A DNA stretch of 64,000 nucleotides from Winogradskyella eckloniae (GTDB lineage Bacteria; Bacteroidota; Bacteroidia; Flavobacteriales; Flavobacteriaceae): assembly GCF_013249045.1 (NCBI RefSeq), contig NZ_JABRWP010000003.1, positions 186,001 through 250,000 on the forward strand, in the 5' to 3' direction. The translations under genes were made by a program, and so were the position numbers. This document shows, in pieces, positions 1 to 64,000 of the stretch. How positions within the stretch are numbered: position 1 is the stretch's first letter; each line of letters opens with the position of its first letter. The notes under the pieces are model-generated. The model was not told where the DNA came from and did no database searches. It saw nothing but the letters and a program-made list of their open reading frames with translations.

Positions 1-1813
1 TCTCTGGTGTGTATTTAAACGCATTTGATAATAAATTGATAGTGATTTTTTCCACAGCATCTTTATCAAACCAACCAATAGAATTTGTGGGCGTAATATC
101 GATATTATATGAAATGTTTTTTTGCGTTGCGTAATAAGAAAAAGACGCGCTTAATGCAGAGATGAGCTGAGTGATATTGCCTTGTTGAATTTGTAATTTT
201 AGTTGACCATCATCGATTTTAGATAAATCTAAGAGTTGGTTAACAAGTTCTAAAAGGCGTTCAGAATTTTGCTTGGCAATAGTGAATTGCGCTCTTTTTT
301 GATGAGATATTGTTTCATCTAATAAGGTATCTTCAATCGGACTTGATATCAGTGTTAATGGTGTTCTAAATTCATGAGAAATATTAGTAAAGAAATTAGA
401 TTTTAAAGCATCTATGTCTTTTAATTTGGTGTTCGTTTTTTGTCTGTTACGATAAAGTATATAAAAAAATAGACCAGCTACAGACATAATTCCAATACCA
501 CCTAAAAGCAAGTTGCGTTGGTTGAGTTTCTGTTGTTCTACCGTTTCATTTTGGGATTTTAATAGCGTAATTTGTTGTTCTTTTTTTTCAGTTTGATATT
601 TAGAATCTATTTCTCTTATGGATGCAATATTGTGAATGTTGTTAAGTGAATCTTTGAGTTTGTAGGTTTGTTCTAAGGTGGTATACGCTTTTGTGTAATT
701 GCGGTCTAAAGCGTAAGCTTCAGATAGACTTTTTAATGTTTTTTGCTGCATTAAGGTATTGTCTTCATCATTATAATTTAGCAGTAGGTCATTTAAATAA
801 TAGATGGCTTTTTTGGGCTCTTTTTTGTTGATATATAATTTTCCAAGTTCAAGAATGGCTTCGGCAGATTCAAAACTGTATTTTTTATCTTTATGCATTT
901 GAAATCCTTCCTCTAAATAACCTTCTGCTGCATCTAAATCGCCTTTTTTTATTCGTATTAAACCTAAATAAGTACTTATTTGTGCTACAGATACATCTTC
1001 CTTTATGCTTTTAAAATAAGAATAGGTTTCTTGTAATATGCTGTCTGCTAATGCGAGTTCGCCTTTACGATAGTAGGCTGCACCTAAATGAAGGTCTGTT
1101 GTTTTTAGATAGAATGACACATCTGCCGGAATTCTTTTAAATTCATTATTGGCTTTCTTAAAATAGCTTATTGAGGTATCGTAATCCTTAAGGTCGTCAT
1201 ATATGGTTCCTAAACTTTGATATGTAGCTGCGATGATATCAGGCCGTTGTGGTGTAGTGCTGTGTATGGAGTCTGCTTTTAAAAAATAGGAGATGGCCAT
1301 ATTCAAATTATTCTGTCTTCGGTATGCATTTCCTAGCGCAGTATAGGTGTCTGTTATAATGGGTAAATCGTCCATATTTATAGCAACTTCTAAGCATTTA
1401 TTACAGGTATCTATGGCATTTTCTGTTTCTCCTAAAAAGTAATGTATTCTGCAAAGTCCATTTTGAGCTAGTGCAATACCTCGTAAATATTTATGTTCCT
1501 TTGCTAATTGTGTGGATAAGTTGAAATAGAATATTGCAGAATCTAATTGTTGAATTCTTCTAAAATAATGTGCTTTAAAATAAGGAGCTTCAACTAAGGC
1601 TATAACATACTTTTTTTCTATTCCAAATGCTTTTATTCTTGCGGTATAGATTAAAGAACTGTCTGGATTTGGGTTGATGTGCTTTGCATAGTGCTGTTTT
1701 AATGTTAAATATGTAATTGAATCGTTTTCTGATAACACCTTCGTATTATGTTCTGATTGTGCGAATGAAGCAAAATGTATATAGAACAAACAGAATAGAA
1801 CATAATATCTCAT
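1..1813 (-). CDS. TPR-containing sensor histidine kinase (partial, 3' end outside window)
   Basis: The start codon is at 1813 and 604 codons are readable before the frame leaves the left edge. The N-terminus is a signal peptide (MRYYVLFCLFYIHFASFAQ). It is followed by about 400 residues of tetratricopeptide-like helical pairs (for example ALGNAYRRQNNLNMAISYF and SLGTIYDDLKDYDTSISYF). One membrane helix lies near residue 437 (LLLGGIGIMSVAGLFFYIL). The HisKA H-box FFTNISHEFRTPLTLI is near residue 475, and the ATPase N-box (INLLSNAFKY) starts at about residue 594. The layout implies a periplasmic TPR sensor with a cytoplasmic kinase. The H-box wording is typical of Bacteroidota hybrid two-component sensors, so receiver and AraC-type DNA-binding domains may follow outside the window, but that cannot be seen. 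It is transcribed in the same direction as the adhesin genes upstream of it. Its signal is unknown. Confidence 0.9.
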   Translation of the reverse strand, partial: MRYYVLFCLFYIHFASFAQSEHNTKVLSENDSITYLTLKQHYAKHINPNPDSSLIYTARIKAFGIEKKYVIALVEAPYFKAHYFRRIQQLDSAIFYFNLSTQLAKEHKYLRGIALAQNGLCRIHYFLGETENAIDTCNKCLEVAINMDDLPIITDTYTALGNAYRRQNNLNMAISYFLKADSIHSTTPQRPDIIAATYQSLGTIYDDLKDYDTSISYFKKANNEFKRIPADVSFYLKTTDLHLGAAYYRKGELALADSILQETYSYFKSIKEDVSVAQISTYLGLIRIKKGDLDAAEGYLEEGFQMHKDKKYSFESAEAILELGKLYINKKEPKKAIYYLNDLLLNYNDEDNTLMQQKTLKSLSEAYALDRNYTKAYTTLEQTYKLKDSLNNIHNIASIREIDSKYQTEKKEQQITLLKSQNETVEQQKLNQRNLLLGGIGIMSVAGLFFYILYRNRQKTNTKLKDIDALKSNFFTNISHEFRTPLTLISSPIEDTLLDETISHQKRAQFTIAKQNSERLLELVNQLLDLSKIDDGQLKLQIQQGNITQLISALSASFSYYATQKNISYNIDITPTNSIGWFDKDAVEKITINLLSNAFKYTPE

Positions 1814-2053
1814 AGTGTTGAATTAGATGGGTTGATGTAATCAATTTAAACGTCATTTTTGCCAAAAAAATCCTTGTATGTATGTTACAATATTTTTTTA
1901 GATAAATGGCGTTTTTTTATAGATTTAATTCAGCAATATTAAGAATTTCAGACACTTAAGTCTGGTTAATATGTAACAAAATATGTTACATACTTTATAA
2001 AGTTATGAGAACTACCTTATTTATTTGGGAAAAAAAGCCTTGATGTATTAAAG
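1814..2053. other. Intergenic region between the surface-protein cluster and the histidine kinase
   Basis: This 240-base, very AT-rich gap has no open frame of note. It holds the perfect inverted repeat described at 1971-1991 and one additional half site (TGTTACA at 1883-1889). No strong poly-U terminator follows the stop of the upstream gene, so read-through into the kinase gene is possible. Confidence 0.6.
1971..1991. promoter_or_regulatory. Candidate operator palindrome ATGTAACA-n5-TGTTACAT
   Basis: Perfect 8-base inverted arms (1971-1978 and 1984-1991) flank the spacer AAATA. A separate TGTTACA half site lies about 90 bases closer to the kinase start. The arrangement fits a dimeric regulator site controlling the kinase gene. 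It could also act as a weak hairpin after the 2054-4405 gene, but no U-tract follows it on the minus strand. Confidence 0.4.
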
Positions 2054-4405
2054 TTATCGTCTTAAGGCAAAATGACCTGTATATGTTGAACCATCGATGA
2101 AATTTGCAACATACCAATAATCATCACTCGGAACCAAGTTGCCATTAAATCTACCATCCCAACCATCTAAAAAAGTGAGTTGTTGTGTGATTAATTGACC
2201 GTATCTATTAAATATTTCAATTGAAGTGATATGTTGAAACTGTTGTTCTGATCCGAATACTTTCCAAACAGGATTATCTTCGTCGCCGTTTGGTGTGAAG
2301 AATTTAGGAAATCCTAAAACAGAAATGGTTTCTTCAGTAATTCCACAACCATTTTTATCCTTAACATAAATGGTATGAAAACCTGTAGAAACATTAGAGA
2401 AAGTATAATTGGCATCGTAGTAAAATCCTTCAGGATCATCTAATGCAATTTCATAATCTCCAGCTCCAGAAATAGTAATTGTAATGGTGTTGTTCGGTGC
2501 AATTCCTTCTATGTTTACATGGTCAATAAGACCTTGTTGCGATGATAAAACAGTAATGGTTCTACTCGAGGAGCAACCATTAGGATCTGTAACAATTACA
2601 GTATATACACCAGGTTCAGTGACGTCATAAAATAAGGTGTCTATATCAGTCGCAGCACCATTAAATAACCATTGGTAATAATAATTATTAGGCAAATCGT
2701 TGAGAACACCACCAAAAATGGTAAGTGGTTCTTGCTGCGCATTGCTACAGTAAAAAACCGATTCATCTGCTTGCAGTGTAGGCGTGTATAGTACATTTAA
2801 ATTTGCTGTAGATATACTGTAGCACTGGCTATTACTATTGACTTTTACATAAATGGTTTGTGTATCTAATTCGCTATTGGTAAATGTTGTTGGTAGCGGA
2901 TTATTTTCTAGGATAGCATCGTATTCAGATTCATAAAATGTAACAAATGCATCAGTAGGTATGTCATCTTGTATAGCGGTTGTTATCTCATTAAGATTGA
3001 AAGAAGCCATGCCATCTATAGTGTCTCCATCACATTTTTCTAAATCTGGAATAGCCATGACGTTATTAGACGTTTGTAACTCTAATTCTGCAACGGCGTA
3101 ACAATTAGCATTATTGACTAACCTCGCATAAACCGTTTGAAAAGGTATGGTATTTTGAAAAGCTTCGGGATTAGAAATGGCATTTGTGTTTGATGCGGCA
3201 TCAGAGGCTGACAAGAAAAAACCAGAAATAGTATTGTCTTGATTTCCATTGGTTAATTCAACAGCAGCGTCAAATAAGTTAAAAATCGTAATGCCGTCTT
3301 GGTTAAGATCACATTCTATTAAGACAGCGTCAAAACCAACAGGCAGTGGAGCATATTCTATTATAACTTCGCCATAAGATTTACAGCCATTTTCTAAGGT
3401 TACTTCGACATTGTATCTGCCAGCTTCAGTAACGGTGTATTTGCCACAATTAAGACAATTCGCTGATTGAGATTCAACCAATATATCATCTTTATACCAA
3501 TCGTAACTATTTTGTCCTTCTTGTGAAGCATTTAATTCTAGCGTTTCGCCTTCACAAAGAGCAGTATTAGTTTCAATAAGTAAATTAGGGCCTAAATCTG
3601 AAGATAACTCAAAACTACTCGCTTCTAAAAATACGGCAGAATCATATCTGTAGTTGTGCTCATCTGCAATCACTAATTTTACGTGGTAGGTTTCGTTTGG
3701 GATAATATTAGCTGTAGCTGTTAAAATATCAGTTTGCCCATTAAAATTAATAGGAGCATCTGCACCATTAAAACTACCAAAATAAGTTGCGTTAGTAGGA
3801 GGGCAGTTGCCAGGAACTCCTGGTGTTACAGTTGTTACTTTTACAGGTGTATTGGTATCTGGGACTAAGGCTATATTTTCATATGGTTCCTGACTCGTTG
3901 CTGGTCGAATTAAAAAGCCAAATAAATCTGAAAACAAGCATGTGTTAGCATTATTTTCTTGGTATTCTTCTGAGGCAAAAATATAATTGAAGCTGATCTG
4001 CGTAGCAACTGAGGTAAATTCAAACTCTAGTATTGTTGCATTTAGTGTTCCTGTTTCGGCAAGTGCATTTTCTAAATCGTTATCACCAACCCAATTTGCG
4101 GCATCATCATCACTTAAACTCGTATTAGGACCAGGTACATTTTGTAGCCTGCCTGTACTTAGAACAATTCCGCTTTCAAAAGGAAAACTTGTTCCAGTAG
4201 CATCAAAATAGCCATAACTTTGATCAGCACCTCCAAAATCGCCTCCTACGATATTAGTCACTGTAACATTTTCAATACAATCACTATCTATTAAGATGTT
4301 TTCAATAAGCTCTTGTGGTGTATACGTTTGGCTATCTACAGTAATATTCTGAGCATTTGAATATACTGATATTATAATGGCAATGAAAAGGACTAATCGC
4401 TTCAT
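2054..4405 (-). CDS. Choice-of-anchor L surface protein with T9SS type B sorting domain
   Basis: This 783-residue secreted protein starts with the signal peptide MKRLVLFIAIIISVYSNAQ. A choice-of-anchor L domain follows at about 25-265 (landmarks FESGIVLSTG, FNYIFASEEYQ, KLVIADEHNYRYDSAVFLEASSF). An Ig/PKD-like domain is at about 272-350. Two copies of the shared Cys/Asp repeat follow (starting ECDLNQDG and KCDGDTIDG), then another Ig-like domain (GCSSSRTITVLSS). A SprB-like module ends in KDKNGCGITEETISV. The gliding motility-associated C-terminal domain (CHU_C, T9SS type B) begins FPKFFTPNGDEDN and ends GHFALRR. Type B tails export proteins through T9SS to the outer surface, usually with PorP/SprF-type partners, none of which is in this window. 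The role is probably adhesion or matrix; the ligand is unknown. It is separated from the next gene by about 300 bases and probably has its own promoter. Confidence 0.9.
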   Translation of the reverse strand: MKRLVLFIAIIISVYSNAQNITVDSQTYTPQELIENILIDSDCIENVTVTNIVGGDFGGADQSYGYFDATGTSFPFESGIVLSTGRLQNVPGPNTSLSDDDAANWVGDNDLENALAETGTLNATILEFEFTSVATQISFNYIFASEEYQENNANTCLFSDLFGFLIRPATSQEPYENIALVPDTNTPVKVTTVTPGVPGNCPPTNATYFGSFNGADAPINFNGQTDILTATANIIPNETYHVKLVIADEHNYRYDSAVFLEASSFELSSDLGPNLLIETNTALCEGETLELNASQEGQNSYDWYKDDILVESQSANCLNCGKYTVTEAGRYNVEVTLENGCKSYGEVIIEYAPLPVGFDAVLIECDLNQDGITIFNLFDAAVELTNGNQDNTISGFFLSASDAASNTNAISNPEAFQNTIPFQTVYARLVNNANCYAVAELELQTSNNVMAIPDLEKCDGDTIDGMASFNLNEITTAIQDDIPTDAFVTFYESEYDAILENNPLPTTFTNSELDTQTIYVKVNSNSQCYSISTANLNVLYTPTLQADESVFYCSNAQQEPLTIFGGVLNDLPNNYYYQWLFNGAATDIDTLFYDVTEPGVYTVIVTDPNGCSSSRTITVLSSQQGLIDHVNIEGIAPNNTITITISGAGDYEIALDDPEGFYYDANYTFSNVSTGFHTIYVKDKNGCGITEETISVLGFPKFFTPNGDEDNPVWKVFGSEQQFQHITSIEIFNRYGQLITQQLTFLDGWDGRFNGNLVPSDDYWYVANFIDGSTYTGHFALRR

Positions 4406-4423
4406 ATTCTAATTAAGGGAGTG

Positions 4424-4431
4424 CAAAGATA
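4424..4431 (-). promoter_or_regulatory. -7 box TATCTTTG upstream of the 783-residue surface protein
   Basis: The minus strand reads TATCTTTG, matching the Bacteroidota -7 consensus TAnnTTTG, 18 bases before the start codon at 4405. A correctly spaced -33 TTG is not evident (the nearest is only 9 bases away), so this rests on the -7 match. The predicted mRNA leader is very short, about 12 bases. Confidence 0.4.
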
Positions 4432-4478
4432 AGCATCTTACAACTTTTGCTCTTAAAAAAGATGTTAAACCTCCAGTG

Positions 4479-4560
4479 TTATCGACGTAGTGCAAAATGA
4501 CCTTTTATTTCAAAGGCCTTTCCATCTTGTATGATTTATTTGATATTCCGCAGAAATTAA
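4479..4560 (-). pseudogene. Decayed C-terminal remnant of a T9SS type B sorting domain
   Basis: On the minus strand, ending at a TAA at 4481-4479, one frame reads IIQDGKAFEIKGHFALRR-stop. This closely matches the ends of the neighbouring cargo proteins (…FDVKGHFTLKR and …TYTGHFALRR). Just upstream, in another frame, LISAEYQINH aligns with the preceding conserved stretch (PTSDYWFIAH). A frameshift and an in-frame TAA therefore separate the two pieces. No longer open frame continues upstream. I read it as the last ~27 codons of a deleted or recombined cargo gene. Confidence 0.7.
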
Positions 4561-4623
4561 AGAAATAATAGTGTTGAAGAATTATTACAAAGATTGAATT
4601 TTTATAAATTTTATTATAAAATA

Positions 4624-4646
4624 AAACCCTCTAATTTAGAGGGTTT
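4624..4646 (-). terminator. Rho-independent terminator after the 1613-residue surface protein gene
   Basis: The perfect hairpin AAACCCTCTAA/TTAGAGGGTTT (11-base arms) is followed on the minus strand by TTTTATTTTATAA. It lies about 60 bases beyond the stop codon at 4705. Confidence 0.8.
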
Positions 4647-4704
4647 GAATTTTCTTAATGGTAAGACATAACACTATGTTATTATGAATTCTATATGCAA
4701 ATAA

Positions 4705-7700
4705 TTAGCGTTTTAATGTAAAATGTCCTTTGACGTCAAAAGCAATTGTACCTTGTTGTACGTGGGCTATAAACCAATAGTCACTGGTTGGCATTTTATG
4801 ACCGTTATAATAACCATCCCATCCTGGAGAACTAGAGTTTAATTGTTTTATTAGTTTTCCGAAGCGATCAAAAATATCAATTGTTGTGCCTGATAGCGTT
4901 TCTATGCCTATAATATGCCATGTGTCAAAAGCACCATCGTTATTTGGTGTGAAAAATTTAGGAATATCAACTACGAGTACTTCTTTGGTTACGTTAGCAC
5001 AACCATTTAAATCTATGATGGTCACAGTATGGTATCCCATGGCTACATTTTCGAAATGATTAGATTCTTGCGGTTCAAAATCATCCAATTGATAGAGGTA
5101 ATCACCAATACCACTAATGGTCACTGTTATGTTATTCGGATCTGAAAAATCTACCACTTCAGTAGTTTCTATGGTTGCAGTTTCTGACTCAGATACTCCA
5201 AAATATTCGGTGTTTTCACAACCGTATTGTGTCGTTACTTTTACCCAATAACTGCCAACAGCTGTAATCTCAATTTCTGGTGTTATATCTCCAGTTGACC
5301 ACAGGTATGTATCTGTTGCTATATTTGTATTAGCTGATACAATTAGAGGATCACTTTCTAAACAGATGACCTGGTCACCAATATCTAAAACCGGAAGAGG
5401 ATATACAATAGTAGTAAAGCTTGTAATGTCGTAACACCCAGTATTATTGTTTTCTACACGAGCGTATATCGTTTCATTATTGTATGCTAAATAATCCAAT
5501 TCTAGAACAGATGTCTTTTCACTGGCCTGTAACTCAGAATTGTGATAGGATACCGTAAATAAATTTGAGTTTTGTCCGCCAAGAATAGTCGAGGATTGTT
5601 GCGATAAATCAAATTCTAAAATACCGTCAAAATCATCATCACAAGCGGCTAAATCATTAGGTTGATTTGCGGTTGGCAATGGATTGACATTGATATTAAA
5701 TTTATTATACGTAGAACAATGTGTTGTACTGTATTCGGTTCTCACATACAAAGTGTCAAAATTGGTTTGATACGTGTAATTTGTATCTAGAGCATTTGTA
5801 TTTGCTATGGCATCTGCCTCATTGTCAAAATAACTAAATAGAACATTGAAGTTGGTGTCTCTAGCAACGGAATTAATATCGGTTAAATCTACAGATTGCG
5901 TTGCATTGGCACAGACATCAAAGACTTCAAAATCATTAATTATTGGTGGTTGGTTTACAATTAACTCTATAGGTGTTGTAACATAACAATTAGAGATCGT
6001 GTTTGTTACAGTCATATAAACCGTTTGAGGGTTTGATGTATTGGTGTAATTTTCAGGGTTTGCAATTTGATTTGACTGAGATTCTGAATCTTCGAAGTTT
6101 TCGTAAAATGTAAATTCAAGATCTTCTTGTCTAACATCTAAAACATTTGATTGTGCAAACGTAAGGTCAAACTGAAGTGTTCCGTCGGTATCATCATCAC
6201 ATTCAATTAATGGATCAGCAGGTGCTACATCTGGTGTTCTAATGACATTAATTACAAATGAAGTAATAGATTGACAGATGGTTCCATTGTCTATTTGAAC
6301 ATAGATTTGTTGTGGATTAACCGTATTCTCAAACTGTAATGGAATTTCATTAGTGTCATTAATAGCATCATCTTCTGAAGTAAAGAATTTTACCGTTTCT
6401 ATATCTGGAATACCTGCAGAAATCTCAGTGATTTTATCAGTGAAATCAAACATGGTAGAACCATCAACAACACTATCATCACAAACAAGTAAATTAGTAG
6501 GTTCGTTATATATTGGGTTTGTACCTACTTCAATTAAAAATGAAGATGTTGTATAACAAGATGTATCGGTTAGGTTATCAATCCTAACATAGATCTCTTG
6601 AGGATTAGTGACGTTTTCGTAAATACTAGTTTTATCGATGGCATTTGTTTTATTATCTGCATCGGTTTGATTGGTATAATAACTCACATCCTTTCCGGTC
6701 TGACCACTTAAGGCTTCCTCGTCTTTATTTTGAAAAATGAACTCTCCAAAACCATCAGAATTATCTTCACAAAACGTAAGTTCATTGACATAATTACTTA
6801 AATCACCTACAAACGGTAATGTGTTCACAATAATATCTAACTCTTCAATGGCATAACAGCCTGTATTTGTATTCTCTACACGCATTAATACAATTTCTGT
6901 TTGCGCTTCGTAATTAGATAAGTTTGTTATGGCATTTTCATCTAATTGGGCATCAGATAGTGAATTATGGAAAGTTACACTACGATTTGGAGTGGCTAAA
7001 ATTGAAACAGGAATGCTGTTATTTAAATTAATCGTTGAAAAACCATCTCTATCTGCATCACAAATAATAATTTGATCTGGCGTTTCGCTTTCTGGTGCTG
7101 GTAGCACTGTCACTTCAAATGAGTTAGCGTCATAACAACCTGTTTCCGAAGATGTAATTCTTGGATGTAATGTAAATGGGTTGGTTGTATTTGTATAAAA
7201 ATTAGGAAGTGCGTTAGTATTGTCCTCAGCATCTTGTGCTGTAGGATAGTAAGTAACTGTAAATCCATCTTGCCCATTGGTAACTTCAGCATCTAATGTT
7301 GATAGGTCTGTAGTTGTAAAACCGTCTTGATCTTCATCACAAATGGTTGTGCTTATTATAGAATCAAAAGTTTCAATTTGGTTTAATATTAAATCGAACT
7401 CTGCAAATTCTTCACACGAACTATTTTTTAAAGTAATATATATTGTTTGAGGATTATCTTGGTTGGTATATGGAATGTCTGGATTAATTTCATTAGCATT
7501 GTTTTCTCTATCTATTTCCGTTTCAAAATACGCAATCGTTATACCTTCTATGTTATTTACAAAATTGATTGTGATATCATTGAAATGAAATTCTTCTGTA
7601 CCATCATCATCAAAATCACATAGGGTAATGTCATTGATAGTAGTACCTGTAAGTAAAAGATTGGTATGTAATTCAATAGGAACAATAGATGCACAGTTTG

Positions 7701-9546
7701 AGTTATTACTTTCTACTCTAATATATACAACTTGCTCTTCACTTACGGTATTTGGATAGTTGGTGTCATTGGCTATAGGATTCGCTCCAGTTGTTGCGTC
7801 TTCAGCCGTTTCATGGAACGTAACCGTTACATCTGTTAAGCCTTCTAAAACTTCAGGAATGATAGATGTAAGGTCAAAATCTGCATAACCATCATGATCT
7901 GCGTCACAGGCATCAATATAATGAGGTTCCATATTTATTACAGGACTTTCTAGTACTGAAATATCTAAAGTTGTTGTACTTATACAACCAGTTTCAATAT
8001 CTTGTACACTTACAAATAATTGCTCAGTAGGATTTGTATTAGTGTATGGCATTGGATAGGCATTTATTCCATTTGCGGCATCACTCGCTGTACCATGATA
8101 TGTCACTACAAGACCTTCTTGAGATAAAGTTATTTCTGCATCTTTAAGTGCATTTAAATCCATTGCCGTTGTGCCATCTCCAGATTGATTATCACATATT
8201 TCTAAAGCGGTTGGGTTGGTTATTATTGGCTTTGAATTTACAACCAAATCAAAGTTAGAATAGGCTAAACAACCATTTACAGTGTCTTCAATTCTAACAT
8301 AAATGGTGTGTGGATTACCTATATTTTGAATAGGAGCATTTATGGCATTTGTATTGGTTAAGGCATCAGAATCGGAATAATGATAAGATACGGCATAACT
8401 AGAATTAGGAACTGAAGCTATGACTTCTGCATCTTTTGTAGATAAATCAAAAGTTTCTACACCATCATTACTAATGTCATCACAGAGTGTAAAATCAGTT
8501 AGTGGTTCTGCGGTTTGCGCAGAATTTAATGTAATATTAACTTCATCTTCAATAATACAAGAGTTTCCGGCAAGCGGTAATGAAATCTCAACTCTATACG
8601 TACCAGATACTACAGCAGTAAGCGTTGGCTGATTTTCTGAAGGCATTTCTACATCATTTAAAAACCAAGAGTAAGTAGCGCTAGTGTTTTGAATATTACC
8701 ATTTAAAAAGGCACTATTTGCACATGTTGTGAGGTCCTCTCCTAAATCTACAGAAGCATCAAAACTGTTTCCTTCTATAAATACTGCAGAATCGTAATTT
8801 TTATCTGTTTGATCTGCTATTACTAGCTTTATTTGGTATTGTACATTGGGTTGAATCGCTGCTGTTGCAGAGAGTACAGTAGTTCTACCATTATAATTGG
8901 TGTCTCCTAAGTTGTAACCTTCAAAATACTCTTCATTTGAAGCACTACAAAAACCAACAATATCATCGTGTACAGTATTTGTATTGACTGGTATTGAGGT
9001 CCCTGGAACTAATGCAATATTTGTATAAGGATCACTTGTGCCGCTTTGCCTTATTAGAAATGCAAATCCATCTGAATATTCACATGGGAAATTCCCGAAA
9101 TATTCTTCAGAGGCGAGTATATAATTAAATTGAATTTGGTTGGATATGGAAATGAAATCAAACTCAATGGATGTGGCATTTACAGTTCCAGAAATACCAA
9201 GTGCTGTTTCAAGATCACTATCAGTAAGCCAAGTTTCGTCACCATCGTTAAGAATATCATTGTTTTGTCCGTTACCAGCAGAATTGGCATTACCTGTTGT
9301 TAATACAATTCCGTTTTCAAAAGGAAAATTGGAGGCACCTTTTTCAAAATAGCCGAAGCTACCTATACCAATTGATGATCCGTTTGAGGGTGAGGAAATA
9401 TTAGAGACTTCTACACAACCTTGTATTAAGGTGTTTTGTATTAAGTCTTGTGGTGAAACTGAATTATCTACGGTAACTTGTTGAGCAAACGATATGCTAC
9501 AAATTAAGCCCATAAATAAGCAGAGGGAGCGATTTAAATAAGTCAT
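4705..9546 (-). CDS. Giant choice-of-anchor L repeat protein with T9SS type B sorting domain
   Basis: This 1613-residue surface protein has a signal peptide ending SISFAQ. A choice-of-anchor L domain spans about 30-265 (FENGIVLTTGNA, FNYILASEEYFGNF, KLVIADQTDKNYDSAVFIEGNSF), followed by an Ig-like domain. Eleven tandem copies of an ~85-95 residue repeat then run from about 350 to 1355. Each repeat opens with Cys plus an acidic DxDG-type loop (CDADHDG, CDEDQDG, CDDDTDG, CDDDFDG). Each continues through a TYHxTxxDAxxxxN segment and NPQTIYVRVEN, and most have a second Cys (TGCY). An Ig-like domain (VICLESDPLIVSANT), a SprB-like segment and the CHU_C type B domain (IPKFFTPNNDGAFDTW … GHFTLKR) finish the protein. 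The repeated DxDxDG loops suggest Ca2+ binding and the Cys pair suggests one disulfide per repeat; both are inferences. It probably forms a long extracellular stalk. It is flanked by its own terminator and a 387-base upstream region, so it is a separate transcription unit. Confidence 0.92.
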   Translation of the reverse strand: MTYLNRSLCLFMGLICSISFAQQVTVDNSVSPQDLIQNTLIQGCVEVSNISSPSNGSSIGIGSFGYFEKGASNFPFENGIVLTTGNANSAGNGQNNDILNDGDETWLTDSDLETALGISGTVNATSIEFDFISISNQIQFNYILASEEYFGNFPCEYSDGFAFLIRQSGTSDPYTNIALVPGTSIPVNTNTVHDDIVGFCSASNEEYFEGYNLGDTNYNGRTTVLSATAAIQPNVQYQIKLVIADQTDKNYDSAVFIEGNSFDASVDLGEDLTTCANSAFLNGNIQNTSATYSWFLNDVEMPSENQPTLTAVVSGTYRVEISLPLAGNSCIIEDEVNITLNSAQTAEPLTDFTLCDDISNDGVETFDLSTKDAEVIASVPNSSYAVSYHYSDSDALTNTNAINAPIQNIGNPHTIYVRIEDTVNGCLAYSNFDLVVNSKPIITNPTALEICDNQSGDGTTAMDLNALKDAEITLSQEGLVVTYHGTASDAANGINAYPMPYTNTNPTEQLFVSVQDIETGCISTTTLDISVLESPVINMEPHYIDACDADHDGYADFDLTSIIPEVLEGLTDVTVTFHETAEDATTGANPIANDTNYPNTVSEEQVVYIRVESNNSNCASIVPIELHTNLLLTGTTINDITLCDFDDDGTEEFHFNDITINFVNNIEGITIAYFETEIDRENNANEINPDIPYTNQDNPQTIYITLKNSSCEEFAEFDLILNQIETFDSIISTTICDEDQDGFTTTDLSTLDAEVTNGQDGFTVTYYPTAQDAEDNTNALPNFYTNTTNPFTLHPRITSSETGCYDANSFEVTVLPAPESETPDQIIICDADRDGFSTINLNNSIPVSILATPNRSVTFHNSLSDAQLDENAITNLSNYEAQTEIVLMRVENTNTGCYAIEELDIIVNTLPFVGDLSNYVNELTFCEDNSDGFGEFIFQNKDEEALSGQTGKDVSYYTNQTDADNKTNAIDKTSIYENVTNPQEIYVRIDNLTDTSCYTTSSFLIEVGTNPIYNEPTNLLVCDDSVVDGSTMFDFTDKITEISAGIPDIETVKFFTSEDDAINDTNEIPLQFENTVNPQQIYVQIDNGTICQSITSFVINVIRTPDVAPADPLIECDDDTDGTLQFDLTFAQSNVLDVRQEDLEFTFYENFEDSESQSNQIANPENYTNTSNPQTVYMTVTNTISNCYVTTPIELIVNQPPIINDFEVFDVCANATQSVDLTDINSVARDTNFNVLFSYFDNEADAIANTNALDTNYTYQTNFDTLYVRTEYSTTHCSTYNKFNINVNPLPTANQPNDLAACDDDFDGILEFDLSQQSSTILGGQNSNLFTVSYHNSELQASEKTSVLELDYLAYNNETIYARVENNNTGCYDITSFTTIVYPLPVLDIGDQVICLESDPLIVSANTNIATDTYLWSTGDITPEIEITAVGSYWVKVTTQYGCENTEYFGVSESETATIETTEVVDFSDPNNITVTISGIGDYLYQLDDFEPQESNHFENVAMGYHTVTIIDLNGCANVTKEVLVVDIPKFFTPNNDGAFDTWHIIGIETLSGTTIDIFDRFGKLIKQLNSSSPGWDGYYNGHKMPTSDYWFIAHVQQGTIAFDVKGHFTLKR

Positions 9547-9933
9547 TTAGTTTCGGTTAAGTTTAAAAGTTTGGTGTAGAGTTGATTTGGGGTCTACTAA
9601 TACACATGCTTTATGATGGCCGAAAAATAGAATTAAAAAAGATGAAATACAAAAAAATACGTTGAAATGCACTAAATGTTAACATATTTCACGTAAATCA
9701 GTCATAATTGAAAGAAAATTATTTCAAAAATTGGATTTAAAAATAAATTTGATTGCATTATTTCAAAAATATTTTGTAGGAAAATCTACCAATAAGTTGA
9801 ATGTTTCAATTAAAAAATGGAGGGACTTTAAATGTCTTGAGGGAAATTGTATTTATTGAATACCGAATAAAAGTATGCTAACAAAAACGTAATTCCAAAA
9901 AAATAAGCTGAACGACTTAAAATTTTAACACTT
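9547..9933. other. Gene-free 387-base stretch upstream of the giant repeat protein
   Basis: No convincing open frame is present. It contains the perfect palindrome ATGTTAACAT (9676-9685) and a 14-base direct repeat ATTATTTCAAAAAT (9718-9731 and 9757-9770). The promoter of the 4705-9546 gene should lie here, but I find no exact TAnnTTTG box close to the start. No clear terminator is visible after the 9934-11724 gene. Confidence 0.5.
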
Positions 9934-11724
9934 TTAATAATTTACATAAACCCATCCCATGCTTGGCTGAAAATTTGAATCATTCAAATTTAAAATGTAA
10001 TAATAGGTGCCAACAGGTACTTTATTTCCAATATTATTAAGTCCTCTGTTGATTTCGCCAAACCAAGGTTTATTGTTGTCACCTTCAAAAATTAAGTTAC
10101 CATACCGATTATAAATCTGCAATTCGTGTTCGGTAAAAATATCATATAAACCTTGAATATTAAACCAATCATTATAGCTGTCATTATTTGGAGAAAATCC
10201 TTGTGGAATATAAGGTGGGCAATTTTCAACAATTAGATCAAATTGAAAAATTTCATAACACGGAGGGCTTTCTACGCGTACATAAATCGTTTCTGGCATA
10301 GAAGTGTAATATTCTGTTAACACAATGGATTGGGCGTTGTTTTCTAAGGCTTCTAGGTTGGTGAAAAAACTAATATTGTCCATAATAAGATCCATGCCTT
10401 CTAAAGCATCAAATAAATTAAATGTGGTAGTTTCAAAACCTTCGTTACAACCAATAACTCCTGGTAATAGCATTATTTCAGGAATGACAAGTAGTTCTAT
10501 TTCAATAGCCATGGTATTGTTATTTTCGTTGGTCTCGGTTACAATACCACTCATAGTGCCATCATCGTCAACAACGGCTAAGACAGTAACATTGCTATCT
10601 GAATTGTCTGGTAAGGTGAGTACAATTGAATTGCTTTCGCTTGCGTTTATTTCAATATTATTCTGTGTTACGCTTTGGCCAATGAGTACGTTATTATGGT
10701 AAAATGCTATTGGTGTGTCTGCCGGTAAAATTGCTGTACTATTGGTGTTGTAAACGGTATAATATAGTTCAATTGAATTGTTACCGCAATTAACACTATA
10801 ATCGTCAGTATTAATGGTGGCATCTGGTAATTGACTATTGAGGACAGTGATAATATTGTTGATCATTACAAAATCTTGTCCTGAGGTCAGTTGAATGGTT
10901 GCAGAAGTATCGCCAATATTAATATTGTTCTGAATATTATAAACATCAATATCCATATTATATAAATTTGATGCTCCTGTAAACGAGTTCGTTCCATTAA
11001 ATGCGTTGTTGGCTGGGTTTAGCGGAAAGTTACTAATCACACTGCCGTTTATGGTTAGTTGTTCATTCACAGAGATACCACTATCTCCTTCCCATGCTAC
11101 AAAACCAATTTTTGCATTATCATTATCTAAAACATTCAGATTATCCAAGGTTATACTTAAAAATGTGGGTACACTTTGTAATCCATCATACACATTGAGC
11201 TGATTTAACGGTAGGTCAGTGTCTTCATAAATAATAGTGATCGCCCAACCACCAAAATTTGTTCCTGTTGGACAATATGAAGGAATGACACCAGATAAAT
11301 CAAAATCTGAAACGGTATAATCGCCATTTCCTTCTGATAAAATAATGGAAGTCACATCTGCATAGGCAGCAAAAAACACACGGTCTGCGTCTAAAGCATC
11401 CGCAAAAGAGCGCTCAGCATTGATTGTGATTCCATTTAATTTAATATTTAAATCTCCTAGGCCAGAGCCTGCCCAATAGAGGTATGCTGCAACTATATTT
11501 TGATTTGAATTAAGATTAAGACTAGCCGTTGAGCTCGTTAAAATGGCACAAGTTGCTTCAAGACCATTTTCTTCAGAATTTAATGTATTGCCTATTGCTG
11601 TGTAATCATATCTTCCGTTAAATTGTTGAAACAAGGAAATATCTTGAGCCACTGCTTGGGATGTAGCACAAATAAAAAGGCTAAAAACTATTAAAAGTTT
11701 TTTTGTCAAAGCTATAGGAGTCAT
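9934..11724 (-). CDS. Secreted protein with T9SS type B sorting domain
   Basis: This 596-residue protein has a signal peptide (MTPIALTKKLLIVFSLFICATSQAVAQ). The N-terminal β-rich domain of about 280 residues contains VAAYLYWAGSG and FGGWAITIIYEDTDLP; it resembles DUF3344/anchor-type domains found at the head of other flavobacterial type B cargo, an assignment made from memory of the wording. A CARDB-like segment follows (YTVYNTNSTAILPADTPIAFY … NENNNT). Next is one diverged copy of the shared repeat (GCNEGFETTTFNLFDAL … ETIYVRVESPPCYE), which has lost the acidic DxDG loop. The CHU_C type B tail begins YIPQGFSPNNDSYNDWF. The tail differs from its neighbours in ending PSMGWVYVNY instead of GHFxLKR. 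It follows the 11747-14218 gene by 22 bases and is probably the last gene of that operon. Confidence 0.88.
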   Translation of the reverse strand: MTPIALTKKLLIVFSLFICATSQAVAQDISLFQQFNGRYDYTAIGNTLNSEENGLEATCAILTSSTASLNLNSNQNIVAAYLYWAGSGLGDLNIKLNGITINAERSFADALDADRVFFAAYADVTSIILSEGNGDYTVSDFDLSGVIPSYCPTGTNFGGWAITIIYEDTDLPLNQLNVYDGLQSVPTFLSITLDNLNVLDNDNAKIGFVAWEGDSGISVNEQLTINGSVISNFPLNPANNAFNGTNSFTGASNLYNMDIDVYNIQNNINIGDTSATIQLTSGQDFVMINNIITVLNSQLPDATINTDDYSVNCGNNSIELYYTVYNTNSTAILPADTPIAFYHNNVLIGQSVTQNNIEINASESNSIVLTLPDNSDSNVTVLAVVDDDGTMSGIVTETNENNNTMAIEIELLVIPEIMLLPGVIGCNEGFETTTFNLFDALEGMDLIMDNISFFTNLEALENNAQSIVLTEYYTSMPETIYVRVESPPCYEIFQFDLIVENCPPYIPQGFSPNNDSYNDWFNIQGLYDIFTEHELQIYNRYGNLIFEGDNNKPWFGEINRGLNNIGNKVPVGTYYYILNLNDSNFQPSMGWVYVNY

Positions 11725-11746
11725 AGTTGTAATTACATCATTAGTG

Positions 11747-14218
11747 TTATCGTTTTAATGAGAAATGACCTGTTAAATTTCTTCCATCTTCTAATTTTAC
11801 TTTAAACCAATAATCGCTACTTGGCATTTTAGTTCCATTAAAAGTGCCATCCCAACCTGCACTTAATGGGTCTAATCTTTTTAAAAGTTTTCCGTATCTA
11901 TCAAATATATAAATGTATGTGTTTGGCTGAAATTGCGATGAAATTCCACTGACTTGCCAAAAGTCATTTTCTGAATCATTATTTGGTGTAAAAAACTTAG
12001 GAAAACCAATAACAGATACGGCCTGTTCTGCGATGCCACAATTATTTTTGTCTCTTACATATACTGTATGTAGTCCAGATGGTACGTTTACAAACGTATT
12101 AGCGTCTTGGTACGGACCGTCACTATTATTAAGGGCATACTCATAATTACCACCATTACCAGTAACAGATATTGTAATGGAATTATTTTGTACAGCGTCT
12201 AAAACATCTATTTGCGTTATAGTAGCAATGGTAGAAGGTAATACCGTAATTGTTCTATCCTTATAACATCCATTAGAATTGGTAACGCGAACGGTATAAT
12301 TTCCAGGTGTATTGACCTCAATGGTTGTGGTAGTCTCTCCTGTAGACCATAAATAACTGTAATTATTAGGAATGTCATTAATCACACCACCAGTTAAGGT
12401 TGTGGTGGCAGGTGCGAGGTTTTCACAGTAAATAGTGTTATCTGTGATTTCAATATTTGGTAATTCAAAAACCGAAAGTTGAATGTCACTTATGCCATAA
12501 CACGCATTTGAATTTTCTACTCTGGCATATATTATTTGATCGTACGCCATAGTATTTGTATAAATGGGGTTTAACGGATTGTCTTCTATTAAAGCATCAT
12601 TATAGGTTTCATAAAAAGTGATATCTAAATTTGTTGTGGTTGTATTTGCTATGATGTCATTATTAATCGTACTCAAATCAAATGTCATAAAACCATCTTC
12701 TGTACCATCTGTATCACATAGCGCTATACTTGCATTATTAGAATTTGTTGTACTCACTTCTAATGATATTTCTCCAAAATTTACACAACCTGTATTGGTG
12801 TTGGTTACTCGTGCGTATACAATTTGAGGATTAAAAAAATTATCAAACGATGTTCCGTCAATAGCGTTGTTTTGATTTTGGGCGTCAATTTGTGATAAGT
12901 AAAATTCTACCGAAGAATTTGATTCTTGATTAGTTATATCATCTATAGCTTCTGTTAAATTGAATGTTGTAAACCCTTCTGGGATGCCATCTTCATCACA
13001 TTGAATGAGCGATACATTATTGGCGGTTGGTTTAGATAGTACTGTAGCTAAAAACGAAGTGAATGTTACACAACCTTGATCTAAATCTTCTATTCTTACA
13101 AATATTTCTGTAGAACCTGAAATGGTATTATTAAAATTTAACGGTAGTGGTGCCGTTTCAGATTCTGCATTGGCCTGAGTTAGGTAATAACTTATGTCGT
13201 AGTTAATGCCTGTAATTCCGTTAATAATTTCTTGGCTTTTGGTGTTGAAATTAAACGTTGATAGTCCATTTTGATCGTCTCCATCTGTATCATCGTCACA
13301 AATCTCAAAATCCGTGGGCTGATTGAAGTTGGTTAGGATAGTAACATTTAATGTAAAACGATTAATTATAAAACATCCTGTGGTTGAATTTTCTATTCTA
13401 ACAAAAATTTGTTGGCTACCTGTAGTGTTTGTAAATACATCACCTAACGCACCAATGTTTATATTGGCATCACTTTCTGATAAATGGTAACTAACGAGTA
13501 CGTCAGACTCACCATTGATGATGTCTTGTGAGAGTTGGCTAAAATCAATTTCTCTTATAGTATCGTTGTAAGGTGCGGCATCATCACAAATCGTAATATT
13601 TGGTAATAATAATGAATTAGAATTGGATAATAACGGATTCGTAGGGCCTTCAGGAAACGTAGCAGTTCCCGTCCAATTTATTGAAAACGGACTATTGCCA
13701 ATAGGTCTATCAATTACTATAAAGTAACTTTCACCAGCAAGGACATCAATATCACTTACAAAACTGTCTCCATCTGCTCCTGGTCCTTCATTAGTCGCAG
13801 GATCAGTGTTGTTTAAACCTGTTAAGTTATTACCTTGGTTGGCAGCAGCAGGATTTGTAGTTGAGCAACGTATGGCTTGCCCAATAGCACCACAACTAAC
13901 ATTTGGACCAAAAATAAAGAAGTCATAATCTTCATTTATACTGTTACTTCCTGGTGTTAGCGTAAATGCCAAAGTGCCACTGGTAGCAATATTAACTTCT
14001 AACCAAAGACTGTTGTTTTCTTGTCCAGAACATGAGTTAGAATTATTTAGTTCTTGCGTTCCATTTCCGTTTACATCTAAGCTAAAGTCTGAATTGCCAC
14101 AAACAGTAACCGCAAATTGACAATCATTTGGTTCTTGTGCAAAAACCGATAAATTAAAAATAAATATAAGGGTAATTGAAAGTGTATATTTAGATGTAGT
14201 TACAAATTTATTGGTCAT
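11747..14218 (-). CDS. Repeat-containing surface protein with T9SS type B sorting domain
   Basis: This 823-residue protein has a signal peptide ending NLSVFAQ. The N-terminal domain (about 30-180) has a PPC/jelly-roll character (SLWLEVNIATSGTLAFTLTP, DYDFFIFGPNVSCG, AGESYFIVIDRP) often found at the head of flavobacterial cargo proteins. Four copies of the Cys/Asp repeat follow (starting CDDAAPYND, CDDDTDGDDQNG, CDEDGIPEG, CDTDGTEDG). An Ig-like domain (GCYKDRTITVLPS), a SprB-like module (VRDKNNCGIAEQAVSV) and CHU_C (FPKFFTPNNDSENDFW … GHFSLKR) complete it. The second half is strikingly similar to that of the neighbouring 1145-residue protein, so the two are tandem paralogues. Its start overlaps the stop of the upstream gene by 4 bases (ATGA), so translation is probably coupled. 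Confidence 0.9.
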   Translation of the reverse strand: MTNKFVTTSKYTLSITLIFIFNLSVFAQEPNDCQFAVTVCGNSDFSLDVNGNGTQELNNSNSCSGQENNSLWLEVNIATSGTLAFTLTPGSNSINEDYDFFIFGPNVSCGAIGQAIRCSTTNPAAANQGNNLTGLNNTDPATNEGPGADGDSFVSDIDVLAGESYFIVIDRPIGNSPFSINWTGTATFPEGPTNPLLSNSNSLLLPNITICDDAAPYNDTIREIDFSQLSQDIINGESDVLVSYHLSESDANINIGALGDVFTNTTGSQQIFVRIENSTTGCFIINRFTLNVTILTNFNQPTDFEICDDDTDGDDQNGLSTFNFNTKSQEIINGITGINYDISYYLTQANAESETAPLPLNFNNTISGSTEIFVRIEDLDQGCVTFTSFLATVLSKPTANNVSLIQCDEDGIPEGFTTFNLTEAIDDITNQESNSSVEFYLSQIDAQNQNNAIDGTSFDNFFNPQIVYARVTNTNTGCVNFGEISLEVSTTNSNNASIALCDTDGTEDGFMTFDLSTINNDIIANTTTTNLDITFYETYNDALIEDNPLNPIYTNTMAYDQIIYARVENSNACYGISDIQLSVFELPNIEITDNTIYCENLAPATTTLTGGVINDIPNNYSYLWSTGETTTTIEVNTPGNYTVRVTNSNGCYKDRTITVLPSTIATITQIDVLDAVQNNSITISVTGNGGNYEYALNNSDGPYQDANTFVNVPSGLHTVYVRDKNNCGIAEQAVSVIGFPKFFTPNNDSENDFWQVSGISSQFQPNTYIYIFDRYGKLLKRLDPLSAGWDGTFNGTKMPSSDYWFKVKLEDGRNLTGHFSLKR

Positions 14219-17200
14219 CGTTTTAAGGTAAAATGATTTTTAAAAACACGGCCGTCTTCTAATGTAACTTTAAACCAATAATCACTTGTTGGCATTTTAA
14301 ATCCATTATAATTTCCGTCCCAACCAGGACTCAATGGGTCTAGTTCTTTTAAAAGTTTTCCGTATCTATCAAATATATATATTGTTGAATTGGCTTGAAA
14401 CTGTTCTGTAATGCCATAAACTTGCCAGAAATCATTTATGGAATCATTATTGGGCGTGAAAAATTTAGGAAAACCGATTACAGATACAGATTCTTCTGTG
14501 ATGCCACAGTCATTTTTGTCTCTAACATATACAGTGTGGATTCCAGGAATGACGTTGAGAAATGTATTACTGTCCTGGTATGGCCCTAAAGCATCATCTA
14601 ACGCATATTCATAGTTTCCAGAACCACTCACAATAACTGATATTGTATTATTTTGAGAAGCATCGGTCACGTCAATACTCGTGATAGAAGCATTAATTGA
14701 CGGTAAAACAGTGATAGTTCTGTCTTTATAACAACCATTTGTATTAGAAACTCTAACCGTATAGTTGCCAGGTGCATTAATTTCAATTTCAGAGGTGTTC
14801 TCTCCTGTAGACCACGCATAGTAATAATTATTAGGCAAGTCGTCTTGCACACCACCATTTAAAAGAATAGGTTCTGGATAAGTGTTTAAGCAATATATAG
14901 TATCATCTGCTGTTTCAATATTTGGTAAACTAAAAACAGTTAACTCAACTTCACTGATACCAAAGCAGTTGTTGTTATTTTCAACACGTCCAAATATCGT
15001 TTGATTATATGCCGTTGTATTCATAAAAGAATTCCCAAGAGGATGTATTTCTAATAAGGCATTTTCATAGGTTTCATAATAAGTTAGGTTGACATCACTG
15101 GTAATTTGTGCTAAAACAGCATTGTTAGCATCTGTCAAATTAAAGGTCATAAAACCATCTTCAATTCCATCGGTATCGCAAAGTTCTAAACTTGTGTTTA
15201 GCGATGAGGTTGAACTAACCTCTAATGTAACCTCACTAAAGTTTATGCAATTAGAATTGGTATTAGACACTCTAGAATAAATGGTGTGAGGGTTGTAATA
15301 ATTTTCAAAAGCATTCGCATTTATAGGATTTTCTTGGTTCTCTGCATCCATTAGAGATATATAAAACTCAACAATAGAGCCTTCGACGTTATCGGTAATG
15401 TCCGCTATATGGTTATTTAAATTAAATAATGTATAGCCTTCGGGAATACCATCTTCATCACATTGTAGAATTGTAATATTATTAGCAATAGGAACAGGAT
15501 CTACACGCAAATTAAAACTTAAAGTTGTATAGCAGTTTTCATTCTGACTATTTTCTATTCTAACAAAAATTTGTTCATTAAAAGCAGTGGTGTTTGAATA
15601 ATTAATCGGAAAAGCAGAAGCATTGGCATCTGCATCATCTTGTGAGGAATGAAATGTAACGCTAGTTTGGCTGACATCTTGTTCTCCAAAAATAGAAGGT
15701 ATAAAGGTTTCTAGATTTACAGCACCTATACCGTCTATAGGATTATCAAGGTTATCACAAATAGCAATATTATTTAATGCAGAAAACAATGGCACATTAA
15801 AAACTTCAATAGAAAAGGAATTTATATCATAACAGTTTGGGTTTTCTGAATTTTCTACTCTTGCAAAAATTGTTTGAGGGTTTTCGATATTACTATAAGG
15901 AAAGATTATACTGTTTTCACCAGAATTGGCATCTTCCAAAGTTTCAAAATAAAGAACATTATACATCGAAGGGTCTTGGTCTAGTAATGCTTCTGAATCT
16001 TTAGATGAAAAATTAAAATTTTGAACACCATCATTAGTGAAATTATCACAGACTTCAACATCTGATAAAGCATTTGCAACCGGAATGTCAAAAACACCAA
16101 CTACAGCACTGCCTTCAATGGGACATTCCCCATTATTAGGTTCTATATAAACTTCGTAATATCCAGGAGTGTCCACAAATAATTGAAACGATGTTTCTGG
16201 TAATGCCGCATTATTAAATGTCCAATAATAATCTGCGCCAGGAATATTTTGAGCTTCTAACGTATAAGAATCATTAGTGCAAAGTTTAAGTTCTGTTGTA
16301 CTAATACCGTTTTGTATTATGTCTATTTCCGAATTAAAAAGTGATTGAATAAATGGTGGCAACCCTATTCTGCTTTTATTTAAATTTGTGCCATTAAAAT
16401 CAATCAATATACCTTGCTCATTGTAGTTAGCAGCCGTGCCATCTGCTTCTGGATTAGCAATTACGCCTAAGTAATCTGAGATATTATCATTACCAGAATA
16501 ACTCAGTTGAGCTCTGTAAATACGTCGGTCTATACCTAACTGCAAGGCTCCTGCAGTCATCTGTGATGAGGAATGAATAATTTGTATAGAATTTATGATA
16601 TCTGAACTTTCTAAATCCCATTGCATAACATGGCTAGTACCTGCACCTCCAGCGCCTTCGCTAATAGTGGCATAGACTTTTCTATTTTCAGCAGAAAATT
16701 CTACACCATATGGACTGTTATTATTTTCTGGACCATAAAGTTCTATATGATTAGATATTACACCTGTTTCGTTATTAAAATCATATAAATCCACACTGCC
16801 TGCAGCATTATCACCTGGTGTTGTAGCTTTGCCAAAATTGGCTGCAATTAGTTTTGAAGCATCAGGAGATGCCTTTAAATACCCTAAAGAATTTCGTCTG
16901 TAGCCTGAAATTGGTATGTTAGGTCCAACAGTAGATATAACAGGAGTCGTATTTACACCATTAACATCAACTCTAAAGGCATAAAACTTGTCGCCAAAAT
17001 GAGTAATGACCCAAAAAGAGGAGCAATCCTCTGCTCTTACCGCTGTGATTTTTTCAGAACATTTATATTGTAAATCTAACGTTGAAGAAGGGTCATAAGT
17101 TATTAAATGCATGTTTTTTTCTACAGCATCGACATCTCCTAATCCGCCGTTGAGCGTCATATCTATTAACGAATAATTAAAACCATTATTAAAACCATCA

Positions 17201-17652
17201 TCTTCATTAGGTACGCTACCACCTTGGTCATAAATGCCTGTAAATTGATTTGGATAAGCACTTGCATTATCGTGATGTGGTTCATCTACAGTAAACAAAT
17301 AATATTTTGTAGGATCTTCTGGCTTGGGTACTATTAAACCAGATGATGTACTAGATGGGTCACCTAAAAGCCCAGTACCAGCAAAATAATTTCCGTTGGA
17401 CATAATTTGGTGGTTGCTATTCCAAACCGTCCTTCCGTCAGAATAGAATTGTAAATTACCATCTGCATCAGAAATGGATGTACAGCCTTCTAACGTATTT
17501 ATTTGTCCTCCTGAAATCGCCGTAACCGTTCCATTTTCTGCATTAAATTGCAAGCCAGCATTTTGCCCAAAATACCAAAATGAAGCTTCATTTTGAGCAA
17601 ATAAATGCACACTAGTTATTATAAGTATAAAAACTAAATAATTCTTTTTCAT
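14215..17652 (-). CDS. Repeat-containing surface protein with N-terminal propeller-like domain and T9SS type B sorting domain
   Basis: This 1145-residue protein has a short signal peptide (MKKNYLVFILIITSVHLFAQ). The first ~470 residues look like a WD40/β-propeller-type lectin-like head (FWYFGQNAGLQFN, NLQFYSDGRTVWN, GLIVPKPEDPTKYYLFTVD, VEFSAENRKVYAT). An Ig-like domain follows (ADYYWTFNNAALPET). Four Cys/Asp repeats start CDNFTNDG, CDNLDNPIDG, CDEDGIPEG and CDTDGIEDG. An Ig-like domain (GCYKDRTITVLPS), a SprB-like module and CHU_C (FPKFFTPNNDSINDFW … NHFTLKR) end it. It is the first gene of an apparent three-gene operon running down to 9934. I see no canonical -7 box directly upstream. Confidence 0.9.
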   Translation of the reverse strand: MKKNYLVFILIITSVHLFAQNEASFWYFGQNAGLQFNAENGTVTAISGGQINTLEGCTSISDADGNLQFYSDGRTVWNSNHQIMSNGNYFAGTGLLGDPSSTSSGLIVPKPEDPTKYYLFTVDEPHHDNASAYPNQFTGIYDQGGSVPNEDDGFNNGFNYSLIDMTLNGGLGDVDAVEKNMHLITYDPSSTLDLQYKCSEKITAVRAEDCSSFWVITHFGDKFYAFRVDVNGVNTTPVISTVGPNIPISGYRRNSLGYLKASPDASKLIAANFGKATTPGDNAAGSVDLYDFNNETGVISNHIELYGPENNNSPYGVEFSAENRKVYATISEGAGGAGTSHVMQWDLESSDIINSIQIIHSSSQMTAGALQLGIDRRIYRAQLSYSGNDNISDYLGVIANPEADGTAANYNEQGILIDFNGTNLNKSRIGLPPFIQSLFNSEIDIIQNGISTTELKLCTNDSYTLEAQNIPGADYYWTFNNAALPETSFQLFVDTPGYYEVYIEPNNGECPIEGSAVVGVFDIPVANALSDVEVCDNFTNDGVQNFNFSSKDSEALLDQDPSMYNVLYFETLEDANSGENSIIFPYSNIENPQTIFARVENSENPNCYDINSFSIEVFNVPLFSALNNIAICDNLDNPIDGIGAVNLETFIPSIFGEQDVSQTSVTFHSSQDDADANASAFPINYSNTTAFNEQIFVRIENSQNENCYTTLSFNLRVDPVPIANNITILQCDEDGIPEGYTLFNLNNHIADITDNVEGSIVEFYISLMDAENQENPINANAFENYYNPHTIYSRVSNTNSNCINFSEVTLEVSSTSSLNTSLELCDTDGIEDGFMTFNLTDANNAVLAQITSDVNLTYYETYENALLEIHPLGNSFMNTTAYNQTIFGRVENNNNCFGISEVELTVFSLPNIETADDTIYCLNTYPEPILLNGGVQDDLPNNYYYAWSTGENTSEIEINAPGNYTVRVSNTNGCYKDRTITVLPSINASITSIDVTDASQNNTISVIVSGSGNYEYALDDALGPYQDSNTFLNVIPGIHTVYVRDKNDCGITEESVSVIGFPKFFTPNNDSINDFWQVYGITEQFQANSTIYIFDRYGKLLKELDPLSPGWDGNYNGFKMPTSDYWFKVTLEDGRVFKNHFTLKR

Positions 17653-17781
17653 AAGAGCTTAACCTTGCAATTCATACTAATTTACTTTGAAATTAGTAAT
17701 AGGCATACAATATAACAACTAGAACTTAAAAACCCCTAAGTTTTAACATTGAAACATCGTAATACCGCAATGATAAAGCTA

Positions 17782-18606
17782 TTACAATTCTCTCTTTTTT
17801 AATAATCGATACGATAAAAAGACAAAAATAGCTGTCCAACCAAGAACGATTGCGATTTCATACCAATGCACAGCGTAGTCATACATCATGTCTGTTTTTT
17901 CAGGAAACTTAGTCATGGCAATACGTTGTATTGGTTGGTTAATGAGATTCCACATGGATTGTAAAGGCATAAAATTGTTAATGCCATCTGCGATAGCGTC
18001 TGATAATTTCCATTTCATTAGGCCATATATAATACTTTCCGTTATAAATAACAGAAAAAGAAAGCCTAATGCAAAAGCAGAACGTTTTACTAACATGCCT
18101 AAGAATAAACATAAGCTAAAAAAGCCTACTAATTTTACAAAATAAGCTAGTAAAAATTCAACTTCTCTAAAAACAATGGAAGCCTCTGTATAACTCGAAT
18201 AATACAAGCCAATAAAATATGTTGCTAAGCCTATTAAAATGGTAGCACATAAGGAGAAAAATACAATAGTGTAGAATTTGGATAGTATAAATTCCTTTTT
18301 GCTTAAGCCATCAATTAAGTTTTGTTTTAGTGTTTTGTTGCTGTATTCATTACCTATCATACTTACCACAACAATAGCAAAGAAAAATTTAAATTGCGCC
18401 GCAAAAAATGTGGTTATATGCCATATTATTGGAAAGTTAAATATTCCAAGTTCTCCTAATTCTAACGTAAAGAAGCCAAAGAAATTAATTTTTATCGAGG
18501 ATAGTATAAGCACCGTAAACGGTAAGATAAATGAAATAATAATTAAAACTTTACTAGCTCTATTAAGCCAAAGCTTCTGTAATTCGAGTTGTATAAGACG
18601 TAACAT
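17782..18606 (-). CDS. ABC-2 type transporter permease
   Basis: This ~274-residue integral membrane protein starts MLRLIQLELQKLWLNR, a typical opening for ABC-2 permeases. A longer in-frame start at 18651 would add 15 residues. About six hydrophobic segments are visible (VLIIISFILPFTVLIL, FFFAIVVVSMIGNEYS, FYTIVFFSLCATILIGLATYF, LVGFFSLCLFLGMLV, FALGFLFLLFITESIIYGL, EIAIVLGWTAIFVFLSYRLL). The motif GNEYSNKTLKQNLIDGLSKKEF is characteristic of the family. It lies directly downstream of the ATPase gene in the same orientation and is presumably its membrane partner. The substrate is unknown; drug or lipid export, or sodium/bacteriocin resistance, are usual for the family. Confidence 0.85.
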   Translation of the reverse strand: MLRLIQLELQKLWLNRASKVLIIISFILPFTVLILSSIKINFFGFFTLELGELGIFNFPIIWHITTFFAAQFKFFFAIVVVSMIGNEYSNKTLKQNLIDGLSKKEFILSKFYTIVFFSLCATILIGLATYFIGLYYSSYTEASIVFREVEFLLAYFVKLVGFFSLCLFLGMLVKRSAFALGFLFLLFITESIIYGLMKWKLSDAIADGINNFMPLQSMWNLINQPIQRIAMTKFPEKTDMMYDYAVHWYEIAIVLGWTAIFVFLSYRLLKKREL

Positions 18607-18708
18607 ATAGTTGGATTGGTTTTTTAGTATCGCTTTTATTTTTCTCATCATTTCTTACGTCTGTGATGAGCATAAGATTTAACGATGAGGTATTAAAATG
18701 ATTATGGT

Positions 18709-19635
18709 TTAATTTTCTTGATGGTCTGTTAATTGTAAAAACTGCTCTTCTAAACTTTCTTTTCGTTTTACAAGATGCGAGAGGAGTATGCCTTTTTCAA
18801 ACATCAATTTATTAAATGCAGAGGCTGACATTGATTGGTTTAAAAACGCAGTAATTAATTCGCCTTCTTCTTTAACTTTTTCAATATTTGGGTGTGACTC
18901 TAAAATTGAAATTAATTCTTGATGTTGTTCTGTCTTTAATTCAAAAAAGCCGTGACTATTAATCATTTCGTCAACACGACCAGAATATAGTTTTTCTCCT
19001 TTTCTCAAGACCACCACATGAGAGCAAACTTTTTCGACTTCATCTAGTAAGTGCGATGCTAATAAAATAGTGGTTCCGTTTGCAGCAATGTCTTTGATGA
19101 TTTGACGAATTTGATGTATGCCTTGAGGGTCTAATCCATTTGTAGGTTCATCTAATATTAATATTTCTGGATCATTCAATAGGGCAGAAGCAATAGCTAA
19201 TCGTTGTTTCATACCTAAAGAATAGGTTTTAAACTTATGTGTTTTTCTGTCTAACAAACCTACAACATCTAATTTTTCGTCTATTTTATTATAGTCCACC
19301 CCTTTAATACGACACACTAATTTTAGATTTTGCTCAGCTGACATGTAAGGGTAAAAATTTGGTCGTTCAATAATTGCGCCCACACGCTTTAATGCATTGT
19401 GGGTTGTAATATTACCATCAAACCAGTGAAAATCGCCTTGGGTTTTATTTACAACATTTAAAACGATACCTAAAGTGGTAGATTTTCCACTTCCATTTGG
19501 CCCTAATATACCATATACATTACCCTTGTTTATGGTGAAGCTTAAGTTTTTTACTGCTGTTAAATAGCCAAATTTCTTTGTGAGATTATTTATAGTAAGG
19601 ATTGGTTCCAAATTGATTGATTTTAAAATATCCAT
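18709..19635 (-). CDS. ABC transporter ATP-binding protein
   Basis: This 308-residue CcmA/NatA-type ATPase has Walker A GPNGSGKST near residue 48. The signature is YSLGMKQRLAIASAL and Walker B is ILILDEPTNGLDPQG. The H-loop is ASHLLDEVEKVC. The ~80-residue C-terminal extension is typical of ATPases that pair with ABC-2 permeases, and the permease gene follows it. The start at MDILKSINLEP is about a dozen residues longer than the minimal domain start (LEPILTINNLTKKFG). Confidence 0.92.
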   Translation of the reverse strand: MDILKSINLEPILTINNLTKKFGYLTAVKNLSFTINKGNVYGILGPNGSGKSTTLGIVLNVVNKTQGDFHWFDGNITTHNALKRVGAIIERPNFYPYMSAEQNLKLVCRIKGVDYNKIDEKLDVVGLLDRKTHKFKTYSLGMKQRLAIASALLNDPEILILDEPTNGLDPQGIHQIRQIIKDIAANGTTILLASHLLDEVEKVCSHVVVLRKGEKLYSGRVDEMINSHGFFELKTEQHQELISILESHPNIEKVKEEGELITAFLNQSMSASAFNKLMFEKGILLSHLVKRKESLEEQFLQLTDHQEN

Positions 19636-19758
19636 ATGAGTTAAAACGTCTTAAAGACATACTTCAATGCCATACGAGATATTGATTGGTTATGCACATA
19701 AGACGAATGAAGCTTTTTTTTGTTACAATAATTTGAAGAAAACCCTTAAATTTAAAAA

Positions 19759-20820
19759 ATGAATGAGGATTTAAAAATATCAAAGAAGAAGCCATCTTAC
19801 CCTATATCATCAAAGTTAGATGCTTATTTAACGCATTATAGAAGAAATATTAATCTACCTATTTATTATGATGATTTGTTGCGATTTCAAGGTTCTATTG
19901 TTGTATACGATAAAAATGATGAAGATACGCTTTGGGTACGTGTTTACTATAATGATTTTGAACGTGATGAAATTGACTTAAGTCTTAAACGTGTGTATTC
20001 TAGTTTGGTGTCAGATGGTGGAGAAGGAATTTTAAAATATTTAAATGTAGATGCTATAGACTTTTGCACATTCGGAAACTCTAAGCCGTTTAGAATTAAG
20101 GTTAGAAATATATTAAATGATAACTACACTTATTTTTATGTTAAAAAAGCAGATGCTTCCCGTGTGTATGGATTAGAGTTAGAACACATGTTGTCGCCAC
20201 ACAACTTAAATTTTTTAGTGTGTAAGGAAACTTTGATTGAGGAGCATATTGCAGGTATTCCAGGTGATGAGTTTATAAAAAATATGCTACCTGATTGTAG
20301 TCCTTCAGAAAAATCGCAAATAGCGAAAGAGTTTGTGAAGTTTAACGAGCGTTGTATGATTAGATTATTAGGTGATATGCGTTCTTATAATTATGTCTTT
20401 GTGCCTATTCATGATTTTGATCATGTTGTTTTTAGAATTAGAGCCATTGATTTTGATCAACAATCGTATGAAGGCAATTTAAAAATTTATCGCCCGCAAT
20501 TTTTTAAAGAGAATTTTAAGATGGTAGAGCTCGTGAGAGCGAAAATACAGAAAGAATCTATAGACCAATATAAAATTGAAGAACGTTCTATCGTAGCAAA
20601 ACGTATGATTAGTTATAAAAACCGTTTGAGACGCTTATTAGAATGTATGGAAAATGATGAGATTTCAATACAGAAGCATATTAATATGATTAAAGAAGAA
20701 ATCTTTAATTACACCCACGATGTTAATTTTAAAAAGAGCAAAAATATGGGCGAAATATTAAAGTATGCGTTAGATTTTGTAAAACGAAATTATGAAGATG
20801 TTGGTTTAAATCGGTTTTAA
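19759..20820 (+). CDS. Conserved-looking protein with cryptic protein-kinase-like C-terminal half
   Basis: I do not recognise a named family for this 353-residue soluble protein. The order of motifs resembles a kinase/aminoglycoside-phosphotransferase fold. A strand with Lys (FYVKK, K129/K130) comes before a helix with Glu (LELEH, E140/E142). A hinge-like stretch LVCKETLIEEHIAGIPGDEF follows at about 153-172. Next is a catalytic-loop-like GDMRSYN with D206 and N211 spaced exactly as in HxDxxxxN. A DFD-like IDFD sits at 230-233. The usual His before the catalytic Asp is missing (LLGD). Residues 1-110 form an unrelated-looking N-terminal domain. It is transcribed divergently from the ABC pair and its stop overlaps the convergent next gene by 4 bases. 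The kinase-like reading is an inference from motif spacing. Confidence 0.75.
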   Translation: MNEDLKISKKKPSYPISSKLDAYLTHYRRNINLPIYYDDLLRFQGSIVVYDKNDEDTLWVRVYYNDFERDEIDLSLKRVYSSLVSDGGEGILKYLNVDAIDFCTFGNSKPFRIKVRNILNDNYTYFYVKKADASRVYGLELEHMLSPHNLNFLVCKETLIEEHIAGIPGDEFIKNMLPDCSPSEKSQIAKEFVKFNERCMIRLLGDMRSYNYVFVPIHDFDHVVFRIRAIDFDQQSYEGNLKIYRPQFFKENFKMVELVRAKIQKESIDQYKIEERSIVAKRMISYKNRLRRLLECMENDEISIQKHINMIKEEIFNYTHDVNFKKSKNMGEILKYALDFVKRNYEDVGLNRF

Positions 20821-21335
20821 TTCCAATTCTCATCAAAATTTAGATTGTCATAATCATCTAGGTCTAAATCATCATCAAATTCACCGTAAATATCGTCATC
20901 CGCTTCAGCTTCAAAAGTTTTTTCTGGTGCTTCGTCTGGTATTTGACCATGTACATACATTAGATTTGGGTAGTCTGTACCTTCTGCTTCTTCAACAATT
21001 TCACCTAATTCTACATAGAAGGTCCACATATTCATAAAATCATAAACATAGATCAATCGGGTAGAAGCTTCATGAACGATGTCATTAATAATGGTAGTGC
21101 CCATCATTTTTACTTCATTACCAGCTTCACTCATGTCCATCATAGCAATTTCCTCACCTTGATTCCATTGCTCATCACTTACATAAAACGACGCCATTTC
21201 CATACCATCAAACCCAAAAGACTGGGTAATGACGTTATGTAAATCTTCCATAGTATTGCTTTCACGAATTTCGATATCGCGAAACACATCCTCATCGGTG
21301 TCATTATCTAAGATAATTCTAAATCTGTAAATCAT
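20817..21335 (-). CDS. Plasmid pRiA4b ORF-3-like (IS1096 TnpR-like) protein
   Basis: The 172-residue protein starts MIYRFRIILDNDTDEDVFRDIEI and matches the pRiA4b ORF-3 family by its pattern (VFRDIEIRESNTMEDLHNVI, ASFYVSDEQW, YVYDFMNMWTFYVELGEI). The family is widespread on chromosomes and is not evidence of a mobile element here. The C-terminus is extremely acidic (DDDLDLDDYDNLNFDENWN). A longer frame begins at 21356, but a -7 promoter box overlaps that position, so the start at 21335 is preferred. Its molecular function is not established. Confidence 0.85.
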   Translation of the reverse strand: MIYRFRIILDNDTDEDVFRDIEIRESNTMEDLHNVITQSFGFDGMEMASFYVSDEQWNQGEEIAMMDMSEAGNEVKMMGTTIINDIVHEASTRLIYVYDFMNMWTFYVELGEIVEEAEGTDYPNLMYVHGQIPDEAPEKTFEAEADDDIYGEFDDDLDLDDYDNLNFDENWN

Positions 21336-21353
21336 TGTTGATATATTATATTG

Positions 21354-21385
21354 CAAAGATAGGGTTTCCTATTTCTATATTCCAA
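21354..21385 (-). promoter_or_regulatory. Promoter TTG-N21-TATCTTTG for the pRiA4b ORF-3-like gene
   Basis: On the minus strand, TTG (21385-21383) is separated by 21 bases from TATCTTTG (21361-21354). This fits the Bacteroidota consensus TTG-N17-23-TAnnTTTG. The predicted transcription start lies a few bases upstream of 21347 and sets the translation start at 21335. Confidence 0.6.
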
Positions 21386-21469
21386 GAACTAAATTCTAAA
21401 ATCTATGGCAACTTTGTTAAAGGTTATAGGACACTTATTTTAAGAATTGTCACTATAAATGTAAGGTTA

Positions 21470-22492
21470 TTATTTACTAAAGCGATGTAATGTAAATGTC
21501 ATGGCAGATAAAAGGAAAAAGGCACCAACCTGATGTAAAACTCCCAACCAAACTGGCACTGCTAAAACTAATGTTAATACGCCTAATGCAAATTGAATAC
21601 CTACTAAAATTAATAAGGCATTGATGCCTTTTTTTTGGTATGGTGTGGTTCCTATTTTATTTGCTTTGTACCAAATTGCTAAAATTAATATTGCGACAAC
21701 ATAAGCTATAGTTCTATGTACAAATTGCACACCACTTTTGCCTTCAATAAAGTTGAGGTATGTTGGTGTTTGTTCAATAAACACGGTTTCGTGTATCCAT
21801 TTACCTTCACTCATTAATGGCCAGTGATTATGAATCCATCCTGCATCTAAACCTGCAACAAAAGCACCGTAAATAATTTGTATAATTAGTATAACTAAGC
21901 CAAGTCTAATAAAATTCCGTAATTTTTTGTCAATGATTTTTTTATATGGAAACATTAAATCTAATGCCACCCAAAACGTATAAGCGAAGGTTAAAAATGC
22001 TGTCGTTAAATGGGCTGCCAATCTATAATGACTTACATCTGGTCGGTCTACCAATCCGCTTTTTACCATATACCATCCTAAAAAACCTTGAAATCCTCCC
22101 ATAATTAAAAGGAGCGTTGCTTTTTTTATAGTAGCTTTTGAAAGGCGTTTTTTAATAATAAAATACACAAAAGGTATAAAGAAAACTAAACCTATAAAAC
22201 GGCCAATAACTCTATGAATCCATTCCCAAAAATAAATATCTTTAAATTCTTCGAGAGTGAAATGGCTATTGAGTTTTTGGTATTCAGGATATTGTTTATA
22301 CAGTTCAAAGGCTTCGTTCCATTCTACCTCATTCATTGGAGGGATTGTCCCAGAAATTAATTTATAGTTTGAAATAGATAAACCAGAATGGGTTAATCTC
22401 GTAATACCACCTACGACAACCATAATAAAAATTAACACACAACCAGTTAATAGCCAATAAATGACGGCTTTATTTTCTTGTTTCTGTTTCAT
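21470..22492 (-). CDS. ctaA: Heme A synthase, COX15/CtaA family
   Basis: This 340-residue polytopic inner-membrane protein should convert heme O to heme A for cytochrome oxidases. Conserved family motifs are visible: GGITRLTHSGLSI after the first helix, EWIHRVIGRFIGL, HLTTAFLTFAY, FVHRTIAYVVAI and LGVLHQVGAFFLL. The four conserved histidines in the membrane are therefore present. About eight hydrophobic segments match the family length. It ends next to the unrelated 20817-21335 gene, and no other cytochrome oxidase gene is in view. Confidence 0.92.
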   Translation of the reverse strand: MKQKQENKAVIYWLLTGCVLIFIMVVVGGITRLTHSGLSISNYKLISGTIPPMNEVEWNEAFELYKQYPEYQKLNSHFTLEEFKDIYFWEWIHRVIGRFIGLVFFIPFVYFIIKKRLSKATIKKATLLLIMGGFQGFLGWYMVKSGLVDRPDVSHYRLAAHLTTAFLTFAYTFWVALDLMFPYKKIIDKKLRNFIRLGLVILIIQIIYGAFVAGLDAGWIHNHWPLMSEGKWIHETVFIEQTPTYLNFIEGKSGVQFVHRTIAYVVAILILAIWYKANKIGTTPYQKKGINALLILVGIQFALGVLTLVLAVPVWLGVLHQVGAFFLLSAMTFTLHRFSK

Positions 22493-22530
22493 AGTTTCAA
22501 AGTTTTCACGTAGAAAAAATAGTAAACGTC

Positions 22531-23955
22531 TTACGGCTTACTGTTTACTGCTTTTAGTCCCAATTCTTTGCCTTTTCTCAACATTAAATTAAAAGCAGCT
22601 TCGTGGTCATTAGGAATTTCGCCTTCCAAAATGGCTTCTTTTATGGTGTCTTTTATTAGTCCTATTTCTCTAGACGGTTTAAGATTAAAGGTTTTCATAA
22701 TTTCCTCACCAGTCACTGGAGGTTGAAAATTACGAACCTGATCGCGTTCTTCTACTTCAACAATTTTATCTCTAACTTTTTTAAAGTTGTTGTGATATTT
22801 TTTGAACTTTTTTGGGTTTTTAGTCGTGATATCGGCTTCGCAAAGCGTCATTAAATCTTCGACATAATCACCTGCATCAAACACTAAACGTCTAACAGCA
22901 GAGTCCGTTACATCTGAAGCAAGTACAATAGGTCTTGAGCTCATAAAAACCATTTTTTGAACGAATTTCATCTTATCGTTCAAAGGCATTTTAAGCCGTT
23001 TGAATAATTTATACACCATTTTTGAGCCAACGAATTCGTGCGCATGAAACGTCCAACCTATTTTTTTGTGGAATTTTTTAGTTGGTGCTTTTCCTATATC
23101 ATGCAACAGAGCAGCCCAACGTAACCAAAGGTTATCTGTAGTTTTGGCAATGTTGTCCACCACTTCTAAGGTGTGATAAAAATTGTCTTTATGTCGTTGC
23201 CCTTCAATTTCGTCAATACCTTTTAGTGCTGTTAATTCGGGTAGAATATATTCTAAAAGTCCTGTTTTTTCAAGATGAATAAATCCAATGGAAGGTATAT
23301 TACTTTCAAGAATCTTATTGAGTTCTACAACAATACGTTCTTTTGTGATAATCTTAATACGTTCTTTATTATCTGCAATGGCTTTAAGAGAAGCATCTTC
23401 AATTTTAAAATTTAATTGGGTCGCAAATCTAACGGCACGCATCATTCGCAATGGGTCATCACTATATGTAACGTTAGGATCTAATGGTGTGCGAATGATT
23501 CCTTTGTCTAAATCGTTGAGACCGTTAAAGGGATCTAGTAACTCGCCAAAGTTGTTTTCATTTAAACTGAGTGCTAAGGCATTAATAGTAAAGTCTCTTC
23601 GGTTTTGGTCGTCTGCTAAAGTGCCGTTTTCAACAATTGGGTTTCTACTGTCTTCATTATAACTCTCCTTGCGCGCACCAACAAATTCTATTTCTATATC
23701 ATCGTAACGCAACATAGCTGTTCCGTACGTTTTAAAAATCTGAACTTTAGGTTGGTTAGGTAAATTTTTAGCGACTTGCTTGGCTAATTCTATACCACTG
23801 CCTACAGCAACCACATCGATATCTTTAGCGTTGCCACGTTCTAATAAATAGTCGCGTACAAAACCACCAATAACATAACAGTCTACTTGTAATTCTTCAG
23901 CAGATTGTGTGATGTATTTAAAAATATTGTGTTTTAAGGCTTGTTTGTGGATCAT
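22531..23955 (-). CDS. cca: CCA-adding tRNA nucleotidyltransferase with HD domain
   Basis: The ~474-residue enzyme starts [15 protein letters not shown]. The class II nucleotidyltransferase head shows [27 protein letters not shown] with the DxD pair, then [11 protein letters not shown] and [18 protein letters not shown]. An HD domain carries [14 protein letters not shown] and [11 protein letters not shown]. It adds or repairs the 3' CCA of tRNAs. A longer in-frame start at 24012 lies upstream of the promoter -7 box and is unlikely to be used. The HD domain suggests additional phosphohydrolase activity, as in other HD-containing members. Confidence 0.92.
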
Positions 23956-23990
23956 GTTGAAATTGAAAAACTGTCGTTTTTTTAGCGTTG

Positions 23991-23998
23991 CAAAGATA
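23991..23998 (-). promoter_or_regulatory. -7 box TATCTTTG for the CCA-adding enzyme gene
   Basis: The minus-strand TATCTTTG followed by CAACG lies 36 bases before the start codon at 23955. It matches TAnnTTTG and is the same octamer as the boxes at 4424 and 21354. No well-spaced -33 TTG was found. Confidence 0.45.
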
Positions 23999-24069
23999 CG
24001 ACACCCTAACAATCTTTTAAAAGGAAAACGAAGCTTTTTACATAGGTCGTGTTATGTAATCGTATAATT

Positions 24070-24777
24070 TTATTGACTAGGAAATTTTAAGTCATTAATA
24101 TCTTCATTCGCTTTTTTAAAATCGTGATGCTGTCCTATATCTATCCAATATTGAGTAATAGGAAACGTTTTAATTGTCTTACCGTAAGAAAGTAGTGTGT
24201 TTATTAAGTCTGTGGCATTAAAAAAGGTGTTTTCTGGGATATATTCTAAACACGATTTTTTAAATAAATAAATGCCTGCATTGAGGTTGTAGGTTACTTG
24301 GTGTTTAGGCTTTAAGGTTGTGATTTGTCCATTTTTTGTTTCAATGATGTCGTGAGGAAGTGCAATGACATATGGCGCTGTGGCGACTAATGCTTCTACT
24401 TTATTTGCTAAAAATTCGTCAACAAATTGCTTTAAATCTATATTGGTAAGGACATCTGCATTTAAAACTAAAATGTTGTCCGTTTTATAAGTGTCCTTTA
24501 TTTTTAAAGCGCCAATTGTGCCTAATGGCTTGTCTTCAGTAATAAAATTGATTTTAATTTTATCACTTGCTTTGAGGTAGGATATAATTTGTTCACTAAA
24601 GTGATGTACAGATACATTTATTGATGGTATTCCGTAAGATTTTAAGAGATCAATGTTGTATTCAATTATGGGTTTGTTTCCGATTTTTAACAGTGGTTTT
24701 GGAATATGTTCTGTTAAAGGCATTAGTCTACTTCCTTTGCCGCCAGCCATAATTACAACATCAATCTTAGTATGCAT
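24070..24777 (-). CDS. Sugar-phosphate nucleotidyltransferase
   Basis: The 235-residue protein has the NTP-transferase signature IMAGGKGSRLMPLTEHIPKPLLKIGNKPIIEY at its N-terminus. It continues with TEDKPLGTIGAL, NADVLTNIDL and a C-terminal YWIDIGQHHDFKKANED. This is the single-domain RmlA/GlmU-type pattern found in nucleotide-sugar synthesis; the exact sugar cannot be told. It starts 3 bases after the stop of the dehydratase gene and closes the glycan operon running from 29379 down to here. Confidence 0.9.
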   Translation of the reverse strand: MHTKIDVVIMAGGKGSRLMPLTEHIPKPLLKIGNKPIIEYNIDLLKSYGIPSINVSVHHFSEQIISYLKASDKIKINFITEDKPLGTIGALKIKDTYKTDNILVLNADVLTNIDLKQFVDEFLANKVEALVATAPYVIALPHDIIETKNGQITTLKPKHQVTYNLNAGIYLFKKSCLEYIPENTFFNATDLINTLLSYGKTIKTFPITQYWIDIGQHHDFKKANEDINDLKFPSQ

Positions 24778-24780
24778 GTA

Positions 24781-25989
24781 TTACATTTTATGATCTAAAT
24801 ATTTTCCTGTTTCAAGATGGTTAAAGTTCGGTAATATATTGCGAACTATACCTTTTAAATCGTCTTTTGTCCAAGATTTTTTAGCTTTGAGTTGCGCTAC
24901 TGCCTTAGAAAATTGATTAAGTTCTTCAATGCTATTTTGGTCAGCATTGTTTTTTATGATTCCTATAGAATCAAAGCGTTTGGTGTCTACACTTTCGTTT
25001 TTTGTAAAAAATTCTTCAGTTGTTTTTTCTCCAGTTGTATTAGTTTTTGAAAAAAAACATGGCCATTTTTCAGTTTCTGGAAGCGTTTTTGCTAATTCTC
25101 GGGCTTCGTTTTCATTATCACAGATATGTGGTTCATAGCCTAAAGAGCGTATATATTTAGTGGCTATGTCTACAAAGCTAATGAGGTTAAGATTTGAGTT
25201 TAATTTTGGGAAGAATATTTCATTGTTTTGCCCAAAAATGCACGACATTAGGCAAAGTTGACCTGATTCTTCTGGTGTTATAAAATAACGTTGAATGTCA
25301 TTGGGAGCAACAATAGGTTGCTGTTTTTTTATGCGTTGTTCAAAACCGTGAAGTAACGAACCATCGGAAAAAGCAACGTTGGCAAAGCGTGCTGTAGAAA
25401 TGTTTATGTCTGCACTATTTTGAAACAAAAATAATTCCATTATACGTTTAGATGCTCCCATCATATTAATTGGGTCTGTAGCTTTGTCTGTAGAAACACA
25501 AAAGTATTTTTTTACACCCTTCGCGATTGACTGTTGTATGGTTTTTTCGGTATTTAAAATATTGACGTCTAGCATTCGCATTAACGTAAAGGGATCTTCT
25601 TCACTTCTCACATGTTTTAATGCAGATAGATTAAGAACATAGTCGTAGTGTCCATCTGAAGCTATAAAGGCATCATAAGAAACGGAACCAATGTCTAAAG
25701 CAAATGTTTTAAAATCGCCATTAATATAACCGAGAGAACTTCTTATATCTCTTACCAATTCTACAAGATTATTTTCATTAAGATCTACAACGTGTAGTTT
25801 AAGCGGATGATGTTTAAATAGTTCTTTTGTAACAGCTTGACCTATAGTTCCTGCACCTCCAAGAATTAGAAATTTTGATGAAGAAATGATGGAGTTTAAA
25901 TCATTTTTATAACCTGCTAAGTCTTGTTCAAATAATTTTGAAGGTCTTCCAATTAGGTTTAAAATATTTTGATTGATGTTACTACACAT
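24781..25989 (-). CDS. UDP-GlcNAc 4,6-dehydratase-like polysaccharide biosynthesis protein (FlaA1/CapD type)
   Basis: This 402-residue extended SDR has the NAD-binding motif LGGAGTIGQ near residue 42 and the partner strand VVDLNEN. SALKHVRSEEDP and CVSTDKATDPINMMGASKRIMELFL are present. As in FlaA1-type enzymes, Met stands in place of the usual catalytic Tyr of YxxxK. ISTARFANVAFSDGSLL and QRYFITPEESGQLCL follow. The predicted reaction is dehydration of a UDP-HexNAc to a 4-keto-6-deoxy sugar. The C-terminal ~120 residues are longer than a minimal domain. It is operonic with the adjacent nucleotidyltransferase and the glycosyltransferases. Confidence 0.88.
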   Translation of the reverse strand: MCSNINQNILNLIGRPSKLFEQDLAGYKNDLNSIISSSKFLILGGAGTIGQAVTKELFKHHPLKLHVVDLNENNLVELVRDIRSSLGYINGDFKTFALDIGSVSYDAFIASDGHYDYVLNLSALKHVRSEEDPFTLMRMLDVNILNTEKTIQQSIAKGVKKYFCVSTDKATDPINMMGASKRIMELFLFQNSADINISTARFANVAFSDGSLLHGFEQRIKKQQPIVAPNDIQRYFITPEESGQLCLMSCIFGQNNEIFFPKLNSNLNLISFVDIATKYIRSLGYEPHICDNENEARELAKTLPETEKWPCFFSKTNTTGEKTTEEFFTKNESVDTKRFDSIGIIKNNADQNSIEELNQFSKAVAQLKAKKSWTKDDLKGIVRNILPNFNHLETGKYLDHKM

Positions 25990-26024
25990 TAGGTATTATA
26001 TCGTTACTCTAATTAAATGAATGT

Positions 26025-27080
26025 CTAAACCTCGTTATACACTTTAAGATATTGTTTAGCCGCATTGCTCCAAGAAAACTTTTTGGCTTGATTGTTTAGT
26101 TCTTTTATCTTTTGCTCTGGATGTTCTTTAAATTCAGATAGCGCTGTTTTTACAATGTTAGCCATATATTCTGGTTCATATTCATTCCAGTAATGGGCAA
26201 CGGTTCCGCCTACTTCTGGAAGCGACGTTTTGTTAGAAATTATAACTGGTATGCCAAATGACATCGCCTCCACAACTGGAAGTCCAAAACCTTCAGCCAG
26301 TGACGGATGAACTAAAGCTTGAGCATTGCTGTATAAGTCTTTCTTGCTGTCTTCACTTACAATACCTTTAATAATAACGCGATGCTCTACATGATGTTTT
26401 TTGGCAAGGTCAATAATTTCTTGCTTTTTGTTTTTTGAGCATTTACCAATAAAAATAAGCTTAATTTCTGGATTTAAAAAAGAAAGCATAGGTATCAATT
26501 TATCTTGATTTTTGTAACCTCTAAATTCTCCAACTGAAAGTAAATAAGGAAAATTATACGTATTGCTTTTTATTGGCTTTTCATTTTCTAAAGGATTACC
26601 ATTATAAATTACATATTCTTTGACGTGACTAGGAATCTGAAATTTTTTATGGATACTCGTCTTAGTGAATTCTGAAATATAAACTAAACTAGAGCTTTTA
26701 TTTATCTTTTGTTGTAAGGCAGCATATAGCTTCTTTGTGGCTTCGTTATCTCTATCAAAAATTGAAAAAATGGCATCGTGAATGGTGTAAATAAATTTTG
26801 TTTGCTTAGCGTTTTGTGGCTCAATTTTACTTAAATGCGTTACACCATGAAATACATCATAATTACTGAGAAAATTAATTTTTTTATGAAAACTAAAATA
26901 CGATTTGTACTTAATTTTTTTTCCGAATTTTTTTTTCCAATTTCTAGGTAAATAATAGAATAGGTCTAAATTGGTTTGATCTTGATTGGGTAAATGCTTA
27001 GCCAGATTAAGGCAATATTGGCCAAAGCCTTTATTGGTGTTTCTTAAATAATGAAAATCTATAATTATTTTTTTCTTCAT
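26025..27080 (-). CDS. GT4 family glycosyltransferase
   Basis: The 351-residue retaining GT-B enzyme has LLSVGEFRGYKNQDKLI at the start of the C-terminal Rossmann domain. The donor-binding EX7E region reads HPSLAEGFGLPVVEAMSFGIPVI. VYISEFTKTSI lies in the linker. Its start overlaps the stop of the upstream GT4 gene by 4 bases, so it is translationally coupled. Substrates cannot be predicted. Confidence 0.9.
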   Translation of the reverse strand: MKKKIIIDFHYLRNTNKGFGQYCLNLAKHLPNQDQTNLDLFYYLPRNWKKKFGKKIKYKSYFSFHKKINFLSNYDVFHGVTHLSKIEPQNAKQTKFIYTIHDAIFSIFDRDNEATKKLYAALQQKINKSSSLVYISEFTKTSIHKKFQIPSHVKEYVIYNGNPLENEKPIKSNTYNFPYLLSVGEFRGYKNQDKLIPMLSFLNPEIKLIFIGKCSKNKKQEIIDLAKKHHVEHRVIIKGIVSEDSKKDLYSNAQALVHPSLAEGFGLPVVEAMSFGIPVIISNKTSLPEVGGTVAHYWNEYEPEYMANIVKTALSEFKEHPEQKIKELNNQAKKFSWSNAAKQYLKVYNEV

Positions 27081-28264
27081 TGGTCATTATTCAATTTTGC
27101 TACGATTTTCTCATAATATGCTAAGGTGTTATCGGTCATTTTTTCTTGGGTAAATTGAGACAGCACTTTTTGCCTAGCTTGTTTTTTTATTGGTTTAGTC
27201 TCTTCTGTGTTTTTAAAAATATTCAATATAATATTTTTAAAATCATTATTATCTTTTGCTATAAATCCATCAATGCCATGGTTTATAATTTCTTGAGCTA
27301 CCGGAATATTAGACACAATTGTTACTTTTTCTAAAGCCATAGCTTCTACGATCGTAAAACCAAATGTTTCACCTTTAGATGGAACTGCAATTATAGAGGC
27401 CTCAGATAATTTTTTAGGAATTTGATCAAATGGAATATGGCTGTAATAAGTGGTTTTATTAAGGGCTTCTTTGGTAAAAACTTCAGCTTTTAAATAATCC
27501 CAATATTTTGCGCCTCTTCCTATTAAATGAAGGCTAGCATTGGGTTCTTCTTTAATAATTGCATTAAATATCTCAACCAAATCTTGTACGCCTTTTGCTT
27601 TTGATAATGTACCTATATAAAAGATAGATTTTGGGATTTCTTTAACCGAATGATCTGGAGAAAACACGTTGGTATTAATACCATTAGGAATTACAGTGTC
27701 AACATCTACATTATAGTAGCTCTTAATAAAATCTTTAGAAAAATAACTATTTGCTACGGTAAATGGTGTAGCTAGTAATGCCTTTTTTTCCATAGCAATT
27801 TTTAACGCATCGTTTTTATGTCCTAAATAGTGATGCCAAAAGCCTCGAGAGCCATGAAATCGTGTAACGAGTGGAATGCTATTGTCCCAATATGCCGTAA
27901 AACCATTAAATGTAAAGGATTGAATAATATCTATTTGGTTTTGGGTACTATAGGTTTTTAATTGTTTTGCTAAGAATTGACGCTCTTTTGCTAACCAGTA
28001 GGCTGTAATCTTGGAAAGTCCTAAACGTGCACTTAACGAACGCATTAATTCTGCCAAAGGATGCGCCTTAAAATATTGTTTAAAGAATGTGATTTTTATA
28101 CCGTTATCATTAAGGCTGTAGCTTTTTTTTGAAAATCCGTAAATGTGAACTTCATGACCTTTTTTAATAAGTTCATAAGATATCGTTTTGAAAAACGTAC
28201 CAACGCCTCCATTAGGTGGTAATTTTGGATGCGAATATTCATTGGTAAAAAAAAGAATTTTCAT
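27077..28264 (-). CDS. GT4 family glycosyltransferase
   Basis: The 395-residue enzyme opens with the N-terminal acceptor domain FFTNEYSHPKLPPNGGVGTF. VIPNGINTNVFSP is in the linker. The donor domain shows FYIGTLSKAKGVQDL and SKGETFGFTIVEAMALEKVTIV (EX7E). It is an inner-membrane-associated step in surface glycan assembly, judging by its neighbours. It lies 8 bases after the next GT4 gene upstream. Confidence 0.9.
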   Translation of the reverse strand: MKILFFTNEYSHPKLPPNGGVGTFFKTISYELIKKGHEVHIYGFSKKSYSLNDNGIKITFFKQYFKAHPLAELMRSLSARLGLSKITAYWLAKERQFLAKQLKTYSTQNQIDIIQSFTFNGFTAYWDNSIPLVTRFHGSRGFWHHYLGHKNDALKIAMEKKALLATPFTVANSYFSKDFIKSYYNVDVDTVIPNGINTNVFSPDHSVKEIPKSIFYIGTLSKAKGVQDLVEIFNAIIKEEPNASLHLIGRGAKYWDYLKAEVFTKEALNKTTYYSHIPFDQIPKKLSEASIIAVPSKGETFGFTIVEAMALEKVTIVSNIPVAQEIINHGIDGFIAKDNNDFKNIILNIFKNTEETKPIKKQARQKVLSQFTQEKMTDNTLAYYEKIVAKLNNDQ

Positions 28265-28272
28265 AAACGATA

Positions 28273-29379
28273 TTAGTTAGTTAAAGCTTCATTAAGCGCT
28301 TCATAAAATTTATTAGAAATCACGTCTTTGGTAAAATTGGCTTTGAGGTGCTGATTTCCGTTTTCGACCAAAGTGTTTTGAAGTGTTTTATCGTTTAATA
28401 ACAATACAACCTTATCAGCAAAATCTCTAGGATTACCTGCTTCTGCTAGTAATCCTGTATGTTGGTCAACTATAACTTCTGGAATGCCACCTGCATTTGC
28501 TGCCACAATTGGTACTTTACAAGCATAAGATTCTAATAAAACGCCTCCTGTAGGTTCGTTTTTAGAGGTAAACATAAAGAGATCAAATTCGGGTAGAATT
28601 TCTGGAATATCTCGTCTAAAACCTAGAAAGAAAATATGTTCTGATAGATTCTTTGATTTGACATAATTTTGAATCTCCTCCATTAACTTCCCTTTGCCAA
28701 CCAAAATGTATTTCGCTTTTATCTTGTTTTCCTTTACTAAAATTTCAACGGTGTCAATCCAAGTATAATGGTCTTTAAAGGCTGTGAATTCCGCAATATT
28801 TCCAATAAGTTTATACGTTTTATCTATATTAAGTTCGTTGTGCAAAAAACCGTTTGAAGCTTGTTTTGGAAACTTATCAATATCAGTTACGCTGCCTATA
28901 ATCTTAAATTTATTATGATCTTTTACGGCAGGTTTTAATGATTCTACAACAGCTTGAGAAACACAAAGGATGGATACTATGCCCTTATAATTGTATTTCC
29001 ATTTTCTAAAAAAATTAGTGTCTACACGTTTTATTAACGTTCTACATAAAACGAGTTTAGATTTTAAGCCAAAAATAAAGGCAGAAAGCACTGCTATGGT
29101 ATGCGCTTTACTGTTGTGAATTAAAACCACATCAGCATTTTTTTCTAGCACTAATTTTTTAAAGTTTTTAGCATAAGTTAAACTGTATTCCGATTTAAAA
29201 TTAAACGGAATAACTTGCATGCCTTTAGCTACGGCAACCTCGTATATTTCAGATACTAAAGGACAGACAATCCATTGGTCCTCGATGTTTTTATTGTTTT
29301 CATAGGCTTCATATAGGTAGATAATTTTTTGTTCGTGTCCACGCCAAACTTTAGAAGCTGTAAATTGAATGAGTCTCAT
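28273..29379 (-). CDS. GT4 family glycosyltransferase
   Basis: The 368-residue GT-B protein starts MRLIQFTASKVWRGHEQKI. It has LIGNIAEFTAFKDHYTWID, ILVGKGKLMEEI and SKNEPTGGVLLESYACKVPIVA as donor-domain motifs. It is probably the first gene of the five-gene glycan operon (29379 to 24070). It is divergent from the Kdo-kinase-like gene, with about 160 bases between their starts. Confidence 0.9.
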   Translation of the reverse strand: MRLIQFTASKVWRGHEQKIIYLYEAYENNKNIEDQWIVCPLVSEIYEVAVAKGMQVIPFNFKSEYSLTYAKNFKKLVLEKNADVVLIHNSKAHTIAVLSAFIFGLKSKLVLCRTLIKRVDTNFFRKWKYNYKGIVSILCVSQAVVESLKPAVKDHNKFKIIGSVTDIDKFPKQASNGFLHNELNIDKTYKLIGNIAEFTAFKDHYTWIDTVEILVKENKIKAKYILVGKGKLMEEIQNYVKSKNLSEHIFFLGFRRDIPEILPEFDLFMFTSKNEPTGGVLLESYACKVPIVAANAGGIPEVIVDQHTGLLAEAGNPRDFADKVVLLLNDKTLQNTLVENGNQHLKANFTKDVISNKFYEALNEALTN

Positions 29380-29449
29380 TTAAATAAAAAATCGAGTTAT
29401 TTTGTATAAAATAGCAAATTACCAAAAAACAATTAAGAATGACGTATAG

Positions 29450-29481
29450 TTTGAGTTCAATATTTAAAAGTTGTAGTTTTG
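29450..29481 (+). promoter_or_regulatory. Promoter TTTG-N20-TAGTTTTG for the Kdo-kinase-like gene
   Basis: TTTG at 29450-29453 and TAGTTTTG at 29474-29481 are 20 bases apart, an almost ideal Bacteroidota -33/-7 pair. Transcription should start near 29486, giving a leader that contains the small frame at 29494-29541. Confidence 0.65.
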
Positions 29482-29493
29482 CGTAAATGCAAA

Positions 29494-29541
29494 ATGAAAA
29501 ATTATAGCATTGCCCTTATTATATTGGTGGCAAAATTTTGA
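29494..29541 (+). CDS. Possible 15-residue leader peptide (uORF)
   Basis: ATG at 29494 opens a frame encoding MKNYSIALIILVAKF. Its TGA (29539-29541) overlaps the ATG of the following kinase-like gene by one base (TGATG). It starts about 8 bases after the predicted transcription start. The peptide is hydrophobic. The arrangement would allow translational coupling. It may be fortuitous. Confidence 0.3.
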   Translation: MKNYSIALIILVAKF

Positions 29542-30329
29542 TGGTGTATTTGACAATGCCAATGAATAGAGTAAAGAAAATACATGATAGTTTTATTCAA
29601 CATGAACCGTTCTTGGACGATATCATCACTAATTTTGATACAAAAGGTGAAGACTTTGGTAACCAAGATAGAAATGCCTTAAAACTATTTAAATTAGATG
29701 CCAAAACACTTAATGTAAAATCATTTAGAGTCCCTAATTTTATTAATCAAATTGCGTATCGATTTATCCGAAAAAGTAAAGCGGAACGGTCTTTTGTATA
29801 TGCAAAGAAACTACAAGCATTATCTATAGGCACTCCACAGCCAATTGCATTCTATGAATATAAGAATTTGTTGTTGTTTAAAAAGAGTTATTATATATCA
29901 GAGCAACTAGAATGTGATCTTACATATAGAGAATTAACAACAGATTTAAATTATCCTAATCACGAGCGTATTCTAAGAGCCTTCACACGTTTCACATATC
30001 AATTACACCAAAACAATATAAATTTTTTAGATCATTCGCCTGGTAATACATTAATAAAGCAGAGTGCAAATGGTTATGATTTTTTCTTAGTTGACCTCAA
30101 TCGAATGGAGTTTGTTCCTATGGATTTTGAGACTAGAATTAAAAATTTCGCAAAATTAACCATTCATAAATCAATGATTGAAATTATGAGTGATGAGTAT
30201 GCAAAATGTTGTGACCAACCTTTTGAAACGGTATTTCATCTAATGTGGAAACATACAGAGGCTTTTCAAGAGAAATATAGACGAAAAAAGAGATTGAAAA
30301 AGAAACTAAAATTTTGGAAGAAACGCTAA
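29541..30329 (+). CDS. Kdo/lipopolysaccharide kinase-like (InaA/KdkA-type) protein
   Basis: The ~262-residue protein has a kinase-like fold typical of LPS core kinases. LNVKSFRVPN provides a candidate ATP Lys. KAERSFVYAKKL corresponds to helix C. NFLDHSPGN carries Asp and Asn with catalytic-loop spacing (D164, N169), and FLVDLNRM carries the metal-binding Asp (D185). The first His of HxDxxxxN is replaced by Phe. The C-terminus is very basic (RRKKRLKKKLKFWKKR), which suggests membrane or LPS contact. It probably phosphorylates a core sugar (Kdo or heptose). The ATG at 29541 overlaps the small upstream frame; ATGs at 29556 and 29562 are alternatives. It converges on the next gene with a 4-base overlap. 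Confidence 0.8.
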   Translation: MVYLTMPMNRVKKIHDSFIQHEPFLDDIITNFDTKGEDFGNQDRNALKLFKLDAKTLNVKSFRVPNFINQIAYRFIRKSKAERSFVYAKKLQALSIGTPQPIAFYEYKNLLLFKKSYYISEQLECDLTYRELTTDLNYPNHERILRAFTRFTYQLHQNNINFLDHSPGNTLIKQSANGYDFFLVDLNRMEFVPMDFETRIKNFAKLTIHKSMIEIMSDEYAKCCDQPFETVFHLMWKHTEAFQEKYRRKKRLKKKLKFWKKR

Positions 30330-31090
30330 TTTCTATTTTGGTACAAAGCTCTTAACTTAGAATATTTCAAAAAGGTAATGTTTGCCGTTTGTATGCAAAT
30401 AACAAAGCCGTTAAACCCATCTAAAAAGCCTAATCTTAAAACGTAAGATTTAAAAAATGCCCAAGTAGGATTAAAGATAATTTTCCATATTGGTGCTTTT
30501 TTTCCTTTATCAAAATACGCTTTTGCTGCAATAGTGGAGAAATACTCTGTTTTTTGATTAAATTCTGAATAACTCTGATAGGTTTTGTGTAAGATGTCTC
30601 CTTTTAAATGGCCTGTTTTATCTTTAGAGTTAAAAAGCTGCACATTATCATGAGGATTTATACCTTGCCATTCAGCTTTGCGTCTGTCAAAAACACGAAG
30701 TTTTTTATTGGGATACCAATCGGAGTGTTTAATCCATTGACCACAAAAGTTATTGAATCTATTAGCGTAGTAGCCATCAAATTTCCAATTTGATTTTAGT
30801 TTGGTTATTGAGTGTTGAAGGGTTTCAGACAAAGCTTCATCACCATCTAAAGACACAATGTAATTGTAACGCGCTTGTGATAATGCAAAATTCTTTTGTT
30901 CTATGTAACCTAAGAATTTTTGTTCAATAAATTTAACGTTAAAACGCTCACAAATAGCCTTAGTCTTATCCGTAGAGAATGAATCTACGACAACAATTTC
31001 GTCAACAACATTTACCAAAGACTGTAAACAGTTTTCAATATTGCGTTCTTCATTAAAGGTAATTATAACTCCAGATAGTTTTAACATCAT
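30326..31090 (-). CDS. GT2 family glycosyltransferase (WaaE/KdtX-like)
   Basis: The ~254-residue inverting GT-A enzyme starts MMLKLSGVIITFNEERNIENCL. EIVVVDSFSTDKT is the nucleotide-binding strand and SLDGDEALS carries the DxD motif. GWYANRFNNF-type text (DGYYANRFNNFCGQWIKHSDWYPNKKLRVFDRR) matches LPS core glucosyltransferases of the WaaE type. An in-frame extension up to 31156 would overlap the divergent gene at 31128 and is rejected. It probably extends the LPS inner core. Confidence 0.88.
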   Translation of the reverse strand: MMLKLSGVIITFNEERNIENCLQSLVNVVDEIVVVDSFSTDKTKAICERFNVKFIEQKFLGYIEQKNFALSQARYNYIVSLDGDEALSETLQHSITKLKSNWKFDGYYANRFNNFCGQWIKHSDWYPNKKLRVFDRRKAEWQGINPHDNVQLFNSKDKTGHLKGDILHKTYQSYSEFNQKTEYFSTIAAKAYFDKGKKAPIWKIIFNPTWAFFKSYVLRLGFLDGFNGFVICIQTANITFLKYSKLRALYQNRN

Positions 31091-31115
31091 TCTAATTTCT
31101 GAGCTGTAAAAATAG

Positions 31116-31123
31116 TATTTTTG
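31116..31123 (+). promoter_or_regulatory. -7 box TATTTTTG immediately before the first tandem GT2 gene
   Basis: The octamer matches TAnnTTTG and ends only 4 bases before the ATG at 31128, so the mRNA would be leaderless or nearly so. No well-placed -33 TTG is visible. Confidence 0.35.
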
Positions 31124-31127
31124 CGCT

Positions 31128-31949
31128 ATGCATTCTAATCCGCAAGCATCTGTCATAATTAGTACCTATAATCAGCCAAAATGGTTAGCGTTGGTATTGC
31201 ATAGTTATAGCATTCAAACAGCATCTAATTTTGAAATTATTATTGCAGATGATGGTTCTGATGACAGCACAAAAGTTGTTGTAGATCGTTTTGTGACTGC
31301 AAGCCAATTTAATGTGATCCATGTATGGCATGAAGATCATGGTTTTCAAAAAACTAAAATTTTGAATAAAGCTATACAAGCAGCAAATTCAGAATATCTC
31401 ATTTTTACGGATGGTGATTGTATTGCAAGACAAGATTTTGTAGCGACACATCTCAGTTTACGTCAAAAAAAACATGCGCTTTCAGGAGGTTATTTTAAAT
31501 TAACAGAGTTTGTGTCTAATACAATTTCTAAAGCCAGCATAACTAAGCAAAATTGTTTTGATAAACAGTGGCTGTTAGAGCAAAGACAACCTAAAAGTTT
31601 TAAGTTGAATAAACTCACAAATTCGCGATACAAAGCCCTTGTATTAAATGCCATAACACCAACAAAAGCCACATTTGATGGTATGAATGTATCATGTTAC
31701 AAAGCAGATATTTTAGCCGTGAATGGCTTTGACGAGCGCATGCAGTATGGTGGAGAAGATAGAGAAGTAGGTGAGCGTATGATGAATAATGGTATAAAAT
31801 TTAAACAAGTACGTTATAGTTGTATTTGTGTACATTTGCATCACGATAGACCATATAAAAACGAGGAGGCTTTAGCTAAAAATGAACACATAAGGAAAGC
31901 GACTAAAAGGCTAAAATTAAAATGGTCTAATTACGGAATAAAAAAATAA
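31128..31949 (+). CDS. GT2 family glycosyltransferase (first of tandem pair)
   Basis: The 273-residue protein has SVIISTYNQPKWL, IIIADDGSDDSTKVV and the metal-binding LIFTDGDCIARQDF. A C-terminal galactosyltransferase-like segment, FDGMNVSCYKADILAVNGFDERMQYGGEDREVGERM, resembles the GT7-type C-terminal domain fused in chondroitin-synthase-like enzymes. It is about 4 bases from its paralogue downstream. The donor and acceptor are unknown, but the setting is LPS/oligosaccharide synthesis. Confidence 0.9.
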   Translation: MHSNPQASVIISTYNQPKWLALVLHSYSIQTASNFEIIIADDGSDDSTKVVVDRFVTASQFNVIHVWHEDHGFQKTKILNKAIQAANSEYLIFTDGDCIARQDFVATHLSLRQKKHALSGGYFKLTEFVSNTISKASITKQNCFDKQWLLEQRQPKSFKLNKLTNSRYKALVLNAITPTKATFDGMNVSCYKADILAVNGFDERMQYGGEDREVGERMMNNGIKFKQVRYSCICVHLHHDRPYKNEEALAKNEHIRKATKRLKLKWSNYGIKK

Positions 31950-31953
31950 AAGA

Positions 31954-32775
31954 ATGCAACATCCTGATATTTCAATTATTATAAGTACTTATAACTCTGA
32001 AGCGTGGTTAGAAAAAGTGATGTGGAGTTATGAAGCGCAAACGTTCAAGAATTTTGAAATGGTAATTGCAGATGATGGCTCTAAGCAACCAACATTAGAC
32101 TTAATAGAGAAAATGAAGTCATTGGTAAGTTATCCTATTATACACGTTTGGCATGAGGACAATGGTTTTCAGAAATCGCAAATATTAAATAAAGCAATTT
32201 TGGCATGTAATTCGGCTTATATTTTAATGAGCGATGGTGATTGTATGGCCAGAGAGGATTTTTTACAAGTACATATTAATGAACGTGAAACTGGTTATTT
32301 TCTTTCTGGAGGATATTTTATGTTGCCTATGCCTATATCAGAAGTCATTACAAAAGAAGATATTATATCTCAGCAATGTTTTCAGTTAGATTGGTTAAAG
32401 TCTAAAGGATTAAAAAGTTCTTTTAAAAATAATAAGTTAACGGCAAAAGGTTTTAAAAGTCAGCTATTAAATACCGTAACGCCTACTAATGCGAGTTGGA
32501 ATGGTCATAATGCATCTGGTTGGAAATCAGATATTTTAGCCATCAATGGATTTGATGAACGTATGCAGTATGGTGGACAAGACAGAGAACTGGGAGAACG
32601 CCTATTTAACTATGGAATTAAGTCTAAACAAATACGATATAGCGCAATTTGTTTGCATTTAGATCATCCAAGAGGATATAAAACAAAGGCTTCTATAGAT
32701 AAAAACCTAGCCATAAGAGCAACGACCAAAAAGGAAAACTTAAAGTGGACTGACTTTGGGATTAAGAAAGCTTAA
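31954..32775 (+). CDS. GT2 family glycosyltransferase (second of tandem pair)
   Basis: This protein is 273 residues, identical in length and architecture to the preceding protein: SIIISTYNSEAWLEKV, MVIADDGSKQPT, LMSDGDCMAREDF and GFDERMQYGGQDRELGERL. It is a tandem duplicate that has diverged, so the two enzymes may add successive related sugars. Its stop overlaps the convergent GT9 gene by 4 bases. Confidence 0.9.
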   Translation: MQHPDISIIISTYNSEAWLEKVMWSYEAQTFKNFEMVIADDGSKQPTLDLIEKMKSLVSYPIIHVWHEDNGFQKSQILNKAILACNSAYILMSDGDCMAREDFLQVHINERETGYFLSGGYFMLPMPISEVITKEDIISQQCFQLDWLKSKGLKSSFKNNKLTAKGFKSQLLNTVTPTNASWNGHNASGWKSDILAINGFDERMQYGGQDRELGERLFNYGIKSKQIRYSAICLHLDHPRGYKTKASIDKNLAIRATTKKENLKWTDFGIKKA

Positions 32776-33839
32776 ACTAATCGTTTTAGAAATGCTTTTA
32801 AATCCGTTTCAAAATAAGAGGGTTTAAAGTCTAAATATAAAGCTGAAGTTTTTGCTTTTAATACCTTAGGATGTTCTACAGCGTCATAAATATGGGCTGC
32901 ATAATCTTTTAGGTGTACAGAAACATGTTTTTTGTGGTCATCAAACATGTTCCAGGCTTCTTTTTTTATCCAAGGCGAAAACATAGTAAATGTAGGAATA
33001 TAAAGAGCTTTAGCCATATTTATTGCGCCACCTTCATTTCCAATAACAGCAGTACAATGAGAAGTAATAGCTAAGAAATCTCGCAAGCTTTTCCCAAAGA
33101 CATTAAAGTAAATCTGTTGTTGCGTATTTGGTTTACATAATTCTAAAATAGCTTTTGCGTCAGGTTCTTGTTTTGGAATGTAATTGAATAAAATTTGACT
33201 TTCAGGTTGTTCTAAAGCAATAGTGTCAATGACATTAGCCATGTATTTAAAAGGATACGTTTTATTGTTTCCACTGCCTAATACACCAATCATATAAATG
33301 GGCTTCTTTAAATCTATAGAATGAGATTCTAAAAACTGCTGAGCATTGTTTTTTTCGTCTTCGGTTAGATAAATTTTTGGCCTCACGACTTCTAAATCAT
33401 TTATGTTTAATGGTTTTAAGAGTTGCAGTCGGTTTTCAATTGCTAAGCCTGCATTGGTATTGGCAATAGTTTTATTTTTAAAAGTGTAATTGTAAATAAT
33501 AGAATTTAGACCTTTATCTAGTGATACTTTAGTTTTGGCTTTAGATAAAAAACTAATGATATTACTAGAAAGTTGTGAGTAAACATCAATCACAACGTCA
33601 AACTTTTCTTTTCGTAATTGCTTTGCGAATTTAAAAAGGAGGCTTTTACTTTTTTCGTGATCTGGAGTAAAAAAATGAAATGTATCAATAAAGGGATTGT
33701 TTTCAACAACTGGCAAGGTGTGCGAATTAATTACATAATGTAATTGAGCATTAGGATATTTGTGTTTTATGGCTTCAAATAAAATACTTGTTGCCAAAAC
33801 ATCGCCTATCATTTTTTGTTGAATAACTAAAATTTTCAT
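32772..33839 (-). CDS. GT9 family heptosyltransferase-like glycosyltransferase
   Basis: The 355-residue ADP-heptose:LPS heptosyltransferase-type protein starts MKILVIQQKMIGDVLATSILFEAI with the phosphate-loop-like IGDVL. VIDVYSQLSSNIIS and IGVLGSGNNKTYPFKYM follow. The family hallmark AVIGNEGGAINMAKALYIPTFTMF is present. It transfers heptose (or another sugar) to the LPS inner core. It is a single gene between the convergent GT2 pair and the dapD terminator. Confidence 0.9.
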   Translation of the reverse strand: MKILVIQQKMIGDVLATSILFEAIKHKYPNAQLHYVINSHTLPVVENNPFIDTFHFFTPDHEKSKSLLFKFAKQLRKEKFDVVIDVYSQLSSNIISFLSKAKTKVSLDKGLNSIIYNYTFKNKTIANTNAGLAIENRLQLLKPLNINDLEVVRPKIYLTEDEKNNAQQFLESHSIDLKKPIYMIGVLGSGNNKTYPFKYMANVIDTIALEQPESQILFNYIPKQEPDAKAILELCKPNTQQQIYFNVFGKSLRDFLAITSHCTAVIGNEGGAINMAKALYIPTFTMFSPWIKKEAWNMFDDHKKHVSVHLKDYAAHIYDAVEHPKVLKAKTSALYLDFKPSYFETDLKAFLKRLV

Positions 33840-33850
33840 TTTTCAAGTTA

Positions 33851-33893
33851 AAAAAATCCAACTGTAAATTATAATGTCACAGTCGGATTTTTT
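33851..33893 (-). terminator. Rho-independent terminator of dapD
   Basis: Arms 33851-33865 and 33879-33893 pair over 15 bases with one mismatch (AAAAAATCC-A-ACTGT with ACAGT-C-GGATTTTTT). On the minus strand the stem ends in a run of T. It sits 36 bases beyond the dapD stop and just before the GT9 start. Confidence 0.75.
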
Positions 33894-33928
33894 AATTATT
33901 CTTTGTTTAAAATAAAAAAATATAACGT

Positions 33929-34744
33929 TTACACAGCAACATCATACTCACGTAAAGCATCATTTAAAGATGTCTTTTTATTAGTGCTTTCTTTACGTTT
34001 ACCTATAATTAAGGCACATGGTACTTGAAATTCTCCTGCAGCAAACTTTTTAGTGTAACTCCCAGGAATAACTACAGAACGTGCAGGTACAACACCTTTA
34101 GTTTCTACAGGTTCATCACCAGTTACATCTATAATTTTTGTACTCATAGTAAGTACCACGTTTGCACCTAAAACAGCTTCTTTTTCTACACGTACACCTT
34201 CTACAACTATACAACGTGAGCCTATAAATGCACCATCTTCTATAATAACTGGTGCAGCTTGTAATGGTTCTAAAACACCACCAATACCAACACCTCCAGA
34301 AAGGTGAACATTTTTACCAATCTGCGCACAACTACCAACAGTTGCCCAAGTATCTACCATAGTCCCTTCATCTACATAAGCACCAATGTTTACATAACTA
34401 GGCATTAATATAGTTCCGGCCGAAATATAAGCACCATGTCTGGCAACTGCATTTGGAACAACTCTAATACCACGTTCCGCAAAATTTTTCTTTAATGGAA
34501 TTTTATCGTGGTATTCAAAAATACCAGCTTCTAAGGTTTCCATTTTTTGAATAGGAAAATATAGAACCACAGCTTTTTTTACCCATTCATTAACTTGCCA
34601 TCCGTCAGCGACTGGTTGGGCAACACGTAACGTACCAGCATCTAAAAGGTCTATAACCTTTCTAATGGCATCTATTGTGTCTTCATTTTTTAATAATGAA
34701 CGATCATTCCATGCGTTTTCTATTACAGATTGAAGTTGTGTCAT
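33929..34744 (-). CDS. dapD: 2,3,4,5-tetrahydropyridine-2,6-dicarboxylate N-succinyltransferase
   Basis: The 271-residue enzyme catalyses the succinyl-CoA-dependent step of lysine/diaminopimelate synthesis. The N-terminal helical domain ends ADGWQVNEWVKKAVVLYFPI. It is followed by left-handed β-helix hexapeptide repeats (MPSYVNIGAYVDEGTMVDTWATVGSCAQIG, VHLSGGVGIGGVLEPLQAAPVIIEDGAFIGSRCIVV is the classic core; the named motif is the WATVGSCAQIG/HLSGGVGIGGV pair). The C-terminus KRKESTNKKTSLNDALREYDV is typical. It is monocistronic with its own terminator. Confidence 0.96.
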   Translation of the reverse strand: MTQLQSVIENAWNDRSLLKNEDTIDAIRKVIDLLDAGTLRVAQPVADGWQVNEWVKKAVVLYFPIQKMETLEAGIFEYHDKIPLKKNFAERGIRVVPNAVARHGAYISAGTILMPSYVNIGAYVDEGTMVDTWATVGSCAQIGKNVHLSGGVGIGGVLEPLQAAPVIIEDGAFIGSRCIVVEGVRVEKEAVLGANVVLTMSTKIIDVTGDEPVETKGVVPARSVVIPGSYTKKFAAGEFQVPCALIIGKRKESTNKKTSLNDALREYDVAV

Positions 34745-35001
34745 TTGTCTTTTTTAATTTAATCTTGATCTCATGCAATTTTTGTTTTAAATAATTAAAA
34801 CGAACTACATGCTACTTGTTTGTTGAGTTTATTGAAATTTAAGCCCAAATATAAGTCCATATATGACCATCAAAAAATATTTTAAAAAATTATTTTATAT
34901 AAATGTGACTTATTTAATAACGTTGTGTCTTATAGATAGTTAAACGGACGATAATTTATTTCTAATAACTTTATCTGAGAATTTAATTAATAGCTAATTT
35001 A

Positions 35002-35040
35002 GAAAACCCCTTTCCCCTTATTTAAGGGGTTTTCTTTTTT
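35002..35040 (+). terminator. Plus-strand terminator in the dapD-ruvX gap
   Basis: Arms GAAAACCCCTT (35002-35012) and AAGGGGTTTTC (35024-35034) flank an 11-base loop and are followed by TTTTTT. There is no plus-strand gene upstream of it. Confidence 0.7.
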
Positions 35041-35133
35041 AAGCCAAATATGTGACCTAAGTGAAAGTTTAGTGTCTTATATATGAATGAATGATTTTTA
35101 TAGTCATGGTTTTTTAGATTGGTTATCTATAAG

Positions 35134-35160
35134 CGCTTCTATTTTTAGAAGCGTTTTTTT
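35134..35160 (+). terminator. Second plus-strand terminator in the dapD-ruvX gap
   Basis: The hairpin CGCTTCTA-TTTT-TAGAAGCG (35134-35153) is followed by seven T. It has classic intrinsic terminator form, 41 bases before the ruvX start, and would insulate ruvX from upstream transcription. Confidence 0.8.
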
Positions 35161-35188
35161 ATTGTGTTTTTTTGGCTAATAATTATAT

Positions 35189-35196
35189 TACCTTTG
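35189..35196 (+). promoter_or_regulatory. -7 box TACCTTTG directly before ruvX
   Basis: The octamer matches TAnnTTTG and ends 4 bases before the ATG at 35201. A TTTG at 35171-35174 is 14 bases upstream, shorter than the usual spacing. Transcription would start at or next to the start codon, giving a leaderless mRNA. Confidence 0.45.
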
Positions 35197-35200
35197 CCAT

Positions 35201-35617
35201 ATGGGAAGAATTTTAGCCATTGACTTTGGTACAAAGCGTACAGGATTAGCTGTTACGGATGAAATGCAAATTATTGCCTCAGGTTTAACAACAGTACTAA
35301 CCAAAGATTTACTCCAATTTTTAAAGGATTATACCTCAAAAGAACGTGTAGATAAAATTGTGGTTGGTTTGCCAAAGCAAATGGACAATACAGCGTCAGA
35401 AAGTGAAGTGTATATTCAGAAATTTTTGGTACAGCTTTCTAAAGTTATTCCAGAAATTCCTGTAGCTCGTGTAGATGAACGCTTTACTTCAAAAATGGCG
35501 TTTCAAACCATGATAGATAGTGGTCTTAAAAAAAAACAAAGAAAAAATAAAGCCCTTATAGACGAGATTAGTGCAACGCTAATTTTACAGAGTTACCTGT
35601 CTAGTAATACACTTTAA
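35201..35617 (+). CDS. ruvX: Holliday junction resolvase-like RuvX/YqgF
   Basis: The 138-residue RNase H-fold protein starts MGRILAIDFGTKRTGLAVTD, with the first catalytic Asp in IDFGTKRTG. IVVGLPKQMDNTAS, VARVDERFTSKMA and the C-terminal Asp in IDEISATLILQSYL are all present. In the family it acts in 16S rRNA maturation and/or Holliday junction resolution. It is the first gene of a rightward housekeeping group (ruvX, def, DUF5606, mazG). Confidence 0.95.
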   Translation: MGRILAIDFGTKRTGLAVTDEMQIIASGLTTVLTKDLLQFLKDYTSKERVDKIVVGLPKQMDNTASESEVYIQKFLVQLSKVIPEIPVARVDERFTSKMAFQTMIDSGLKKKQRKNKALIDEISATLILQSYLSSNTL

Positions 35618-35737
35618 GTCTTTGGGGATTAAGCGTTGATATTCTGGTTCAATAAAAGAGGAAATACGGGTTCAATAGTTATATAGAAGCCTTGTAAAAC
35701 TGTAATAACTATGAATTTTATTTTCAATATTTGATAA

Positions 35738-35770
35738 TTGCTATTTTGTTCTTGAAAATTAATACTTTTG
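35738..35770 (+). promoter_or_regulatory. Promoter TTG-N22-TACTTTTG for def
   Basis: TTG at 35738-35740 and TACTTTTG at 35763-35770 are 22 bases apart, within the Bacteroidota range. The predicted start site lies about 15 bases before the ATG at 35791. This rejects the longer in-frame start at 35731. Confidence 0.55.
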
Positions 35771-35790
35771 CAAACGAAAATAAACAAATT

Positions 35791-36381
35791 ATGATTTTAC
35801 CTATCGTTGCTTATGGCGACGCTGTTTTAAAGAAAAAAGCAATTGCTATAGATAAGGATTACCCAGACTTGAGTGGCCTTATTGAAAATATGTACGAGAC
35901 CATGTATGGTGCATATGGCGTTGGTTTGGCTGCACCTCAAATTGGGTTAGCCATTAGAATGTTTATGGTAGATACAAGTCCTTTTGCAGATGATGAAAGC
36001 CTGAGTAAAGAAGAGCAAGAAGCACTTAAGAATTTCAAAAAAACGTTTGTCAATGCTCAGATTTTAGAAGAAGAAGGTGAAGAATGGGCATTTAATGAAG
36101 GCTGTTTAAGTATTCCAGATGTAAGGGAAGATGTATATAGAAAGCCAAAGATAAAAATACAATATCAAGACGAAAATTTTAACACACATGTAGAAGACTA
36201 TGATGGTTTAATAGCCAGAGTAATACAGCATGAGTATGATCATATCGAAGGTGTATTGTTTACAGACAAATTATCGTCATTTAAAAAGCGTTTATTAAAA
36301 GGACGCTTAACCAATATTGCAAAAGGAAAGATTAAAATTGATTACAGAATGCGTTTCCCTCTAATGAGTAAAAAACGCTAA
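35791..36381 (+). CDS. def: Peptide deformylase
   Basis: The 196-residue enzyme starts MILPIVAYGDAVLKKKA. The three diagnostic motifs are present: GVGLAAPQIG, EGCLSIPDV and QHEYDHIEG, providing the Cys and two His metal ligands and the catalytic Glu. It removes the N-formyl group from new proteins in the cytoplasm. The insertion FADDESLSKEEQEALKNF before the second motif is typical of Bacteroidota forms. DUF5606 follows 10 bases downstream. Confidence 0.96.
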   Translation: MILPIVAYGDAVLKKKAIAIDKDYPDLSGLIENMYETMYGAYGVGLAAPQIGLAIRMFMVDTSPFADDESLSKEEQEALKNFKKTFVNAQILEEEGEEWAFNEGCLSIPDVREDVYRKPKIKIQYQDENFNTHVEDYDGLIARVIQHEYDHIEGVLFTDKLSSFKKRLLKGRLTNIAKGKIKIDYRMRFPLMSKKR

Positions 36382-36391
36382 TACACTATAT

Positions 36392-36820
36392 ATGAGCTTA
36401 GACAAAATTTTATCAATTTCTGGAAAACCAGGATTGTATCAAATCGTTACACAGACCAGAACAGGTGCCGTTGTAGAATCGTTAATTGACAAAAAAAGAA
36501 TTACGGTTGGTGCGCACAGTAACATTAGTATTTTAAGTGAAATAGCAATTTATACTTTAGCTGAAGAAGTACCATTAAGAGATGTACTTATTAAAGTAAA
36601 GGAAAAAGAAGGAGGACAACCAACATCTATTAGTCATAAGGATGGTAAAGATATTTTAGAAGAGTTTTTCTTTGAAGTATTACCAGATTATGATGAAGAT
36701 AGAGTTTATCCTTCAGACATAAAAAAAGTGGTACAATGGTATAACTTACTTCAAAAAAACGATTTGCTAGGTTCACTTGAAGCCTCTAAGGACGCTAAAG
36801 ATACGTCAGAAGAAGAATAA
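36392..36820 (+). CDS. DUF5606 family protein
   Basis: The 142-residue cytoplasmic protein starts MSLDKILSISGKPGLYQIVTQTRTGAVVESL and has an acidic tail. It matches the Bacteroidota-specific DUF5606 family by its opening and size. The function is unknown. Close spacing after def and position before mazG suggest cotranscription with translation/nucleotide-pool genes. Confidence 0.88.
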   Translation: MSLDKILSISGKPGLYQIVTQTRTGAVVESLIDKKRITVGAHSNISILSEIAIYTLAEEVPLRDVLIKVKEKEGGQPTSISHKDGKDILEEFFFEVLPDYDEDRVYPSDIKKVVQWYNLLQKNDLLGSLEASKDAKDTSEEE

Positions 36821-36884
36821 TTATTACAGGTATATCCTGGGTTTTAAACTTAATGAAGTTTAGAAAATTTAGTCAATAAAATTA

Positions 36885-37658
36885 ATGTCTGATAAAACAG
36901 TTCAATTAAAAGCCTTTGAGCGTTTGTTAATTATTATGGATGAATTGCGTGAGCAATGTCCATGGGATAAAAAACAAACGATGACGTCATTGCGACATTT
37001 CACTATAGAAGAAGTTTATGAGCTTGGCGATGCTATTCTCGATAACGACTTAGATGAGGTAAAGAAGGAATTGGGTGATGTTTTACTTCATATTGTGTTC
37101 TATTCTAAAATAGGGAGTGAAACCAATAACTTTGATATAGCAGATGTTTGTAATAGTATTTGCGATAAGTTAATTGATCGTCATCCGCATATTTATGGAG
37201 ATGTTGTAGTAAAGGACGAAGCAGATGTTAAACGTAATTGGGAACAATTAAAACTTAAAGAAGGCAAAAACAGTGTGCTTGAGGGTGTGCCTAAAAGTTT
37301 ACCTGCTGTAGTAAAAGCAAGTCGAATACAAGAGAAAGTAGCAGGTGTAGGTTTTGATTGGGAAAAGCCAGAGCAAGTTTTTGAAAAAGTAGAAGAGGAG
37401 ATTGCAGAATTAAAGGCTGAAATAAAAAATGGCAATCAAGATGCTATTGAGAGCGAGTTTGGTGATGTTATGTTTTCCATGATAAATTATGCACGTTTTC
37501 TTAACGTAAATCCAGAAAATGCTTTAGAACGAACGAATAAAAAATTTATTAAACGTTTTCAGTATTTAGAACAAAAAGCTAAAGCGTTGGGTAAGTCATT
37601 AAAAGATATGACGCTTTCAGAAATGGATGTCTTTTGGGAAGAAGCTAAATCCTTATAA
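36885..37658 (+). CDS. mazG: Nucleoside triphosphate pyrophosphohydrolase MazG
   Basis: The 257-residue all-α protein has two MazG domains. The first has LREQCPWDKKQTMTSLRHF, EEVYELGDAI and KKELGDVLLHIVFYSK. The second has VEEEIAELKAEI and ESEFGDVMFSMINYARF. The ExxE-DxxD type metal-binding residues are present in both. It hydrolyses (d)NTPs to monophosphates and pyrophosphate and can influence (p)ppGpp levels in other bacteria; the Rel enzyme of this window is 12 kb away. It is the last gene of the rightward group. Confidence 0.94.
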   Translation: MSDKTVQLKAFERLLIIMDELREQCPWDKKQTMTSLRHFTIEEVYELGDAILDNDLDEVKKELGDVLLHIVFYSKIGSETNNFDIADVCNSICDKLIDRHPHIYGDVVVKDEADVKRNWEQLKLKEGKNSVLEGVPKSLPAVVKASRIQEKVAGVGFDWEKPEQVFEKVEEEIAELKAEIKNGNQDAIESEFGDVMFSMINYARFLNVNPENALERTNKKFIKRFQYLEQKAKALGKSLKDMTLSEMDVFWEEAKSL

Positions 37659-38020
37659 ACCTTCGCGCTTATTTTAGCTCTAAAGCTCTTTAGAATATTA
37701 AACAAAAATAATTAGTGTATTTCAATCTTCAATATAAAATGTGTTACACTAATTTATCAAGATCACATTTTTAATAATTGAAAATAAGAAATCTTTAAAT
37801 TAACTATTTAATTTTCAGAAGTTTTCAAAAAAAATCCAAATTAAAACATCTAAAAGCAACTTTTATGCGTAGATACTATATATAAAAGCAAAATGCTTTT
37901 ATTTCTTAGTAGGAAATCTTAATTATTATTTTAAGCGGTTGTAATTAAGGTTAATTTAGTTTAGTTAGGGCAAAACCCATCTGTTTAGACAGATGGGTTT
38001 TGATTATTTAAGGGTTATTT
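37659..38020. other. Gene-free 362-base convergent intergenic region
   Basis: It lies between mazG and the convergent DUF349 gene. It is AT-rich with no open frame of note. An inverted repeat AATTAGTGTA (37710-37719) / TACACTAATT (37745-37754) might act as a terminator or structured 3' end for mazG. A strong hairpin lies at 37972-38001. Confidence 0.5.
37972..38001. terminator. Bidirectional terminator hairpin
   Basis: AAAACCCATCTGT (37972-37984) pairs with ACAGATGGGTTTT (37989-38001) around the loop TTAG. The A/T ends of the stem give a short U-tract in both directions. It sits 20 bases beyond the stop of the DUF349 gene. Confidence 0.75.
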
Positions 38021-39991
38021 TTATTTATACATGCCACGCACCTTATTTAATTTGGCTTGCCATGATTCTAATTCCTTTTTGTGATTGGCAATGTTTTTAT
38101 GGACATCTTTTACCAATGGATTGTCTGCTTTTACATTAGAGAAAAATTGCAAGTTGTTTTCGAGTTGGTTAATCTCAGACCTAATTTCACTCATGCGTTT
38201 TTTAATAAAATTAAATTCATTGTCTAGCAATCTTGTGTCGTCAGGATTCGCTAAGTTTTCTAGTTTACTATCAAACTTAATCATTTCTAATTTTGCTTTG
38301 TCCATTTTTAGTTTGTCAAAAGCGTCATCTATAGCTTTGTAAAATTTACCATCGATGTAGCGTTTGTTTTGAGGAACATGACCTATGTCTTTCCATTCTG
38401 CAATTTTCGATTTTAAAATTTCTATATCAGCTTTAGGATCATCAGACAGCTCCATAGCTTTTAGATTGTCTAGTAATTTTACTTTACTATCAAAGGCATC
38501 AAATAAATGTTGATCTTCAGCTTTACGAGCTGCATGCATTCTGTCAAAATAATGGTTACATGCTGTCTTAAATTGTTTCCAGATTTTATCACTGTCGCGT
38601 CTTGGTACATGTCCAATTTTTTTCCATTCATTCTGAATCTTCTTCATTAATGGCGTTACAGTTTTAAAGTCTTCACTATCCTTATTGTCTTCTGCTATTT
38701 GAATTAAATCTTTCTTTTTCTTAAGATTTTCGTACTGATCTTTCTTTAAACCTTTGTAAAAACTATTTTTTCCTCTGTTAAACGTTCTTACGGCTTCTTT
38801 GAATTTTGCCCAAGTGGCTTCGTTTACTTTTATTGGTACTTTACCTGCTTTAAAAAACGCGTCTCTTAAAGCTTCAATTTCTTTTATTTTTTTCTGCCAT
38901 GCGCTGTGAGAATCGTTTTTGTCTTCAGCAATAGCAGTGATTTGAGCAATAATTTCTTCTTTTCGCTCTAGATTTTTTTCATGGGCTTTGTCCATGTCTG
39001 CATAATAAGCTTGGCGCTTATCGTGTATGGCTTTTGTAGCATTGCTAAAACGTTCCCAAATAGCTTCTCTATGCTCTTTTCCAACAGGACCTAGTTCTTC
39101 TTTCCATAATTTATGTAAAACTTGAAGCTCTCTAAATGAACGATTGGTGTTTTCGTCTTTTGCTAGTTCTTCCGCACGTTCTATGATTTTAATTTTTTGA
39201 TCATAGTTGTGCTTAAAATCCATATCTCTCAAATCATTGTTGAGATGTAAAAAATCATAAAAACGCTCTACATGATGATGATAGGTATTCCATGCATTGT
39301 TGTATTTGTCTCTAGGAATCGGGCCAGCATTACGCCATTTGTCCTGTAACTCTTTGAAGTTTTTATAGGTTGTACCCATATTTTCTTCAACACTAAGCAA
39401 ACCTTTTATGTCCTCAATGATTTGTAATCTATTATTTAGGTTTTGCTTTAATGCTTGTTCACGCTCATTATAGTATGCATTGATGGACTGTTTATATTCT
39501 TTATAAAGCGAATTGAATTGTTTTTTGGTATCGTTAGAGTAGTAAAAATCCATTTCTACACCACCATCTGCAATAAATTCTTCCTTTTTTTCGTCTAATA
39601 ATTCACTGTATTTGGCATTGAATTCAGATTTAATTTCATTGATGTTCTTTGAAATTGTCTGAACTTTATGATGCTTTAAAAGTCTGTTGAATTCTGCGAC
39701 CAGCTCTGTCATTGACATAGCGTGGTAATCTTTTTCCTCTACCTCATGTCGTTCTGCATTGGCTTCATCTTCTGCATCTTCTGCATTAGACGCTTCAATT
39801 TCATCTACATGTTCATCACTAACCGTTGTTGTAGCGGCTACATCTTCTGTTGCTTCTGTAGTGTTATCGGTTGTTGAGTCTATATCAGATTCTGTTTCAA
39901 CTGTATTAGTTGTTTCTTGTGTTGGAGTAGGTTCTGTAGATTCTACTTCTTTTTTTCCTTCTGCATCTTGCAGGTTATCATTCTCAGACAT
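38021..39991 (-). CDS. DUF349 repeat protein
   Basis: The 656-residue soluble protein has an acidic, low-complexity Thr/Glu-rich N-terminus of about 90 residues. It is followed by helical DUF349 repeats, each with the pattern (x)LxxxWKxxGPVP(R)xxxxxxWxxFxxAxxxFY. Visible units include LQDKWRNAGPIPRDKYNNAW, LWKEELGPVGKEHREAIW, IQNEWKKIGHVPRRDSDKIW and IAEWKDIGHVPQNKRYIDGKF. The C-terminus is coiled-coil (MSEIRSEINQLENNLQFF). The family is common in Bacteroidota and its function is unsettled. It is a single gene flanked by its own terminator. Confidence 0.9.
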   Translation of the reverse strand: MSENDNLQDAEGKKEVESTEPTPTQETTNTVETESDIDSTTDNTTEATEDVAATTTVSDEHVDEIEASNAEDAEDEANAERHEVEEKDYHAMSMTELVAEFNRLLKHHKVQTISKNINEIKSEFNAKYSELLDEKKEEFIADGGVEMDFYYSNDTKKQFNSLYKEYKQSINAYYNEREQALKQNLNNRLQIIEDIKGLLSVEENMGTTYKNFKELQDKWRNAGPIPRDKYNNAWNTYHHHVERFYDFLHLNNDLRDMDFKHNYDQKIKIIERAEELAKDENTNRSFRELQVLHKLWKEELGPVGKEHREAIWERFSNATKAIHDKRQAYYADMDKAHEKNLERKEEIIAQITAIAEDKNDSHSAWQKKIKEIEALRDAFFKAGKVPIKVNEATWAKFKEAVRTFNRGKNSFYKGLKKDQYENLKKKKDLIQIAEDNKDSEDFKTVTPLMKKIQNEWKKIGHVPRRDSDKIWKQFKTACNHYFDRMHAARKAEDQHLFDAFDSKVKLLDNLKAMELSDDPKADIEILKSKIAEWKDIGHVPQNKRYIDGKFYKAIDDAFDKLKMDKAKLEMIKFDSKLENLANPDDTRLLDNEFNFIKKRMSEIRSEINQLENNLQFFSNVKADNPLVKDVHKNIANHKKELESWQAKLNKVRGMYK

Positions 39992-40142
39992 AAGTCAATT
40001 ATTTTATAGGAGATAAATATACTAACAGTTGTTAGATATACAAAGGAAATGCTTCTAGAGCTTACATTTTATGACTTATATCCATGTTTTTAACACTACT
40101 TTTTGAGTGAAGTTGAACAGAATTGCGCTTTATGGATTGGTA

Positions 40143-40910
40143 TTAGGATTTTAGATTATGCCAGATCTCCCAAGATTTTTCTGCTTGTAATCGTAACATC
40201 TCGAGACCATTTATTGTTGTTGCCCCTTTATTAAAACCGTGATTTAAAAATTTGGTTTGTTCAGGATTATAAATGAGATCATATAATATATGATGTTCGG
40301 TTAGGCCTTTATAAGGAATATTAGGGCAGTCTTCTATGTTGGGAAAAGTACCAATTGGTGTACAATTAATTATAATGGTATAGTCTGAAATGATTTTTTC
40401 TGTTAATTCTGAATATGTAAAGGTTACTCCTTTTTTATGAGATCGTGATACAAAATCGAATGTAATGTTTAACTTTTTAAGCGCAAAAGCTATGGCTTTA
40501 GAAGCGCCACCTGTACCAAGTATTAATGCTTTTTTGTGATACGATTTTAAATGTGGTTGTAATGAGTTTTTAAAACCATAATAATCTGTGTTATATCCTA
40601 CAAGTTTTCCTTTTTTTGTGAATTTTATAGTATTAACAGCACCTATTTTTTCTGCTGTTTTGTTTAGCTTATCTAGTAAAGGAATGACGTCTTCTTTGTA
40701 GGGAATAGTGACATTTATGCCCTTGAGATTAGATGTGTTAGCTATAATTTCCTTGAGTTCGTCTATGGTTTGAAGGTCAAAATTCACATAGGAGTGAGGC
40801 AAATTCTCTTTTTTAAATTTTTCTGCAAAATACCCTCTAGAGAATGAATATGATATATCTCTACCTAAAAGACCAAATTTATAGTTTGTTTTTTCTTGAT
40901 TTATTTCCAT
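40143..40910 (-). CDS. aroE: Shikimate dehydrogenase
   Basis: The 255-residue enzyme reduces 3-dehydroshikimate with NADPH in aromatic amino acid synthesis. Motifs present are FGLLGRDISYSFSRGYF, INVTIPYKEDVIPLLD (catalytic Lys), GAVNTIKF, YNTDYYGF, ILGTGGASKAIAFAL, NCTPIGTFPN, DLIYNPEQTKFL and NGLEMLRLQAEKSWEIW. SRGYF replaces the usual SxS pair, although the S-S in SYSFS preserves serines for shikimate binding. It overlaps the end of the upstream DUF368 gene by 32 bases with no later Met available, so the overlap appears genuine and suggests coupled translation. Confidence 0.93.
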   Translation of the reverse strand: MEINQEKTNYKFGLLGRDISYSFSRGYFAEKFKKENLPHSYVNFDLQTIDELKEIIANTSNLKGINVTIPYKEDVIPLLDKLNKTAEKIGAVNTIKFTKKGKLVGYNTDYYGFKNSLQPHLKSYHKKALILGTGGASKAIAFALKKLNITFDFVSRSHKKGVTFTYSELTEKIISDYTIIINCTPIGTFPNIEDCPNIPYKGLTEHHILYDLIYNPEQTKFLNHGFNKGATTINGLEMLRLQAEKSWEIWHNLKS

Positions 40911-41898
40911 ACCATTCTAATCCTAATACTATAAGAATACCAAAGGCAATATAAGCAATTGCGATATAAGTTTCACTATTGAGTTCTGGTAAAAAACGTT
41001 GATAATCGGTAATGATTTTTTTTCCGGCAGAATGTAAAACGTAAGTACCATCACTATTTGTTTTGTAGATTGTTGTTTTCCAAGGCCAAACCACGCCAAG
41101 CGAACCAATAATAAAGCCCATTATTGTGGCCATAGTTATAGTTTTGTAATGCTTTAATATATAATTTAATATGTGAGAAAATGTTACGAGACCTGTTATT
41201 GAGCCTAAGGTAAATAGTGTTAATACTTTAAGGAGTCTTATTCGTACCTGGTTGTGAATGAAGTCAAAATTACCACTAAAAATATCTACCATAGTATCAA
41301 AAAGGGCATTCACAGAATCTACTAATAATAGAACGTAGTTTCCTAAAATTATTAGAATAAATGATCCCGAAAATCCTGGTAAGGTCATTCCCGAAACACT
41401 AATAATGCCACAAAAGAATACAAAGAATAAATTGTCATTTTCGGTGGCTGGATCCAAGAAACTAATACTTACACCTGCAGCAGCACCAAGTATTAGTGCT
41501 AAAATAGTCGTTCTATTCCATTCTTTAAATTCTTTACTGATATAATAAATTGAACCCAGAATCATTCCGAAGAATGTACTCCAAACATACAACTCGTAAT
41601 GAAGTATTAGAAAATCTAATAGTTTTGAAACACTGAAATAACTAATAATCATTCCTGAGAATAACAGGCTCAGAAATTTACCATTTACGTACTGAAAAAA
41701 ACTTTTAAAACGACCATTTAATAAGAGTTTAAAGGCTGTTTTGTTAACACGTTGCAAGGTGTAAATAAACTCTTCGTAGAAACCCGCAACAAAAGCAACT
41801 ACACCACCAGATACGCCAGGCACCTTATTAGCTGCTCCCATGGCCAAACCTTTAATGACCAAAAACACACGGTCTTTAAAGTTTCTGGTGCTTTGCAT
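40879..41898 (-). CDS. DUF368 membrane protein, candidate undecaprenyl-phosphate translocase (copy 2)
   Basis: This 339-residue polytopic inner-membrane protein has the family signature GAANKVPGVSGGVVAFVAGFYEEFI near the start. A second inverted half carries SGMTLPGFSGSFILIILGNY. About eight to nine membrane helices are visible. DUF368 proteins (PopT) were shown in other bacteria to help recycle undecaprenyl phosphate across the membrane; transfer of that role to this protein is inference. It shares one base with the upstream paralogue's stop (TAATG). Confidence 0.9.
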   Translation of the reverse strand: MQSTRNFKDRVFLVIKGLAMGAANKVPGVSGGVVAFVAGFYEEFIYTLQRVNKTAFKLLLNGRFKSFFQYVNGKFLSLLFSGMIISYFSVSKLLDFLILHYELYVWSTFFGMILGSIYYISKEFKEWNRTTILALILGAAAGVSISFLDPATENDNLFFVFFCGIISVSGMTLPGFSGSFILIILGNYVLLLVDSVNALFDTMVDIFSGNFDFIHNQVRIRLLKVLTLFTLGSITGLVTFSHILNYILKHYKTITMATIMGFIIGSLGVVWPWKTTIYKTNSDGTYVLHSAGKKIITDYQRFLPELNSETYIAIAYIAFGILIVLGLEWYGNKSRKNKL

Positions 41899-42866
41899 TA
41901 GGCCTTATTTTTTTGTTTACCTAAGGTTTCTAAGATGAGGATTGCTGCAAATCCTACAACAATAAATACAATAGCCATAACAATTTCATTGTCACCAGTG
42001 TATGAGGTTGGTAATATACTTTTGTCTAATAGTGTAACAACTTCGCCTTCAGAATTTACTCTTGTTTTTAAGACTTCTTTCCATGGCCAAATTTTATTAA
42101 GCGACCCAATCATAAAACCTGTTAAAATAGCTAAGGTTAGATTTTTTTGATGTTTAAACATCCAGTTGAGCGCTTTTGAAAACACTTTTAATCCTACTAT
42201 GGCGCCAACGGCAAGCAATAAGAAATTAATAAATGCATCTTTAAATAATTCCATATCACCATTTAAAAGACCATCTCTTAAGTTGTTAATGGTATCAATG
42301 GCCGTTTGGTATGCACCAAGAATTAGCAAGATAAATGCACCTGACACGCCTGGGAGAATCATTGCTATAATTGCAATAAAACCACAAAACAGTAAGTATA
42401 AAGGGCTATCTGGCGAGGCAAATGGTTCTGCTAAGGTTATAAAGTAAGATAAAATAGAAGTTATAACAATGGCTACAATGACTTTGATGTTCCATCCTTT
42501 TATTTGCTTGGCGATATATAAAATACTGGCTAAAACTAGACCAAAAAAGAATGACCAAAGTAAAATAGGTTCATGATGTAATAACCATTTAATAAGTTTT
42601 GCTAAGGATAATATACTGATGGCAATCCCTGAAAATAAGGCTAAAAGGAAATTTCCATTAATGGCCTGCCATGCCGTTTTAAATCCCGTTTTTTTCCAAA
42701 CTTTAAAAAAGCCGAGGTTGACCTTGTCGATACTCTCTAGTAATTCTTCGTAAATTCCAGATATAAAGGCAATTGTTCCACCAGAGACTCCTGGGACAAC
42801 GTCTGCTGCTCCCATGGCAATACCTTTAAAAGTTATGATTAAATAATCTAAAAATCGTCTTTGCAT
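41898..42866 (-). CDS. DUF368 membrane protein, candidate undecaprenyl-phosphate translocase (copy 1)
   Basis: This 322-residue protein has signatures GAADVVPGVSGGTIAFISGIYEELL and AMILPGVSGAFILLILGAY, closely related to the downstream copy. The C-terminal helix VFIVVGFAAILILETLG and the loop (GSLNKIWPWKEVLK) match the partner's GSLGVVWPWKTTI. Tandem duplication with a one-base overlap implies co-expression. It lies 37 bases after the TPR gene and is therefore probably second in a four-gene operon ending in aroE. Confidence 0.9.
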   Translation of the reverse strand: MQRRFLDYLIITFKGIAMGAADVVPGVSGGTIAFISGIYEELLESIDKVNLGFFKVWKKTGFKTAWQAINGNFLLALFSGIAISILSLAKLIKWLLHHEPILLWSFFFGLVLASILYIAKQIKGWNIKVIVAIVITSILSYFITLAEPFASPDSPLYLLFCGFIAIIAMILPGVSGAFILLILGAYQTAIDTINNLRDGLLNGDMELFKDAFINFLLLAVGAIVGLKVFSKALNWMFKHQKNLTLAILTGFMIGSLNKIWPWKEVLKTRVNSEGEVVTLLDKSILPTSYTGDNEIVMAIVFIVVGFAAILILETLGKQKNKA

Positions 42867-42903
42867 TCTATATTTAAATAAGACTACTAAGGTATGATAT
42901 TTT

Positions 42904-44310
42904 TTAGTCAGTAGACTTTTTAGCTTCCGAAATTATAGCTTTTATTAAAGGTTTTTCTTGAATCTGTGGAAATAATTCTGAAATGATAAAACTATAATCA
43001 ACATTGATTTGTGTTGCATTTTTTAAATGAAATCGTCCTTCTTCGGTTTGGTGTACTTTAAAATAAAGTCCGGCTAAACGGAATTCAATTTCTGCATTTT
43101 CCGGATAAAATTCTGCGGCTTGCAATAGGTTAAATATGGCGCCTTGATATTCACCTAGTTCTATAAGAATATCGGTTCTATTAAGCCAAGTGTCTAATTC
43201 GTAATTTCCTAATTCTATAGTGCGTTTGTAGCCTTGTTCTGCTTCTTCAAGAAAATTTAGTCGTTTGTTTATTGTTGCAAATAGTTTCCAATACAGTACG
43301 TTGTCGCCATCAATAATAAGTGCTCTTTTTATATAGTCTAAGGCATTTTGGTAATCGAGATGTTTCATGTAATATCTCGTTATTGCTATCCATCCCTTAT
43401 CTAATAATGGGTCTTCTTCTATGGCTTTTTTATAAAACTGAACGGCTAACTCATCTTGTCTTAGTTTAGAATAACAATGGCCAATGCGCAATAACGCAAA
43501 AGAAGTAGGATCATCTAAAGCCAAAGTAATTTTATAATTTTCTATGGCTTCTTCGTGCTTTTTTAGTTTTTCTAAGACTTTACCTTTTTCTATATAAGCC
43601 CCTACAAATGTATCGTCAGAGATAATTGCAAAATCAAACGCCGCATTTGCTTTCGCATAATCTTTAATTGCAAAATATTGTCTTCCTAATTGATGCCAAG
43701 CCACTTCACAATACGGATTTGTGTCTAAGAATGTATTGAGATAGTCAATGGCTTCTTCATTAAGATCTAAAAAATCATAGCAATAAATAATATTATGTAA
43801 GGCCGAATAATCTGTTGTGTCGCTTTCTAAACATTTTTTGAAAAATACGATTGCTTTCTCAAACTGATCTAAGAATAAGTATTCCATGCCAACTAAGGCA
43901 TACAAATCTGCGTCGTCTTCTGGTGTACTAGACATTTCTATCGCAATAAGTAAAGTGTCTATAGCTTTTTGGTGTTCATCTTGTTTAGATAAAACATTGG
44001 CTTTTTGAATAAAGATTTCTTCATTAGTTGGTTCCAAATTATGAAGTTCATCTAGTAAATCATTGGCTTCAGAAAATTTATTTTCTATGACCATTATTTC
44101 TACTTGAAATAATCTTAAGTTAATTGACGTAGGATGTTGTTCTAAACCTAATTTAATAGCACGCTTTGAAAGTGCAATTTTACCATTCTCTAAATAATGA
44201 TGAATTATATTTTCGAACTCATTGGAGTCAAAAAATAGAATATCATTTGTTTTTAGCATCGATTCAAATCGAGATAGCGGAAAATTTTTGTCGTCGCGAC
44301 TGTATTGCAT
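42904..44310 (-). CDS. Tetratricopeptide repeat protein
   Basis: This 468-residue protein has no signal peptide and is almost entirely TPR helices. Recognisable units include ALVGMEYLFLDQFEKAIVFF, HQLGRQYFAIKDYAKANAAF, IEKGKVLEKLKKHEEAIENY, LRIGHCYSKLRQDELAVQFY and FRLAGLYFKVHQTEEGRFHL; roughly ten repeats fit. It is presumably a scaffold for protein complexes. It starts the operon with the two DUF368 genes and aroE. The partner is unknown. Confidence 0.88.
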   Translation of the reverse strand: MQYSRDDKNFPLSRFESMLKTNDILFFDSNEFENIIHHYLENGKIALSKRAIKLGLEQHPTSINLRLFQVEIMVIENKFSEANDLLDELHNLEPTNEEIFIQKANVLSKQDEHQKAIDTLLIAIEMSSTPEDDADLYALVGMEYLFLDQFEKAIVFFKKCLESDTTDYSALHNIIYCYDFLDLNEEAIDYLNTFLDTNPYCEVAWHQLGRQYFAIKDYAKANAAFDFAIISDDTFVGAYIEKGKVLEKLKKHEEAIENYKITLALDDPTSFALLRIGHCYSKLRQDELAVQFYKKAIEEDPLLDKGWIAITRYYMKHLDYQNALDYIKRALIIDGDNVLYWKLFATINKRLNFLEEAEQGYKRTIELGNYELDTWLNRTDILIELGEYQGAIFNLLQAAEFYPENAEIEFRLAGLYFKVHQTEEGRFHLKNATQINVDYSFIISELFPQIQEKPLIKAIISEAKKSTD

Positions 44311-44471
44311 AGAAGGTTTAATAATTCTCTGAAATAAAATTACAGCTATCCTTTGTGCGACGTCATTTTTTAAACTAATGTTTTTAACAAAGTAGTTAAC
44401 ATTAAAATTATTATTTACTTAATGAATTGTAAGTAGCTGGTATTTAGTGTGTTTTGGTTTATGTGATTCGT

Positions 44472-45647
44472 TTATAATTTGTCTAAAATTGTAGTTATTA
44501 TACGACAGCCTTCAATTATTTCTTCGTTTGAAATTGTTAAAGGTGGCGTTATTCGGATGGCTTTGGGCTCAAAAAGTAACCAAAATAGAATGAGTCCTTG
44601 CGCTTGTGCCATGAGAATAACTTGGTTGGTAAGCTCGGGATTTTCCGTTAATGCAGCTAACATTAATCCTCGTCCTCTAATTTCTTTGATGTGTTTATGT
44701 TGCAGATGTTGCCTAATTAATTGTTCTTTTTTTAAGGCTTCTGCCATTATATTTGATGTAGTAATCTCTTTTAATGTGGCTAAAGCTGCTGCTGCAATGA
44801 CCGGATTTCCGCCAAATGTTGTGATGTGACCTAGTTCGGGTTGGTCACTTAAAGTGTCCATCATTTGTTTTGAAGCAGAAAAAGCGCCAATTGGCATTCC
44901 GCCTCCTAAGCCTTTTCCTGTTACAACGATATCTGGTAGAACATTATAATGGTTAAAACCAAAGACTTGACCAGTTCTTCCTATTCCTGGTTGAATTTCA
45001 TCGAGTATAAAAACAGCACCTACTTTTTTACAGCGTTGCTGTACTTTTAGTAAATAATCATATTTAGGCTCAATAAAACCTGCACCACCTTGTATGGTTT
45101 CTAAAATTACAGCTGCTGTATTTTCCGTAATTTTAAGCAGGTCGATCTCTAAATTAAATTCTATATGCTTTATATCTGGAATTAATGGGTAGAACGGTTT
45201 TTTACGTTCTTCAAAATCCATTAAACTTAAAGAGCCCAATGTATTACCATGGTATGCATTTTTCGCTGCAATAATTTCGGAGCGATTGGTGTAGCGTCTT
45301 GCCAATTTTATACTGCCTTCTATGGCTTCTGTACCTGAGTTTACTAAATACGTAGATGTTATATGATCTGGTAAATGTTTTGCTAATAACTTGGTCAATT
45401 CTACAGCAGGTTGCTGTATATATTCACCATAAACCATCACATGCATGTAGTTGTCTACTTGGGCTTTTATAGCATCTACGACTTTCGGGTGAGCATGACC
45501 TAAGCTACAGGCAGAAACGCCTGCTACAAAATCGAGGTATGCTTTATTATTGGTGTCATAAATATAAGAGCCTTTGGCATATTTAATTTCCATTGCCAAT
45601 GGATGTGGTGTTGTTTGGGCTTGATATTTAAAAAAGTCGTTTTTCAA
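44472..45647 (-). CDS. Class III PLP-dependent aminotransferase
   Basis: The 391-residue enzyme belongs to the ornithine/acetylornithine aminotransferase group. It has YLVNSGTEAIEGSIKLAR, AYHGNTLGSLSL, AAVILETIQGGAGF, FILDEIQPGIGRTG (PLP-stacking Asp) and VTGKGLGGGMPIGAF with the Schiff-base Lys. FGGNPVIAAAALA closes the active site. The P in DEIQPG replaces the more common T or S. Substrate cannot be fixed. Its ATG directly abuts the stop of the OstA-like gene, so it is cotranscribed with envelope and purine genes rather than an arginine operon. Confidence 0.9.
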   Translation of the reverse strand: MKNDFFKYQAQTTPHPLAMEIKYAKGSYIYDTNNKAYLDFVAGVSACSLGHAHPKVVDAIKAQVDNYMHVMVYGEYIQQPAVELTKLLAKHLPDHITSTYLVNSGTEAIEGSIKLARRYTNRSEIIAAKNAYHGNTLGSLSLMDFEERKKPFYPLIPDIKHIEFNLEIDLLKITENTAAVILETIQGGAGFIEPKYDYLLKVQQRCKKVGAVFILDEIQPGIGRTGQVFGFNHYNVLPDIVVTGKGLGGGMPIGAFSASKQMMDTLSDQPELGHITTFGGNPVIAAAALATLKEITTSNIMAEALKKEQLIRQHLQHKHIKEIRGRGLMLAALTENPELTNQVILMAQAQGLILFWLLFEPKAIRITPPLTISNEEIIEGCRIITTILDKL

Positions 45648-47450
45648 TTATTGACCTGCTTTAGTAGCTTCTTCGTTTAAGGCTTTTTGCTTTTTCTCGC
45701 GTTCCGTTAAAGGTGTAACCGTATTTTTTTTAGGCAAATTACGGGCAGCTTTATTTTCTTTTTTTGGTGTCGCCTTTCCGGCATCATTGATGCGTTTAGT
45801 GACTTCGTCATCAATAAATTCTTCAGGTGGTACGTAGGCATCAAGTCCTTTTATTGTTGGTAATTCTAAAGGCGGATCATCTTTAAAAAGGTCTTCTACA
45901 GAGTTTGGTCGTTCTTCGCCTCGCCAATCAAATCCTCTTAAGCGTTTTCCTGCTTTTGGAAATTCGGATTCTGGAAATAATTGAGCATCCATTTGGTTAA
46001 TAAAACGTGTCTCTACAATTTCTTGATTTTCTATTTGAATATTTATGCTTCCGGATTTCGATTTGTTGATTCCGACCAATTCATTTTTGTCATTCCTTAA
46101 GTAATAAATTACTTCTGCATTTTTTATAATGTCTACATTATAGAGTTCATTGTCCTTAAACAAACCTATTAGGCGTTTTCCTTTTATTTGGTTAAAACCA
46201 TCTTCACTTATAGTGTCTTTGCTTACTAAAAATGCATTTTCAAACACTTTTAATGAATCTAATTTTTCTGTAATAACATTAGAAATTAAATGTATGGTGT
46301 CTCCTGTCATTTGGTTGCCTAGATTCCATAAAACAGGTTTTCGTTTTGCTGAAAATGCATCTCCTGTGCTAAATCGGCTAAGGTTAATCATTTGAGTAAG
46401 CCCTTTTTTATGGTCTACATGAACGGAATCTGCTTTGCCAGCCATATCACTTTTATACAGCCTTACATTATAGTACGCTCTTGTTATTCGGTTGTTTTCC
46501 TTACCAGTAAGCATAAGCGTATCTGCATGCATATACACGGAATCTCTTTCTTGAATGGTAATGGCTAGAGCTCGTTTTGTTATAAAAACAGAATCTTTTT
46601 CGCGCCAAACCTCTGCATAATGCCCTTTTACTATGCTATTGTTAAGGGTGTCAGTGACGGTAATATTGTTGGTGGCTGAAGCAAAACTTTTTGTCCTATC
46701 AAAATACAAGCTATCTCCTTCAACAGTTCGATTGTCATAATCTATTTTAGCCTTTTTTTGAAAATGACCAACATTTTTATTGGTGTCATAAAAACCACGT
46801 TCACAATAAATTTTGCTTGTTTCTCCAGTTATTGTTGAAGGGCCAAAAAGGTAAGCATATCCATTTTCAGTAAAAAAATCGAGTCGTTCTGTATTTAACG
46901 TGTAATTAGGATTGACTAAAACCACATCCTGAACAAATTGATATTTACTAGCAGACATGTAATAACGCCCTATTTTACTTGTAATTGTTCCTGATGAGTC
47001 TCTAACAACGGTTCCTCCTGTATTATAATAGGCTTGCTGCTTAATTCTATCAAAATGAAGTGTATCTGTTTTAAGCGTAGATTGTGGTTCTGTGAGTACC
47101 ACATTGCCTCTTGCATAAGCGCGTTGCGTTTTTCCACTATACTCCACATATTTAGCGACCATATTAATGGTGTCGCCTTGTTTCATTACAACATTGCTAA
47201 ACGCTTCAAGATAATCTTGGTCTTCATAATATATGGCCTTATCACACCAAACATTTACACCTTTGTGTATAAAGTGTACTTGTTGTGATTTATCCCTTAA
47301 AAAAACTAATGCACCATCCTCAACATCTGGAGAAGTGGATGTGTTACCAGAATATTCTACAGTTATTTTTTGCTTTTCTTGCGCAAAGTTTATAAAACCA
47401 ACGACTAGACAAACAAATAAGATTAGAAATTTAAAACGTTTCAAAGTCAT
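45648..47450 (-). CDS. OstA/LptA-like LPS-transport-related protein
   Basis: The 600-residue periplasmic protein has the signal peptide MTLKRFKFLILFVCLVVGFINFAQ. β-jelly-roll LptA-type repeats follow, with strands such as ADKAIYYEDQDYLEAF-like text (CDKAIYYEDQDYLEAFSNV), YVEYSGKTQRAYARGNVVL, RLDFFTENGYAYLFGPS, RGFYDTNKNVGHF and SLYFDRTKSFASATNNI. The last ~70 residues are basic and Lys-rich (KRINDAGKATPKKENKAARNL). In Bacteroidota, OstA-like proteins of this size stand in the place of LptA/LptD N-terminal modules. It lies downstream of purA and upstream of the aminotransferase. Confidence 0.88.
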   Translation of the reverse strand: MTLKRFKFLILFVCLVVGFINFAQEKQKITVEYSGNTSTSPDVEDGALVFLRDKSQQVHFIHKGVNVWCDKAIYYEDQDYLEAFSNVVMKQGDTINMVAKYVEYSGKTQRAYARGNVVLTEPQSTLKTDTLHFDRIKQQAYYNTGGTVVRDSSGTITSKIGRYYMSASKYQFVQDVVLVNPNYTLNTERLDFFTENGYAYLFGPSTITGETSKIYCERGFYDTNKNVGHFQKKAKIDYDNRTVEGDSLYFDRTKSFASATNNITVTDTLNNSIVKGHYAEVWREKDSVFITKRALAITIQERDSVYMHADTLMLTGKENNRITRAYYNVRLYKSDMAGKADSVHVDHKKGLTQMINLSRFSTGDAFSAKRKPVLWNLGNQMTGDTIHLISNVITEKLDSLKVFENAFLVSKDTISEDGFNQIKGKRLIGLFKDNELYNVDIIKNAEVIYYLRNDKNELVGINKSKSGSINIQIENQEIVETRFINQMDAQLFPESEFPKAGKRLRGFDWRGEERPNSVEDLFKDDPPLELPTIKGLDAYVPPEEFIDDEVTKRINDAGKATPKKENKAARNLPKKNTVTPLTEREKKQKALNEEATKAGQ

Positions 47451-47531
47451 ATATTTTTACAAAATAACACTTAATAGAATTGTATTCGTATATGTTAACG
47501 TTTTTTTTAACAGAATAAAAATGTTAAATCT

Positions 47532-48812
47532 CTATACTGTTTTACGCACAATGGTTTGCTTTCTATCTGGACCTACAGAAACTATAGTAATAGGAATATT
47601 TAATTCTTTTTCTAAAAATTCAACGTAAGCATTTAGGTTTTCTGGTAATTGCGAAGCTTCTGTCATACCAGTTAAGTCAGCTGCCCAACCGTTTACTTCT
47701 GTGTAAATTGGCGTCACATTTTCTTCTTCAATATTATATGGCAAATGTGTGATAGTTTCGCCTTTATAATTGTATGCTGTACATACTTTTAAGGTTTTAA
47801 AGCCAGAAAGTACATCACCTTTCATCATTATTAATTGTGTAACACCATTAACTTGGCAAGCGTAGCGTAGAGCCACTAAGTCTAACCAGCCACAACGTCT
47901 AGGACGACCAGTTGTTGCTCCAAATTCATTACCAACTTTTGCCATAGTTTCGCCATCCTTGTCAAACAATTCTGTTGGAAAAGGCCCAGAACCAACACGT
48001 GTTGTATAGGCTTTAAAAATACCGAAAACTTCACCAATTTGGTTTGGCGCAACACCTAAACCAGTACATGCACCTGCAGCAGTTGTATTCGATGAGGTTA
48101 CAAATGGATACGTACCAAAGTCTATGTCTAATAAAGAGCCTTGAGCACCTTCTGCTAAAATAGATTTACCAGATTGTTGTGCTTGGTGTACATATTCTTC
48201 AGAATCAATAAATTCTAAGCTTTTTAAAGTTTCAATAGCACTGAAAAAATCAGTTTCTAATTCTTTAAGATCATATTGAATATCCACGTCATAAAAAGCA
48301 ATCATAGCTTCGTGCTTATCGGCTAAAGCTCTGTATTTGTCTTTCCAATCTGCTAATTCTATGTCACCAACTCTAATTCCGTTTCTACCAGTTTTGTCCA
48401 TGTAAGTTGGGCCAATACCTTTCAATGTAGAACCAATTTTCGCTTTTCCTTTTGAGGCTTCACTGGCTGCATCTAACAAACGATGTGTTGGTAAGATGAT
48501 ATGTGCTTTTCTAGAAATACATAACGATTTTTTGTAATCTACGTTTTGTTCTTCTAGTTTATCGAGTTCTTTTTTAAAAATAACAGGATCAATAACCACT
48601 CCGTTGCCAACTAGGTTAACTTTTCCTTCATGAAAAATGCCTGAAGGGATGGTGTGTAAAACATGTTTTTTTCCGTTAAAAACTAAAGTGTGTCCTGCAT
48701 TTGGGCCACCTTGAAAACGTGCAATAATATCGTATTTAGAGGTGAATACATCGACAATTTTTCCTTTGCCTTCGTCGCCCCATTGTAATCCAAGTAGTAA
48801 ATCTACTGCCAT
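47532..48812 (-). CDS. purA: Adenylosuccinate synthetase
   Basis: The 426-residue enzyme joins IMP and aspartate using GTP in AMP synthesis. The P-loop-like start VDLLLGLQWGDEGKGKIVD, NAGHTLVF, the IMP-binding GIGPTYMDKTGRNGIRVGD, EGAQGSLLDIDFGTYPFVTSSNTTAAG, and TTGRPRRCGWLD are all present. The length is as usual for the family. It starts 2 bases after the Fur-family gene, so the two are almost certainly cotranscribed. Confidence 0.97.
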   Translation of the reverse strand: MAVDLLLGLQWGDEGKGKIVDVFTSKYDIIARFQGGPNAGHTLVFNGKKHVLHTIPSGIFHEGKVNLVGNGVVIDPVIFKKELDKLEEQNVDYKKSLCISRKAHIILPTHRLLDAASEASKGKAKIGSTLKGIGPTYMDKTGRNGIRVGDIELADWKDKYRALADKHEAMIAFYDVDIQYDLKELETDFFSAIETLKSLEFIDSEEYVHQAQQSGKSILAEGAQGSLLDIDFGTYPFVTSSNTTAAGACTGLGVAPNQIGEVFGIFKAYTTRVGSGPFPTELFDKDGETMAKVGNEFGATTGRPRRCGWLDLVALRYACQVNGVTQLIMMKGDVLSGFKTLKVCTAYNYKGETITHLPYNIEEENVTPIYTEVNGWAADLTGMTEASQLPENLNAYVEFLEKELNIPITIVSVGPDRKQTIVRKTV

Positions 48813-48814
48813 TT

Positions 48815-49276
48815 TTAATTTGATTTGTCGTCTTTTTTACGGTTGCCGTAAAAATATAGTGAATGATTTGTTATTTGAATATCAAAAACCTCTTCTATGG
48901 TTTTTTTTATGGATTGAATACGCGGATCACAAAATTCTATAACCTCTCCTGTATCTGTTAAGATAACATGATCATGATTTTTGTCGAAATATGACTTCTC
49001 GTAGTGCGCTTGACTTTTACCAAACTGATGTTTGCGCACCAATGCACATTCTAACAATAATTCAATTGTATTATATAAAGTTGCTCTACTAACACGATAG
49101 TTTTTATTTTTCATTTTAATATAAAGAGACTCTATATCAAAGTGTTCTTCACTTTCGTATATTTCTTGAAGTATAGCGTAGCGCTCAGGTGTTTTTCTGT
49201 GACCTTTATCTCCAAGGAATTGTGTAAAAACGCGTTTTACAATTTCTTGATTACTTTCTTCTGTGGTTGTATTCAT
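48815..49276 (-). CDS. Fur family transcriptional regulator lacking CxxC zinc motifs
   Basis: The 153-residue protein has a winged-helix domain ([53 protein letters not shown]). The dimerisation domain contains the [20 protein letters not shown] stretch. The structural CxxC pairs of classic Fur/PerR proteins are absent: only two Cys occur, one in each half. Metal-site histidines (HFD, HDH) remain. Whether it senses iron, peroxide or something else cannot be told. It leads the operon with purA, the OstA-like gene and the aminotransferase, and has its own -7 box. Confidence 0.92.
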
Positions 49277-49287
49277 AATTAAAAGAA

Positions 49288-49295
49288 CAAATTTA
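49288..49295 (-). promoter_or_regulatory. -7 box TAAATTTG for the fur-purA operon
   Basis: The minus-strand TAAATTTG matches TAnnTTTG and lies 12 bases before the ATG at 49276. No -33 TTG is found at the expected spacing. A small inverted repeat AACAAGT-GTTA-ACTTGTT at 49351-49368 lies further upstream and might be a regulator site or a structure after the Rel gene. Confidence 0.4.
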
Positions 49296-49392
49296 AGTAA
49301 ATTTAACTTGAAACTTATTATAAAAGTAAGGATTAAAAACTAAAGAAATGAACAAGTGTTAACTTGTTGTTATTGTTTTGAAAATGAGTTTA

Positions 49393-51600
49393 TTAAACTC
49401 TCGAAACTTTGTCTATTCCGTTTATTTTTTTTAGGTTGTCAATAAGTTTTTTTAGCATGGTTTGATTTTGGACATCAACCGTAATTTTACCGGTAAAAAC
49501 GCCATCATCACTTGAAAAACTTAGGCTTTTCATGTTGACATGCATATTCTCAGAAATCAACTTTGTAATGTCATTGACTAATCCCATATCATCAATTCCT
49601 GATAATGTGAGTTGAGAGGTGTATACCTGTTGTGATGAATCTATCCATTTGGCTTGTAGTATTCTATAGGCATAATTAGATTGTAGACTTAAGGCATTTG
49701 GACAGTTTTTTTTATGAATCTTAATACCATCATTAATGGTTAAAAAACCAAATACTTTATCACCAGGTATAGGATTACAACAATTTGCTAATGTATAATT
49801 TAGTTTTTCTTCCTCTTTACCAAAAACGAGCATATCATATTTAGAAGTGATTTCTTCCTTATGAATATCTTTTGGTACTGTTGGCTTGTAAATTTTGTTT
49901 TTAATATAGCTAACAATAGCATTGCTTCTAGAGGAGGCAAATGCTTTTAACTTTGTATTATCTATTGTGCCAATACCAACTCTATAAAATAAATCTAAAG
50001 AGGTATTTAATTTAAAATGGTTGACTAATTCATTAATAGAACTCTCATTTAAAGTAATTTTAAGTTGCTTTAATTTTCGTCTTAAAATTTCTTTTCCGTC
50101 TTCTGCAATGCGTTTTGTATCTTCATTTAGGGCAGATTTAATTTTACTTCGGGCTCTAGCCGTTGTAGCATAATCTAACCAGTTAGCGTTTGGTTTAGCA
50201 TTTTCTGAAGTCATTATTTCTACGCGATCACCACTTTGTAATTCATGACTTAAGGGTACTAATTTACCATTGACCTTTGCACCTCTTGTTTTCATACCAA
50301 CTTCAGTATGGATGCTAAATGCAAAATCTAATGGTGTTGCGCCTTTAGGCAGTGATTTTAAATCGCCTTTTGGCGAAAACACAAAAATTTCTTTTGAATA
50401 TAAATTGAGTTTAAACTGTTCTACAAAATCAACAGCGTCAGCTTCATTGTTTTCTAAAGCTTCTTGCAGACGGTTAATCCATAAGTCTAGATTATCATCC
50501 TTATCGTTGGCGTTTTTATATTTGTAATGTGCAGCATAGCCTTTTTCTGCAATTTCGTTCATACGTTCACTTCGTATTTGAACCTCAACCCATCGGCTTT
50601 TTGGTCCTACAACAGTGATGTGAAGCGCTTCATAACCTGTAGATTTTGGTGAAGAAATCCAATCTCTTAATCGTATTGGGTTAGGTGTAAAGTGATCTGT
50701 AACAATAGAGTATATTTTCCAAGCTAAGAATTTTTCATTAGCTACATCTGATTTAAATATAATTCTAATGGCAAACTTATCATAGACTTCTTCAAAGGCA
50801 ACACCTTGTTTTACCATTTTTCGTCTAATACTGAAAATAGATTTAGGACGGCCTTTAATCTCGTAATGTAATCCTTCTTTGGTTAATGAGTTATCTATGA
50901 CTTTAGAAAAATCTTTGATATAAGCATCCTGATCTTCTTTACTATCCTTTATTTTTTCTAAAATATCGTTATAAACTTCAGGTTCTGTATATTTTAAGCC
51001 TAAATCTTCGAGTTCTGTTTTAATATTGTAAAGCCCTATTCTATGTGCTAAAGGCGCGTAAATGTATAAGGTTTCTGATGCTATTTTAACTTGTTTGTCG
51101 GAGCGCATAGAATCCATGGTTTGCATATTATGCAAACGGTCTGCAATTTTAATAATAATGACTCTGACATCATCATTTAATGTGAGTAGCATTTTTCTGA
51201 AATTTTCAGCCTGTAAAGACACATCCATGTCTTTTTTTAAGGACGAAATTTTAGTGAGCCCATCTACAATTCTGGCAACTGTTTCTCCAAACAATTGTTC
51301 CATGTCATCTATGGTGTAATCTGGATTGTCTTCTACCACATCATGTAACAAGGCAGCAGCAATAGACGTAGCGTCTAAGCCAATTTCTTGAGCTACAATT
51401 TTTGCTACAGCAATAGGATGAAAAATATATGCTTCACCAGATTTACGACGTTGATCCTTATGCGCATCAACAGCAACCTCAAAGGCATGACGAATTAATT
51501 TCTTATCCTCATCCGTTAAAGTTTGATAGCTTACTTTTAGTAACTCTTTGTAAGCTTTGGTTATCGCTTTATTTTCTAATTCTATGGCTTCTTCAGTCAT
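49393..51600 (-). CDS. rel: Bifunctional (p)ppGpp synthetase/hydrolase (RelA/SpoT, Rel type)
   Basis: The 735-residue stringent-response enzyme has all expected domains in order. The HD hydrolase has YIFHPIAVAKIVAQE, AALLHDVVEDNPDY and RLHNMQTM. The synthetase has EIKGRPKSIFSIRRKM, YDKFAIRIIF and STGYEALHITVVG. The TGS domain has EIFVFSPKGDLKSLPKGATPLDFAFSIHTEVG. A zinc-finger-like region (NCCNPIPGD … HKKNCPNA) and a C-terminal ACT domain (DDMGLVNDITKLISENMHV) complete it. The synthetase motif reads RLRD, a variant of the RxKD of bifunctional enzymes. It lies upstream of the fur-purA operon in the same direction. Confidence 0.96.
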   Translation of the reverse strand: MTEEAIELENKAITKAYKELLKVSYQTLTDEDKKLIRHAFEVAVDAHKDQRRKSGEAYIFHPIAVAKIVAQEIGLDATSIAAALLHDVVEDNPDYTIDDMEQLFGETVARIVDGLTKISSLKKDMDVSLQAENFRKMLLTLNDDVRVIIIKIADRLHNMQTMDSMRSDKQVKIASETLYIYAPLAHRIGLYNIKTELEDLGLKYTEPEVYNDILEKIKDSKEDQDAYIKDFSKVIDNSLTKEGLHYEIKGRPKSIFSIRRKMVKQGVAFEEVYDKFAIRIIFKSDVANEKFLAWKIYSIVTDHFTPNPIRLRDWISSPKSTGYEALHITVVGPKSRWVEVQIRSERMNEIAEKGYAAHYKYKNANDKDDNLDLWINRLQEALENNEADAVDFVEQFKLNLYSKEIFVFSPKGDLKSLPKGATPLDFAFSIHTEVGMKTRGAKVNGKLVPLSHELQSGDRVEIMTSENAKPNANWLDYATTARARSKIKSALNEDTKRIAEDGKEILRRKLKQLKITLNESSINELVNHFKLNTSLDLFYRVGIGTIDNTKLKAFASSRSNAIVSYIKNKIYKPTVPKDIHKEEITSKYDMLVFGKEEEKLNYTLANCCNPIPGDKVFGFLTINDGIKIHKKNCPNALSLQSNYAYRILQAKWIDSSQQVYTSQLTLSGIDDMGLVNDITKLISENMHVNMKSLSFSSDDGVFTGKITVDVQNQTMLKKLIDNLKKINGIDKVSRV

Positions 51601-51698
51601 AGAACTAAAGTAGTAAAAGCTTTTTAATAGACCATTATTTTTTTGAAGGAAATTTCTAAAATTAGGGAGATTAATTGCGTTTATAGTTGTAACCTAGA

Positions 51699-52052
51699 CT
51701 ATTCCTCATTAGAAAACTGTGATTTTAGTTTGTTTTCAACACGAAAAATTAAAATGATTACTGCTAATATTAAGAAAGCAAGTCCTAGAAGCATGGCTAT
51801 TTTTTCGGCAGGAAACACATAGCATCCTATACTGCTAAAAAGGAGCAGTACAACTCCAATTTTTATCATTTCTTTTGCGGAATAGATTTGAGAAAAATCC
51901 CAACGCTTTTGAGATTTCATTGAAGCCACAGTTCTGTAACCGTAAAGCGTATTGATTTTTTTTGGCGGGAATTTTAGCATAATAAATCCAATAACTAAGA
52001 AAATTAGTCCAGTTGAAAACGGAATAATAAATAAAGGATTGTCTGTAATCAT
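51699..52052 (-). CDS. SdpI family membrane protein
   Basis: The 117-residue protein has three hydrophobic segments (FIIPFSTGLIFLVIGFIML, MIKIGVVLLLFSSIGCYVF, IAMLLGLAFLILAVIILIF). The family hallmark PPKKINTLYGYRTVASMKSQKRWDFSQIYS lies between the first two. SdpI of Bacillus gives immunity to a toxin and acts in signalling, but most members are uncharacterised. It sits alone, about 100 bases from each neighbour. Confidence 0.85.
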   Translation of the reverse strand: MITDNPLFIIPFSTGLIFLVIGFIMLKFPPKKINTLYGYRTVASMKSQKRWDFSQIYSAKEMIKIGVVLLLFSSIGCYVFPAEKIAMLLGLAFLILAVIILIFRVENKLKSQFSNEE

Positions 52053-52113
52053 ATTTTAAAAGTCGTTCTAATTCATTTTGAGAATAAACCAAGATACCAT
52101 ATTTATATTAACT

Positions 52114-52143
52114 AACAAAACCCACAATTTAGTGGGTTTTGTT
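52114..52143 (-). terminator. Terminator hairpin after the SDR gene
   Basis: AACAAAACCCAC (52114-52125) pairs with GTGGGTTTTGTT (52132-52143) around AATTTA. It lies 22 bases beyond the stop at 52165 and before the SdpI gene. The A/T ends allow function in either direction. Confidence 0.75.
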
Positions 52144-52164
52144 GCGTTTTTATGATAATAACTA

Positions 52165-52884
52165 TTATGGATTTGTAGACCATAATGAAGCGTTGGCCAT
52201 CATTGCACGTCTTGGTAATTTTAAACCAGAAACGATGAGCTCTGCAAAATCTTCGGGCTGTAAAACACTGTCTTTAGAATTTTCATTTGCAATGCCTAAT
52301 CCAATGGACATATCAGATGCTATAGTACTTGGTGTTAGTGTGCAAACTCTAATATTGTTTTTTCTTACTTCTTTCATTAAGGATTGCGACATGCCAATTA
52401 CAGCAAATTTAGATGCTGAATATGCAGAAACGGTTGCATTACCAGTTAAGCCTGCCGTTGATGATACGTTAATGATATCGCCTTCATTTTTATCAATTAA
52501 ATGTGGTAAAACTTCTTTAGTAACATAGTACATGCCCATTACGTTAGTTTGTATAATTTGAGTCCATTGGCTGACTTCCATATCCATAAACGACCCAAAA
52601 GCGGCAATACCAGCATTATTAACTAAAATATCTACAGTACCTAAAGCGGTAATTAATGTTGAAATGTTTTTTTTAACCTCATCATAATTACTCACATCAA
52701 AGGCAGTGTAGGTTGCGTTAACACCAAGGGCTTCTAATTCTGAAACTGTAGCTTTTAAAGCGTCTTCATTTCGGCCAGTAATGGCGACATCAATACCTTC
52801 TTTAGCAAATGCAATAGCTGTTGCTTTTCCTAGACCTCTGCTTCCTCCAGTTATGATTGCTTTTCTATTTTTTAACTCTGTCAT
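52165..52884 (-). CDS. Short-chain dehydrogenase/reductase (3-ketoacyl-ACP reductase-like)
   Basis: The 239-residue classical SDR starts MTELKNRKAIITGGSRGLGKATAIAFA with the TGxxxGxG motif. NNAGIAAFGSF, NVSSTAGLTGNATVSAYSASKFAVIG with the catalytic Ser and YxxxK, and RVCTLTPSTIASDM follow. The cofactor is probably NADPH, because a basic TGRNED segment follows β2. The longer start at 52908 falls inside the -7 box and is rejected. The substrate is unknown. Confidence 0.92.
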   Translation of the reverse strand: MTELKNRKAIITGGSRGLGKATAIAFAKEGIDVAITGRNEDALKATVSELEALGVNATYTAFDVSNYDEVKKNISTLITALGTVDILVNNAGIAAFGSFMDMEVSQWTQIIQTNVMGMYYVTKEVLPHLIDKNEGDIINVSSTAGLTGNATVSAYSASKFAVIGMSQSLMKEVRKNNIRVCTLTPSTIASDMSIGLGIANENSKDSVLQPEDFAELIVSGLKLPRRAMMANASLWSTNP

Positions 52885-52905
52885 AATTGTTTTATTTCTT
52901 TTCTT

Positions 52906-52913
52906 CAAAGTTA
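52906..52913 (-). promoter_or_regulatory. -7 box TAACTTTG for the SDR gene
   Basis: The minus-strand TAACTTTG matches TAnnTTTG and ends 22 bases before the ATG at 52884. It overlaps the longest in-frame start and so decides for the shorter one. No -33 TTG at proper spacing was seen. Confidence 0.45.
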
Positions 52914-52952
52914 TTAAAATCCCGAGGTAATATATGTTATAATTATGTGAAG

Positions 52953-54185
52953 TTATGCCATAAGATTTTTTATGCGCGCTAAAAGCGTAGGATGCGAGTA
53001 ATGCATAAAGACGTATGCTTTGTGAGGGGTTAAATTACTGAGACTATTCTTAGATAATTTTTTTAATGCGCTCATGAGAGGCTCCGCCTTGTAGGTGTTT
53101 TTTGCGTAATCATCTGCTTGGTATTCAAAAACCCGAGACATATAATTCATTATTAAACTGGTAAGTTCAGAAATAGGAGCATACAACAGGCCAAAAGCAA
53201 TTAATCCCACATGAAAACTCTGTTCTTCCGCACCAATGGCATGAGATAATAATGGGTTTGAAACAAAAATAGACAGAATAAACAGCGTTAAACCTGTGAG
53301 AAGTATTGAAGAAACTAAATTAAAAATGATGTGTTTTCGTTTGTAATGTCCAACTTCGTGAGCTAATACGGCAACAATCTCTTCGTCATCTAAGTCATTG
53401 ACTAAGGTATCATAAAGTGTAACGCGTTTTTCACTTCCAAAACCCGAAAAATACGCATTGGCTTTTGTGCTGCGTTTAGAACCATCTATTATGAAAATTT
53501 TTTCGAGATTAAAGCCTACAGATGCTGCATAAGCCGAAATCTTAGTGCGCAGTTCGCCGTCCTCTAAAGGTGTTTGTTTATTGAATAATGGCACAATAAG
53601 TTTGGAGTAAAACATATTCATAAACACAGTGAAAATTGTAATAATGCCCCAAGCATATAACCAAAATTGATTTTCTGTTATTTGATAAAACCACACAATT
53701 AGGGAAATAATACCACCTCCAAGAAGAACAGTCATAAGTAAGCCTTTCAGTTTATCTAAAATAAAAGTCTTTTTTGTGGTTTTATTAAATCCGAATTTTT
53801 CCTCAATAACAAAGGTTTTATAATAACCAAATGGTGTAGTGATAATGTCACTTGCAATCATAATAATTCCAAAGAATATTAATGCAATGACTATTGGATT
53901 TTCAGAAAAACGTCTGGCTAAACCATCAACATATTCAAATCCATCTAATAATAGAAAACCTAAAGTAAGTACAAAAGAAAATACAGACGCTATTAGGCTA
54001 AATTTATAATTTACGGTTTTATAGGCTTGGGATTTTTTGTATTCAGTTTCATCATAAACATCATTTAAAGCTTCTGGAATTGGGTCATTGTAATGTTTGG
54101 CATTTATGGCATCTAAAACTTTATCAATAATAAAGTTGATGACTATAATGGCTATGATGATGTAGAAAAGTGTGTTTGCAGTCAT
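52953..54185 (-). CDS. M48 family (Ste24/CAAX protease 1-like) metallopeptidase
   Basis: The 410-residue membrane protease starts MTANTLFYIIIAIIVINFII. The N-terminal multi-helix CAAX_prenyl_N-type region contains FSENPIVIALIFFGIIMIAS and FVIEEKFGFNKTTKKTFILDKLKG. The zinc site is AVLAHEVGHYKRKH (HExxH), with a downstream Glu in FEYQADDYA. KVFIIDGSKRSTKANAYFSGFGSEKRVTLYDTL is the conserved strand before it. Its bacterial role is probably membrane-protein quality control rather than prenyl processing. The longer in-frame start at 54251 would overlap the upstream methyltransferase gene, so 54185 is chosen, 4 bases after that gene. Confidence 0.92.
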   Translation of the reverse strand: MTANTLFYIIIAIIVINFIIDKVLDAINAKHYNDPIPEALNDVYDETEYKKSQAYKTVNYKFSLIASVFSFVLTLGFLLLDGFEYVDGLARRFSENPIVIALIFFGIIMIASDIITTPFGYYKTFVIEEKFGFNKTTKKTFILDKLKGLLMTVLLGGGIISLIVWFYQITENQFWLYAWGIITIFTVFMNMFYSKLIVPLFNKQTPLEDGELRTKISAYAASVGFNLEKIFIIDGSKRSTKANAYFSGFGSEKRVTLYDTLVNDLDDEEIVAVLAHEVGHYKRKHIIFNLVSSILLTGLTLFILSIFVSNPLLSHAIGAEEQSFHVGLIAFGLLYAPISELTSLIMNYMSRVFEYQADDYAKNTYKAEPLMSALKKLSKNSLSNLTPHKAYVFMHYSHPTLLARIKNLMA

Positions 54186-54189
54186 TCTG

Positions 54190-54987
54190 TTATTTAAAAT
54201 CGCGTTGTCTTTTGGCTTCAAAAATAAGAATTCCGGCAGCAACGGAAACATTCATAGAGTCAATTACGCCTTGCATAGGTATGCTAATATTTTGGGTGGC
54301 AGCATCTCGCCATTCTTGAGTTAATCCTGTGGCTTCTGTACCAACTACGATGGCTGTTGGTAAGGTGTAATCTTGCATGTGATAAGGCTTTGACTCTTGT
54401 AAGATTGCTGAAAAAATATTGAAATTGTAGTGCTTTAAAAATTCAATGGCTTCAGAAGAGTTCGTCATTGCAATTTCCGTGGTAAACACACAACCAACAC
54501 TAGAGCGAATAATATTGGGATTGTATACATCTGATTTTGGATTAGCAATAATCACGGCATCTACATTGGCCGCATCTGCAGTTCGCAATAAAGCGCCAAT
54601 ATTTCCTGGTTTTTCTGGAGCTTCGGCAACTAAAATTAGCGGATTTTTAGAGGTGAGTTTTAAGTCTTCAAGCGTGTGAGTTTTGCTATAAACAACTGCA
54701 ATGACACCTTCAGTAGTATCTCTATGCGCTAATTTTTGAAATACGTCTTTAGAAATCTCAATAATATCTATGTCATATTGAGACATGGCTTTAGCTTCAC
54801 TTTCTGAGAATAAATCAGGAAAAAATAAAAGTGTTTTTACCTTATAACCGCCTTTGATGGCTAGAGATAATTCGCGTTTGCCTTCAATTAAAAATTGTTG
54901 TGTTTTTTTTCTAGCTCTAGATTTTTCTTTTAAAAGAACGAGTTGCTTAATTAATGGGTTTTGTGCACTTGTTATAATCTTGTTCAT
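54190..54987 (-). CDS. SpoU/TrmH family RNA 2'-O-methyltransferase
   Basis: The 265-residue SPOUT enzyme has an N-terminal substrate-binding domain (ITSAQNPLIKQLVLLKEKSRARKK, FLIEGKRELSLAI). Motif 1 is NIGALLRTADAANVDAVII. Motif 2 is IVVGTEATGLTQEWRDAA and motif 3 is IPMQGVIDSMNVSVAAGILIFEA, which form the knotted SAM site. It targets rRNA or tRNA. It is cotranscribed with the M48 protease gene, which follows after 4 bases. Confidence 0.93.
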   Translation of the reverse strand: MNKIITSAQNPLIKQLVLLKEKSRARKKTQQFLIEGKRELSLAIKGGYKVKTLLFFPDLFSESEAKAMSQYDIDIIEISKDVFQKLAHRDTTEGVIAVVYSKTHTLEDLKLTSKNPLILVAEAPEKPGNIGALLRTADAANVDAVIIANPKSDVYNPNIIRSSVGCVFTTEIAMTNSSEAIEFLKHYNFNIFSAILQESKPYHMQDYTLPTAIVVGTEATGLTQEWRDAATQNISIPMQGVIDSMNVSVAAGILIFEAKRQRDFK

Positions 54988-55323
54988 ATAAAATGTATAT
55001 CGCGTTTAGAGCTCCTTTTTTATTAAAAGTTGATGCTTTTTATAGAATGGTAAAGTTAAAAATTTACTGGGTTAAATCGCATTATTTAAAGATAAGTCAT
55101 AAGTCTCTAAAGGCATGAAGTTTTGCGTGCAAAATAGAATGTGTTTAAGCGAAAAATAAATATAAAATGTAAATAAAAACGGTTGAATGTGTTTTTTGGA
55201 GCAATTGTTGTGTTATAAAAAATAATAAGAACCTCTGCAGTTTTATTGAAACAATTAGGTGCCACCTTATTGGTTTAAAGATGTAGACGATAACCTTTAA
55301 TTCTAATATATAAGTTTTTGAAA
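54988..55323. other. Gene-free 336-base divergent intergenic region
   Basis: It separates divergent genes and must hold both promoters. No exact TAnnTTTG box is seen near either start. The palindrome TTTTGC-GT-GCAAAA at 55121-55134 is the most distinctive element and may be a regulator site. No open frame of note is present. Confidence 0.45.
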
Positions 55324-56103
55324 ATGAATAAAATGATTACGAAATATTGCCTAATGCTTTTTTTAACAATGGGTTTGTTTTCCTATGGTCAAGAAATTAT
55401 TTTTCAAAAAAATGAGAATCCTACAGCGCGAGACCTATTACAATTACAAAAATTAAATAGCCATGGTGATAGTCTTATTTTAGAAAGTAAGACTTTAAAG
55501 ATTCATCAAATAGATATATTAAATGAAAATTATTTTGAAACCATAAAAATAGATAGTGTTAAGGCCAGAATAGGATTAAGCCATGTACCCATTGGAAATT
55601 ATGTTGTGCAAGCTAAAGTGACACGACACTGGATTGTAATGTATATAGAGAAAACTAAAACTATAAGTGCAGACATCGATTTTATGGAAATTATAGCTAA
55701 TGCAAAGCGGAATAAAGTAACTAAAACTGCTATTCATCTAAACGATGAGCATTTAGTGTCTAAGGAAAAAATAATAGAGAATCAAACTGAAGAAAAAACC
55801 ATGTATTGGGTTGTTTATGAGAGTAATACGCATTTGTCGTCAACTAAAACGATGAGCTTAAAATATCCTGAAGAAATAGATGATTTGATTTCTAAAATAA
55901 GAATAGAAACAAAATCGAAAGTAGGCAGGCATAATAAGCTCCTTGTTTATGAAGTTTATAATACCTCAGAATTTATGAGAAGACAACTTAGAGATATTAC
56001 ATATTATAAAAGCACAAAATCAAAACTGTTTAACGTAGTACCTGTATATAACTCTGACAAAGAGCAACGATATCGATCTCTAGCTAATGTGTCTTATCAA
56101 TAA
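55324..56103 (+). CDS. Secreted protein of unknown function
   Basis: The 259-residue protein starts MNKMITKYCLMLFLTMGLFSYGQ, a clear signal peptide with a Bacteroidota-type …YGQ ending. I recognise no family. The segment ARIGLSHVPIGNYVVQAKVTRHWIVMYIEK is the most structured-looking stretch; the rest is charged, with a basic C-terminus. It has no T9SS tail and no lipobox Cys, so it is predicted to be periplasmic. An upstream TTG at 55318 adds two residues and is less likely. It precedes the 56294 surface-protein gene by 190 bases. Confidence 0.75.
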   Translation: MNKMITKYCLMLFLTMGLFSYGQEIIFQKNENPTARDLLQLQKLNSHGDSLILESKTLKIHQIDILNENYFETIKIDSVKARIGLSHVPIGNYVVQAKVTRHWIVMYIEKTKTISADIDFMEIIANAKRNKVTKTAIHLNDEHLVSKEKIIENQTEEKTMYWVVYESNTHLSSTKTMSLKYPEEIDDLISKIRIETKSKVGRHNKLLVYEVYNTSEFMRRQLRDITYYKSTKSKLFNVVPVYNSDKEQRYRSLANVSYQ

Positions 56104-56293
56104 TAGAATCCTGTTTAAATCTTCATTTTTATAAATACGAGTTTTATACCAAGTTTTAGTTAAGCTATTCGGATTTTTTTGTTTTATGAGTAGTTATAGA
56201 AATTAAGCCCGTAAAATGTAATGTCATTATTTATGGCTTTAGGTGTTTTTTTGTTTAACTTGTTTTATAATTGAATCATTAACCCAACCAAAT

Positions 56294-59077
56294 ATGAAAC
56301 AAAAATTACTTTTCTTTTTTCTTTGCGCATTTTCAGTAACATCAATGTTTGCTCAAGTTGCTAACCAACCTAATGATTTAGCAGTCTGTGATGACGATAA
56401 TGATGGTTTTGCGTTATTTGATTTAACAATTTTAAACGCGCAGGTATTAGGTTCTCAAAGTGCAAATGACTATACGGTCACGTATCACGAAACCCAAACA
56501 GATGCAGAAAATAATGTTAATCCAGTGCCATCACCTTACGCCAATATTGTAAGTGGTTATCAAACGATATACATTAGGGTAGAAGACAACGACACTCAAA
56601 ATGCAGCATTAACCACAGTTAATTTAATCGTGAACCCTGTTCCGATGCCTAATCAGCCAACAGCATTAGAGGTTTGTGATGACGATAATGACCAGATTAC
56701 CGTATTTGATTTAACTATAAATGAGAATGAAATAACAGGAGGAAATACAAATATGACTTTATCGTATTATGAATCGCAAATGGATGCTGAAATGCAAATA
56801 AATCAAATCCTAATGCCAACATCCTATAGTAATATTTATAATCCTCAAACAATTTATGTACGAGTTGAAAATGTGACTTCTGGTTGTTACGCTATAACGT
56901 TATTAGATATTTTCGCAGTTCCATGTGTAGGCGATCAAAATGTTATTGTTGTTGAAAATGCGTTCACTACAGAAGAACTCGTTACCGATATTTTAGTTGA
57001 TGGTGATTGTAGCCCTGTTTTTAATATCACATATTCTACAGGATCTAGTTTGGGTACCAATGAACCTAATGGAATAGGATATTTTACAAATGAAAGCGAT
57101 TTGTTTCCTTTTGAAGAAGGTATTGTAATCTCTACAGGACATGCTAGTTCTGCATCTGGACCAAATGATAGTGTTGCAATTGGCGGAACAACAGGATGGC
57201 AAGGTGATGCGGATTTAGAAGCTGTAACGGGTATTAACTCGTTTAATGCCACAGTTATTGAGTTTGATTTTATACCCATCATTAATGAAATTAATTTTGA
57301 GTTCTTAATGGCTTCTGAAGAGTATGATGGCGGTGATTTTGAATGTCAGTTTTCAGATGCTTTTGCATTTTTATTAACGGATGCTAATGGTGTTACTACT
57401 AATCTTGCCGTTATTCCAGGTACAGAAATTCCAATTTCTGTAGGAACAATTCATCCAGAAAATGATACTTGTCCTGCAGAAAATGAAAATTATTTTGGAG
57501 GTTATACGCCATATGGTGATCCACCTATTGCTTTTAATGGTAGAACTGTCGTTTTTAATGCACAATCTGAAGTAAATATTGGTGAACCTTATCATATAAA
57601 ATTAGTAATTGCTGATGCTGGAGATGCTGGTTACGATAGTGCTGTGTTTTTTAATGCCGCCAGTTTTGATATTGGTGAACTTTGCGACAATATCGGATTA
57701 ATAAATGTAAAAGCATTTAATGATGCTAATACAAATGGATTACTCGATACAGGTGAAACAGATTTTACAAATGGCTTTTTTACCTATGAGAAAAATAATG
57801 ATGGTGAAATAAATTATGTCAATACATCGATTGGTAATTTTTCTATAATCGTTACAAACGAAACAGATAGTTATGATATCTCTTTTAATGTTTATGATGA
57901 GGATTTAGGTTGTTATACTGTTAGTACGGCCACTATAAATAATCTTAGTGCTAACATAGGTGATATTACCACTGTAAACTTTCCTGTTTTAGATACACAG
58001 AGTTGTGAGGATGTTGCGGTTTATCTCGTTAATCAATCAAGTAATCCAAGACCAGGATTTGATCATTCTAATTTAATTATTTTAGAAAATTTAAGCAGTT
58101 TTCCAATCAGTGCTGGCACAATTGAGTTTACCCTAGATGATGCGTTAACTATTAACAATGTTAATCTAAATCCTAATTATTCTATGACTACAACTGATAC
58201 TGGTTTTACAATTGATTTTTTGAATTTAGAGGCAGGTGCTAGCGAAATTATTGAAGTTAATTTAAATTGTCCGGCAACTATAGAATTGGGAGAATTAGTA
58301 ACGAATACTATAACCTACGTAACGAGCAGTAATGATGTTTTTGATGATAATAATACATCTCAATTATCTGAAATAGTCATTGGGTCATACGATCCCAACG
58401 ATAAAATGGAGTCTCATGGAAAAGATATCGTTTATGACGATTTCGTAACTTCAGATGAGTTTTTGTATTATACCATACGTTTTCAAAATGTAGGCACAGC
58501 AGAAGCCATTTTTGTTAGAATTGAAGATGTTTTGGATAGTCAATTAGATGAAAGTAGCTTCCAAATGTTGCGTTCTAGTCATGATTATCAGGTCACCAGA
58601 ACTGGTAATAGTTTAGAATGGTATTTTGATGATATAAATTTACCAGCAGAGCAAGATGATGCAGAAGGAAGTAATGGTTATGTTTATTTTAAAATAAAAC
58701 CAAATCCTGGATATGCCATTGGAGATATTATTGAAAACACAGCGTCTATTTATTTCGATTATAATGCACCAATTATTACCAATACCTTTCAAACTGAATT
58801 TGTTGAAACATTATCCGTAGCAGGTTTTGATTTAACAGGGTTTACTCTTCTTCCAAACCCTGCAAAAGGAGAAGTGACCATTCAAATCTCAAATTCTAAT
58901 CCAGCTGATGGATTGATAAACATTTATAATATTCAAGGCAAAATGATTTTGAAAGATATCAAGATTCAAGAACAATCTTCAACTTTAGATATTTCAATTT
59001 TAGAAAGTGGATTGTATTTTGTTGAATTAACCATAGGAAACGCGAAGACTATTGAAAAACTAATGGTCACTAAATAG
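56294..59077 (+). CDS. Choice-of-anchor L surface protein with N-terminal repeats and T9SS type A sorting domain
   Basis: This ~927-residue protein starts MKQKLLFFFLCAFSVTSMFAQ. Two Cys/Asp repeats come first (VCDDDNDGFALFDLT, VCDDDNDQITVFDLT; the first has lost the second Cys and the second has lost the Gly of DxDG). A choice-of-anchor L domain follows at about 225-470 (FEEGIVISTGHASSASG, EFLMASEEYDGGDFECQFSDAFAFLL, KLVIADAGDAGYDSAVFFNAASFDIG). A SdrD/Cna-like strand (DANTNGLLDTGETDF) and a DUF11/DUF7619-like region (SYDPNDKMESHGKDI, IRFQNVGTAEAIFVRIEDVLD, NTASIYFDYNAPIITNT) come next. The tail is type A: LLPNPAKGEVTIQIS … GLYFVELTIGNAKTIEKLMVTK. Domain order and tail type differ from the 2-18 kb cluster. 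Confidence 0.9.
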   Translation: MKQKLLFFFLCAFSVTSMFAQVANQPNDLAVCDDDNDGFALFDLTILNAQVLGSQSANDYTVTYHETQTDAENNVNPVPSPYANIVSGYQTIYIRVEDNDTQNAALTTVNLIVNPVPMPNQPTALEVCDDDNDQITVFDLTINENEITGGNTNMTLSYYESQMDAEMQINQILMPTSYSNIYNPQTIYVRVENVTSGCYAITLLDIFAVPCVGDQNVIVVENAFTTEELVTDILVDGDCSPVFNITYSTGSSLGTNEPNGIGYFTNESDLFPFEEGIVISTGHASSASGPNDSVAIGGTTGWQGDADLEAVTGINSFNATVIEFDFIPIINEINFEFLMASEEYDGGDFECQFSDAFAFLLTDANGVTTNLAVIPGTEIPISVGTIHPENDTCPAENENYFGGYTPYGDPPIAFNGRTVVFNAQSEVNIGEPYHIKLVIADAGDAGYDSAVFFNAASFDIGELCDNIGLINVKAFNDANTNGLLDTGETDFTNGFFTYEKNNDGEINYVNTSIGNFSIIVTNETDSYDISFNVYDEDLGCYTVSTATINNLSANIGDITTVNFPVLDTQSCEDVAVYLVNQSSNPRPGFDHSNLIILENLSSFPISAGTIEFTLDDALTINNVNLNPNYSMTTTDTGFTIDFLNLEAGASEIIEVNLNCPATIELGELVTNTITYVTSSNDVFDDNNTSQLSEIVIGSYDPNDKMESHGKDIVYDDFVTSDEFLYYTIRFQNVGTAEAIFVRIEDVLDSQLDESSFQMLRSSHDYQVTRTGNSLEWYFDDINLPAEQDDAEGSNGYVYFKIKPNPGYAIGDIIENTASIYFDYNAPIITNTFQTEFVETLSVAGFDLTGFTLLPNPAKGEVTIQISNSNPADGLINIYNIQGKMILKDIKIQEQSSTLDISILESGLYFVELTIGNAKTIEKLMVTK

Positions 59078-59093
59078 AGTGCTTATTGAATTT

Positions 59094-59127
59094 AAAAAAG
59101 CTTCAGATAATTTCGGAAGCTTTTTTT
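59094..59127 (+). terminator. Terminator after the type A surface protein gene
   Basis: AAAAAAGCTTC (59094-59104) pairs with GAAGCTTTTTT (59116-59126) and ends in a seven-T run. It is 17 bases beyond the stop at 59077. Confidence 0.8.
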
Positions 59128-59177
59128 GTAATGTTAGTAAATTAATTACGTCAAACCCTTCAACTTAAAATTAAAAC

Positions 59178-59978
59178 ATGAAAAAAATAATACAATTATT
59201 TGCCATTGCAATGCTTTTTGTGGCATGTAAAAACGAAACAAAACAAGAGACAGAACAGATGACTGAATCTGTTGCAGCAGAAGAAATCACAACGAGTATT
59301 TATCCAGAATCTATCTCTAAAGTTTTTAAGGCTCACGGAACTATAGAAGCATGGAATAAAATGCAAACACTGTCTTTCTCTATTGATAAACCAACAGGAA
59401 AAGAAGTGATTACTGAAAACTTAAAAACAAGAGCAGAACAAATTGATACACCAAATTATACACAAGGATTTGATGGTACAACACTTTGGGTTAGTGAAAA
59501 AGACGGAAAAGAATATAAAGGAAAGCCAAAATTTTATAAAGGTTTAATGTTTTATTTCTATGCCATGCCTTTTGTTTTAGCTGATGATGGTATTAATTAC
59601 GAAACTACAGAACCATTGGTTTTTGAAGGTAAATCGTATCCTGGAATTTTAATTTCTTACGAAGATGGTATAGGCGAATCTTCAAATGACCAATACAAGA
59701 TTTTTTATGATGCTGACACGGGAAAAATGGAATGGTTAGGTTATACGGTTACTTTTGGAAAAGATGGAGGCAGTGAAGATTTTCATTTTATAAGATATAA
59801 CAATTGGCAAACGGTTAATGGCTTAGTTGTACCAGCAAGTATAGATTGGTATAAATATGAAAACAACCTACCAACAGAAAAACGAAATACAGTTGCTTTT
59901 ACAGATGTAGTACTTTCTGAAAAAGCGCCAGATGCAAAATTATTTATGCAACCAGAAGGTGCAAAAGTGATTGAATAA
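59178..59978 (+). CDS. DUF6503 family lipoprotein
   Basis: The 266-residue protein starts MKKIIQLFAIAMLFVACKNETK, a lipoprotein signal with the acylated Cys at 17. The remainder matches, by general pattern, the DUF6503 family (KAHGTIEAWNKMQTLSF, GFDGTTLWVSEKDGK, NGLVVPASIDWYKYE). These are β-rich outer-membrane-associated lipoproteins resembling LolA-like folds; the function is unknown. It follows the terminator of the surface protein gene and is probably monocistronic. Confidence 0.82.
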   Translation: MKKIIQLFAIAMLFVACKNETKQETEQMTESVAAEEITTSIYPESISKVFKAHGTIEAWNKMQTLSFSIDKPTGKEVITENLKTRAEQIDTPNYTQGFDGTTLWVSEKDGKEYKGKPKFYKGLMFYFYAMPFVLADDGINYETTEPLVFEGKSYPGILISYEDGIGESSNDQYKIFYDADTGKMEWLGYTVTFGKDGGSEDFHFIRYNNWQTVNGLVVPASIDWYKYENNLPTEKRNTVAFTDVVLSEKAPDAKLFMQPEGAKVIE

Positions 59979-60025
59979 AGTGCATTAATTACAGATGAGG
60001 GTTTTCACTTCATTCTGAATGAATT

Positions 60026-60057
60026 AAAAAAAGCGAGCCCAATGGCTCGCTTTTTTT
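60026..60057. terminator. Bidirectional terminator between convergent lipoprotein genes
   Basis: AAAAAAAGCGAGCC (60026-60039) pairs with GGCTCGCTTTTTTT (60044-60057) around CAAT. Strong U-tracts result in both directions. The stem runs into the stop codon of the 60056-60409 gene. Confidence 0.88.
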
Positions 60058-60409
60058 ATTTAGGTTTCATAGCAATATCTATGGTATAGTTGCTCCATTT
60101 TAAATGTTTTGAAGCCTCAATTTTTTCAAATATAGAATCATTAGTTTCAATAAATAGAAATGCTCCTTTTTTAAAATATGCTGTGTACTCTCCATTATTA
60201 TCAGTCTGCATTATAGTATCATATTTACCTGTATAACTTTGGTCTGGACTATTATTTCCATAATACCAACATTTCATCTTGAGTTTCATGTTGGCAATGG
60301 GCAGGTTTGTAATTTTATTTTTAACAGTTCCAGTGATCCTTAAAAGCTCTACATCGTTTTGACAAGAGAATAAGATTAACGTGAAGAAAATAAAAATAGT
60401 TCTACTCAT
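60056..60409 (-). CDS. Small lipoprotein of unknown function
   Basis: The 117-residue protein starts MSRTIFIFFTLILFSCQNDVELL with a lipobox Cys at 16. The mature part resembles a carboxypeptidase-regulatory/β-sandwich module (ITGTVKNKITNLPIANMKLKMK … TDNNGEYTAYFKKGAFLFIE). It is probably anchored in the outer membrane. No catalytic motif is visible. Confidence 0.75.
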   Translation of the reverse strand: MSRTIFIFFTLILFSCQNDVELLRITGTVKNKITNLPIANMKLKMKCWYYGNNSPDQSYTGKYDTIMQTDNNGEYTAYFKKGAFLFIETNDSIFEKIEASKHLKWSNYTIDIAMKPK

Positions 60410-60431
60410 TAATTATTGATTTATACAAAAA

Positions 60432-60510
60432 CACCCCTAAAGTCCCCTCAAGGGGACAATCCATAGATTAAACTTGCTAGGACTGTCCCCTTGAGGGGAC
60501 TTTAGAAGTG
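60432..60510. repeat. Inverted repeat with CCCCT-rich arms
   Basis: Left arm 60432-60458 and right arm 60484-60510 are inverted copies differing at two positions. Each contains the self-complementary core GTCCCCTCAAGGGGAC. The GC-rich arms stand out from the AT-rich surroundings. The unit resembles short dispersed palindromic repeats seen in flavobacterial intergenic regions. It probably also terminates the amidohydrolase operon, which ends at 60521. Confidence 0.75.
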
Positions 60511-60520
60511 TAAACTATAA

Positions 60521-61834
60521 CTATTTATCTGGCTGATTAAGTTTCTCAGAATAACGTTTCCAAAGTTTGGTTTGGTGTGTTTCTAAACTTAAGCTTCTGC
60601 CATCGATAAATGCGTGTGTTAATATATTGGTTCGCATATCTAGAGCATCGCCTTCACTTATAAAAAGAGTTGCACTTTTACCCACTTTAAGCGTGCCATA
60701 CAAATCGTCAATGCCTAATATTTTAGCCGGATTTTCAGTTATTAATTGCAACGCTTGTGCTTTTGTTAAACCATGAGCAACCGTTGTACCAGCATAAAAT
60801 GGAAGGTTTCTAGAATTCATACGTTCCATTTGTCCGCTAGGTTCTAAAGCCACCAAAACGCCTGCGTCAACTAAAGTTTTGGCGAGTTTAAATGGTAAAT
60901 CGTAATCGTCATCTTCTAATTCTGGTCTGGTGTGTACACGTCTTAGAAAAACAGATACATTATTTTCGTTTAGGAAGCTAGTTAATTTATCGGCTTGGTA
61001 AGCACCAACAATAGTAATTTTAGAAACACCTTGTGCTTTAGCAAAATTAACAGCGTCAGTAATACCTTTTTCGTCATCTACATTAATGTATAAACGTTTT
61101 GAACCATCAAATAATCCAGACATAGCTTCGTACGGTAAATGCGATTCCTTTTTATCGCCTTTATTGTAGCTTTTAGATTCTGTAAAATAAGCTTCTAATT
61201 CAGTAACTTGTTTGTTGTAATTTTTATTAGGTTTTAAACCAGCATCTTCGCCTAACCACCAACGACCACGACTAAAACTGCTTGGCCAATTGATGTGAAT
61301 ACCATCATCCATTTTGATTGCTGCATCTTCCCAGTTCCAAGCATCATACTGAACGACTGATGAGGTACCAGAAATGCGTCCTCCTCTTGGTACAACTTGT
61401 CCTAGCAACACACCATTTGGTCGCATAGATTCCACAACTTTAGATTCTGTGTTGTAGGCAATAATACTTCTAATGTGCGGATTATAAGTTCCAAGTTCCG
61501 ATAAATCTACAGAGGCTTTTACAGCATCTACTTCTACTAATCCTAATGTGCCATTAGCGACAATAAATCCAGGATAGACATGCTTGTCTTTTCCATCAAT
61601 AATAGCCATGGCTTGTTTTGTAAGTGGTGTAGATGCTTCTGGTCCAATGGTTGTTATTTTTCCGTTACTGACTACAATTATGCTGTTTTTAATAACGGTT
61701 CCATCGCCAATATGAGCGGTTGCACCAACAATAGCAAAATCTTTGGTTTGCTTTGGTGCAGGCGTTTGCTGTGCAAAACTTAATGTAATGCACAATAAAA
61801 ATAAGGCTATATGTATTTTGTTTAAAGTTTTCAT
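60521..61834 (-). CDS. Secreted amidohydrolase-like protein lacking metal ligands
   Basis: The ~437-residue protein starts MKTLNKIHIALFLLCITLSFAQ (signal peptide). It has the composite-domain start FAIVGATAHIGDGTVIKNSIIVV and the amidohydrolase end GLTKAQALQLITENPAKILGIDDLYGTLKVGKSATLFI. The usual HxH motif after the …PGF strand is replaced by ANGTLG, and the strand-8 Asp (SD) is replaced by EPSG. It is therefore probably catalytically inactive. It lies 10 bases after the larger amidohydrolase gene and presumably works with it, perhaps as a regulatory or structural partner. A longer start at 61867 would overlap the upstream gene. Confidence 0.88.
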   Translation of the reverse strand: MKTLNKIHIALFLLCITLSFAQQTPAPKQTKDFAIVGATAHIGDGTVIKNSIIVVSNGKITTIGPEASTPLTKQAMAIIDGKDKHVYPGFIVANGTLGLVEVDAVKASVDLSELGTYNPHIRSIIAYNTESKVVESMRPNGVLLGQVVPRGGRISGTSSVVQYDAWNWEDAAIKMDDGIHINWPSSFSRGRWWLGEDAGLKPNKNYNKQVTELEAYFTESKSYNKGDKKESHLPYEAMSGLFDGSKRLYINVDDEKGITDAVNFAKAQGVSKITIVGAYQADKLTSFLNENNVSVFLRRVHTRPELEDDDYDLPFKLAKTLVDAGVLVALEPSGQMERMNSRNLPFYAGTTVAHGLTKAQALQLITENPAKILGIDDLYGTLKVGKSATLFISEGDALDMRTNILTHAFIDGRSLSLETHQTKLWKRYSEKLNQPDK

Positions 61835-61844
61835 ATCTAATATT

Positions 61845-64000
61845 TTAGTGTACAGCATGGTGTTCATTATCCATGGTATCGCAATGCATTAATTTATCTT
61901 CTTTCTTCTTAACAGGTTGGGTTTTTAACCCTTTGTTTTTATCTTGAAGCATTAGATTAATCAACTCGCTTTTTTCCTTTTTAATCGCTTCGCGCATTTG
62001 CTTGTCTTTTTTAAGGTCAAAATAAGTAACACCTTCAATAATTGTCTTTTCAGCTTTGGCATATACAGATAATGGATGGTCTGTCCATAAGACTACATCA
62101 GCATCTTTTCCAACTTTTAAACTTCCCACACGATTATCTAAATGTAAAAGTTTCGCCGGATTCAAAGTCACAAATTTCCAAGCCTCTTCTTCACTAATAC
62201 CACCATATTTTACTGATTTAGCAGCTTCTTGGTTGAGTCGTCTAGACATTTCAGCATCATCAGAATTTATAGCCACAGTAACACCTGCATTGTGCATAAT
62301 TGCTGCATTGTACGGAATGGCATCATTTACTTCGTATTTATAAGCCCACCAATCGCTAAAAGTAGAACCACCAACACCATGGTCTTTCATTTTATCGGCT
62401 ACTTTGTAACCTTCAAGAATATGCGTAAAGGTGTTAATTTTAAAGTCGAATTGTTCTGCCACCTTCATTAACATATTTATTTCACTTTGCACATAAGAAT
62501 GACACGAAATAAAGCGTTCGCTATTTAAAATTTCGGCCAATGTTTCCATTTCAATATCCTTTCGGTATGGTTTGCCACTTTTCTTTAAATCATCATAAGC
62601 TTTGGCTCTAGTAAAGTAATCGATGAATACTTGCTCAACACCCATACGAGATTGTGGGAAACGCGAATTTCTTCGCATACGCGATTGTTTTACGTTTTCT
62701 CCTAAAGCGAATTTTATAAACTTTGGCGAATTATCATAGATTAAGTTTTCAGCAGATTCGCCCCATTTCAATTTTATAATAGCAGAACGTCCACCAATAG
62801 GATTTGCCGAACCATGTAAAATTTGAATCGAAGTAACACCACCTGCTAAATTTCTATAAATTTCAATGGATTCATCATCTAAAACATCTTCAATAGTTAC
62901 TTCTGCAGAAGAATTCTGTCCGCCTTCATTTATAGATGACGCTGCAATATGCGAATGTTCATCTATAATTCCAGCAGTAATGTGTTTACCAGTAGCATCA
63001 ATGACTTTCGCTTTTTTGCTTGAAAGATTTTTGCCAATTTTAGAAATTTTTCCATCTTTTATTAAAACGTCTGTGTTCTCTAAAACACCTTCCTTTTCAT
63101 TTGTCCAAACGGTGGCGTTTTTAAATAATAAAGTTTCAGATTTAGGTTTTTCTTCAAAACCATAGGCTAAATTAGGATACGAAATAGGACTCATAAAAGG
63201 GGTTTCCTTTACAACGTCATGTCGCTTTTTTCCATCTTTTTTATCTTCCTTTTGTTTTGCTTTTATAGCATTGAAAGGCATTTCATTACCATTAGGTAGT
63301 ATGGCTTTTCCGTTCAAAGAATTATGATTTGCAGCGTTAGCAACAATTCTAATAAATTCATGTTTTGTGCTGTCTGCTGTTTTAAATGTTAAGGTTGCCC
63401 AATCATTTTTATAACTCATTTTAGTCCCTAATTCCTTGTCGTCATTTTTAATTTTAGCCTTAGGTTTACTAGTACTACCAGAGATATTTAATTCGTAATC
63501 CGAACCATTAATTTTGAAAGTATAATCGCCATCAATATCTGTTTTGCTCATATCAGAAATTACATTAGCAGTACCTTGAACCCAATTTTCGTATAGTTTG
63601 GTTTTCTTTTCAAAAATATCGCCATCTGTAATTAAAAAGTTAGCGTAGCTACCGGTTTTTAAAGTCCCTAAAACATCTGATTTTCCTAATAATGAAGCTG
63701 GAACCGTCGTTAGAGCCTCTAGTGCTTTTTGCTTAGAAAGTCCCATTTCTATGGCTTTCATTAGGTTGGTTTTAAATGACTTTTTAGATTTTAAACCATG
63801 CGTTGTAAACGTGAAATTGATACCGTTTTCTGCTAATAACCTCGGATTGTGTGGTTCTTGATTCCAAGAACGCATATCGCTTAAAGACAAGGTGTTTGCT
63901 AAGAAAGGGTCTTCAACGTCATAAGCCAATTGAAAATCTAAGGGTAGAATGATGGTTGCATTTGTTGCTTTAACTTCGCTAATACGTTCGTACTCGTCGC
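61845..64000 (-). CDS. Secreted double-domain amidohydrolase (partial, 5' end outside window)
   Basis: The frame stays open to the right edge (…DEYERISEVKATNATIIL continues upstream), so the N-terminus is missing. The visible part begins in a first amidohydrolase-like domain, whose strand-8 region reads FTFTTHGLKSKKSF with His where Asp is expected. A β-rich linker follows. The second, complete domain has HITAGIIDEHSHIAASS (HxH), SCHSYVQSEI, NTFTHILEGY and VAINSDDAEMSRR, so all metal ligands are present. LNPAKLLHLDNRVGSLKVGKDADVVLW closes it. The tail ends in HCDTMDNEHHAVH. It is probably an imidazolonepropionase/dipeptidase-like periplasmic hydrolase; the substrate is unknown. Confidence 0.88.
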   Translation of the reverse strand, partial: DEYERISEVKATNATIILPLDFQLAYDVEDPFLANTLSLSDMRSWNQEPHNPRLLAENGINFTFTTHGLKSKKSFKTNLMKAIEMGLSKQKALEALTTVPASLLGKSDVLGTLKTGSYANFLITDGDIFEKKTKLYENWVQGTANVISDMSKTDIDGDYTFKINGSDYELNISGSTSKPKAKIKNDDKELGTKMSYKNDWATLTFKTADSTKHEFIRIVANAANHNSLNGKAILPNGNEMPFNAIKAKQKEDKKDGKKRHDVVKETPFMSPISYPNLAYGFEEKPKSETLLFKNATVWTNEKEGVLENTDVLIKDGKISKIGKNLSSKKAKVIDATGKHITAGIIDEHSHIAASSINEGGQNSSAEVTIEDVLDDESIEIYRNLAGGVTSIQILHGSANPIGGRSAIIKLKWGESAENLIYDNSPKFIKFALGENVKQSRMRRNSRFPQSRMGVEQVFIDYFTRAKAYDDLKKSGKPYRKDIEMETLAEILNSERFISCHSYVQSEINMLMKVAEQFDFKINTFTHILEGYKVADKMKDHGVGGSTFSDWWAYKYEVNDAIPYNAAIMHNAGVTVAINSDDAEMSRRLNQEAAKSVKYGGISEEEAWKFVTLNPAKLLHLDNRVGSLKVGKDADVVLWTDHPLSVYAKAEKTIIEGVTYFDLKKDKQMREAIKKEKSELINLMLQDKNKGLKTQPVKKKEDKLMHCDTMDNEHHAVH

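Follow-up and report, generated by a model that had tools for sequence, protein, structure and literature searches.

What the bodies of T9SS surface proteins are built of, and where on the cell such proteins would be carried, is the question raised by five adjoining minus-strand genes (g1 to g5) in the 64-kb window, the whole 64,000-nucleotide stretch of Winogradskyella eckloniae DNA that was analyzed. Type B T9SS cargo include known gliding adhesins, and most are annotated by their C-terminal tag alone. The original prediction had counted 22 copies of a repeated module in these genes, and alignment of the segments between two cysteines, C1 and C2, together with profile searches in both directions, confirmed two units in g1, 11 in g2, one in g3, and four each in g4 and g5. 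That inventory had overlooked two more units in the same window, in a sixth gene on the plus strand. The features are listed below; all units of g1 to g5 were placed by C1...C2 alignment, those of g1, g3, g4, and g5 also by profile cross-validation, and the basis for other domains is given in brackets.

2054..4405, minus: g1, secreted protein, 783 aa; anchor-L head, Ig/PKD-like domain, 2 units, PKD-like domain, type B CTD
3611..4270, minus: g1 choice-of-anchor L domain (NF038133)
3065..3355, minus: g1 unit 1
2786..3076, minus: g1 unit 2
2057..2314, minus: g1 type B CTD, SprF-type subclass (TIGR04131, CTD tree)
4705..9546, minus: g2, 1613 aa; anchor-L head, Ig-like domain, 11 units, PKD-like domain, type B CTD
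8761..9444, minus: g2 choice-of-anchor L domain (NF038133)
8233..8526, minus: g2 unit 1
7948..8238, minus: g2 unit 2
7657..7950, minus: g2 unit 3
7378..7662, minus: g2 unit 4
7099..7383, minus: g2 unit 5
6820..7104, minus: g2 unit 6
6520..6813, minus: g2 unit 7, within the tandem model
6238..6525, minus: g2 unit 8, conserved longer loop of CDDSxVDG type, within the tandem model
5950..6243, minus: g2 unit 9, used for the single-unit structure model
5680..5955, minus: g2 unit 10, no acidic loop, both cysteines kept
5398..5685, minus: g2 unit 11
4708..4971, minus: g2 type B CTD, SprF-type subclass (TIGR04131, CTD tree)
9934..11724, minus: g3, 596 aa; N-terminal head, 1 unit, type B CTD of the other (static-carrier) subclass
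10222..10491, minus: g3 unit 1
9967..10209, minus: g3 type B CTD, grouping with cargo of carriers without a CxC tail (TIGR04131, CTD tree)
11747..14218, minus: g4, 823 aa; N-terminal head, 4 units, PKD-like domain, type B CTD
13337..13630, minus: g4 unit 1
13034..13342, minus: g4 unit 2
12749..13042, minus: g4 unit 3
12464..12760, minus: g4 unit 4
11750..12010, minus: g4 type B CTD, SprF-type subclass (CTD tree)
14215..17652, minus: g5, 1145 aa; long N-terminal head, Ig-like domain, 4 units, PKD-like domain, type B CTD
15796..16092, minus: g5 unit 1
15496..15801, minus: g5 unit 2
15211..15504, minus: g5 unit 3
14929..15222, minus: g5 unit 4
14218..14478, minus: g5 type B CTD, SprF-type subclass (CTD tree)
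56243..59077, plus: sixth unit-bearing gene; 2 N-terminal units, DUF7619, type A T9SS tail (Por_Secre_tail)

The type B sorting domain (TIGR04131) is present on all five proteins of the cluster at 41-123 bits (cut-off 35), and the choice-of-anchor L model NF038133 (cut-off 27) matches the heads of g1 (162 bits) and g2 (154 bits), with no match in g3, g4, or g5. These domains bear out the claim that the genes encode modular extracellular T9SS cargo. Heads had also been proposed to be exchanged between genes, which is supported by g4 and g5, two genes that overlap by 4 bases and have different heads on a shared rear half: identity is 18-30% in front and rises to 46-78% in the part that begins with unit 3 and ends at the C-terminus. 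By eye only, the N-terminal head of g5 appears propeller-like and the sixth gene contains an anchor-L-like region.

The unit is ~95 residues long, and C1 and C2 are the sole invariant columns among the 22 aligned copies; the glycine of the acidic loop is found in 20 of 22, and pairwise identity averages 28% (range 15-54%). Built on g2 only, a profile of its 11 units recovered all units of g1, g4, and g5 (E 1e-12 to 1e-21) and also the one in g3 (E 1e-6), and the reverse test with a profile of the non-g2 units recovered 11/11 g2 units. As a control, 1000 shuffled proteins yielded a single match, at E 0.5. Genome-wide, unit matches number 49 and are spread over about a dozen genes, and the unit is present in 42 of 45 other genomes sampled from Flavobacteriaceae.

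A check against existing families had been proposed with the original prediction, and no family model in Pfam (2025) or NCBIfam (2026) was found to cover the unit, with none matching more than one of 126 units at E<=0.1. Unit motif strings gave no match in a literature search, and no paper naming the repeat was found. No relative turned up when PDB sequences were searched with the units, the tandem profile, or whole g2; of three alignments used as queries, two had no match at E<=10 and the third hit nothing but one unrelated chain, at E 3. Comparison by hhalign with the PKD/Ig-like domains of the same proteins revealed no significant homology, and the SprB repeat model, PF13573, does not match the units, its only hit being to g4 residues 680-700, outside the units and below the cut-off.

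Structure prediction of a single unit, also proposed earlier, gave a confident AlphaFold2 model of Ig-like type for g2 unit 9 (pLDDT 94.6, pTM 0.84), and a three-unit tandem that includes g2 units 7 and 8 was modeled at pLDDT 94.0, with linker blocks at about 92-93 and a pTM of 0.77. The nearest solved folds to the single unit are the Ig-like domains of GhpA (Z 6.3-7.1, rmsd 2.3-2.6 over ~80 residues by VIA-align). The tandem aligned to GhpA with Z 6.8-8.2 and an rmsd of 5.5-7.7 over 219-230 residues, compared to 9-13 Å for most other Ig tandems. Z values near 7 are within the Ig-like background and are no proof of kinship. Each unit would be an autonomous Ig-like beta-sandwich module, and units joined head to tail by short linkers are predicted to form a fairly rigid rod that would hold the N-terminal head off the cell.

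Both cysteines are kept in 627 of 644 units, and all of these units together have a single extra cysteine. In g3 and g4 orthologues, C1 is retained in the first unit even though no cysteine is present 15-35 residues upstream. The best reading of these sequences is one internal disulfide (C1-C2) per unit, as had been predicted, which would hold the module together. The spacing from C2 to the C1 of the next unit is constant, mostly 25. Obligatory disulfides between units (C2 to the next C1) were rejected because of the partnerless C1 of those first units, while an optional bond between units may form, since last units are usually followed by a further cysteine. Covariation of the cysteines carried no information, since the pair hardly ever varies.

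The acidic loop is less uniform. The landmarks of the unit had been described correctly, but the strict C-DxDxDG start is a minority form: among 600 loops, 200 are strict DxDxDG, 226 are a longer acidic loop, and 174 are neither. Unit 10 of g2 lacks the acidic loop in 23 of 24 orthologues and retains both cysteines, so the acidic loop is not general to the units, and this part of the original prediction is not supported in the form proposed. Because DxDxDG is strict in only a third of the units and absent from unit 10, the defining feature of the unit is the cysteine pair and not Ca2+. Rods rigidified by Ca2+, in which the loop of each unit would bind the ion and stiffen the array as in cadherins or RTX adhesins, with seawater Ca2+ driving extracellular folding, would be consistent with the conservation of the 200 strict loops (D1 in 185, D3 as D or N in 160+40, and D5 in 193) and with the retention of the loop at particular positions (g2 units 3, 5, 6, 9, and 11). 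Given the loop counts, the loss in unit 10, and the absence of the conserved acid at position 9 or 12 that is usual in EF-hand or integrin loops, we consider this explanation possible but not likely.

For disulfide-stapled rods, the sorting domain bears on where they would be carried. In the CTD tree, a split with support 1.0 sets g1, g2, g4, and g5 apart from the cargo that goes with non-CxC carriers, and g3 falls among the latter. Across Flavobacteriaceae loci, non-CxC carriers occur with the second CTD subclass in 30/30 cases and CxC carriers with adjacent cargo occur with the first in 7/7 (Fisher p 1e-7 for the two sets, the seven being orthologues of one shuttle and not independent). For 19 CxC shuttles, at least 1.3 kb of preceding sequence was available and the adjoining upstream gene is not a cargo gene, which makes them orphan shuttles; in one related genome, a CxC shuttle is immediately preceded by the gene for a 2097-aa protein containing 13 of these units. 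Type B cargo usually, though not always, have a PorP/SprF shuttle gene immediately downstream. No PorP/SprF shuttle is present near the cluster, all nine PF11751 genes of the genome being elsewhere, and we infer the carrier from CTD similarity for this reason. GldJ is present in this genome.

Published orphan type B cargo have no adjacent shuttle and use a common orphan shuttle, and some SprB chimeras that bear the CTD of one such cargo travel on helical tracks (PMC12618676). With the Fjoh_1123 CTD, helical motion was seen in only 3% of cells and most foci were static, so orphan cargo may be mostly static, and CTD motifs are reported to be required for the choice of carrier without being enough to determine it (PMC12618676). 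The CxC of SprF is disulfide-bonded to GldK (PMC12635249). The type B CTD would direct export through the T9SS, after which the protein would stay bound to a PorP/SprF-type outer-membrane shuttle. The sorting domains of g1, g2, g4, and g5 are of the subclass served by SprF-type shuttles with a twin cysteine (CxC), a shuttle type for which a disulfide link to the gliding track has been demonstrated elsewhere. Judged by this subclass, the likeliest reading of all four is as orphan surface adhesins of the gliding track or associated with it, with both the adhesin role and the track link putative, while g3 would belong with statically anchored cargo. Having the units does not by itself point to the track, because one unit-bearing gene (56243..59077) has a type A tail and another has the other CTD subclass and adjoins its own carrier.

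The CTD subclass might instead reflect mere ancestry, in agreement with the mostly static foci of the Fjoh_1123 CTD, the static-type CTD on g3, and the number of unit-bearing genes, about a dozen being seemingly more than a motility adhesin needs. Ancestry alone does not readily account for the agreement of CTD subclass and CxC carrier in 37/37 scored loci, the unit-bearing cargo directly before a CxC shuttle, or the published swaps in which the CTD dictates final location (PMC12618676), and we regard it as possible although not likely.

The putative track-associated rod of g2 raises the matter of its length. Orthologues of g2, 38-88% identical, have exactly 11 units in 24/24 cases and in fixed order, and in 5608 of 6072 unit comparisons the best match was to the unit at the same position. 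Between genera, identity is 0.33-0.86 on the diagonal and 0.26-0.29 off it, and the degree of conservation varies little from unit to unit (0.46-0.58). Among 61 genomes that match g2 strongly, 54 have a full-length copy (frame of 1606-1664 aa). In contrast, a neighboring paralogue grows in 3-unit blocks. Recent tandem expansion was rejected as the origin of g2, since its units are mutually <=40% identical and their positions are kept between genera. The proposal of a 'stalk' is thus retained as a modular rod and becomes more specific than claimed, with unit number and order fixed in g2, and the constant array makes it a testable idea that length or order is selected. As part of the joint explanation below, selection on the length (11) and unit order of the g2 rod is probable. 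An array in which each unit has its own binding surface, so that fixed order would reflect many ligands or partners and not length, would fit the unit-specific identity kept between genera but is improbable, as no conserved polar cluster is evident besides the landmarks, the units are similar in their degree of conservation, and tandem Ig-like domains often act as spacers.

With moderate confidence, we propose as the whole explanation that these proteins are disulfide-stapled adhesin rods of fixed length, with g1, g2, g4, and g5 tied to gliding-track shuttles. New here are the 11 units of g2 in 24/24 orthologues, the growth of its paralogue by 3-unit blocks, the presence on four of the five proteins of the CTD subclass that goes with CxC shuttles, and the unit-bearing cargo gene immediately before such a shuttle in a related genome. 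A wider reading is speculative and on the whole unlikely, namely that an unnamed widespread Ig-like module, in 11-unit rods of a length fixed genetically in at least about one third of the sampled Flavobacteriaceae genera, serves as a molecular ruler or lever that is moved over the gliding track by a shared orphan CxC shuttle and constitutes a second, conserved gliding adhesin class beside SprB. The unit supplies a predicted fold and a searchable profile for the bodies of many type B cargo, and the CTD subclass combined with the twin-cysteine tail of the shuttle would offer a sequence rule predicting which surface proteins ride the gliding track.

Among known systems, the flanking PKD and Ig_7 domains (PF18911, PF19081) resemble the unit in length, in a first cysteine near the start, and in a GC ahead of the last strand, but profile comparison to the unit is not significant whereas the flanking domains do match each other. 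EF-hand, dockerin, integrin, and thrombospondin type 3 loops share DxDxDG with a third of the units, and differ in that the loops of the unit have no conserved acid at position 9/12 and are missing in many units. The best structural neighbor of both unit and tandem is GhpA, the Aureispira grappling hook protein (PDB 9flp, 9fls, 9flu-9fly, 9g8b), which is likewise a giant Bacteroidota surface protein with tandem Ig-like domains, of about 84 residues, although it has no sequence match to the unit at E<=10. SprB and other type B T9SS cargo with PorP/SprF shuttles have the same C-terminal sorting domain as g1-g5, and g1, g2, g4, and g5 share the CTD subclass found beside CxC shuttles; the differences are that g1-g5 have no adjacent shuttle gene and that the present unit, in place of SprB repeats, forms their bodies. 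In having no adjacent shuttle, g1-g5 resemble the published orphan type B cargo (PMC12618676), and among relatives the CxC shuttle is also mostly an orphan.

The five neighbouring genes g1-g5 (2054-17652) lie on the minus strand throughout, and every one of them ends in a C-terminal type B sorting domain (TIGR04131; CTD) of the type IX secretion system (T9SS). Alignment of the segment between the first (C1) and second (C2) cysteine of a ~95-residue module gave 22 units in these genes, and two further units were found in a sixth gene:

2054-4405, minus strand: g1, 2 units
4705-9546, minus strand: g2, 11 units
9934-11724, minus strand: g3, 1 unit
11747-14218, minus strand: g4, 4 units
14215-17652, minus strand: g5, 4 units
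56243-59077, plus strand: sixth gene, two units at the extreme N-terminus, followed by an anchor-L-like region, DUF7619 and a T9SS tail of type A

C1 and C2 are invariant in the 22 aligned units, whose mean identity is 28%. A profile built from g2 alone recovered the units in the other four genes, one built without g2 recovered all 11 g2 units, and a shuffled-protein control (n = 1000) produced a single match, at E 0.5, bearing out the original prediction of 22 copies in five adjacent genes (2, 11, 1, 4, and 4). That prediction had also called for a check for an existing Pfam family covering the unit; none was found, nor any NCBIfam model: when 126 diverse units were compared with 37 Pfam and 19 NCBIfam families, no family matched more than a single unit at E ≤ 0.1. 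The known domains in g1-g5, which are anchor-L heads on g1 and g2 and PKD/Ig-like matches, all fall outside the units. At E ≤ 1e-5, unit matches were present in 55 of 392 Bacteroidota genomes, including 42 of 45 other sampled members of the source's own family and 7 of 8 from a second family in the same order, with few elsewhere. The unit is a real, widespread domain family without prior annotation. The source genome (G000) has 49 unit matches, and at the ends of its contigs C10, C28, C23, C1, C2, and C4 the assembly broke either within a unit array or at type B CTDs that are nearly identical (99% between C1 and C4); draft genomes therefore probably contain more unit-bearing genes than are counted.

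In g2, both the number and the order of units are fixed. Exactly 11 units were present in all 24 orthologous loci (Winogradskyella, Psychroserpens, Meridianimaribacter, Kordia, Algibacter, Neptunitalea, and others) at identities of 38-88%, and in 5608 of 6072 comparisons between species the best match of unit i was the unit at the same position. Another 149 genomes were sampled, almost every one from a different genus: 61 contained a strong match, full-length in 54 of these, and all 59 full-length frames were 1606-1664 aa long (hand count). In genome G486 (C1:261153-265947), a g2 homologue interrupted by an in-frame TAA (frames of 688 and 941 aa) may represent either a disrupted copy or a split gene. 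A paralogue adjoining g2, often in the same loci, has 10, 11, 14, or 17 units; in the two longest forms, the order 1-11 is kept and is followed by one or two more 9-10-11 blocks, and this three-unit block seems to be the growth step. Since the adjoining paralogue changes its unit number, the constancy of g2 does not come from the lack of a mechanism for change. Unit counts are mostly kept in orthologues of g1 (2), g3 (1), g4 (4), and g5 (4); g3 has 2 units in Kordia.

Both cysteines were present in 627 of 644 units from the 24 loci, the remainder being mostly gapped alignments, with only one extra cysteine across all units. The sole clear cysteine substitution is in the first unit of the sixth gene, where C1 is kept and C2 is missing. 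C1-C2 spacing is mostly 65-77 residues and that from C2 to the next C1 mostly 25, a constancy that might also point to a disulfide between neighbouring units, but g3 and g4 orthologues keep C1 in the first unit without any cysteine 15-35 residues upstream, which is most simply explained by pairing within the unit. From this sequence pattern, we infer one C1-C2 disulfide inside each unit. In g3 orthologues (e.g., 9934-11724), a third cysteine is conserved 13 residues after C2 (ENCPP), in the linker to the CTD.

Of 600 units, 200 have the strict DxDxDG form of the acidic loop, 226 a longer loop, and 174 none. Conservation of the loop follows array position: it is present in 21 (unit 6) and 23 (unit 9) of 24 g2 orthologues and absent from unit 10 in 23 of 24. 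Ca2+ binding, judged from the loop sequence, is possible in many units and is not a defining property of the unit. The middle unit of the added block resembles loopless unit 10 in the paralogue behind g2 in sampled loci L032-L049 (e.g., L036:12981-19505).

AlphaFold2, given the 126-unit alignment, modelled a single unit at pLDDT 94.6 and pTM 0.84 with strands at 12-15, 42-47, 73-81, and 87-97 and two short helices, the first strand ending at C1 and C2 immediately preceding the last. A three-unit tandem (pLDDT 94.0, pTM 0.77) had well-defined linkers, predicting a fairly rigid chain. In a PDB comparison of the single unit, the top seven rows were all fragments of GhpA, the Aureispira grappling-hook protein (Z 6.7-7.1, rmsd 2.3-2.6), followed by Rib and Ig domains at Z 6.5 and below, and because Z of 7-8 is typical background for the tool, the claim is limited to an Ig-like arrangement. 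GhpA again ranked first for the tandem, with a lower rmsd than Ig tandems, and is the nearest solved structure to both. The unit is predicted to have an Ig-like fold and the arrays to form rods. An Ig-like domain is about 4 nm long, and the 11-unit array would span some 40-45 nm.

The proposed exchange of heads between genes holds for g4 and g5, whose identity is 18-30% through unit 2 and rises to 46-78% from unit 3 to the end, indicating unlike fronts on a common rear half. No Pfam family matched the front regions of g3, g4, or g5.

On leaving the translocon, type B cargo are attached to PorP/SprF-like shuttles (PMC9143113, PMC10994853). The source genome encodes 9 such shuttles and 20 type B CTDs; none of the 9 shuttle genes lies within the g1-g5 cluster, so all five genes are orphans, lacking an adjoining partner. 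By our own grouping, the CTDs split into a first group (g1, g2, g4, g5, further unit-bearing orphans, and cargo that belongs to the two shuttles with a Cys-x-Cys tail, or CxC shuttles) and a second group (g3 and the cargo of shuttles without Cys-x-Cys). With profiles from which every CTD of CxC-linked cargo had been excluded, a second-group CTD preceded 30 of 30 non-CxC shuttles in other Flavobacteriaceae, and a first-group CTD preceded 7 of 7 CxC shuttles that had a CTD next to them (Fisher p 1e-7, the seven being orthologues and so fewer independent events). CTD group is associated with shuttle type. Among scored unit-bearing proteins from all loci, 100 CTDs were first-group and 23 second-group. 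Nineteen more CxC shuttles had at least 1.3 kb of upstream sequence and no cargo gene directly before them, and four others lay at contig ends. At most of the CxC shuttle loci L105-L131, which come from sampled Flavobacteriaceae genera, the shuttle is not immediately preceded by a cargo gene, suggesting that orphan shuttles of the Fjoh_1677 kind predominate in this family. In genome G422, the CxC shuttle is directly preceded by a gene for a protein of 2097 aa that carries 13 units together with a first-group CTD. In the source genome, its relative stops at a contig end, and a different contig opens with a CTD followed by the CxC shuttle, an arrangement consistent with the assembly having broken within near-identical CTDs.

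A disulfide joins the CxC tail of SprF to GldK, a protein of the track (PMC12635249). In F. johnsoniae, one orphan shuttle is common to three orphan cargo, and the CTD of one of these cargo directed a minority of the chimeras onto helical paths (PMC12618676). GldJ is present in the source genome. We infer an adhesin role and gliding-track anchorage for g1, g2, g4, and g5. The constancy of the 11-unit array and the CTD rule are what a specialist would not expect; by kind, the unit-bearing proteins are a variant of the known type B surface adhesins.
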